From Paralvinella palmiformis (taxonomy: Eukaryota > Annelida > Polychaeta > Terebellida > Alvinellidae), in NCBI GenBank assembly GCA_025642065.1, contig JAODUP010000721.1, positions 394,501-458,500 of the forward strand: a stretch of 64,000 nt of DNA, read 5' to 3'. The translations under genes and the position numbers were made by a program. Each line of letters opens with the position of its first letter. The stretch's first letter is position 1. Below are positions 1-64,000 of the stretch, in pieces. The notes below the pieces were generated by a model. That model saw only the letters and a program-made list of their open reading frames with translations, did not search any database and was not told where the DNA came from.

Positions 1-9
1 ATAATCCAC

Positions 10-380
10 GGTTGGTTTGGTTTGGTTGTTCGGGGAGAATCCCCAGGCTGTCGCTTAATCAGCACAGCCTCTATGTTAGAGTGGTTGAGAACTTCTCCTC
101 CCCCACCACTCACAGGGGAGCAGTACGGAAAGATGGAGCCGAAATACCCTGAGGGTGGTCACTGCCAGAGTGTTTTACGTCCTCAGGGGGTTTTTAACGT
201 CCCCCTTTATTTTAAATAATTCAGTGGAGACGGCAGCGCCATTTAACGTGGTCAGCCACCTACGATGTAGTGAGCCGAGAAATTAATCCCTGGAAAAGTT
301 TCGACCTCTTGCGGGGTTCGAACCTGCGACCGTTGGCACCAAGTGCCGGGTGCTTAACCACTAGGCCACCGGAGCTCACT
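10..380 (-). repeat. tRNA-derived SINE, family A, copy 1
   Basis: Read on the minus strand the element starts with a tRNA-like head: an A-box-like TGGCCTAGTGGTTAAG followed by a B-box GGTTCGAACCC (plus-strand positions about 310-370). The body ends in a CCAAA-rich tail next to the start of the window. The same sequence recurs at 13029-13394 and 62828-63170, and as a tail-only scrap at 19377-19433. No target duplication is visible for this copy. The open frame on the plus strand here is SINE sequence, not a gene. The family name is not known to me. Confidence 0.85.
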
Positions 381-439
381 GGGCGCTCGTACGACATATA
401 TACTGATACTGAATCACTATAATACAATAAGTTTATTAA

Positions 440-600
440 TGTGACTTCTTCAATTAACATCCGATGTTTATCACCTTGTATGTTAGGGTATATTACCTTT
501 AGTTTAATATAAAAACTTATGTAATCCAAAAACATGTCGGATCTTTGCTTTGACAGTTTGTTGGTTATTTTATCCCCAGTATTGTTATAGTGTCAGCGTT
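440..600. repeat. Diverged repeat shared with 3680-3850
   Basis: About 160 bp, including the shared piece GTTTATCACCTTG, a TTTAGTTTAA block, ATGTCAGATCTT-like and TTATCCYC-AGTATTGT-like blocks, matches 3680-3850 in the same order and orientation with substitutions and small indels. It is either an old local duplication or two copies of one dispersed repeat. The remaining bases from 600 to 780 hold nothing I recognise. Confidence 0.5.
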
Positions 601-778
601 GGTCATTCATGGATATTAAGTGGTATTTTTATTTCGCTATTCACAGTGTGCGGCCAATTCCCTTTCAAGTGGTTGCATTTATGTTTGTTAATGAGGCTAA
701 TTAAGTAACATAATTCTGATAAGTATTAATAAAAACAGTAACTGCATTTATTACCGACTACGCCAAATATAATTTTGC

Positions 779-779
<1 letters not shown>

Positions 780-848
<69 letters not shown>
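780..848. repeat. (TA)n microsatellite
   Basis: Uninterrupted TA dinucleotide run of about 68 bp. Confidence 0.97.
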
Positions 849-852
<4 letters not shown>

Positions 853-1073
853 AAATACACATATATCAGGACATTGAACGTCTGGCCCGTCCCGGACTTC
901 GGCCTTAGCTAAGTTCTCTTTTTCACAACTCCGAACTCATGTGGTCTCGAATCTACTTTATTTCTCTACTCAAAACTGTACAAAAACTATACACTCGAAA
1001 CAAACCTCCCAAAATCTACTAAAATTCAGATATTTCAGCGTTGTTGTCCGATAGACCCCGCATAGTCACCTGG

Positions 1074-1153
1074 TCCAATCAGCGCCAACTTGGCCGAGTC
1101 AAAAACAATCCCCCACTAAAAGTCCTCCCACACATTCAAACAGGTATATAAAG
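1074..1153 (+). promoter_or_regulatory. Candidate CCAAT + TATA promoter block
   Basis: A CCAATCAGCG motif at about 1075 is followed 65-70 bp later by TATATAAAGG (1145-1154), a spacing typical of a pol II core promoter. About 60 bp downstream, ATG at 1208 opens a 68-codon frame ending at 1414 whose protein I do not recognise. The block has more GC than its surroundings and could equally be part of a decayed LTR. Nothing else between 850 and 1550 is recognisable. Confidence 0.25.
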
Positions 1154-1593
1154 GGGAATATCCCCCCCCCCCCAGCACAATCAGCGTGTTGTCCAGTGGA
1201 GACTCGCATGTCCCTTGATCCAATCTCCGCTGACTTGGCTGTACCATTACAAACATTCAAACAAAGCTTCCACTCATTCAACCCACACCACGAAAACATC
1301 AATAGAGTACAAACCCCGCGGCTACGACATGTACACCAGTGCAATCCCAACAACCGGCTGGCCACAAATCCCGAACACCAATCAATAGGAACACTATGGT
1401 TTCGCACCCATTGACCCCACAATTCGTCGGCCACAAACATTAAAGCGGCACGAACGGGCGATCACTAATTCTTCCTAATATTAATCAATTTGACAACCGG
1501 CCATGACTTTACAGACATATTTATACGAAGACAAGAAGATCTGTAATAATCAACTGAATATATTAATTTTATAACTCATAACATAAGAATATG

Positions 1594-1852
1594 TCACTCG
1601 GCCATATGGAGGGAGGTCCGACACATCGGCCTCGGCGTGTTGAACTGATTCGACCACAGGGGCGTATATCTTACCACATTCCGTCATAAGTTTGGACGTT
1701 TTGCAGTTTCCGGCGATATACTCACCCCAGAGTTTAACTAATAAACCCTGCGCTGATTTGGCAGCCGTACGCTGATATCGCTGCAGCTTTCCTTCTCTGA
1801 CTAGCTCTGTCTGGAGTTTGAGTAGACGAGATTCACGGTCCAATAGAAGAAC
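1594..1852 (-). other. Unrecognised protein-like ORF segment
   Basis: An open minus-strand stretch of roughly 85 codons has a balanced composition, unlike the low-complexity frames around it. It is rich in charged and polar residues (for example RESRLLKLQTELVREGKLQR and later PVVESVQHAEADVSDLPPYG). Its upstream side runs into a TACG/TACA microsatellite. No convincing splice sites bound it. It may be an isolated exon, a retroelement scrap or a gene relic; I assign no function. Confidence 0.25.
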
Positions 1853-2067
1853 TAGTACATACGTACACACGTACGTACGTACATACATACATACATACAT
1901 ATATACATAAAAGTACCTGTTAAAATGTAATGACAATTTCCCTAATAGATCTATATTTGAATATTATTTGAAACAACATTTACGTGATGTATTGTTATTG
2001 TCATGTACGAGTTTAGTTATATCCCGGTTATTTAGAAGTCAAATTCTTTTATTAAATATTCTTCTGC

Positions 2068-3645
2068 ATTAATAATAATAATAATAATATACAAAATGTA
2101 TATAGCGCCCTATATATAACCCGTAAGAAGGTTACTCTAAGTCGCTTGACAATAAATAATTCTATGGATGTAACAGATTTACATCTTTAAAAATGCACAA
2201 TTCTTTCCAGCCAAATACATAATATATTCAGCAAGGAAAAGCTGAAACAAAAAGATTCGTTTTTTTCTTCTTTTTGAAGGTATCAAGGGTCTTGCACTTT
2301 CTCATGGTTACTGGAAGATTATTCCATAAGGTTGCAGCAGCCTTTCTGAAACATCTATTACCACGTGTTGTTGGTACGGCTAAGAATGCTCCAGACTCAA
2401 ACCGTAGAGACGTTGTCAGCTGATACGGAACGACAAGTACTGAGGGGCAGTCCCTTGGAGTGCATTAAACGTGTACATCAAAATCTTGTACTGCGACCTA
2501 TATATAACCGGAAGCCAATGCAGGGAGTTCAAGACTGGTGTTACATGTTCTCTTTTATGAGTGCGAGTGACTCACCTGGCTGAAGAATTCTGTACTTTCT
2601 ATAGCCGTGTCATCAGTGTGCTTGGAAGACCATACAGGAGAGCCTTTTGCAAGCATCCAATGTGATGTACCGCCTGATATGACCAATATTACGAATTTGG
2701 TAATAACAGGGTTTGGATAGTGCATTTACTTGCCTCTCCGTGGTCAGGGATGTATCAAAATATACCCCTAAGTTCTTCACTGACGATGGTACAGAAACAG
2801 TATTCTTACCTACCTAAAGCCGAAATTCCTCATTTATTCCAACCTGATTTTCTGGCTTAAAGATAATGAGCGCTGTCTTTTCCTCGTTTAACTTAAGCAT
2901 GTTTGCACTCACCCAAGTACTGATATCAGCCAAGCAAGCTTCCAATTTCTTTGCAACGTCGGACCAAGTTGTTTTGGGCATGATCGCCATATAAACCTGG
3001 GTATCATCTGCATAACAGTGGTAGATCAAATTATGTCGGCTACATATCGCAACAATTGGTTTTGAATACAAACAATATTTACGTGGTCCAAGTACCGATC
3101 CTTGTGGCACCCCAAAATTCAGGCACTTACCTTCTGATGTTGTCATTCCTATGGGAACACACTGAGATCTGTCACTCAGATAAGATTTGATCCAGGAGAG
3201 GGCACTTCCGGTTACTCCAAACGAATGCTCAAGGTGCGTTTGAAGGATCTTGTGATCACACATCGAAAGCAGCAGATAAGTCAAGCAGAACTAATTCTTC
3301 CATACACTTTCTATCTAAATTAAGCTTCAGCAATGTCATGATGGACCTTCAGGAGAGCGGTCTCTGTAGAGTGACCGGTACGGTAGGCTGACTGAAGCTG
3401 ACTGAAGCAGTCTGTGACTACTCAAATGGGTCTCCAACCGTTTAGCAACACGCTTATCCCGGATCTTCGACGAGAAAGGCAGATTAGACGATAAGCGGTA
3501 ATTTTCAATTCCTTTTTATCCAGATTTGGCTTCTTCAGCAGTGGTCTCATATTGGCCTTTTTGAAAGAAAGCGGACCCTTGGACTCCACCAGTGATTTGT
3601 TTATAATAGCTGTAATCAAAGGCAGTAGGTATTCCAGCACTTATT
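2068..3645 (-). mobile_element. 5'-truncated non-LTR retrotransposon (LINE), decayed
   Basis: On the minus strand, pieces of a reverse transcriptase are readable in order: a region with KKANMRPLLKKPNLDKKELK (about 3520-3580), then FGVPQGSVLGP and the catalytic YADD box in the frame 3284-2814. A C-terminal part resembling ALDNVSTVWSLEHS-like and AAATLWNNLP-like blocks follows near 2330-2450. Several frameshifts and stops break it. The 3' end is a (ATT)n microsatellite tail at 2068-2092, the same kind of tail as the LINE at 31680-32372, so the two probably belong to related CR1/Jockey-like families. The element is dead and lacks its 5' half. Confidence 0.8.
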
Positions 3646-3956
3646 AATAATCTAATATCAGTTGTTTGATACACTGCTTAAATTATTGTCTATTAGCATC
3701 GTGTGTTTATCACCTTGGATGTTAGTAATTTGCCTTTAGTTTAACGTCAAAACTTAGGTAATCACAACTTAATTATTTCACATCTTCGGTTTATGTCAGA
3801 TCTTCGGTTTTCATATCTTATCCTCGATATTGTAATGGTGTTTACACAACTAGGTTTATCACAAGTAGACTGTGCTTTTACCAAGTATATTTATTTATTT
3901 TATTAACGCACAGTTACCGGAGAAAACACATTAAAATGCAAGTACAAAATTTAGGA

Positions 3957-4077
3957 TCAGAAGTGGGGTACGAGTTGTCTCGGAAGTGGGGTTACGAGTT
4001 GTCTCAGACGGGGTACGAGTTGTCTTGGTATGGGTACGGGTTGTCTTTGATACGGGATGTCTTAGGTATGAGTTGTC
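3957..4077. repeat. Short tandem array, about 22-24 bp unit
   Basis: Five to six degenerate units built on GGGGTACGAGTTGTCT follow each other, each with TACGAGTTGTCT or a one-base variant. The array lies about 180 bp upstream of the TRMT5 start codon. The plus-strand frame at 3936-4130 is only a reading of this array. Confidence 0.8.
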
Positions 4078-4255
4078 TTGTTACCATCTCAGCTAAAGTG
4101 GCGCAGCGTAGTGAACTGCCTAGAAACTAACGAACCTCTCATTGTTATGAACTCTTCTTGTGAAGGGACGTAAAACATATTCCTGCTTTTCTAAAGCATG
4201 TTGTTGTCAGATGTGTGTTTACATTTGGGGTAATTAACTTCACTTGTTACGGGCA

Positions 4256-7200
4256 ATGCTGGCTGTTAACATCACTAGGAGGATAATTATATCAGTTATC
4301 AACAGAAAGATAAGTAAACACAGCACAGCATGCCAATTGGTGTTGTCTGCTCGAATCCACAGTACAACGACAAACTCGTCATTACCCCGTTTACGATATA
4401 GATCTAATGTTTATGTTAATGGTCAATTCAGCTCAGGTCAGAGTCGCGTACTTCAAGTGGACTGTAAACACAACGATGGACAAGAAGCCAGAAACGCAAT
4501 ATTTATATCCTTAGTGAAGAAGTTGTTATTTCCACTATTCTCTGTAATTAATTCGAACCGAATTAGAAGCATGTATGCCAATCAGACACTGAAGCCTCCA
4601 GAGGACGTCAGGGGCATGAAAATATTGGATGTAAATGCATTCAGAAAACTGGTTCTCATACCTGGATTACGTGTGCCAAATCAGCAGACTGGCATAGCCG
4701 TTGGTAAATTAAAAAATATGCTGCTAAAAATGCCCGGAATCAAGGCTATTGCAGAAGTGAGTGAAGATGATCCTGAACATCACACTCACAAACTCTTTCT
4801 GTTTGATCCAGAAAAAATTAAAAGTATTGAGTTGTTTTTAAAAGAACGAGAAGATGTCTTAAACAGCTGCAGTATTAACAAAGAAAGTGTTCAACTCTAT
4901 GAACTTGAATTAGAGTATAAAAATTGGACACACCATGATGTACTTAGGGCAGTTTTACCAAAACAGTATGATGGAGTTGCTGGATTTAGTAGTGTTGGCC
5001 ATATTCTACACCTAAATATTAGAAATGAGATAATGGACTACAAGCATGTAATAGGTAATGAAAGTGTAACTGTATATAGCAAATTTGATTTGTTATCCTT
5101 ATTTCTTCCTCATTTTGTGCATGTAAACATCAGTTTTGACATACATTCAGGTACTGCTAAATGCTATACCAGTTCTGACCAGGAGATATATTTGAATAAG
5201 TTCTATTCTTTATGATTGTTATGTGCCCAGTTCCAGTTTTTCAGTTCCATTCACTTAATCTTATCAGTTCCAAATCAGTTAATTTCTATTATAATAAACA
5301 AGCTTAAAAGCAGCTTTTGTGGCTGGCTACTTGGGCCTTCAGCTCATATAATATTAAGTAAGGATTTGGAATAATAAAAAAATGTGAATGTTACTGATAT
5401 GAATGTTGATAACATAGTGATTATTGGCGATATCAATGTCATATTCATCACTGTTTCAGACTCTTTTGTCAGAATGCACAGACAGACAAACACTGTCACA
5501 CACATATATTTGCTTTTATTATGCAGAATAATCCAGATGTTACTAATAATTTCTAGTTATCCATTAAATATTTCACGAAACCTTCTTTAAAAAGGGGCAG
5601 TTAAAATCAGGTTGACGTAGTCCATGTCAGTATTTACTAGACAACTCTGATTATAACACAAAGTCAGTTCCACAGTTTTTAAAGACTACCAATATTTGAT
5701 CCAAATGAAGAAAGCAAGCTCTTTATAACAATTATAAGGTTCATATATGGGATGTGATTATACATGTCTCACAATCAGGGTTGGCAAGTTTATGATACAA
5801 TGACAAAAACCATGGATTAATCCAGGGTTTATGATGAGCTTAGGGGGCAGTTTTAATTTAATTGAACTATTCACTAATTGGATGACAAGCAATACACTTC
5901 CCTCTTGGGTTGGTGCTGGCATTTATCAGTGGCTGACCATGCATTGACAGTGACAAGTGGCATCACTTAGTAATCCTCCATGTGGCAAGAGCGAAAGATA
6001 TGTCAAGTCATTCCGGAATTGGAATTTTTTTATGGAATTGATAAATTTGGAATTAAAGTTTGCTACAAAAAATTAAATTCACAAATTAATGTACCATTTA
6101 ATTTTTTCATTCAGAAATATTCCTTCCATGACAATCCTACTTGGAATATAAACTACTCAGAGTAGGTATTCCAAGTAGGCACTCAGAGTACCTGCTCATG
6201 GTAAAAAGTAGTACGTAAAAATGGATTTAGAATTGATAAATCTGAAGTGGAATTGATTAGAATTGACAAAATAGAATTGACCCTATGTCTGTCTGCTACT
6301 CTGATTCCATTAATCCATCTGATAGCTTTCATATTAAATATTAAACAGCCAAGCTTGTATTTTGTCATATGATCCTCCAAGGACTTTGTGATTTGTATTA
6401 TTGATGATTAACGCATCAAATGGACCGATTCAATGTTGTGGTTACTGAATAAAACACATTAAGAGAGACTAACATAAAATATTATTTTACATTCATGTTT
6501 GTAATATATAAATATATTAATTCTGATATAATGATAATCCACAACTAGTTTAAATAGATTAAAAGTGAAAGTTTAAAAAAAAATCACCAAATATATCACA
6601 GTGAATAAAAAGGTTTAAGACAATATTTGACGTCATAAAGGTATTTATGATGGGTTTATGACACTCGTGTCATAAACAGGTTTATCACTGTCATAAACCC
6701 AACCCTGCTCACAATACAATAGAGTTAACTAACTGTCATTATAATGGATAGGTAATTCTGAATGGGAGGAAAATCAACTTGGATGAGTTGGAAAACCTGT
6801 CCACATCATTATTGTTTGCATTAATCTCCTCAGTTTCTGTTCTGATATTTTATGTATACTTATTTTATTTCTCCAATGTATGTTAATTTTAGTATTTTTA
6901 CTTGAAATATGTATATATTATGTGCTTTGAAATAAATAAATTCAATACTATCTTACAGGGTTGGCAAGTTTATGACACAATGTCAAAAACCATGGATTAA
7001 TCCAGGGTTTATGACGGCATGTCATAAACAGGTTTATGGTGGTTTATGGCATAATAGCGTCATAAACAATGGAAGTATTTATTAATTGGATGACAAGCAA
7101 GACACTGGCATCTTGGGTTGGTGTATATCTGTTGCTGACCATGCATCCATTAATGGTGGCTTCATTTAATGATTCTCAATGTGGCAAGAGCTCAATATAT

Positions 7201-9751
7201 CTGATTCTCTTAATCCATTTTACAGCTTTCAAATGAAGTAATAGTTACACATGGTTAGTTTCATGGGTGACTTCAATACAGCTAAAAGGGATGTAAGGTG
7301 GGGGAAAAATAGACCTTGAATCATAATATAGTACATTCTAATTTCTAAGACCAGCCATAAACTATCAAAAGTATATATATATATATATATATTTCATAAA
7401 TATTGGCATATTATAATATAGTACAATGACCAGTCATGTTCAAGGGTGGTAGACCTGCCCCTCCCATCTGGGAATATTTTCTTAGAGTGACAGTGGATGG
7501 TAAAGTTCATGCAAAGAGAACGATGTGTCACCACTGATTCATTGTGTGCTAAGCTACACAACCAAGCCACTGATAGTGATACTGTAAGAGAAACATACAA
7601 TATTATTTTATATTCATGTTTGTAATATACTAATATACTAATTATGCTATCATGATAATCCACAACTGATTCTAAACAAAATAGATAAGAAGTGAAAATT
7701 AAAAAAAATTTAATCACAAAATATACTGATACCGAATAGAGGTTTTGATGGTATATGACACCATAAAGGTATTTAAAATGGGTTTATGACACTGCCATGT
7801 CATAAACAGGTTTATGACTGTCATAAACCCAACCCTGCTATCTTACCTATACTTATAAGAGGTTTGTGATGGACCGTTCAACATTTATCATCCAGTATTA
7901 TGATATAAAGGGAAGATAATATAGAAATCTTCCCTTTATATCATCCTTGTTATTAATGCAATGCATAATTTGTTTCAATCTTCAGGTAAAGTTTTGCTGG
8001 ATAAAATTCCTACAGCTAGAACTGTTGTTAACAAGCTGGACGTTATTGACAGTACCTTCAGAAACTTTGAAATGGAGGTTTTAGCAGGAGATGGCGACTT
8101 TGTGACTCTAACGAAGGAAAATGGCCTCAGTTACAAACTTGATTTTTCTAAGGTTTACTGGAACCCGAGACTAGGTGAGCAATTAAATATGTCCCCATTA
8201 CGCATTACTACATTAAATTACATATTAAACCAACCATTTGTTTACAGCACCAAATGTCATACTGCAATAGAATGTAGAAACCGTCTGCTAGTATAATTAT
8301 AACATGGGAAGCATTAGAGAAAAAAGAAATTAATGAAATTTATCTTTCAATTCTAATGTTGTTTTTTCTGTTACTTTCCTTTAATTATCAGTCAACGTAA
8401 GTACAATTTGGTTGCCTTTTTGAAACGCTGTGTCATAAAATGTTTGGCGTCTAGTAAACTATTTTATCCTTTCCTCAGGAACAGAACATCAAAGAGTTGT
8501 TTCATTACTTCAGCCTCAAGATATTGTTCTGGATGTTTTTGCTGGCATTGGTCCATTTGCTGTGCCAGCTGCTAAGAAGAAGTGTACAGTTTATGCAAAC
8601 GATCTAAATCCACATTCATACCATTGGCTGGAAGAAAATCTAACACTGAATAAGGTGAAAGGAGACTACCGGATCTATAACATGGATGGGCGCGAATTCA
8701 TTAGGACTGTTGTCAAGGATAAACTGGTTTATCACTGGAGTCAGGAGGTACAGTGTGACAGAATGATGCGGTATCATATTATTATGAATCTGCCAGCGAT
8801 GGCTGTTCAGTTTCTAGATGCCTTTCGTGGACTGTTTGCTAATTACAATAGTGAGCAGCGAGAGAAATGGTCATCTTATAGTGAACCTGAGATCTATTGT
8901 TATGCATTTACCAAAGCTGAAGATGGCGAGAAAGATGTGGTAGAACAAGCAGAGAAATACCTCGGTGCACCATTAGGCAATGAACATGTGGTAAGGTTTG
9001 TGAGACAGGTGGCTCCTAACAAGGATATGTTCTGCATTATGTTCAGGCCCAGCAGGGAGTTGCTATTTGATTCTACCAGTAGCCAACAGCTGGCAGGTAT
9101 GACATTGTAAATGGTGTAATTCATCTGGTAACCTTGACTGTCAGTTTGCCCAATATCTGTACTAGGTGCGCCACTGAGCTTAATTATTTTCAAAGTCAAA
9201 GATATTGGTGCTATATTATAAGTTTGTGATGATTATTATTATGTGTACCATCATAGGTGACAACCTGATGTTTGCTATTTTCCAAAACAGAACTATCTGG
9301 TATATATAGCTGTAAACCGTAATGGGTTAATATTTATTACTACAGGGATATTTTTATCAGTTAGGTTCAAAGCAATACGATGACCACCTCATTCAGTTTT
9401 TAATTTTTAAAAGAATATTTGGGAGAAGATTAAGACTAATGTATATTGTTGATAAGATGGGTAGAAATACTTAGCTCTAAGCTGCAGATTTAGGTGTCAC
9501 TTGATAATTTTATGATTCACCATGTTAATATAGTAGTTAGTACAAGTCAACTTGTGTCAAACTTTCGCATTCAGAAACAGAATAACTCGGCAAGTAGGTT
9601 TTCATGATGATAATAACAACAATAACAACTGTAGTAATTTCCTGATCTTATTACTTCTGAAGTTATGCTTTTTCATTTGATTATACATATTTCTTCCCTA
9701 GATTCTGAACCACCAACAAAGAAACCCAAAACAGAGTTGGAAGTTTTATGA
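4256..9751 (+). CDS. TRMT5: tRNA (guanine(37)-N1)-methyltransferase
   Basis: Exons are 4256-5054, 7986-8174, 8479-9096 and 9702-9751; all junctions are GT/AG and phases agree, giving 551 codons (human 509). The enzyme transfers a methyl group from S-adenosylmethionine to N1 of G37, next to the anticodon, in cytosolic and mitochondrial tRNAs. Visible family marks are PPEDVRGMKILD at the start of the conserved part, LRAVLP and GFSSVGHILHLN in exon 1, and VYWNPRLG at the end of exon 2. Exon 3 carries the SAM-binding DVFAGIGPFAVPAAKK and ANDLNP, the Trm5 box MNLPA, and RQVAPNKDMFCI near its end. An in-frame TAA at 4235-4237 precedes the first ATG (4256). The first 105 residues are basic, Ser/Thr-rich and acid-poor, as in a mitochondrial targeting sequence. 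A second ATG at 4571 sits just before the conserved domain and could give a cytosolic form. Intron 1 holds two hAT elements; the short last exon codes a lysine-rich tail. Confidence 0.95.
5776..6707. mobile_element. Non-autonomous hAT transposon, copy 1
   Basis: The 932-bp element opens with CAGGGTTGGCAAGTTTATGA and closes with the inverted TCATAAACCCAACCCTG. It is flanked by a perfect 8-bp duplication CTCACAAT (5768-5775 and 6708-6715), the hAT signature. Subterminal GTTTATGAC/GTCATAAAC motifs recur near both ends, as expected for transposase binding sites. No transposase frame is present. A block of about 290 bp (roughly 5999-6287) is absent from copy 2 and looks like a nested insertion. 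It lies in TRMT5 intron 1. Confidence 0.93.
5999..6287. repeat. Probable nested insertion inside hAT copy 1
   Basis: This AT-rich block interrupts the alignment between the two hAT copies, between GGCAAGAGC and CTGATTCYNTTAATCC. It repeats GGAATT/GAATTGA motifs and contains a perfect 13-bp inverted repeat (CCTACTTGGAATA, its complement about 14 bp later, around 6138-6178). A related stretch, reversed, lies at about 11755-11900 (TCAATTCCACATCAAATTTATC against GATAAATCTGAAGTGGAATTGA), so it is a dispersed repeat of its own. Confidence 0.5.
6956..7837. mobile_element. Non-autonomous hAT transposon, copy 2
   Basis: The 882-bp element has the same terminal inverted repeats as copy 1 and the same orientation. 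A perfect 8-bp duplication CTATCTTA flanks it (6948-6955 and 7838-7845). Only 240 bp separates it from copy 1. The different target duplications prove two independent insertions rather than a segmental duplication. A short (AT)n tract near 7375-7391 is internal. The minus-strand frame at 7394-7717 is not a transposase. Confidence 0.93.
7900..7944. repeat. Perfect 18-bp inverted repeat near TRMT5 exon 2
   Basis: Arms 7900-7917 and 7927-7944 are exactly complementary (the left arm contains GATATAAAGGGAAGAT) with a 9-nt loop. It ends 41 bp before the first base of TRMT5 exon 2, so in pre-mRNA it would sit at or beside the branch point and polypyrimidine tract. Confidence 0.85.
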
Positions 9752-9808
9752 CAGAGTTTTATCCCTGAATGATACAATGCTGGATTTTCTGATGTGATAA
9801 TTCAAGTG

Positions 9809-9814
9809 AATAAA
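9809..9814 (+). terminator. Candidate TRMT5 polyadenylation signal
   Basis: AATAAA lies 58 bp after the TRMT5 stop codon. A second AATAAA-like site further downstream cannot be excluded. Confidence 0.5.
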
Positions 9815-9829
9815 TAATGTATATTAATG

Positions 9830-11750
9830 AAGATGATGGCTGTGTTGAACTAAGCGTAAATGTAAAACATCTTTTAACAAAACGATTGTAAAATATTTAA
9901 CAATTAGTTTGTAAAATTTGGGAAGGCTATTTCTGTTCACAGTGTATTACTTACCTTGGCTACTGTGAAGTAATCATGTTTCAGTCTATTTCTGATTAAT
10001 ATGATTTTGTTACAATTTATTTCTCATCCTTAAGCATAATTTAGTATTTATCTAACAACTATTTGATGCTCTAAAATATAATATTGATTTGCCAGAAATA
10101 CTGTAAATGAAAGTCAGTCTCGTCATGTTAATTAGTGGCAGGTGTAACTACAAAAATTAGTGATGATCACTGTGGTAATGAAGTGAGTGTTTTCCTTTAA
10201 AGAGAAGAAAACGTTTATTGTGATATTAAATTAATTTTTAACTGAGTAAAAATTATTATTTTCCAAATATTCCTTTGCTTACAGAGTCAGAATATGGTGG
10301 ATGAAATAGATTTGATGGCTTTACTCATGAAATGCATCTTTAACTCATATTTTTCTATTTTTACAACAAATGGCTTGTTGCTAATAAAATAGAACAGATA
10401 AGCAATTAAACATGATAACTGTTAACCTAGTTAAATGATACATCATGTGAAGCTTTAAGGAGATAAGATTATCTATGTTGTTAAATGTCAGAGTATCCTG
10501 AAAGAAGACTAATTAAGAATACAACAGTGATTTGGTTAGACCATGGCTAAGGAAGATTGTAGGCAGTTGATTGATCCATTGTTGAAGGATCAATGAGCTA
10601 GGGGTCCTGCAAAAACCTAGTCGGATAGAATATGTGATTCTTATTGTAAGGTTTGATTGTGTTTGAGGGAAAATTTAGGTCACCTCAGGTACATAGATAT
10701 TCCTGGAAAACCTAAATGGCGACAGCTTCTTAGACATTGTAGGCGACTCCTAGATACATTGTATTGTCAACATAATTATTATATTAAAGGAGTTTGCTCT
10801 ACTATTAAATATTTGATCTGTTTAACTCTGATAGCTTTGACATATCTAATCCAAACTTTTGTTGCATAGTTACACAGCTGAGGATTTTCATCTATTCCTG
10901 AATGTTGGCAAATCTAGTGATTACGTTCACAAGGATGATTTGCTATGCATTGTCTTAGTTTATGCTGATAAGCTATTGATTAAAAACCCTATAGTGAAGA
11001 ATACTTCAAGTTCAATAAACCAGACAAGTTTAAATTAGCAACCACAAATAGTACATTGTAGAGGAATATAACTGTGATTATATTTAACTGTCTGACAAAT
11101 GAATATGTCAAAAGACCCACAAAGCTGAACAGCAGTCGCTGGGAAAGAAGGATTATGTATCTTGGTCAGCATGTGTGTGGTGACGAGGAAGTTGTCGTCA
11201 AATTGTTGGCTAACCATGTAATCTAATCAGTCTAACAATTCAGTGAGACACATCTGGAGTAAAGCATGTCATGTAATATACCATATCACAACTAATTTAC
11301 TATTATTGCTGTAATTAATTTGAACCATTATAGGATACATATATGTCTAATGGGTATACCCTCCTGCAAAGCAAAATCAACCGATAAAAATATTCAGACA
11401 AACATGAAGACCGTTATTAACAGTAAAAACCGGTTGTGTGTTCCCTCCAGAAGTGTAATACAATTATTGAACATACAGGATTTATAAAAGGGGTTCCCAA
11501 GAAAATTTCTTCCCGTGGGATGGGATAGTTTTATTAACCCTAAAAATCCACCAGGGAGGGGAAACATTTCATGAATGTCACAAAAAAACTAATAACGCCT
11601 TCCCAACTCACACTCGCCATCTGACGAAAGCCAAAGCAATATGTGTCCACAGATTTGAAAATAAAGGAGATGAAATCGTAGACCGCCATGGGGGGGGGGG
11701 CATGTCCCTCTTTTCACCTGTCAAACTTACTGAGAGGAAAAAAAGGAATC
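9830..11750. other. Intergenic stretch, nothing recognised
   Basis: AT-rich DNA after TRMT5. Only short chance frames are present, and none shows family motifs or coding-like composition. A G9 run lies near 11691-11700. Confidence 0.6.
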
Positions 11751-11754
11751 CGAG

Positions 11755-11960
11755 ATTCGTTCTGATAGCTTCTATAGCAGATTCAATTTGGTCAATTCCA
11801 CATCAAATTTATCGATCCAATTCCGTACGTTTTTTACCTACTACTTTTTAGGTTGAGTATATAGGTAATCCGGGTACCTACTTAGAATACCTAATCCGGG
11901 TAGTTTACCCTATAGTAGGAGTTTTTCATTCAGCCAGGCAACTGGCAAGGTTTTCTCTCA
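11755..11960. repeat. Dispersed repeat related to 5999-6287
   Basis: The segment around 11765-11850 is a diverged reverse-complement match to the block nested in hAT copy 1. It is followed by a repeated AATCCGGGTA motif (about 11866 and 11892). Confidence 0.45.
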
Positions 11961-12086
11961 AACATGCCGTAAATTATAAATTTATTTATAATTAGTCTCC
12001 CTGAAGAAACTATAAATTACAGACCATATGTGTCTCCCTCATTTGAGGTTGCCATGGCGCCACGTTAAAAACTGCCATTTCGGCTA

Positions 12087-12113
12087 TTATATATATATAT
12101 ATATATATATATA
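12087..12113. repeat. (TA)n microsatellite
   Basis: Short uninterrupted AT/TA run. Confidence 0.95.
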
Positions 12114-12173
12114 CAAACCTATTCAATGACAATGTTTATGACTTGCTACATAAAGGGCTGATTTTCAGTCAGT

Positions 12174-12412
12174 CTATGGGTCCAGAAGACAAAACACGGT
12201 ACGCTTCATCCCCTTAAAATGGTTGTCAAACTTTTTATAGATTACGTCATAGTTGGTTTTGTCTTCGTCCGGCTCATCAGTAAACTTATTGTACCTATCT
12301 AATGCCTCTGTTCCGATAGACGAAAGTAGCATGGCGATCTTGATGTTGTATTGTTTGTCATTGGCTTCCGTAGCCGTGAGCCACAGCGTGAAGCGCTGAC
12401 TCCACCACAGTC
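12174..12412 (-). mobile_element. Ty3/gypsy-like gag remnant
   Basis: A minus-strand open stretch of about 78 codons reads like the capsid part of metaviral (Ty3/gypsy) gag: RFTLWLTATEAND, then IAMLLSSIGTEALDRYNKF, an acidic EPDEDKTNYD and VIYKKFDNHFKG, ending at a stop. No protease, reverse transcriptase or LTR was found nearby, so this is an isolated relic. About 27 bp of it (GTACCTATCTAATGCCTCTGTT, at about 12290-12312) recurs at about 12425-12447, just upstream in its own reading direction, pointing to a small internal duplication. Confidence 0.6.
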
Positions 12413-13028
12413 GCCAACCACGTATTGTACCTATCTAATGCCTCTGTTATATAAAAGATTGTAACGTTTCGTCACACTTGAAGCATTGTGATGTTTTAAA
12501 ATGATTAAACTAATAATCTGACCCCAGTAGTCAAATGGAATTGCCCTATTTATTTTGACATGATATTAATATAACTAAGAATACCGTTGCTTATTATATT
12601 TAACGGTGATCAGTTGACGAGACTGAACTCCGCTAGGCATATATCGTGCCCGTATCGTTCATCACCTATGCAATGCATTAACCTTTGCATGTTGGTTATA
12701 CGTTATATGTGTATTTATATAAAATCGGACATATTTTCAGCGATGTGCATCGTACACATTTGGAACAATTTCTAATTAATATATATATATATATTGCATA
12801 CTTACTATAGTGGGAGATACACGCATCTGTGCACTTCAGTAGTTTAATTTCCTCTTTGTATGCGAGTCGAATCACACACTCCAAATATACGAACCATCAT
12901 CCCTTGGCCCTAAAATCATTGTGCAGTAATACCTGACTCACTCGCCTGTGTTAACACATTGTTTTACTTATGTAAGAAGAAGAGAGAGAAAAACACCCCT
13001 AACAATAAAGTACACTGTTATCGGCTGT

Positions 13029-13394
13029 TGGTTTTGTTGTTCGGGGAGAATCCCCAGGCTGTCGCTTAATCAGCACAGCCTCTATGTTAGAGCGGTTGAG
13101 AAATCACTCCTCCCCCACCACTCACAGGGGAGCAGTACGGAAAGATGGAGCCGAAATACCATGAGGGTGGTCACTGCCAGAGTGTTTTACGTCCTCAGGG
13201 GTTTTTTAACGTCCCCCTTTATTTTTAAATAATTCAGTGGAGACGGCAGCGCCGTTTAACGTGGTCAGCCACCCACGATGGAGTGAGCCGAGAAATTAAT
13301 CCCTGGAAAAGTTTCGACCTCTTGCGGGGTTCGAACCTGCGACCGTTGGCACAAAGTGCCGGGTGCTTAACCGCTAGGCCACTGGAGCTCACTA
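13029..13394 (-). repeat. tRNA-derived SINE, family A, copy 2 (full length)
   Basis: Same element as copy 1, with A-box TGGCCTAGCGGTTAAG and B-box GGTTCGAACC on the minus strand. A perfect 11-bp target duplication TTATCGGCTGT flanks it (13018-13028 and 13395-13405), showing insertion by LINE-driven retrotransposition. Confidence 0.93.
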
Positions 13395-13405
13395 TTATCG
13401 GCTGT

Positions 13406-13690
13406 ACGTTTAGGAGACGTTATAAGGGGTAAAGTTTACGCAAAACCCCCTCATACAAAACGAAGATGGACTATGGCGGGAACTGAGGGAGTCTTCCTCC
13501 TCGGCTAGACGATGCTTGTGACGAAGTATTCCTCGCACGACACGTCACAATCTAGTTCGCCGGTCTGTAACTACGAACCGCTGTCGGTAAATCGAAACAA
13601 CTTTTAAGCGCTTATGGAGTTTGTTCGTACCGGCGAGTTGTCGTAAGTAGAAACCGCCGTAATCCGAGGACCTCCTATACTATAGGTGAA
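13406..13690. other. CpG-rich unexplained block
   Basis: This segment is clearly richer in G, C and CpG than the AT-rich DNA on both sides (many TCG, CGC and ACG trinucleotides). It has no long open frame or recognisable motif. It could be a relic of a transposon, or a CpG-rich element next to an unseen promoter. No function is assigned. Confidence 0.3.
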
Positions 13691-13699
13691 AATTAACCA

Positions 13700-16570
13700 A
13701 ACCGAACCTATACTCTCCTACTTACTATAGTCTTGATAAGAACATTAGCTTCTCCGTATGTATATTTGACAAAATGGTTAAGAGAACATGTAGAATGGGG
13801 ACACTAATAAAGGAAAGAGGTTTTTTTCTATAATTTTCTCATATTTGCCAATAGTTGCTGTAGTTTGATTAGATATGTGATTGACGTGTGTCCTGGGAAA
13901 CACGATGTATATGTCAACTTATACTAAAAACGAGGTCAATTTTAAAATAAGTTTTAACGCCGCTTAAAATGGTTTGCATCACCGACAAGAAATGTTTCTA
14001 CATAATTAAGAACTAATAAATATTAACGGCGACCACGAAATAAAACCATGTTCCATTGATAATAGCAACATAAAATGCTAAATGTTGATATTTTTAATAT
14101 AAACCAAACGTTCGCCATAATTTATAAATCCGTATCTGTTTTTACTACAAAACGCATCAGACGTAGGCCTATACAGTTCGCACGCAGGTCAAACGAAATA
14201 AAAAGCTCCCCCGTTTATTTTATACTATATATGATGTTCTTCGTCTCTAAACTGGCAAGAAGGAGACGAATACGTTGTCTAAAATTATCCCGGATACCTC
14301 ATGATTCACGGAAGGAGGCTGTGAGGTAAAGGAATAGTTAGACTGAAAGGAAGAGGCAATATTAATTTTGTTACTTATGGAGTACAGTTTAAAAATATAT
14401 ATAAATTAAAAGCATGCTAGGGAAATACTAGGGAATTCAGGATTCGACCAAATGAAGAATGACCCACAAGATGTTTGCAACATTCCAACAAGTAAGTTCA
14501 AATAATCTTCATGTGGATATGCATGTGCACAGTGGTAGTCAACACTCAAGACTTAACCTTTAAACTTGATCGTGTAGTTCCACCTGGACCCAAGACTCGA
14601 ACCAACAAACAAGCAATATTAGTTAGTTATTTCAATGCTTCAGTGAGAAAAAAACTCGTATAGTGAGTGAAAGGAACATCCGAATTTATGACTAAAATTG
14701 AAAATACTTCTGGAACTCCTGAAACTAAACCTAAACACGAACCATGATAATGCTTATTATTGTTTCAAACGTCTTGACCTGACTGGTGCATATATCATCC
14801 AACTCACCGAATCTAAACTAGCCTCTTATTCATTGTGAATTACAATTTGATACAACGTTTTGTAATAGACAAAACAAAGTTCAAAATGTTAATACAGAAA
14901 TGACAGCCTACAGAAGGTTATTTCATCGAAATAAATTTTTTTTAATGACTACAATCCAAGAACTAAGTATTTTGTATTTTCTTCATGAACAATACAAAAA
15001 GGAAATAATTTTTGAAAGTCGCACTGGATGATGACAACACTCGGTGGTCTTGCAGTGTGGGATTACCGTGGAAGAAGAAACATCGTTCATAATTTCTGTG
15101 AACCGTCATGTCTTGCCAACACCCACGAGCTATCCAGAGTAATCTTGCTCCACACCAGATACGCGGTATACATGAATATATTTATTAAAAAAAACAAGTC
15201 GAAAGATCAGTGAACAAATGACGCGGAGCCATATTTTAACGCATTTTCAATGTTAAAACACATTATAACGGTTGTGATAATGCCGAACATTCTTGGTTTT
15301 ATTCGGCCACTGTCACTTGTACTATAAGAAAAAAACATTTGACCTTGTGGCTGCCCATAAGGTTGCATAGAACGTGATCGTAGCGATGATGAGATGTGGG
15401 ATGATACGATGATGATGATGATGGTTATGTTTATTACCAAATACTGTATGCTAGAGCGCTAGCTCTTACTTGTATCTGTAGAAGTTAAAGTAACAAAACC
15501 ACGTACTGCTAAAATAACAAAGACATATTGCACATGCATTTGCCTTTTATCGACAATGTCAAAATCTTCGAACAGGATTTCCATATGTTCTGAAAGGTGC
15601 TATTCTAGGTACCTAATCCTAGGAATGATAACTCATGTCACAGAATCTACACAGGAAGAGATACTAGAAGCTCTTTAGAAGAATGTACCAATACCATCCA
15701 GCTTTCATTAAGAAGTAAATAAATATGAAGTTGTTCATCGTGGTATAGAAACACTTCAGAATAAGTTTAATAATAACAATTTAATAATACCATAGCTAGT
15801 ATATTAATAAATGCAATTGGGGAAATTACATTAACAGTCATCAAATCGTTCTATTGTTTTACATTACAGCTAATAAGATGGAAACAAACTAACAGAGACA
15901 CGACTGAAGGCGACCTTTTTGAGCTCCGAAGACTGTCCAGAAACATATTAACAATTATCCTCAAATAAATCCAATTTTCCTTTAGTTTCTCACTCTACCA
16001 ATTGGGAGTTGTCCATGTGAACGATCTATCAAAGCCTTTAGAAGGCTTACAATATGTAGTCGAATATTTATGTCAATGGGGTGACCTTATTCTATGTTCC
16101 TCGGATCAGCAATACAATTACTTAACTATGCCCAATGCATTTTCTGAGAAGATAGGATTCAAAATTACACAGAAGAATTAATCTTACTTTTCGTATATAT
16201 CGATTCTTATCAGGCTTAACAAATCCTTAAAAAGGATGAAAAGTCACCTAGTACATTTTGTTACCCACCATTTTTTACACAAAATGATTCGCTATTCTCT
16301 ACAGTAGTTGTTTTTGCAGTTTCATATGTCAAATGAATGTAGAAGTATTATGAAATATATTTTGTTAAGAAAGGTATGCATTCCCGTTGTCATATTTGAT
16401 CACATTTCTACTTTTAGAGTGCTCAGATTTACATCTATAGGCATGCTTTAATTTCTTCTTCTCGGTACGGAGGGCAGCTCCCTTCCAAACAAACTGCCAA
16501 CAGTCGGCGCTGTATCTATCGGGAATGTTGCTAATTCTATTCTAATAATTGCCTTCTTATATAACAAACA
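13700..16570. other. Intergenic stretch, no supported gene
   Basis: AT-rich DNA without motifs. The only frame with some protein-like character is on the minus strand at 15440-15207: a Ser/Gln-rich part with YGQPQGQ, then a hydrophobic stretch FGIITTVIMCFNI. It lacks any recognisable family and is not called as a gene. Confidence 0.5.
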
Positions 16571-16581
16571 TGGTTGCGGCA

Positions 16582-16790
16582 TTTTAGCCACTGTAACACG
16601 GCTGAGGGGGATGTCCAATAGCTAGTTATCGGCTGTTGTAACATGGCCGGGAGGTGGTCCCCGTTTTAGCCATTGTAACATGGCCGAGAGGGATGGCCAA
16701 TAGCTGGCTATCGGCTGTTGTAACATGGCCGAAAGGTGGTCACCATTTTAGCCGTATATATGATGACCAATAGCTGGCTGTCGGCTGGTA
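16582..16790. repeat. 82-bp tandem repeat, about 2.6 units
   Basis: Units start with TTTTAGCC at 16582, 16664 and 16746, exactly 82 bp apart. Each full unit holds two GTAAC(A)(C/T)GGC(C/T)G motifs and a CCAATAGCTRG..ATCGGCTG box. The third unit is diverged and loses its first GTAACATGGCCG. Similar AACATGGCCG pieces reappear after the MITE at about 17450-17560, so the MITE probably landed inside the array. Confidence 0.85.
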
Positions 16791-16820
16791 TGACATATGT
16801 GTCAATATAAACGATTGTAC

Positions 16821-17444
16821 GACAGATGCTCACTGGACAGTTGCTCATCTGGACACCTGCTCACCAAGCAAATGAAAAAAGTGAACACTTGCTCACCAGT
16901 GAATTTTTAATGAGAAAAAAAATCTGTTTAGTAACCATAGGGAATGTATTTGTTTTCCATAGTGATTAATTAATTCAAATTAATAAAACTGAACCAATTG
17001 TAAAATTTAGCAATTAATAAGTACATCAATGAGAATAGATTGATCCCCATAATAACTCAGAAATAACTAATCTGCTAGGCTTCTTCAATGATCTGCGATT
17101 GAAATGGAAGCCATAAATCCACTGATTATAAGAATGATATAATATATGAACTTGAATATTTATGTCATATTAACTGCTATTCTATGTCTATTATTGTCAT
17201 ATTTTATAATATTTTTTTATTGTATATATGTATGTTTCTTCACTCTGTGGAGGTTGAACGAAATAAATAAAAATACATTTACCTTGACATGGAGTAGGAG
17301 ATTGGGTGTAGTCTTGGTAGAAACTGCATGATTATTTGCATGTGTTCTATTTATTTTCATTTAATTGTTTTATTAACTGGTGAGAAGGTGTCCAGTATTT
17401 CATTTGCTTGATGAGCAAGTGTCCAAGTTAGCAACTGTCCGTAC
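16821..17444. mobile_element. MITE with long terminal inverted repeats
   Basis: About 75 bp at the left end (from 16835 GGACAGTTGCTCA to about 16910) is the imperfect reverse complement of the right end (about 17370-17440, ending AGCAACTGTCC). Each end is built from short GGACA-c-TGCTCA units; the left end has one extra unit. GTAC occurs just outside both ends and may be a short target duplication. The interior is AT-rich with no transposase. The superfamily is not assigned. Confidence 0.75.
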
Positions 17445-18209
17445 ACCAATGAAAACATGGCCATCCTCCGTCTGTCCAGTTAATATAACATGGCCGTGAT
17501 GTGGCTACCAGTCATAACATGACCTGGATCTGTACGCCAGACACCATAACATGGTCGAAATGCTGACGACACCCTGTCTGGTGCAGCTAGATCTAATTCA
17601 TGGAACTCTTTCGTTTGCATTTGACAATAATTTCTAGACAGATCATTCATTATCTTGTGAGAAATCTTAATAGGGTCATTAGCAAATATACGTACGCGGA
17701 GCCAGTATTTGGCTCAAACACCAGGGCTACAATGTTTGTTATGTATGCATGTATCCGAGCTATATTTTAATTCTGGACCTCATTTAAATTGATTTTGTGG
17801 ATAACATATAATATTGTCCAATAGCACTATTAGATGTGTTAAGTGCGGACCTGATATTAGATTTTATAGCGTCTTTTCTGAGTTGTCTGCTGAGATATGT
17901 GACGATTTTCAGCTCAGAAAATTTATTGTTAATTTTTCAGCACACAGATTATTTTAGTAGGTAACTATAGGTTTGTTTTAATCAATGTTGAAAGTATTCC
18001 ATTTTATAGTACGAAATAGTTATATTCTGCTGTTATAAACTAATATAGAATAGTAAACTCCGATTAAATTAAAAACAAAATAGCGTCCAAGCCAGTCATC
18101 ACTCATTCGTTGTACTTTACAAGTTTAATAAGTAAATAACAGTCAAACGCGTGTATTAATTGAATGCAAAATAACAGGTTGATTTCAGTAGCGATTGGAT
18201 ATATAGACC

Positions 18210-19001
18210 ATGTTTCAAGCAAGACCCTCACTTTTTGGAAATGAGGTGCCCATCGACCTTGAAGCGTTATTAAATGACAAGAAGAAAACTTTAGTTATTA
18301 ATCAGCCAGCAACCCATCTTCCCGACCTTGTAGTGTTTGTGGACCATTCAAAAAAGATGCCATTTCAACTCCAGTTTCAAGCAGTGGTCTTGTTTCTGGA
18401 CATCTCAGGTCAGGGGTTTTCAATGTCAATTGAACAATCCTATACATATTTACAAGCATGTTTATACTATATATTATACATTTAAGTTAGAGTAAAATCT
18501 TCGTTATTTATCCAGTTTTCAAATAGCTTATTTTGTGAACTATTTTTTCCCGATAAATTAGTTGCTGCATCTGTTTTTAGGATTCACTGCTCTTTGCGAA
18601 AAGTATGCACTTGACACAAAGAATGGCACAGATCAACTGACCAAGACACTAAATGAATACATGACAGCGTTAGTTGGCGAAGTACTTAACAGTGATGGTG
18701 ATGTGATAAAATTTGCAGGTACTGGTGTAACATTAACACTGATCATTTCAGTGGTGATTTTTGGTCACAGGTCTAGTTACCTAACAGCGTTCAGAGTGTT
18801 TTTTAATCCAAGAGAAGGGTCATAAGAAAATACCTTTCCAAAAATAATTGGTGGGGAGTGTTCTATACGTCTAAGAAATGTAACCCCTAGGGATATATTT
18901 ATTTGATATGACATGACATAATTGTCAATAAATTTTAATTGAAAATGTGATATATTTTTTTACACACTGTTAAATATATATTTCATGGAAAAGGTATAAT
19001 G

Positions 19002-19056
<55 letters not shown>

Positions 19057-22000
19057 TAAGTAATCAATAGATTAGGTCTGCCAATATTTTAAGCTAAAAT
19101 GGTTAAGCCAAATGTACAATAATTCTACATTTACATCAGATTACCTGTGTGAGATATAGTGAACACATTAGCATCTCTTCAAAGAGAAATTATCTGTAAG
19201 GTGAGATCCAGTGAATTTAGCATCTTTTCACTAAGTTTTTGTACAAATTCACTGATAGTGCAGCTGGCTACAGATCTCTAGCAACTGGATAAAAATTTGG
19301 GCCTGGCTGTCTTAATGCCATTATAATCCCCCCTCTCCCTGCAAAACAGGACATTTGGGTTCGTACGTACAGAACCTTTGGCTTTGTTGTTCGGGGAGAA
19401 TCCCCAGGCTGTCGCTTATTTGGCACAGCCTTTGTACAGAACCACGTACTGAACAGAAATAAAAATGTAAATGAGTTAAACATATATTTATTGGTAATTC
19501 CAACAAAATCAGCATTTAAGCTTATCATTAATAAAACACATGGTAAATATGCATTTCCAATAACAAATATTTATAGTTTAGCTTAGTATTTATTTATTTA
19601 CTGACAGTAAGTCACAATATAGATAGATTAGTGTGGGGGCCACGGCCAACTGTAGAGCGTGCTCATGTGTTAAGACCACACTTAGATATCACTGAAGAGT
19701 GTTTCTTCTTTTATGTTGTTTCATTACCATTGTAAGTTGTTTAGCCCACTTAGCTTATCATGTAGACAAAATATGAAAATAATTTCTACATTAATAAACA
19801 AACACAAACATACTATAAGAAAGTCAATGAAAGATTATAATTACCTTTAATGTGAAGCACTAATTTATTACTTCACATCAAAGGTAAATATTAAATAAGT
19901 CCTGATATAACAGAGTTATTTATTTAGACAATGACAACAATTAAGCACACTTATAGCACACAACTAGTTGATGGTGAACAGTATTTATTAATTGTGTCTG
20001 TACAATGTTTTTATCTGAACACTGTTTTCATTTGAACATTTTAAGCATTTATAATGACTTTATTGATCAATGACATCATTATATGTTCAGCAGAACTAAC
20101 CTACTACTATTATTTTCAAGGTGATGCCATTCTAACGCTTTGGAAATTAGATAACTATCAAGAGATGAAGATTACTGTTAAGCAAGTAGTTTCATGCGCC
20201 ATGAAAATACAGAATAACTATGGAGAATGGATGACTAGTGTGGGTGTGAAACTAAGAGTTAAAATAGGTACACTGTACTCTTATATGCTAGTAATAGTAG
20301 TCTGATATTTTGTAGATTTAGCTGTTATTATGCTACTAAAGAAATTGTGTAACTGTTTTAGATATGTAACTCTTCCACTGTTTATGTATTTTAAATGTAT
20401 GTTGAAATACACAGATGTGTGTGTGTGTGTGTCTGATATATATATATATATATATATTGTGCCTGTACAAATATGGTACTCAACAAGTGTTTGTAATGTT
20501 CAATGTCTTTTACAACCATTATTTAAATAGTTAGTTTTGCATCAGCAGTTTCAAAAGTATAAGGCTTATTCTATTATATTTCTTAAACAGGTTTAGCTGC
20601 TGGTCAAGTAAGCATGACCTGTGTTGGGAATGATGAATTCTCTCACTATGTGTTATTAGGCCGTGCAGTGGATGCCGTTAATCTGGCAGAGGGCTGTTGT
20701 TCATCAGGTGATATTGTTGCATCGCCTTCAATATGGTGCCACTGCCTTGAGTTGAAACTTGAGCACCAAGTCCTGGATGATAAGAAGCACGTAAAGGTCA
20801 TTATTGCAATCATGATTAGATGAATGTAAACCCAAATATATACCTTTTTGTTAATATGATACATATGTTGACTCACTTGTTGCTGTACACTATTTTAGAT
20901 CTTAAGTCGTGAATCTCCAGATACTGATCTATATCAGCCACAGAACATGATAACGATTACACCTTCAATGGGGAGCCTTATTGATGACACATATTCTACT
21001 GCAATAGTTGACACAGGTCAAGGTTATAATTTCATTGATTATATTTAACATTTTAGTGTCATCATTAATGGTTGATGTTCCATCAGAAATAAATTGCTTT
21101 TAAGCAAATTAATCTGCATAATGTTATTTGCTGTTACAGGTAATATAAATTATATTTAAGTACGCTGGGGGAAAATCCCCAATTAATTTAGACTTTCTAT
21201 GAAAGTAATTAACCTGAAACATTTACCAAGTCAATGCATTTCAAATGATAGTTGTGTCTGAAATAACAAATTAAACTGATATAGTGCTTTCTAATTTGAT
21301 TCTTCTTATGTTCCTTGTTAACATTTGGTAAATCTGGTTTGCTGGTGACGGTTTATATTGTGAAAGTACTCTTTAGAAGGTTAGTTCTTTTACATATAGT
21401 GTAGTGAATTAACCTATTAGTTCAGAGACCCAAATTAATAAATTTTATTGCTATGCCTAATATTTAAAAAAAATGATAAAATTTCATACTTGGTAGCCCA
21501 TGCACCATTCAAAATAATTTGGATTGGAATACATTTTACTAAACAAACTTTACATTTTATTTAGTTGTTGTACCCCAAAATTCAAACATCTTAATTTATC
21601 ACATGAAGACAGCTTCACTATTCCACTGCATGTTTACTATACATTTAGAATTTCCAAAGACACGTCTCTTACTCTGGACCATAATAAAAGAGCAGCTTAG
21701 AAGATTTGGAAAAAACAGAATGTTCTCCTGTTTATAATGACCACTATAGCTTTTTGACTTTATGAATATTTTCCAAAGAAAAAAGCTGACACACACTGAA
21801 AGCTATCCTCATTGAATAAAAGTGTAATTAGCAGTATTACTGGACCAAAGTAATAGGAAAAACTGCCTTGATTAGAGAACATGAAGTATTAAGGTCTTGA
21901 TCACATCATTTTATTTGTATTTATTATCTTAATATTTACAGATATGGTCTATTTTGTTCATTAATCTGTGTCTATAGCTGATAAATTATAGTGATTATTT

Positions 22001-37700: not shown

Positions 37701-39722
37701 ATTTCCATTTCTTACCATTAAGTGCTGATTATAACATAGTGGTATGTAATTTAGGATTACTGATGTTGTGGAACTGATGAAAGAGTTGAAGCAGATAAAA
37801 TGTCAGACAATACACAATGTAGCTGAAGATTTTTACTATGCATGTTGTCTAGATATCATAATAGAAACAGGTAATCAACATTTGTTAACGCATATAGGTT
37901 ACAGTAGTTCTATAAAGTCAGCAATAATTATGGCTTTTTTTCTTCAAATCATGGTTGCTGAATTATAAACCTGAAAATGCATTTTATATAGTAAACTATA
38001 AATGGGGTTTTATTCAAATGTGTGTAATCATTAGCGGAGTTCTAATTTTGTATTATTGTACTGAAGTTGTACAAATGGAACAAAGTAGATTAACAAATAT
38101 TCCTTGTTTCACTAATTGAGATACCAATAACATATCCCAGTGCAACGTAAATGCTAAAGAACTGCATTTTCTTCTTTATAAGAATCAGATATTACATAAT
38201 GTATATCTGTGTTATTATTTTACAGGCTTTCAGATAGAACCATACTCACACTGTATAGATTATAAACCAAATATCTCTATTATGGAAAACGTATATGGCT
38301 CGCCCAAAGCACAACACTATATTGGTGCAAATGTTGCTCTATGGTATGTGTCTGCTTTAAATAACTGTTTTTCGTTCAGGTGACAAATATTACAGTAGCA
38401 AGTTAAGATACAGTGAAGGTTGTACTGCGACCCTCGCAGTAACCTGTCCAAGCGACATAATGGTATTTTGCCGCTGAAACTGGTACCCAATTCTTGTTGT
38501 TGGTTAATGTGATGTAATTGTGTGTTTTATAGCTTTATACGTAAAGGTCAGTGGAATAGAGCACAAGAATTAGTTTACCTCTTAAATGATGCAGTATGGC
38601 ACCCTAATGACGGCTTTCTAATGATGCAGCAGTTTGTTACTGCTCTGGAGTTTAGGCTGATTCATCTGTCAAAGACACTCTCTGCCAACCAGAGAAACAG
38701 CAGTATTGTTAAAGACTCTGAAAAACGTATTAACAAGGTAGTTATACATTTATGTCTTCATCATTAAAGTTATAATATACTGCATAGTTCCACTGGGTCA
38801 AGATACGGAAAAGCTGATTAGTACAGGTGTAGAAATATGGACACATCTTGAACCCAGACCTTTTGAGGACATGCCTAACTCTCTTTAAAAAAGAAACAGT
38901 AAACATGGCCAGAGAACATAGTGATCTCTGTGTTTGATCATTCTCACCTATCATTCTCATATATAAAAGTAGTTATAAATGAACTCTAGTCCATTTGAGA
39001 AAATTATTAACATGCATCTTTTCATAATTGTGCATTTCGAATTTATTGGCAACTGTGCAGAGGAAATTCTGTTAGTGTTAACTGTCAAATCAGAATATCA
39101 AATAAATTACAAATTCTATGATAAGTTCTTTTATATCTCCTTTGATCTCACATCAGTTCATAATGCTATATTTTCAATTAATTTTGTTTCAGATCAGTCT
39201 ATTTTATGTCACATTATTAGCTATGTTTCTTTAATTCACAACAAATTTAGCATGATCCATTAGAATACTGAAACAGGTTTTAGTGTCACATACACACACA
39301 CACATATATACCATCATCACTTTATATATATATATATATATATATAATCATTCAGTAATATATTTTCTGGATCATATTAGGACTTTGCATGGCTGAAACA
39401 AGCATGTAAATTTATGGAAGTTTTTAGACCAAGATACTACCATCTGTTAGCATATAACAGGGCCATCTTTGGTCAGTACAATAAAGCAAAAAGAAACCTT
39501 CGCAAAGCAGTGAAGTTGGCTAATGAGATGATGTACACCCTTGAAGTTGAATGGGCTGAACACAGTTATGAAGTGTGGAATAGCTTCAACACAATTGAAA
39601 TGCAGGCCAGCTTTTGGCAAGTAGACAAAGAGGAACATAACAAAAACTGGAATAAAGAAGATATACTGAAGGAATCCAGAATTATGTATTCCCTACCTTT
39701 ACCACATTGGTTAAAAACATAG
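18210..39722 (+). CDS. ADCY10: Soluble (bicarbonate-responsive) adenylyl cyclase, type 10
   Basis: It makes cAMP from ATP in cytosol, nucleus or cilia in response to HCO3-, Ca2+ and ATP, and is prominent in sperm motility. The 32 exons are 18210-18408, 18581-18718, 20121-20267, 20591-20796, 20899-21016, 23610-23657, 23771-23853, 24064-24220, 24401-24432, 24539-24657, 24920-24996, 25129-25312, 25809-26024, 26147-26342, 26677-26754, 26966-27240, 28853-29021, 29288-29393, 32827-33277, 33401-33466, 33678-33879, 34223-34445, 34628-34786, 35132-35307, 35439-35589, 35724-35815, 36589-36707, 37070-37166, 37755-37870, 38226-38343, 38533-38737 and 39381-39722. All are GT/AG with matching phases. The sum is 5065 nt: 1688 codons with stop plus one surplus base (near 32940, a frameshift). 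Human has 1610 residues. An in-frame TAG precedes the ATG. C1 has LFLDISGFTALCEKY and VIKFAGDAILTLWKL with both metal aspartates. C2 has NKIFAFDKG and VIGSKVNMAARLMMYYP with the expected Lys, Asp, Asn and Arg. NTPase part: P-loop GESGVGKS and Walker B-like AIDDVHFMDSSSW. The rest resembles the sAC helical C-terminus (FQQTAYQMF, RPRYYHLLAY). The human bicarbonate-site Arg176 is Asn here (codon 20680-20682). Confidence 0.95.
19377..19433 (-). repeat. SINE family A, tail-only insertion
   Basis: Only the last ~55 bp of the family-A SINE is present (TTGTTCGGGGAGAATCCCCA and the following CAGGCTGTCGCTTA). It is flanked by a direct repeat GTACAGAACC (19367-19376 and 19434-19443). This is what an extreme 5'-truncated retrotransposition leaves. 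Confidence 0.75.
19841..19887. repeat. Intronic inverted repeat
   Basis: Arms 19841-19857 (TTACCTTTAATGTGAAG) and 19871-19887 are complementary at 16 of 17 positions with a 13-nt AT-rich loop. Confidence 0.75.
20414..20457. repeat. (GT)n-(TA)n compound microsatellite
   Basis: A GT run followed by a TA run in ADCY10 intron 3. Confidence 0.9.
21017..23609. other. ADCY10 intron 5, no gene
   Basis: 2.6 kb of AT-rich intron with a (TA)n run at about 23250-23301. Exons 5 and 6 join in phase, so no exon is expected to be missing here. The short frames in it are not supported. Confidence 0.6.
23250..23301. repeat. (TA)n microsatellite
   Basis: Uninterrupted TA run in ADCY10 intron 5. Confidence 0.97.
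23879..23951. repeat. (TA)n microsatellite
   Basis: Long TA run in ADCY10 intron 7, starting only 26 bp after exon 7. Confidence 0.97.
24281..24335. repeat. (TA)n microsatellite
   Basis: TA run in the 180-bp ADCY10 intron 8; it fills almost a third of the intron. Confidence 0.97.
25595..25622. repeat. Alternating purine-pyrimidine tract (GT/GC)
   Basis: TGTGCGCGCGCGCGTGTGTG-type sequence in ADCY10 intron 12. Such tracts can adopt Z-DNA. Confidence 0.85.
27241..28530. other. ADCY10 intron 16, no gene
   Basis: AT-rich DNA with a small TAATAATAG array near 27670. The coding phase passes directly from exon 16 to exon 17. Confidence 0.6.
28531..28779. repeat. Facing (TG)n and (CA)n tracts
   Basis: A TG run (28531-28577) and a CA run (28692-28779) lie 115 bp apart in inverted relation. 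The transcript could pair UG with CA over more than 40 bases. The CA run ends 74 bp before ADCY10 exon 17. The long poly-HT frame across it is a microsatellite artefact, although its last part coincides with exon 17. Confidence 0.9.
29122..29170 (+). repeat. 3' scrap of SINE family B
   Basis: TGTAAAACATCAATCATCAT and the preceding ATGTGTGCAAATGTGG piece match the 3' end of the SINE at 58060-58248. It lies in ADCY10 intron 17. Confidence 0.55.
29394..31680. other. ADCY10 intron 18, left part, nothing recognised
   Basis: 2.3 kb of AT-rich DNA (part of the largest ADCY10 intron) without open frames or clear repeats. Confidence 0.6.
31680..32372 (+). mobile_element. 5'-truncated LINE, C-terminal reverse transcriptase part
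   Basis: An unbroken frame up to 32231 gives the C-terminal end of a non-LTR reverse transcriptase: YYHLKNIHCL, SRIDYCKSLLYG, IQNSAARIVT, LHWLPVRQHIHFKILLITYK, TLWNRLPANIRNA, FKSLLKTHIF. After the stop comes a short 3' UTR and an (ATT)n tail at about 32354-32372. It is in sense orientation inside ADCY10 intron 18. The intact frame suggests a fairly recent insertion. The family looks CR1/Jockey-like. Confidence 0.88.
34490..34545. repeat. (CT)n/(GT)n microsatellite
   Basis: CTCTCTCTCTC at about 34479-34490 followed by broken GTGTGTG runs, directly after ADCY10 exon 22. Confidence 0.8.
35816..36588. other. ADCY10 intron 26, nothing recognised
   Basis: AT-rich intron without repeats that I can classify. 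Confidence 0.5.
37465..37545. repeat. Possible retroelement 3' end
   Basis: A TTGTTAAACAACATTCATCC-type end occurs in ADCY10 intron 28, as often seen at SINE tails in invertebrates. Only one copy is present here, so this is a weak call. Confidence 0.2.
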
Positions 39723-39758
39723 TTGAAAACTAATGTTGTTTGTCAATCTTCATGAAGC

Positions 39759-39764
39759 AATAAA
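39759..39764 (+). terminator. Candidate ADCY10 polyadenylation signal
   Basis: AATAAA lies 37 bp after the ADCY10 stop codon. Confidence 0.55.
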
Positions 39765-40011
39765 GATGTTTGCCATTTGATAATTGTATTAAATGAGCTT
39801 GTGTTGGTATCAATATGTAATGTTTTATTTGCTGTTATATTAATTACAGAGTTTGTGTTATGAATGACTTGATGTTAGGTTAAATCAGTATATTTCCACA
39901 ACTTATGATCCAATGTCATCATGTTGTCGTTTCCTGTTCTAGACAATGGAATTGATAGGTTTAAGTATTGTTTAGCAAACATTCACAACAAATTTGTCTT
40001 AGTAAAATATG

Positions 40012-40017
40012 TTTATT
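40012..40017 (-). terminator. Possible GALNT7 polyadenylation signal
   Basis: TTTATT on the plus strand (AATAAA in transcript sense) lies about 1.16 kb beyond the GALNT7 stop. If it is used, the 3' UTR ends about 290 bp from the ADCY10 stop codon. The choice among AT-rich sites is uncertain. Confidence 0.25.
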
Positions 40018-41172
40018 CATCTCCCATACCACGCAAGTTTGATTATTAATGACATAACATTTACCTTTCAGTAAGAATTGTACGAATATATAACCCAAAC
40101 TAAGTCAAAACATGAAACATTCTACCATATAATCTGAATGTTTCCGTTTTATATTGTGGTTTTATGCTCTCCATTTGATTTTTGTTTAAGACATTACCAG
40201 CAAATGACTTTATGACATGTTTTACTTTTAAAGTAAATTACTAATTCCAGAGATAAATATGTTTATGTGATTATTTTTGTTACACTTGAATGCACCTTTG
40301 ACAACAACATTCTCACATAAATCAAACATTATCATAACCCTTCAGTGACCTAACTATACACAACAGATAAGTTATACTGCACAATTTACATATTTAATCT
40401 TTTATACACTCACCCTTAACTAAATACTGTACATACCCTCAGCAGTTTGTCACACTGATATCACATTTTTTCTATATAGTAAATTATAATCAGATGACAC
40501 TTTACATGGATAACATTTCTACAAAGTTAGATTTTATAAACAATCATATGCATATATACAAATATTATTAATATTGGCTTATTTAAAAGTATTTATACCA
40601 GTAGCTAATATATTTTAATTAATAGCTTAGTGTGAACATCTAACATTTACTTGAAGGAATAATTACAGATAATATTCAATTTATCTGTTTTCAGGTTTGT
40701 TGCAATAACCGACTAGCAGCACCATTGAAATCACCTGCTATAAAGAAATAAAACTTTCTAGATCATTACTAATAATGTGCACATAATATTGTTAGGTTTA
40801 CACATTTTCTTTATGGCGACTGTATCTGATCATAAGACAATGTAATAAGGGTGTATATTAACTGCTGGCCTATGAAGCGATATTTGTTTATCACAGCACT
40901 TGTCCATAAAGAAAACTAACAGCTCAAGACACATTAAACATTTACAATGTTTCATCAAAGGTGATCAGATGGCTAACATGAGAATACAACACATAATTTA
41001 ATATGAATAAACTCTTAGGCAATACAAACAAGTTTTGTTTTTATATATAATGAGCAAAATGTGACATTAATTATTTGATGACGTGCTAAAACTTGTAACG
41101 ATTTCCAGTGCTAATATGTTTTCATAAAATTACATAAAACTGTACAGCTTTCCTACTAGACATTAACTGCAT

Positions 41173-44100
41173 CTACCCTCGCTCCCATGTTCTGATTTCA
41201 TTGATTTCCCATTTTTGACTTTCTTTTGATGCAACACATGGTCTCATCAGCAGCTTTCCCTGTCCAGTTGCCTCGGCACATGTTCCTGACTTCGTATGAT
41301 GTAGCAGACCATTCTGGAATATGTTATATTAAACATTTACAGCAAGAACTGCAATTAATAGTAGTATTCTAAATTCAGTTTGAACTAAATCAAAAATGTT
41401 TTCATTATTGAAAGTGTAACATTTATGAGAGCAGCTAAAAGAAAGCTGCGCGCCATTTATACTACCTGGAAATCCAATGTTCTAACTAGACAAGGAATGA
41501 TAGACCAGAGTAGATGTATGATAATTACTGCTCGTCTTGGTTCAGAAGTACTTTAAATATATCTAAACAGTTGATATCTGAAGGCATTGTTTAATTTTAC
41601 ATACATCTGCAAGTTCCCATGGTCCTGATGGATCTACAGGACAGAATACAATTGTTACTCCCTCGCCTGACTTCTCAATACAACGTTCTCCGACTGCCAT
41701 CTGACCCGCAACATTCAGCCGAAACATCTGGAAAGAAAATTATTTCTGTTCACTGCCAATTCATGTACATGCTATGTCTATTCAATAATGCATGAAACCA
41801 TTGAAATATACAAATTATCTGTGAACACGAGGGAGGGCTCTAATTTAACATAAAATATTACTAATTTAACATAAAATATAGTCTTACTTGTTTTTGTTAC
41901 TGTTCAAATAATAAAACAAAAGATAAACTACTTTATAAATAAGAAACACTTGAAACAATATTCCTAATGAAATCTTCAAACTTGAAAGAACTAATGAAGT
42001 ACTGTTTAATACGTATTTTGTGCACCATATGATACCAAGTGAATGGAATAGGATAATCATCAAACCAATTCCAAAAACAGGCAGACCCGCAAATTCCAAA
42101 GAATCCAAAAAAATATACTTAATATCGACAGTGGCCAAATTATACACCGGAATATTGAATAATAGATTAATGAGTTTTCTGGAAGGTAACAATAAGCTAA
42201 ATGATGAACAGTCAGCATACAGGAAGGGCAGGAGTTGTATGGATAATTTGTTTGTGCTTACGTTGTTAATCATTGAAGGAAAATGTCAAAAACGGGATAC
42301 ATTTGTATGCTTTGTTGACTTCTCGGCTGCATTTGACAGTAGTAGATACTTGTTGTTATTAATCAAAGCAGGAAAATATGGAGTAAATGTTAATTTTCTT
42401 AAGGGTATGGTACCGTTAATATAAATGGATATCTCTCTAACTGGTTCACAATGGGATGTTCCATTAGACAGGGTGATGTTTTAGCACCCACAGTATTCTG
42501 TTTATTCATTGACGATCTCATTAATGAAATCAAATCCTTAAACTGTGGGATTGATATGGAAGGAGTTGATATTTCAGTACTAGTTTTCGCAGATGATATT
42601 GCTTTGGTTGCATCTGACATGGAAAAGCTCCAAGAAATGACCAATAAGTTGGAGCATTGGTGTTCACGTTGGAAAACGACTGTAAACACCAGTAAAACCA
42701 AACTGATGCATTTTAGAACGTGATCAACACCAAAAACATTGGCCACGTTGGTATACCAGGACTGCGATCTACTGTTCGTTGATAGCTATAGATATATGGA
42801 TTTGAATTTGAACGAATACCTGGACTTCTCCCACACAGCAAGCATACTAGCTGCTGCTGGCATTAGGGCTCTAGGTGTTCTCACTTATAAGTACTACAAG
42901 ATGAAAGGTATGCACTTTGAAACATACAAAAAGCTATTCGATACATGTGTACTGCCAGTGCTAAACTATGGCAGTGAAATATGAGGTCATAAACATTATC
43001 AGAAGCTGGAGACAGTATTACACAGGTACATAAAACAATTTCTTGGAACTACAAAGACCACACCCACATCGATGATATTGGGTGATTTTGGTGAATACCC
43101 CATGAGGATCCAGAGACAATTGAAAATCATCAAATATTGGCTACAAGTCATTTCTCTTCCCGATAGCAGACTCATACGAGGTGTATATATTGTAATCAAA
43201 CAAAACAACATAAGCTGGTGTCACGATGTTCGTGAGAAACTAACACAATGCGATATGGAAGATGGGTATCTTGCTGATGGTCATCCATCCACGGACACAT
43301 ACTTTATGGAACTAATTAAAGCCAGACTACAGTCCAAATACTGTGAGATATGGGCTGGTGATGTGAACACTATGTCTTGGAGTGGAGCACTATCAAAGCA
43401 TTCTACCTGATGACTACACTACAACAACGATACATTGCGATGCGTGGTGGAGGCGTTCTCCCAATTGAAATAGAGAAAGGCAGATGGCGTAACAAACCAA
43501 GGGAGCAGCAGATAAGTAAACAATGTGACAGTGGGGAGGTCGAAGACATTTATCATTTTAAATTACATTGTATATGCCATAGACATTTAAGAGCAACATA
43601 TTTACCGGCAAATGAATCTCTAGAGAACATTTTAATGGACAGAATCTATTTGAAAATTTATCAATTTATATAACTACGGCATTTCTTTCTCGTAAATGAT
43701 GTGCATGTTTCTTTTTTGTTTCTATGTTCACAATTATTTATTATAACTCACGTAGTATTATGTAATGTGATGGGTGCCTCATAGGCCAATGTTGGCCAGG
43801 CATTTTCATTAATGCGTGGCACATTCATCAATATATATATATATATACATACATACATATAAAATATAGTGACTACCGTATATACTCGCATATAAGTCAC
43901 ATTTTTTATATTCCAAGATCAATGCCAAAATCGAGTGTGTCATATATGTGGGTCAGACTAAAAGGGAAGGTAATATTTGTCATAATTATGGGGGAAATAC
44001 AATAATATTGTTTTTCAACCTTAATAATAAATATATGAACAATAAACAAATTTATTAGGTGTGTTTTTTCTGTTGTCTTTCGAAGCCAAACTTAATCGTG

Positions 44101-47100
44101 ATAACCGCTATGATTATTTAATCCGATGCTCTAATTAGTGACATGATCAAAGACTTGTCATTACTATAAAGATATGTGAGTATGTAATTGAATGGAACAG
44201 TAAATAGGACCACACAAAGAATGACTATAGAAGCCACATCAAAAGAAAAGTATTACAGCAAACACTGTGTTAATTACTTCCAAAGCTGGCACATGGGAAC
44301 TACTAATAAACTACTTCAAACAACATTATGGAAATGAACGCACAGCAGCAGACAACCTGAAGTGGTCGTTGTTACCTATCGTCACACAGTGCATGAAAAC
44401 AGCTTGGGATTAAATTGATCGCGAGTTCGACTTATACGTGGGTATATTGGTAAATATAAATGGAAGGAATTCGAGAGAACATGAAGTATGATAGGATTAA
44501 GGGGGAGGTTATGGACTCTAATATCTTAGCTAAAACTTCATAACTCGAGATAAAATTAGTTATTGTAGTTTAGATATTGCACACAGATGAGTTGTATATT
44601 AAGATTACATCATATCCTAGGAGGAAATATATAATTTCAACTAATCCATGAATATTAGTGCTTCAGTTTCCAACAGCTACATTTTAATATACTACTACTA
44701 TTTTATATTCTCTGTTCTAAGTATTATTTTGCAGATACACATGTTAGAATTATTGTAACTGGATACATTCAGAATTTCTTTCCGGCAAAAATAAGTTATT
44801 TAGTTGCAGCTTTAATACTGTTCAGCTCCTGGTCATTACATATTGCACTTAGAGAACCCAACTAATTACATCATGAATCATCTTGTGAATAATAAGGCAA
44901 TCACTCTAAAATGTTATCAATAAAGAATTTATACTACCCAAGTTTGAATGTTAAGTTTATGTACCAAATGTTCTTTGAGCAGGTTGCACTTATATTATGT
45001 GGCTCTGTACTGAAAACTATTTAGGGATCACAAAGATAATACTGATTCTATGTGACCCTAAACGAGAAAGGACTATAAATTTATATTATTTTATGCATCA
45101 TTTAGGTCTTCAAACAGCTAATTGCTTGTTCTTAGATATTTAAACACTATAGTCTGGTATCAAATTTTAGAGAAAACTGAGCTCTTCCACATGACATAAT
45201 TAGAATCCATCTAACACTTATCCCACATGTTTATATGATGCCACAAAAAAAGACAATTTTTTATAGATTTCTAGGGTTAAATTCTGAGAACAGGTTATAT
45301 GTATATGATTGCCTTCCATTTTATTATTACTCTAGAGTACAGTGATTGAAATTGTATAGTTTGAACATTGCTCACTATCATAGTTCTGAAGATATTGACT
45401 TGTTGGTTGAAAAAACAATTGAACTTAATAAAATCCACAGGTTTATACTTTAGCAACATTTATTACAGTTCTAGATAGAACTATGACCCAGCTCTCAGCC
45501 CTGAAAGTTTCATGTTTCTATGCCAATTAATTAAAAGTTATCAGGGTTCAAACAGGGCTAAAAATTAAGTGTGATTCCGTAAGTGGCATAATTGTAACCC
45601 CTTGGCACTTCAAACTGGTGTAACCCCAAAAATATTTTTTAAATGTTATTATTAACTCACACTATAATTATAATTTGAAATCAGTTGATCAGTAATATTT
45701 AATGATGTATTGCCACAAAAAAATTACAGAAAATTGTCTCATTTTAGTTGGTCAGTAGGAAGGACAACAGGCCAATTCTAGACCTAAACCCAGAGAAATA
45801 TAAAGGTAGTTTTGAAAAATTAGAACAAAAGACTAACTGAGAATAAAACCAAAACATTCACTAACAAGTTGTAGATTAAGTGAGCTGCTGGGTACCAAGC
45901 TTGAAAACTATCAAGTCATAAATTCATATATGTTTCAGTGAACATTGTGTTAATGTTATATAAGAAGTAAAAATTACGTACAGTGCTATAACCTAATCAC
46001 AGAAAAAAAAGTATTAAATGGATATACTGTCAATTTGGTTAAAGTCTGTCAACCTCCAAACATTATCAAACATTGCATGTTTAATAATTAATATCCTCGA
46101 GCAGTTGTGATCAGATTTGCAATAACCATTAACTGACACTATATCTGTTAGTGATTAACAGCTAAACCAGGTAATTTTTAATTAAAATGTTATAAAACAA
46201 ATCAATATACTGTCTCGCATGAAAATAATATAAATCAAACAAAAAAATTGTCAAGAAACAAGAGGTAAAAATCATAAAACCTCATTCAACTTTATGTAAT
46301 AAAAGTAAAAAGGTGACAGAAGAGTGACAGGGTTAGCTGTTATACTCACCCCCTACAGGCAGTGTTTTAAAAACGTCGCAAACATTTTATAATGTTAAAT
46401 TAGTTAAAAATATTATTGAAGTTTATTTATAAGATACCAAATATAACATCACAGTACAATTTAGATAAAATATTACTGTGTACACATCTTTTATCATATT
46501 TAAGAAATATTCAATTTAGTTAAATATAATAAACCCTCTCAAATCAATGTCAATGCTAAGCACTCGGTGTTTAGCCAAGATGGGTATATAAGGTGAGCAT
46601 TCACATAGATTCACTACTGACAGTTATCTCATGCTGAATACATACCAGAAACAACCAAACTATGCAACTTTTAAGACTACAGTATTGTGCAAGTTACAGC
46701 TGGTGATAAATCAGTACATATTGATACTTGCCAACTACAAAATGTCTGGGAGAAAACAGGACTGTGTCTGGTTATACTTTGATAAGACTAACATTGTGGG
46801 GAAAGTAGGATGTTGGGCAATGTGTCAATGAAATGCAGGGACTTGTCCCCAAAATTTAAAAAAAATCAGAAAAATCGATACAAATGAAAAAATCTTATCT
46901 AAAGGAACTGTTCACCTTCATTTCAAATTTTCAGGACTTATAGAGCTATGCTCACAAATACCATAAATGACGTCAAAATGTGAAAACAATCACCAACATA
47001 TTAAATAGTTCAGTTCAAAGTGCTGGTTAATCAACTATTGATGGCCTGAGCGTGTCACCATTTTGAAGCTAGACACAGACCGGATATTCATAAATGCTGA

Positions 47101-50100
47101 CGTCACTTGAAATAAGCAATTTGACCAGAAGTCTGTAGATCCCATTTAAAAACATGTAAACAAATGTTAGCCAAGAATAACTCCAGAACATAACGTAGTA
47201 ATCTCGCTAAATCATGACCGACATTCAGCCATATCAGTTTGAAGCAGAAGAAACGTTACAAGATTAATATGGTTCAAATTGTTTCAAAAAAGCAGAATCC
47301 TTGAAGAAAGGGCGAGGAGAACCAGGAACACTAACTGGTGTCTATATGAACTTTGTGTACTAATGGACTCCTGGGTCAGGTGACATCAGAGCACTTGACT
47401 TTTCTCCTTTCTGGCATCCGGTGATATCGGGTATAGTCTGTGATTATTGTTGTGATTTTTTTGTATACTGTTATAAGTATTACATATTTAAGAATATTAT
47501 CTGAGAGTGAACTGTCCCTTTAAATAAAAAATCAAATTTTTTAAGTTTTAAAAGAAATGATGATTTTTTTACAACCCTGTTTGAAAGACTGAAAATTAGC
47601 ATGAAGAATAGATCAGAATTAGAAAAATTAGAACATGGAAAAAATCACAGATGGACTGATATTAACAATTGTGGTGTTGTTAAAACTCTTTCAAGTTAGT
47701 GAAATGTGATATTTCATTTCTACACTCACTTGACTCGTGCCTCATCACTTATATTCAACTAATGCTTAAGGTTGATCCTATATAAAAAGCTAATGCCTAT
47801 GATTGATTCAACATGTTCAGCTATGTCTTGAACAATCAATATTTCAACCAGTGCTGATAAACAGCCTAGTCATAAATCGATATATATGACCGTTAACCTC
47901 TGTTCTTACCTGATTTCCACCAAGATGATGACATGGTGTTACATCAAGGTAACCTCCTCCCCCAGCTCTCTGTCCTTTTGTATCCCAGCACATTGTACCA
48001 TGTTTCTGTTTGATCTAAATGAATAAATAATTTATATCTGTTTTTTTAACTATCCAGCTGAATATTACAAGGCTATAAAACAGAGAGATAAATCACCTCG
48101 CATTAAAAATATATCTACAAAAATAAACATGCTCTTTCATTGTGATAATAGAAAAAAATTGTTATCATTTCATAAATTTGAGTTAATATACAAATACAAA
48201 AATGTTCCTATGGCAACACTGATTTATAAGGTAAAATAAGTGAAGTGCACCTCTCCCCATGCTCTATTGCGTGGTGGGTAAGGAAACTTCTCCAATACAT
48301 CATAGGCAATATTTTCAATGAACCATTTGAAGCTTTTACAGTTGTGTGTCTTTTTAAACTCCAGCTGTTTTGTTATGTTGCTGACGGGAAAGCCTCGGAC
48401 AGCTGGCTCACGTGTGTAAAAATATTCTTTATATTCATCGTCGAGCCACACTTCCACTACACGCATGTAGTTCTGCAATATATAAATTAATCAGAACACA
48501 TAACAAACATCTTAGATTCATGGTGAACAATTCACACGACACCATATATTCCAATAAATTTACTATTTAATGATTATTTACAACAGAGAATATATTACCG
48601 TATATACCAGGTACTTGGGTATAAGTCATACTTTTATACTCCAAAATCGGAGCCTAAATTAAGTGCGTCTTATACATGGGTCAGACTAAAAGGAAGGCAA
48701 CATTTGGCATAATTTAGGGGGAAATACAATAATATTGTTTTTCAACCTTAATAATTAATAAATGAACAATAAAAAAATTATTAGGTACGTTTTCTCTGTT
48801 GTCTCTGAAAGCCAAACTTAATCATGATAACCGCTATGATTATTTAATCCGATGCACTAATTAGGGATCCTGATCACAAAGACACGTTGTTACTATCAAG
48901 ATATGTGAGTGTGTTACTGAACAGACTGGTAAATGAAGCCAAGCAAAGAATGACCATAGAAATATTACAGCAAACACTGTGTTAATTACTTCCAAAGCTG
49001 GCACATGGGAACTACTAATAAACTACTTCAAATAGCATTATGGAAACCAACGACAGCAACAGGCAACCTGAATTGGTCATTGTTACCTATTGTCACACAG
49101 TGGGTGAAAATGGTCTGAGATTAAATCAATTTTGCCATCATTACCAAATTGTTCAAGAAGTGCTCTATCAAGAATGATTTAGATGGCATGAAAGATGATG
49201 TATTGTGGGCTGAACAGTACAACAAATCCAACACTTACTCCGACGAAGAAGGCGACAACATATATGATGACACACAAACAGATACAACAGATGTTCAGTG
49301 AAGAGAGTGATAATGATGAATTTTTGAGTTTTGAATCAATATTGCTGATTTTAGTGTGTCTTATATGCAGGTTTGACTCCAGGGGGTTTATTGGTTCTAA
49401 AACAGGTGCGTCTCTTATTCATGAGTGTGACTTATGTGTGAGTATATACGGTATGTACAGATGGTCTCAGTCTTAAGTTAGACTGGATGCAAGTCAGTCT
49501 CCATTTATTCTATAGGACTACACATCGTCTTATACCATCATAATTGTATTATATCTCAAACATTACATACTACAGAACAATTGGTTTGTTATTTACAAAA
49601 CATACAAAATACTTTGTGTATAAACAGAGAAGAACGGACAAAACATTTCTAAAAAGATAATAAAATTTTCAAAATTATTTACACCAATTTCCTAAATAAT
49701 ATAACTAAAATTGTATTTCATTAACAAAACAGTACTGTAGTGTTTGAATACTTACCATCAAGTTAAGAAAACGCTGTACAGTACTATATAGCTGCAAATT
49801 AGTTACTTCCCAATTACTGGTAAGCTATTTGATGGTATCGATTTTGAAGATATTGTATTTTAAATATTAATGGTCATAAAGTTGAAAAGTTGTGCTGCCA
49901 TCGTAAAGTCGAACAGTCATAAGTTGGGTAGGTTGTAAGTCGATGAATACCTGTACGTATACTTTTACTGTAACAGAAAACGTCCCCTCATTACATAATC
50001 TTACAAATGATATACATACAGCAAGAGTGATTGGTATTTTGGATTGTACATTTCCAAATCCATAAGGCATGCTGTTCCTGTAGACATGACCAACCCTTGA

Positions 50101-52791
50101 ACAGGGTACCCACTCAACACTACCACCACACTGCCATATCTGAAAATATTAAATATCTTCAATAAGCATATTAAAATCTCAACTGTACATGTGGTTAATG
50201 AAAGAATACAACTGTTGAATCCCTACTCATAAAATACATAATAATGCACAGTTTGAGCCACATAATTTATAAACTATAAACTAAATACACAAATGTACAT
50301 TACATATGTTAGATATTCTTGGGATCCATGTTTTATCACCAAAGGGATTAACAACAAAAATACAAACAAGTCTCTTTAAACTGGCTAACTCTGATAAATA
50401 TTGTAACACAACAATATTAATGATTGATAGATAAACAACACCCCAATGTGAATGTCTTACCTTAAATGAAAGTTCAAAGTTTTCACCTCCCCATATCAAT
50501 AGGCCTGGATCATAAGCCCCAAGCTCAAAGAAGTATTTTCTGTCCATGGCAAAAAGACCACCAGCATGTGTAGGTGACCTGCACAAACAGGAAACAATGT
50601 AATAGGAGAGCAGCACATTATACACAGTTCATGAAGCAGTTAAACGGTATGTATTGTTCTGTTATCTGTTATCATATATTTAGACATGATTTTAATTACT
50701 GGTAAACAGGCTGAAATAATGTTACAGTAGAATTACCTCCATTACTTTTACTAATACAACTAGTACTACTACTAGTGGTAATTCTTGTTCTTCATTTGCT
50801 GACTAAAAAGGACAGTAACAATTCAAATACAAACCTATTCTTTACTATAAATATGATATTATGATGATATTAAATAGATTAAGCTAGCACTATGATTATC
50901 TGTAAGCAATACATTGACCCCCTCATTAAACATAACCATTATTATTGAAGTCTGCATCATGAACATTTTATCACTATTCTCTATTTTCGGGTGTGAATAC
51001 GATTCCTAGTTTTCTGGTTCCTTAATAATAGTGATCTGAGGGCATTTCTTTAATGATTCGGAATTAAATTCTAGAATAGGAATCCTCCAGTTTGTGGTTC
51101 AAAACTAGCTGTGTAATAGCTGAACTGACATTTTAAATGATTACATTATAATGAGGGAACATTGTAAATTTGTATTGTTTAAACAGTGCCAGTGCTAGAT
51201 AATGACAAGAGTGGAAAAGTGTTTGTAATAATAAATGGGGAAAACCTAAACACCAGAACTATACAGATAAGGAAAAGTAGTAATTATCATTAGCCAATAG
51301 TCAAGAAACATTAAAGGACCACAGACACACTCATGCATGTACGCACACACACAAGCACGCACACACACACACACACAGATATTCTGTATGTATTTTACCT
51401 GTATTCTTTACGACAGAAATCAGATATATAGTTAAAAACAATGCCAAAACTAACAAAAGAATCAAGAAAATGTTAAAAGTGACTGCACTTAGGTATCTTA
51501 TATAAGTCATTATTTTAAAGTTACATTTATTTTTAAACATTTGTTATGATAATACCCAAGACCGAATCAAATTGGAATACAATGGTCAAGTAAGAAATGA
51601 CAAACTTAAAAAAGCCAAAGTTAAAGCTAAGTTTTTAATTTAGTATATTTTGGACATCTGTAATAATGTAGAGAATCACAAAATTTCTGATTAATATGAG
51701 AATAATATGCTTACCACATAATTTCCAAAAGAGACACATTATTATTTAATTAACAGAAGCACATCCCCTCAACAATGATCGTATTTAATGAATACTAATA
51801 AATTTCAGTCTTCATAATGTTTTAGTGCCATGCTCTGTCATTCATTATTAAGAAAAAAAAACATAGGACACATGGCTATTTTCCAACACAACAAAGCCAC
51901 CTTTCATCAGACGTATAGCAAACTTGATATGACCACCGTTTCTTCACATCTTACGTGTTCACCAATTTTAATGACTAGAAGTATTTACATACACATGAAA
52001 ACATTTAATTTTCATTAATGCCACTGACTCCCAAAAGAAACTTAATACGGTATGTATCAGTAATAATAACAACAAATATAAAGATATTTATAAAGGGCCT
52101 AATTCTGTAGACTGTTTCCTGAAACTGGACACCGAAAAATTATAGATGTGGGGGATGAAATATTTAAAAAAAAAACAATGACTAAGACAAACATTTACTA
52201 AAAACATTACGGTATCAAATTGTCTTGTCTGATTACCTAAAAAGCTACAGTGATTTATTTTCATGATGGGAATTTCTGTAAACAAAGGGAACACACACTT
52301 TCACCATTTAGTTTTACATTTATATAATAAACTGTACATATCATATGTTGGGGCTTCGGCTACACTGGCCCTTCAATCTCCATCGACAATATTATGTACT
52401 ATTATTGCATTACATCTATTGATAAATGGACATGGAAAATAAATTTCAGTTCAGTTCAGAGATAAACCTGCAGATTAATGTTGTTAGTACCTTCATTCTT
52501 GTTCGTTGTTCAACCTTCATTTCAATTGCAGCACAGTAATAATGGGATTAGAACAGCTCACTGAGCCAACTCACCAGTAAGGCTCTGATGTATATTGATG
52601 TTTGTTTCTTTCCTTTTGAGGCACAGAATTTTCCTTGTACAGGAAGCCCCACTCAAATATACCACGGAAGAGCTGTCCAGGTTGATAAACTGGACTATAG
52701 CGGAAGTTGTCCCAGTCAATGCCATCAATGAAGGGGACAGCTAAAATTGTTCTAAAAGTAAAGTTTAAAAAAGGAAGATCAATTTAGCTAG

Positions 52792-52842
<51 letters not shown>

Positions 52843-55800
52843 TTTAGTGAAGCTATCCTATTCTGGTCTTGTGTGCTGAGAACCAGTTCACAAGAATGGT
52901 GCTTGGTCAAAATGCCTATAATACAATCGCATCAAACAGATTTAAATTTGGTTAGACCCATAAACTGCCTGCTCAGTAGTAACACCATGTACGTGAATAA
53001 ATGAAAGATAGATAGATATTTCAAAACACAAAAGGAAATGTTAAGTGAACACAAAAGACAACTATATGCAAGACATTCATTGCATTGCGAACCTGGCAAT
53101 TCTGAGGTCTGATAATCCAAACAAATATAAAATTCCGAGGCATATTGCTAACTACATGTAGTAGATCGAATGAGATTGAAAGATCTAGTTTATGGTCATT
53201 TGGCTAGTAGTGATGAGCCCTGGTTTGCTGTATTAATGAAAGCAAATACACCACAGTGTTATTGGCAGTTAGGAGAAACATGATGGTGAATGAGGTGAAA
53301 AGTTGAGGACAGTCATTAACACCACAACATAATAACAGTATAATATTGTGTCATGACACTGTTAGTTTGTTCACAAAAATTACATTTACTAAGGACAACA
53401 AATATATTGGGACTAATGTGCTTATAAAATACATGAAAAGTAAAAGAGAGCTGAATCAACCAATATGAGTATTGATGAAAATGTGTTGGTACAGTGGTGC
53501 AGCACAGAAAAAGATTATTACAGTTTACACTGCTAGCAAAGCAAAGCAGAGGAAGCCCTTTTCAACAGATCTAAAATGAAACATGCAGTAATGGCATAAA
53601 TCATTTGCAAGAATGCAGCATATTTATATACGCAGCACTCAGTATTGATAGAAACCACCATAACATAATAGGAACATGATTACACAAAGGCTTATTTTGT
53701 GACCACCCTATGTACAATCTACGAATGAAAGAGATCCGATCACATGACAACGTGTAACCTCACCAGTAGGGTTCACTCATATGCTCTTGTTTATTTAGCA
53801 CAGCAGTAGGCGCTTGGATTTCTTTATAAAGGAAGCCCCATTCAAATATGCCCCTGAAGAGTTTCTGCTTTGGATACACCGGGTGATAATGAAATGTTTC
53901 CCATGATATACTGTCCACTGTTGGCACCACTAAAATAGTCCTGAATAAAAAAAGAGAGACTACATCTTTAACTATGGCAGCTATAATTTACCATATACGC
54001 TCATGTAGAAGTCGACTTCGTGTATCAGAAGATTTGTATTTATGGTCTCTTTAAAGTTAATAGTATCCAACTTGAGTATAAGAGAAATTTTATCGTGGAA
54101 ACAAAACTTCACTGGGAAAAATTTACATTTCCTCTCTTTCCCTGTTGAGATTGAAATATTAACTTTATGACAAAAGAATTAACAAAAACCCATCAAACTT
54201 ATTAAAATAAGGTTCATGTGAAATATGTGTGCCATGCAATATATAGCTTGGTGATTTGTACAGATGGAATAATTTTGAGGTACTCCTTAATTGGCTATTT
54301 GAATAAGGATATAGTCTACTTTTGCAGAGCAGTTTTTGGCCACTTAAAATATTTATCTTGCTAAACGATATTGTCACGTGACATTGGATGTTTGTTTATT
54401 TTGTTTGAGTTATTTAGCCGATCATGCCTGAGGTGTTCGACTCCCTGGAGAACCGTATTTCACAAACACAAGTATTAGCCAGATTCGAACTCACGAGCTG
54501 GATGTTAGAACACCACATGTTGGATATTATTATGTACTGTATGAACTAGTGGTGACTCTATTTGTTAATTGTTTCCAGCGATTGTTGCTATATATTCCAT
54601 AAATGGGATATGTCAGCATTCTGACAGACATTGATTTTCATTTCTTCCATTATCGTCCCACAATTCCTTTTTTTATTCGTCTATTAATTCCATCAAATAT
54701 TTCTGCCTTTGACTGTTGCTCATGTACAACACAAATAGACTTGTATCTACTAGACTCTTGTACTGTTTCCTCGACTTGTACACGAGTATTTACGGTAGAC
54801 AATTACACTGTCTGGTCATAATTCTGCACTAACATCAACACCACTGGATGTCAAGCTGTGGAACTAAGTAAACTAGCATGCAATGAAAGAAAACCAAACA
54901 ACAACAGCGTTGAATGACGATTAGTGTTAATGCAATCTGACTTATGTAAAAACAATGAAAATAAATACAAATTGTATCTCTTACTGAATTTAAACTGAGT
55001 CTTGAACATACATTTTTATAGAATATTTTGTTGTATTTATTATCAATGTGATGACTGATGTTAAAAATGGCTGGATTTCTACTGGACAGAAAGGTGTTTC
55101 TTCCCTCTTTTGTTGGGAGACGTAGGAGGAAACAATATTTTGCTGGGAATAAATGGCACAAAATCTAGAGAAAGAGGAAGTTGAGTTACATCATTAAAAC
55201 TGCCCACTCGCTATAAATTATAATAAACAGCTAGAACAATAAAATAAACATAATATAATGAAGTAATAATAAAAAACACACATGCATGCATGACAATCTG
55301 AGCATTTAGTATTATAGAGCTAACCTAATTTAACTGATTCATTTGTCTTAAATTCCAAACTTTTGTCTAAGACATACACACATTATTATCAATGTAAATT
55401 TAAATAGTTAGATGTAATATATAAATACATTTCCAAGATTCCAGGGTTTCATGTATAAACAATAAACCATCAAAACAAATCAGTGTTCAGATAATTATCT
55501 AAACACCAAATCAATTTCTATATTTATGAGTTCCATAACATAAATTTCTTAATTTACATTGTTTCCTAAACAAAGTTTTGTTTTTTCTCGATGTTTTATT
55601 TTAAAGCCTTCAACTTATTTTCATACTGTGTCAGTGGCATAGAAAGGTTTTAGCAAACAATACTATCATATATCTAAGATATTTCCCAGTAAAAGTTCAT
55701 AAAGCAGAGTAAATGACCATTGATCAACACGAGAAATGCCAATCTATTTTGTTGACGGCTTGTTCTTAAATTTGATTTGTGAAGGCCTAGATTTTGGCAA

Positions 55801-58800
55801 ATATATTCTGTATACTACATATCACCAAAAACAAAACTGACATAGATCATTTAATAAATTCCACTTTAATATACATGTTAAGCAGCAAAGATCATTACCA
55901 ACACCAAATCTAAATGTATGAGAACACTCAACACATCTCATTTGCCAAAAATGCATAAAACACTTCTAAATACACTGATTCTGTAAAGTCAACGTGTTAT
56001 ACCACAAAAACAATAAAATGTCTCCCATTTGTGCAATTTTGGCATGGTATAGCTAACATATTTGCAGAAACAGGATAATTTCCATAACTTTACCGCATAT
56101 ATTAACTGTAACTTGTAAATATGACTTTCATTTCTATGCTTAATGGAACATTAACCGTTATACAAGACAGTCTATACATAATATATCATTATGGAAACTA
56201 TTCTGAAAAATGCCACAAAACTTACCTATCATAAGCAATACGAGCAAGCAGTGGCACAAGCCAGTTTCTATTACATTCGCAATGGGCATCCAAAAACACA
56301 ATGACATCACCCGTGGAATAATCCGCTCCTAAAGTACGTGTACGGATTAATCCAAGACGTTCTTTATTACGATAGAGCTTCACTTTGCCATCAAACTGTT
56401 TTACGTAGTCATCTAATTTCTGCTTCAGGTGAACTGGATTGAATATTAAGAAGAAAGAAGTTGGCCAAGTAGTTTATTTCCAGCCAACAGAAGCAAAGCA
56501 TTTATTTTGATGTTTGTTTAACATCACAAACATCTTCAAGCATATATATCAGCATCAATACTTTTATATTAAAGTCAACATGATAATAATCTGGTTCTAT
56601 TCAACGTGTACCTTTAGAACTAAAGTCATCCACCATGACGACTTCATGCAGAAGATGTGGTGGGCTCATGTTGATGACACTGTGCACAGTACGCACAAGT
56701 GTAGACCAGCCTTCATTATGGAACACGATGATAACACTAGCAGTTGGCAACTTTTCAGGATAATGCCAATATTTGCATCTGACATTGAAAAGTAATCACA
56801 GCAAAACTAATTAAAGCTAATAACAGAAATGTAGCTATATTTACAATTAAGTGTAAAACAGCTTGAAATATATCCTGGGGTTATATTTAAATTAAGATTA
56901 CCATAAAGAAAATCATTTTGTCCAAACAAAAACATTGAAAACCTTTCCTAATTAAAACTAACATAGGCAATGCCAGCTAACTGTCGGTTGGCTGGCTTTG
57001 ATATTCCGAATTCTAAACAATGCTAACAAATCCCCCCCCCCAGAAAATAATCATACACGTTTTCAGCGATAACATAAAAAGTTTAAAATATTGGTAAAGA
57101 TAGGATATAAATGTAAAAGAAATACCAAATAAGTATTCGACATTTTATGCTGAATTATAAAAAGTAAACCTGTCTGTTCTACAACAATCAGCATGTTTCC
57201 GTCAGGTTGTTATTAATCTTTCTTTAATGAGGTCAAACATCTCTGACTCAACAATGATCTGCCACTCAGTATTTCCATAAAGTCATATTATTATAACTCG
57301 CAGCCTAAAGCCATAAAAGTTCATCACAGATGCATGGTCAACTTCCTATAAGATAATCTGTAACAGCTGGTAGTACTCTAACTGAATCTCAAATGTATGG
57401 TCTTCAGTTAAGCGGCAATAACTTTACCAACATCTTTAGAACAGACTAACCACACTTACTCGTACAATAACTTTACCGACTTCTTTAGAACAGACTAACC
57501 ACACTTACTCATCCATACGAGTATCTGGTATTGTCCTGTCCATGGCAATCTTATCACTAGCAATCATATTAAAACCAAATTCTCGTAAAGAACGATCAGC
57601 TGCCATCTTCTCCTCCATACTTGTATAAATCGGCTGTCCACCTTCACCTGAATGATACAAAATTTGAAGACGTCTAAGGACTTGTTAATATCACACTTTG
57701 TATTTGGAGTATCCCATTCAGACAATCAGCATCATTCGTCTTCGTTACCAATAATCCAATTAATTACGTAAATACTTAAAATCATAAGAAACCAACTCTT
57801 AGGCTACAGAACCAAATTAGTAGACAAGATCAATCAATTCACAAAACATATTAATTGGCTTAAGTCAGTCATAAACAAATTATATTAGTATAACACCACT
57901 CCAGTGTGATATTAGTGTCTAATGCTTTAATCAAGAGAAGAATTTCTCAAATATTACATAACAGCAGATGGTACATTTATATTTTTATTACATGTGCATT
58001 ATTATAATATCAATAACTATATTTAAAATGTCATCCCATTCTAATTTTGTTTTGTGTATCTGATGATGATGATTGATGTTTTACGGCCACTTTTGTGCAC
58101 ATGATAGGCTAAATAGGCCAAGCGACCTCCAAAGGTAATGAGGTGAAGTCAACAATGAAACAACCTTCACATATGCCCATGTCGAGATTCGAACACGGTG
58201 GTAGTGATCTATGGTCCAACACACTACTGCTAGACCACGGAGGTGCACTCTATATATCAATGTGAAATTATGTAGAAATACAAGTCATACCAAAGAAATA
58301 CTTGATTAACTGAACACCAAAAACAACAATCACATGGACTTCATTACTTTAACTTTTGAAATTGTGTAATATGATTAAAATTCAGTTAATCATGAATGCC
58401 TCACAAAACATGAAACTAAAATAAATAAGGCTGAAGAATATATCATAATATTTTACAAAAACCATGTAATATATTTGTTTAGCATGAAGCGAGCATAAAA
58501 TACTCATTTATATATCAGGTTTCAAGTTAGGACTATCCATCACTGAGAGAACTGGAAAGCCAATTGAAATACTACAAGTTACTCATGTTGCATTATTGTT
58601 CATTAATATAAGCAATGAAAACATATAGTGTACAATGGGAATTTTTTCTATATTTCCAATAATAAGGCCTGAAATAACATAGTTTATGGTGAAATTAGTA
58701 AATAATTGGCTTGACAACCATTGATTAGAACCAGGTAGATGATAAATACTAAAATAAATATAACTTCGATAGGCCAATCACAATACATCAGAATTACATT

Positions 58801-61726
58801 TTACATGCCACAATGCTACAAAAACAATCATAAATCAAAATGCCAAACTAAAGTTCACATCATCAAAGTATAAATATATAAATCCACATATTTTTAGTGT
58901 ATGATTCTAGTAATGTACTAACTATTTAGACACAGACCACAAAAACATTTTGCAGAATTATTTTAAATAACAATTTTCTTTGGTACAACAAAATTTGTCA
59001 AACATTTAAAGTAATACATGTCTTATGTGTTAGTTTTTCACAAAAATGATAACCTAACATCTACTGCTCAAAGTTTAAACTGTGTAAACCTAATATGACA
59101 TGCTGTTAGATGAAGAAGAAAAAATATTATAAGTGTGCTCAGACCAGTGAGCACTTACTGGTTTAAGGGTTTTGGCAAACATACAACAATTGACAATTCT
59201 GTTAAATTCTCTCTGTGGTCACAAGTCCACCACTTTGACACCCTATTCCATATATGATGCCATTATAATGTGGTACACTGTAGATTCATCCATACAGCAC
59301 AAACTCATAAATGTAAGAGCTTATAACTCAAACAGCATCATTAACATAGTGTGTGTGTGTGCTTCAAATATTCAAAAATTATAACTTTCCCCCCATGTTC
59401 TGGCAAATATCAGGTGCAAATATGCACCTGATATTTGCCAGATAAAATGGCAATATTCAGCAATAATCCCAAATGAAGCCCACTTCACTCAATCATCATT
59501 GATTTAATGATTGGGGAGTTTTAAACAGCCCACCGATAACACAGATTTCAGTTATGGACCACACCAACCACATCATAGCAGGTTATCAGTATATCTGTGA
59601 GACTACATAATATAATTAATTTCAAATACCCCCTCATGTTTACTACTATTTACCATAAACTGTACTGACTTATATCTCAATATTTTAATTAAGCTAATCA
59701 AATACTACTGAGGGGTACTATTTGCGTAGTTAAATGCTGTGTTTAGTCAATAAAAAGACAGCAGACATCCCTCAATTGAATCATTTACTTCTATTCTTGA
59801 AAATTATCTGGATCATCAACAGTGATCAATCTAATACAGACCAGACATGGGGGTCACATATATTTAAAATTATTTAAATACAAATCCAATACTTTTTCAT
59901 TGGGTTAAATACAAATACCCTAAAAATTAAATGTATTTAAATAAAAATAACCATCATATTATAAAGATCAAATTAGTCACACAAAAATCAATAATTTTTT
60001 TAAATGTGTAATTTTTAAATTATCTTACAGTGATTTAAATAAAATGACTTAAATACAACAACTCTTTCCTATTTCTGCTGAAATGCCTCTCTGCTGTACC
60101 AGATGATGTTGACTTTTTGTTGATTGGTAGGGACTAAACTGTATAAGTGAACCCAATCATGACTTTTCCTTATCTTGATTAATAGTCTCACACACACACA
60201 CACGCGCGTGCACGCATACACACACATACTAATAATAAGACAAAACATGAAAAGAGACAGTCTAAACAGGGAATTATCACTTCAAACTAAACAGTAATTA
60301 ATTCCTCAATAACATCCATACATGTATATAAGTACTTATGTTCCTTGTTATCATGTGATACATACAACATGCTTTAAACTGTAACATGCCAATGTTACAC
60401 AAAGACATATGGAGTAGCAGATTGGAAGCAGCTTTTGTAGAAGCTGATATTAGTACAGTACAATCCCTCCAACTGCCATCAACATTGATTGGTAATTAAA
60501 ACAACCTCAGAAGACCATTGGGCTATGTCCTTTAGTTAAATTCTTCAAACAAAAATCTCAAACATTTAATAAGTGCAGTGAGTTGTAGTAATGTCAGTGT
60601 AGCAGATGGAATGTATATCTATAAATGAAGAACATATGCTGAAAGGTAAGCACCTTTAAAGCAATTTCAGATCTGCTCATTGGGTTTCACGCATATGGAG
60701 ATTCATATTACTCCATTATCCAATCTAATGATAACATTCCAATGAGGAAAACTTTACCTTTGATTGAGAAGGAAGCCACAAGAAACTATTACATTTAAGT
60801 GATCACTAACTCCACTTTACTACGATAATGGAGTAAATAACTTCTGTATATATGATGATATTAGAAAATATTTCCATGAACACTTTATGTTGGTGGCAAG
60901 ATATCAAGATTAATAGTAATAATACGTGCAACAATTTTTTCGATTTAAAAAAATCAATACTCTGTTATTTAAGCACAATTACTTTTTTCGAACACAGAAA
61001 TAGTTTTAAAGTATTTAAATACCTTATGAATACAAATGTATTTGATGCCCCTGTGTATGATAGTTTGATACAGATAAATATGTGTCAGCTGATAATAAAT
61101 CCTCCTCAAACTTTTAATCTCAATTTAACAACAAAACCTGGGTAAAGATACCCACCCAAACCCTGGATTGGTATAAGCTAGTTTCAGCTCGGATAGGATA
61201 AATGCTAATTCAGGTCTTCAATATGAGAACACATATTCTTATTTCAACATACCACTTTACTAGGTCAATATTATGATCATTTTCTACAGCCGTTACCCTA
61301 CCTGGTCCTGTGTGTATCTTATAATCTCTTGGCTCAAAGTTACCAAGTTCTCCTGGTTTCATCACCTGTCGAGGACCATAATGATGATCTTTATGAATTG
61401 TATCTTCTTCCTGTACTATGTCAACACCATTTGGAGCCTGAGGAAGAAATAATACATTTGTTATTTATATTTAATTCCATTCATCACAAAAAATTACTTC
61501 TCTAATCATTTAAAATCCAAACTACCTGCTCTGAAAATCACATATACTGGATGATATATATGCCCCATATTATTATGATAAAGAATGCAGATAGTCATAT
61601 TTTTTCTACCTTTATTGGCCGCAGAGAGCTGTGTCCTTTATACATATGAATATTTTGTTTGTCTTGATTACTGAGAAAATCTTTTTCTGTTCGACCAATC
61701 TGACCATCCACTTTAAAAGATAAATC
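41173..61726 (-). CDS. GALNT7: Polypeptide N-acetylgalactosaminyltransferase 7 (N-terminus outside window)
   Basis: A Golgi type II membrane enzyme of family GT27 that adds GalNAc from UDP-GalNAc to Ser/Thr, mainly of already glycosylated peptides. Exons in transcript order are 61726-61610, 61437-61302, 57647-57509, 56778-56612, 56433-56226, 53940-53764 or 52751-52575 (alternatives), 50578-50461, 50139-50020, 48472-48251, 48014-47910, 41727-41605 and 41313-41173. All are GT/AG with matching phases. With one alternative exon this gives 590 residues; the human protein has 657, so the cytoplasmic tail, membrane anchor and part of the stem lie to the right. Family marks: [49 protein letters not shown], the metal-binding [20 protein letters not shown] with [18 protein letters not shown], and the GALNT7-specific NYMRVVEVW and [15 protein letters not shown]. 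The last three exons form the ricin-type lectin domain (CHHLGGNQ, ending SQKWEI). Conservation with vertebrate GALNT7 is clearly higher than with other GALNTs. Confidence 0.95.
41890..43840 (+). mobile_element. Decayed LINE in GALNT7 intron, antisense to the gene
   Basis: Reverse-transcriptase pieces run in order but in shifting frames. They are [36 protein letters not shown] and [12 protein letters not shown] (42020-42424), then [19 protein letters not shown] and the catalytic FADD box with [15 protein letters not shown] (42451-42723). Downstream frames (42739-43673) include [11 protein letters not shown] and an RNase-H-less C-terminal part with a CxxH-like end (HCICHRH). Several stops and frameshifts separate them. 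After a short 3' UTR it ends in a TA/CATA repeat near 43830. It differs from the two (ATT)n-tailed LINEs in this window. Confidence 0.85.
43876..44450. mobile_element. pogo/Tigger-like non-autonomous element, copy 1
   Basis: Starts TACCGTATATACTCGCATAT and ends with a degenerate inverted end (GTGGGTATATTGGTA). The interior matches copy 2 over several hundred bases (for example GGGTCAGACTAAAAGG). It codes [10 protein letters not shown] near 44391-44417, a piece of a pogo-type transposase. The C-terminal part found in copy 2 is deleted. It inserted right beside the LINE tail. Confidence 0.75.
44460..46890. other. GALNT7 intron, nothing recognised
   Basis: 2.4 kb of AT-rich intron between elements. 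The short frames show no family signature. Confidence 0.6.
46899..47523. mobile_element. MITE with TTAA-type ends
   Basis: The left end (C)TAAAGGAACTGTTCAC and the right end GTGAACTGTCCCTTTAA are inverted copies. The right flank is TTAA (47520-47523); the left is mutated to CTAA. Such ends fit piggyBac or Kolobok-type non-autonomous elements. About 620 bp, no transposase. Confidence 0.7.
48598..49451. mobile_element. pogo/Tigger-like element, copy 2, with transposase 3' remnant
   Basis: Perfect 10-bp terminal inverted repeats CCGTATATAC/GTATATACGG are flanked by TA on both sides, as in Tc1/mariner-pogo elements. Towards the right end a frame reads [20 protein letters not shown] and then an acidic tail (SEESDNDEF). 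This is the C-terminal signature of pogo/Tigger transposases. The rest of the gene is missing and stops interrupt it. It lies in the GALNT7 intron between exons 48472-48251 and 50139-50020. Confidence 0.88.
51342..51377. repeat. (CA)n microsatellite
   Basis: CA run with a few interruptions in a GALNT7 intron. Confidence 0.9.
52575..52751 (-). CDS. GALNT7: GALNT7 alternative catalytic exon B (proximal to the next exon)
   Basis: 177 bp, preceded by TTTTAG and followed by GTGAGT. It completes an Arg codon split after AG, encodes [20 protein letters not shown]..., [12 protein letters not shown]..., and ends SEPYW with the last codon split. It has exactly the same length and phases as exon A and about 59% identical residues. 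Either can join the same flanking exons. It follows the DAHCE exon and precedes the GGLF/WGGEN exon. Confidence 0.92.
52788..52841. repeat. (CT)n-(CA)n compound microsatellite
   Basis: A CT run (about 52788-52811) and a CA run (about 52812-52841) lie 37 bp upstream, in gene sense, of alternative exon B. In the pre-mRNA the order is UG repeat then AG repeat, close to the 3' splice site. Confidence 0.92.
53764..53940 (-). CDS. GALNT7: GALNT7 alternative catalytic exon A (first in transcript order)
   Basis: 177 bp, preceded by TTATTCAG and followed by GTGAGG. Encodes [20 protein letters not shown]..., [12 protein letters not shown]..., and ends SEPYW. Length and both phases equal those of exon B, so the two are homologous tandem exons about 1 kb apart. 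Both keep the core FEW; differences cluster before and after it. Confidence 0.92.
54400..54525 (-). repeat. Possible third tRNA-derived SINE
   Basis: On the minus strand GTGGTGTTCTAACATC and then GAGTTCGAATCTGGC resemble a degenerate A box and a good B box at tRNA-like spacing. They are followed by about 60 bp and an AAACAAAATAAACAAAC tail. Only one copy is present in the window. Confidence 0.4.
54530..56220. other. GALNT7 intron, nothing recognised
   Basis: AT-rich intron. No exon is needed here because phases of 56433-56226 join directly to either alternative exon. Confidence 0.6.
57416..57513 (-). repeat. 49-bp tandem duplication containing a splice donor
   Basis: Two copies (57416-57464 and 57465-57513) differ at only a few positions. 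In gene sense each contains GAGTAAGTGTGGTTAGTCTG. The first copy in transcript order supplies the real donor of exon 57647-57509; the second is an identical potential donor 49 nt downstream. Using it would add a TAA right after GAG and truncate the protein. Confidence 0.9.
58060..58248 (-). repeat. tRNA-derived SINE, family B
   Basis: Minus strand: CCGTGGTCTAGCAGTAGTG (A-box-like), then TGTTCGAATCTCG (B box). A body of about 130 bp follows, ending GTAAAACATCAATCATCATC. This 3' end recurs at 29122-29170. It is unrelated in body to family A. No clear target duplication is seen. Confidence 0.75.
58249..59395. other. GALNT7 intron, nothing recognised
   Basis: AT-rich intron without classifiable repeats. 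Confidence 0.5.
59399..59442. repeat. Perfect 20-bp palindrome with 4-nt loop
   Basis: Arms 59399-59418 and 59423-59442 are exactly complementary (left arm core CAAATATCAGGTGCA) around AATA. It is the strongest hairpin in the window, inside a GALNT7 intron. Confidence 0.92.
59840..60060. repeat. Possible hAT-like AT-rich relic
   Basis: CAGACATGGGGGTCAC followed by repeated ATTTAAATACAAAT-type motifs in both orientations resembles the ends of some animal hAT elements. No second end or target duplication could be identified. Confidence 0.25.
60186..60230. repeat. (CA)n with CGCGCG core
   Basis: CACACACACACGCGCGTGCACGCA-type alternating purine-pyrimidine tract, capable in principle of Z-DNA. 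Confidence 0.85.
60240..61260. other. GALNT7 intron, nothing recognised
   Basis: AT-rich intron. The 97-codon plus-strand frame at 60852-61145 has low-complexity AT-driven composition and no family signature. Confidence 0.5.
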
Positions 61727-62816
61727 CTAGAAGTAAAAACATCATTAAATGTAAATATTGCTGTTCCAAAATTAAATATTAAATGACAATTTTTTAAATG
61801 AATATAAAAGAAACAGTGCAACAGCCACCAATAAATGAAATATATTAGTATTAGAATTTAATTATAAATCAATCACCGGTTGAATATGTTGTACACATAA
61901 AATAAAACAATTATTTGTCAGAAGACTTGGTAAACATTCTGTTGTGGAAGCTCACATGTTGACCAAGTACTGGTGTTAATCTAAAATCAATGCCAGAACA
62001 ATGTATGATACAATGATTTTAACACCTGGCTCTGTTTGACTGAATCAACAAAACCTAAAAAGAATTACCACCCAAATCAATGCCTTTTTCATTCTGGCAG
62101 GTGTTTCCTTTTCACATATTACTTTTACAAATCCATAAGCTAACAAAACCAATAACAATATTTTTGAAAATGTAAAATTATACTCAAACAACACTGAGTT
62201 TTATGAAGTACAAACTCTTCTGCAGTTTTAAGACAACTATATACAAGATGACAAGGTTATGTGCCTCAAATAATAAAATGTCCACGATATTCACCCAACT
62301 CTATAAATCAATGGTGAGAGGCCATTTAGAGTATGCTAAGACAGTGTGAATTGAAACTGAAGCAATAAGAAAATCCTAGAAGTGCCCAATAAGGACACAG
62401 TGAGTTACAGCGAGTTATTCAGAATTATGGGTAGTGAAAACGTTTGTGTACTGGAATAGTAGCTTGATTATGTAAAACTAAAACACAACATCACCTAGTG
62501 CATGCACGCACACACACACACACACACTAATCTCTCGTGTAAAATATATAATGTATTACCTCATATTTCAGTAACCACTATGAGAATTATGATAATTACA
62601 GGGTCAAGATAATTTATGATTATACTCATTATTACAACGACAGTGATTTTAAACCATCCTGATCAGAATTATGAAAACAATATATCACTTAAGTAGAAGT
62701 GTCAGCATTGGGAAGAATTATGGTAAATAGAAAATGATTACTGGTACTTTAAAGATCACATTATTTCAAAGGTATGTTACAACTGACATGTTCCACTTAA
62801 ACACACTGTCTCAAAT
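61727..62816. other. Probable GALNT7 5' intron, nothing recognised
   Basis: The exon ending at 61726 has a good acceptor (ACTTCTAG), so transcript upstream of it must lie further right. I found no exon encoding a membrane anchor in the remaining sequence. A (CA)n run is present near 62508-62526. Confidence 0.5.
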
Positions 62817-62827
62817 GCAAAACAGAT

Positions 62828-63170
62828 AGTGAGCTCCGGTGGCCTAGCGGTTAAAGCACCTGGCACTTGGTGTCAATGGTCACAGGTTCGAACCCCGTAA
62901 AAGGTCGAAACTTTTCCAGAGATTAAATTACTCGGCTCACAACAGCGTGGGTGGCTGACCACGTTAAATGGTGCTGCCGTCTCCACTGAATTATTTAAAA
63001 TAAAGGGGGACGTAAAATACTCTGGCAGTGACTACCCTCAGTGTATTTCGGCTCCATCTTTCCGTACTCCTCCCCTGTGAGTGGTGGGGGGAGGTTTCTC
63101 AACCACTCCAACATAGAGGCTGTGCTGAATAAGCGACAGCCTGGGTATTCTCCGCAAACAACAAAGCCAA
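62828..63170 (+). repeat. tRNA-derived SINE, family A, copy 4 (full length)
   Basis: Plus strand: TGGCCTAGCGGTTAAAGC (A box), GGTTCGAACCC (B box), body as in copies 1 and 2, ending near CAACAAAGCCAA. A perfect 11-bp duplication GCAAAACAGAT flanks it (62817-62827 and 63171-63181). The frame at 63041-63241 is SINE sequence. Confidence 0.93.
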
Positions 63171-63181
63171 GCAAAACAGAT

Positions 63182-64000
63182 TTGGAATTATTTGGGAGAC
63201 AACAAGCATTTCATAATGGATCGTACAGAACACCACTATAGCCATTAACCCTAGTCTAAGTCAACGAGGATAGAGAAAGAGAACATTCTTTGGAGTGACA
63301 ACACATTGATATCTCTGGTTCTGTGTACAAATTTAGATGAGAGCTAACATTTTATTGATGTGGTGCACACCATCATAAACAGAAGATATCAAACTTGGAG
63401 AATCAAATATATGTCTTTAATTTTTGTATGACACATCATTCAATTTAGTTATCATATCAGGAAGCTTCTACTGGACAGAACATGGGATAGGTCAAAGAAC
63501 CAACATCTGCTGTATTCAAAACTGACATATATTTATCACAGCGTTAAATTATACTTCTTTTTATAGTGTTGCTGTTTGAGTGTTTCACTGTCAGTGTCAC
63601 TATCCTTAGCATAAATTGAAAGACTCTTCAGTCATTCAAAGCTGACAAAATCAGATTGACGTGCCAGCTTTGGAAATAAAAGACTGAACCAATTGCTAAA
63701 CTTCAAATTGAACATCGAGGAAGAAATGTGGAAGTCAGTTAAATATGAGGCAGCAGTGAAGTGGTCCAGATTGATACTGAGGAGACTAAGATCTCACACT
63801 CTTGTTCCAGTGGCTAGTTCAAAGTAAACAGAGCCAAATGATTATGAGCACACTGTTATTGTAACTTACAGTGTACAGAGACATTTTACCTCAGAAGTAG
63901 GCGTACTTGCATATATACCTTCAGTAATGGCATATTTTCATTCATGTGTTACAGTAAAATACTTATTAAACGAGTAAAACTGTGATCCTGCTCTTGGAAA
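63182..64000. other. Right edge, nothing recognised
   Basis: AT-rich DNA, probably still GALNT7 intron or 5' flank. No supported exon. Confidence 0.4.

What the first reader, a model, noticed from the sequence alone, without database searches (positions are those of the whole stretch)
52575..53940. Tandem homologous 177-bp exons in GALNT7 that swap part of the catalytic domain
Exons 53764-53940 and 52575-52751 are both 177 bp, start and end in the same phases and share about 59% of residues, including SEPYW and LFRGIFEWGFLYKE. This is the pattern of mutually exclusive exons born by tandem duplication. In GalNAc-T2 the equivalent segment (GGFDWNL) contributes Phe280 and Trp282 to the peptide-binding pocket. 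Both exons keep the matching Phe and Trp but differ around them, so the choice could change acceptor preference. Because 177 is a multiple of 3, frame alone does not forbid skipping both or including both, so another mechanism must enforce the choice if it is strict.
Basis: partly seen in the sequence, partly recalled or inferred. Interest (0 to 1): 0.75.

Follow-up and report, generated by a model that had tools for sequence, protein, structure and literature searches.

The report
Swappable exon pair in animal GALNT7
An animal sugar-transferase gene carries two interchangeable versions of an exon that shapes its substrate groove, and splicing both in together would create a stop codon exactly where they join.

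Summary
Confirmed: two 177-nt exons (A 53940-53764, B 52751-52575, minus strand) with equal phases, 60% protein identity and AG/GT borders in an invertebrate GALNT7 gene. Both look constrained: the 24 differences avoid all 20 columns conserved in at least 95% of 194 homologues, and pS 0.91 far exceeds pN 0.29. B is in the nearest homologue, an apparent transcript ORF; no orthologue of A turned up.

Mutually exclusive exons is the best explanation, but no RNA was available. Two corrections. GGFDWNL of GalNAc-T2 is residues 272-278, not Phe280/Trp282, which are Tyr and Glu in A, B and all 194 homologues. And A joined to B reads TAC TG|A, a stop at the junction, so double inclusion should feed NMD or truncate the enzyme although both lengths are multiples of three. 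Of five T2 groove-contact positions in this segment, Val255 (Gly in B, Ser in A) and Tyr284 (Ser, Gln) differ.

The kind is known: GALNT13, Pgant5 and gly-5 have tandem exon swaps, and PGANT5A/B differ in specificity. Apparently new: the paralogue, the segment, the split stop, and a rotifer GALNT7 gene model with three tandem copies. The split stop is present, not shown to be selected (about an even chance).

The parts
53764..53940 (-). Exon A, 177 nt, phase 2 to 2, upstream alternative copy; first base G (AG|G Arg), last bases TG (TG|G Trp)
52575..52751 (-). Exon B, 177 nt, phase 2 to 2, downstream alternative copy; first base A (AG|A Arg), last bases TG; the form found in homologue P0001 (54 of 60 residues identical)
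56226..56433 (-). Shared upstream exon e4 (208 nt, ends GAT AG; holds DAHCE)
50461..50578 (-). Shared downstream exon e6 (118 nt, begins G TCA; SPTHAGG...WGGEN)
61302..61437 (-). GALNT7 exon e1 of this partial model
57509..57647 (-). GALNT7 exon e2
56612..56778 (-). GALNT7 exon e3
50020..50139 (-). GALNT7 exon e7
48251..48472 (-). GALNT7 exon e8
47910..48014 (-). GALNT7 exon e9 (lectin domain)
41605..41727 (-). GALNT7 exon e10 (lectin domain)
41173..41313 (-). GALNT7 last coding exon e11 with stop
52752..53763 (-). Intron between A and B, 1012 nt; splicing it would give the TAC TG|A stop
52792..52840 (-). (TG)14.5 then (AG)10 tract, 41-89 nt upstream of the B acceptor; possible regulator site, a lead only

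Best explanation
A and B are alternative, mutually exclusive exons made by tandem duplication in a GALNT7 gene. Shown by sequence: equal length, same phases, compatible splice sites, strong protein constraint, a place that covers core strands and part of the acceptor groove, and a stop codon formed when A is joined to B. Inferred: (1) each mRNA takes one of the two, giving two GalNAc-T7 isoforms with the same catalytic residues but different groove surroundings, hence different preference for (glyco)peptide acceptors; (2) splicing factors bias the choice, since neither splice-site type nor spacing forbids A-B splicing; (3) A+B mRNA is cleared by nonsense-mediated decay, as the junction stop lies upstream of six further exon junctions; (4) mRNA without either exon is in frame but loses 59 residues with core strands, so its protein should not fold.
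For: Length, phases and splice sites. Constraint: codon positions 1/2/3 differ at 16/18/38 of 58, pN 0.29, pS 0.91, Fisher p 8e-12; 20 of 20 columns conserved at >= 95% in 194 homologues kept by both, chance 1.7e-6 for 24 differences; neutral simulation keeps at most 8 of 20, or at most 15 of 20 at the milder overall divergence, in 20,000 runs each. Junction stop. Three strands and a helix in the exon in the P0001 model. T2 contact positions 255 and 284 differ. Precedents: GALNT13, Pgant5, gly-5 have tandem exon swaps; PGANT5A/B differ in activity. A second GALNT7 model with tandem copies, rotifer P0114.
Against: No RNA evidence for either junction in this species. No protein with an A-type exon was found (35 hits, best 63% identity), while B is in the nearest homologue; 90% clustering can hide isoforms. 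In a narrower set of 58 rows A departs from 3 and B from 2 of 29 columns conserved at >= 90%. A has a long branch and does not group with B in the exon tree, though one clade A+B+P0001 is not rejected (p 0.29). The junction stop hangs on one synonymous base and is about an even chance given Arg and Trp. No extra intron pairing.
Confidence: 0.68

Rival explanations
1. Regulated unproductive splicing: both single forms are made, and A+B joining is itself used as an off switch, the TGA-bearing mRNA feeding NMD to set the GALNT7 level. The pair is then not strictly exclusive.
For: The junction stop and six downstream junctions; nothing in splice-site type or spacing blocks A-B splicing; U2AF1 is a pair whose double form is cleared by NMD (PMC5224494 passages).
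Against: No sign that A+B mRNA is made in regulated amounts; constraint on A as protein needs A-only mRNA to be used too.
Confidence: 0.15
2. A is a fossil or rarely used exon; only B works.
For: B is the form of P0001 and is closer to nearly all homologues in the two lists scored; no A orthologue found.
Against: A is open, has both splice sites, keeps 20 of 20 conserved columns, and pN is far below pS; neutral drift does not give this.
Confidence: 0.1
3. Mutual exclusion is enforced by competing RNA structures (docker and selector sites in the introns).
For: PMC6071210 (passages) calls this the major mechanism and says the NMD scenario does not apply to exons of multiples of three.
Against: Best duplexes between the three introns (-65.5, -69.0, -67.8 kcal/mol) lie inside the range of 15 shuffles each; the split stop is an exception to the cited premise. 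The scan is weak without relatives.
Confidence: 0.05

Closest known systems
Drosophila Pgant5 isoforms A/B (GalNAc-T1 orthologue; PMC12776162: abstract, passages, section 7)
   Same: A GalNAc-transferase with alternative versions of about 60 residues in the catalytic domain that alter acceptor activity in vitro
   Different: GalNAc-T1 type, not T7; segment 398-457 with the flexible loop and helices I-II, which lies downstream of the segment here (placement by recalled motif order); rescue and kinetics are known there, nothing is measured here
GALNT13 / Pgant5 / gly-5 tandem exon substitution events (PMC9741552, passages and section 17)
   Same: Same gene family, tandem homologous exons used as substitutes in vertebrates, arthropods and nematodes
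   Different: GALNT7 is not in the list in that section; which segment is swapped in GALNT13 and gly-5 was not seen
U2AF1 exons Ab/3 (PMC5224494, passages)
   Same: Tandem homologous exons; mRNA with both copies holds stop codons and is cleared by NMD
   Different: 67-nt exons, not a multiple of three; here 177 nt and a stop split across the junction
Brachionus calyciflorus GALNT7-like gene model P0114
   Same: Tandem copies of this very segment in a GALNT7-like protein
   Different: Three copies in one predicted protein, the first cut short; DNA and RNA not seen

Membership tests
GALNT7 (GalNAc-T7) | Best full-length match is T7 rather than another GalNAc-T | tested here: met
   6iwq 557 bits against T10 434 bits; on the 156-residue piece around the exon alone T10 and T4 score higher
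GALNT7 (GalNAc-T7) | GT2 catalytic domain plus ricin-type lectin domain | tested here: met
   PF00535 and PF00652 above cut-off with either exon
GALNT7 (GalNAc-T7) | Preference for GalNAc-bearing peptides | not testable with these tools
   needs enzyme assays; preference recalled and named in a reference title seen
Mutually exclusive exons | Similar length, same reading frame, compatible splice sites, sequence homology (criteria of PMC3228551, passages) | tested here: met
Mutually exclusive exons | Junction reads for each exon, none joining the two unless unproductive (PMC5740500, passages) | not testable with these tools
   no RNA reads; P0001 shows only a B-type form in a relative
Exclusion by NMD of the double form | Double inclusion gives a premature stop well upstream of the last junction | tested here: met
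   TGA at A|B, six junctions downstream, the nearest 176 nt away; actual decay not tested
Exclusion by U2/U12 mixing or steric hindrance | Incompatible splice-site types, or donor too near the next branch point | tested here: not met
   GT-AG borders throughout, U12 type excluded by eye only; A-B intron 1012 nt
Docker/selector RNA structure | Intron pairing beyond chance, conserved | tested here: inconclusive
   no excess over shuffles in one sequence; no relatives' DNA

The most novel reading that the evidence does not exclude
A stop codon split across the junction of two frame-neutral alternative exons is an evolved, general fail-safe: exon A ends TG because its last codon is Trp, and the synonymous Arg base that opens exon B is held as A, so NMD can police exons whose lengths are multiples of three, a case that PMC6071210 says NMD does not serve. 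In GALNT7 this segment is a repeated target of tandem exon duplication (this animal and a rotifer), making acceptor preference switchable by splicing.
Probability: 0.2. Interest if true: 0.68.

Novelty: new member of a known kind. Interest (0 to 1): 0.45.

Why it matters
If both forms are expressed, one gene makes two GalNAc-T7 enzymes that share their catalytic residues but differ at groove positions that touch peptide in GalNAc-T2, a natural swap test of what sets acceptor preference. The split stop shows that a length divisible by three does not exempt mutually exclusive exons from NMD control, which can be counted in any annotated genome. The rotifer gene model suggests that the same segment was duplicated more than once.

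Tried and rejected
Searched without result: an A-type exon elsewhere (35 hits, best 63% identity); other double copies (349 hits, 120 listed; of the 195 proteins held only P0114 has more than one copy; the unlisted hits were not seen); duplicates of the gene's other exons in the window (none at E < 0.05); intron-intron pairing. The age of the duplication is unresolved: in a 60-column tree A stands apart from B, but AU tests reject none of three clades tried (p 0.29, 0.16, 0.22). In one search two library methods for dN/dS failed and the third gave no dS because synonymous sites are saturated, so I report pN and pS. Other GALNT genes of this genome were not examined, because the genome search with exon e6 did not complete.

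Papers: passages only of PMC4432651, PMC5224494, PMC7969005, PMC5740500, PMC6071210, PMC3228551, PMC6994419, PMC13039441 (human GALNT7 exon 6 skipping), PMC11062102 and PMC13247117; PMC12776162 abstract, passages and section 7; PMC9741552 passages and section 17. On GALNT exons I saw no report of tandem exons in GALNT7; two searches listed 10 of 3,303 and 10 of 36 papers. On junction-split stops in frame-neutral exclusive exons I saw none; one search listed 20 of 608 and 6 of 7. I judged from listings and the passages named; the library is open access only.

Full report
What is there. On the minus strand of the window lies most of a GALNT7 gene: 12 coding exons between 61437 and 41173, of which 11 would be used per mRNA. 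Matches to the N-terminus of P0001 lie at 61726-61607 and beyond the window's end. The protein matches human GalNAc-T7 (6iwq, E 4e-166, 557 bits) well above T10 (434 bits), although the 156-residue piece around the exon alone scores higher with T10 and T4. With either exon it carries the GT2 and ricin-lectin domains. The host assembly has 594 Mb and no relatives held. In a tree of 43 GALNT7-type proteins (exon removed from the window's row only) the window pairs with the unnamed protein P0001 (100/99) and then, less firmly, with the annelid Capitella (93/83).

The pair. Exons A (53940-53764) and B (52751-52575) are both 177 nt, open, phase 2 to 2, with AG/GT borders. Identity is 36 of 60 residues including split codons. 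The assembly has two matches to exon B at E <= 0.001, B itself and A. No other exon of the gene has a second copy in the window at E < 0.05.

Both copies are constrained. Codon positions 1/2/3 differ at 16/18/38 of 58; pS 0.91 (saturated), pN 0.29, Fisher p 8e-12. Of 20 columns conserved in at least 95% of 194 homologues (195 held, P0114 left out), A keeps 20 and B keeps 20. The chance that 24 differences avoid 20 of 60 positions is 1.7e-6. In a narrower set of 58 rows, 29 columns are conserved at 90% or more; A keeps 26 and B 27. Neutral drift to the observed third-position distance keeps at most 8 of 20 columns in 20,000 runs and is stop-free in 5.7%; at the milder overall distance it keeps at most 15 and is stop-free in 7.5%. 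The flanking introns do not align convincingly, so the duplication is old. In the 60-column exon tree B pairs with P0001 (100/98) and A stands elsewhere, unstarred, on a long branch; a clade A+B+P0001 is not rejected (p 0.29). Age and order are open.

The junction. e4 ends GAT AG and e6 begins G. A is G...TAC TG and B is A...TAC TG. So AG|G and AG|A both code Arg, and TG|G codes Trp before SPTHAGG. But A joined to B reads TAC TG|A, Tyr-stop. Six exon junctions follow, the nearest 176 nt downstream, so by the usual exon-junction rule (established knowledge) such mRNA is an NMD target. If translated it would lack WGGEN (exon e6) and everything after it. Skipping both exons is in frame and leaves 492 instead of 551 residues of this partial model, but removes core strands: in the model of P0001 (mean pLDDT 88.5, 59 sequences) the exon, residues 293-352, holds strands 295-304, 321-325 and 331-335 and helix 338-341. 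The stop depends on one synonymous base (AGA rather than AGG); given Arg and Trp it is about an even chance (my estimate). It is shown to exist, not to be selected.

Where the swap acts. PMC4432651 (passages) lists eight hydrophobic T2 contacts with peptide: Val255, Phe361, His365, Leu270, Phe377, Phe280, Trp282, Tyr284. Five (255, 270, 280, 282, 284) fall in this segment by alignment. Residues in B/A: 255 Gly/Ser; 270 Phe/Phe (gapped region, placement uncertain); 280 Tyr/Tyr; 282 Glu/Glu; 284 Ser/Gln. At 255 homologues have Gly (182), Ser (11) or Arg (1), so both versions are common there. The 24 differences lie at T2 positions 249-268 and 283-297, around an identical 14-residue core LFRGIFEWGFLYKE; net charge (K+R minus D+E) is 0 in both.

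How the choice may be made. All borders are GT-AG and the A-B intron is 1012 nt, so neither spliceosome type (judged by eye) nor spacing forbids A-B splicing. Best duplexes between the introns lie inside shuffled ranges, 15 shuffles each. A (TG)14.5(AG)10 tract lies 41-89 nt upstream of the B acceptor; TG tracts bind known splicing regulators (recalled), so it is a lead only.

Relatives. P0001 (85% identical over the query, 626 residues read through on a 3,091-base contig, hence probably a transcript) carries a B-type exon, 54 of 60 residues identical to B and 35 to A. No A-type exon was found. All 195 proteins held contain the segment; 194 hold it once and P0114 of the rotifer Brachionus calyciflorus holds it three times in tandem, the first copy truncated. 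Two unnamed proteins that resemble P0114 by eye, P0124 and P0125, hold one. This hints at an independent array at the same site, but P0114 is a gene prediction whose DNA I could not see. One search listed 120 of 5,296 hits and 120 of 349, and isoforms of one species would be merged by the 90% clustering, so absence elsewhere means little.

Known context. Tandem exon swaps are on record for GALNT13, Pgant5 and gly-5 (PMC9741552 section 17). PGANT5A and B differ in residues 398-457, and one loop residue shifts activity (PMC12776162); that segment, flexible loop and helices, is not the one here. [quoted passage not shown] PMC5740500 excuses joining reads only where joint inclusion shifts the frame. 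PMC11062102 lists junction-made stops for skipped exons but only frameshift for exclusive pairs. The split stop here is a small, testable exception.

Verdict. Expression of A, strictness of choice and any change in acceptor preference are unproven.

Noticed in passing
window 57416-57510 (-): A 49-bp unit occurs 1.9 times in tandem (95% match) and copies the 5' splice site of exon e2 (GA|GTAAGTG) 49 nt further on; use of the second site would read GAG TAA, a stop.
   Followed up: partly
P0114, residues 263-416: Rotifer GALNT7-like gene model with three tandem copies of the same exon segment, the first truncated.
   Followed up: partly
window 52792-52840 and 51320-51377: TG/AG and TG-rich repeats (minus strand) in the introns before and after exon B; possible splicing-regulator sites.
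   Followed up: no
GALNT7 homologues, positions of T2 Phe280 and Trp282: All 194 homologues examined have Tyr and Glu there, which may relate to the glycopeptide preference of T7.
   Followed up: partly
window 4244-9110 (+): Open frames that look by eye like a tRNA methyltransferase Trm5/TRMT5 gene in pieces (label recalled, not tested).
   Followed up: no
window 2814-3284 (-), 31725-32231 (+), 42020-42424 (+): Open frames with reverse-transcriptase-like motifs, probably non-LTR retrotransposon remnants (by eye, not tested).
   Followed up: no
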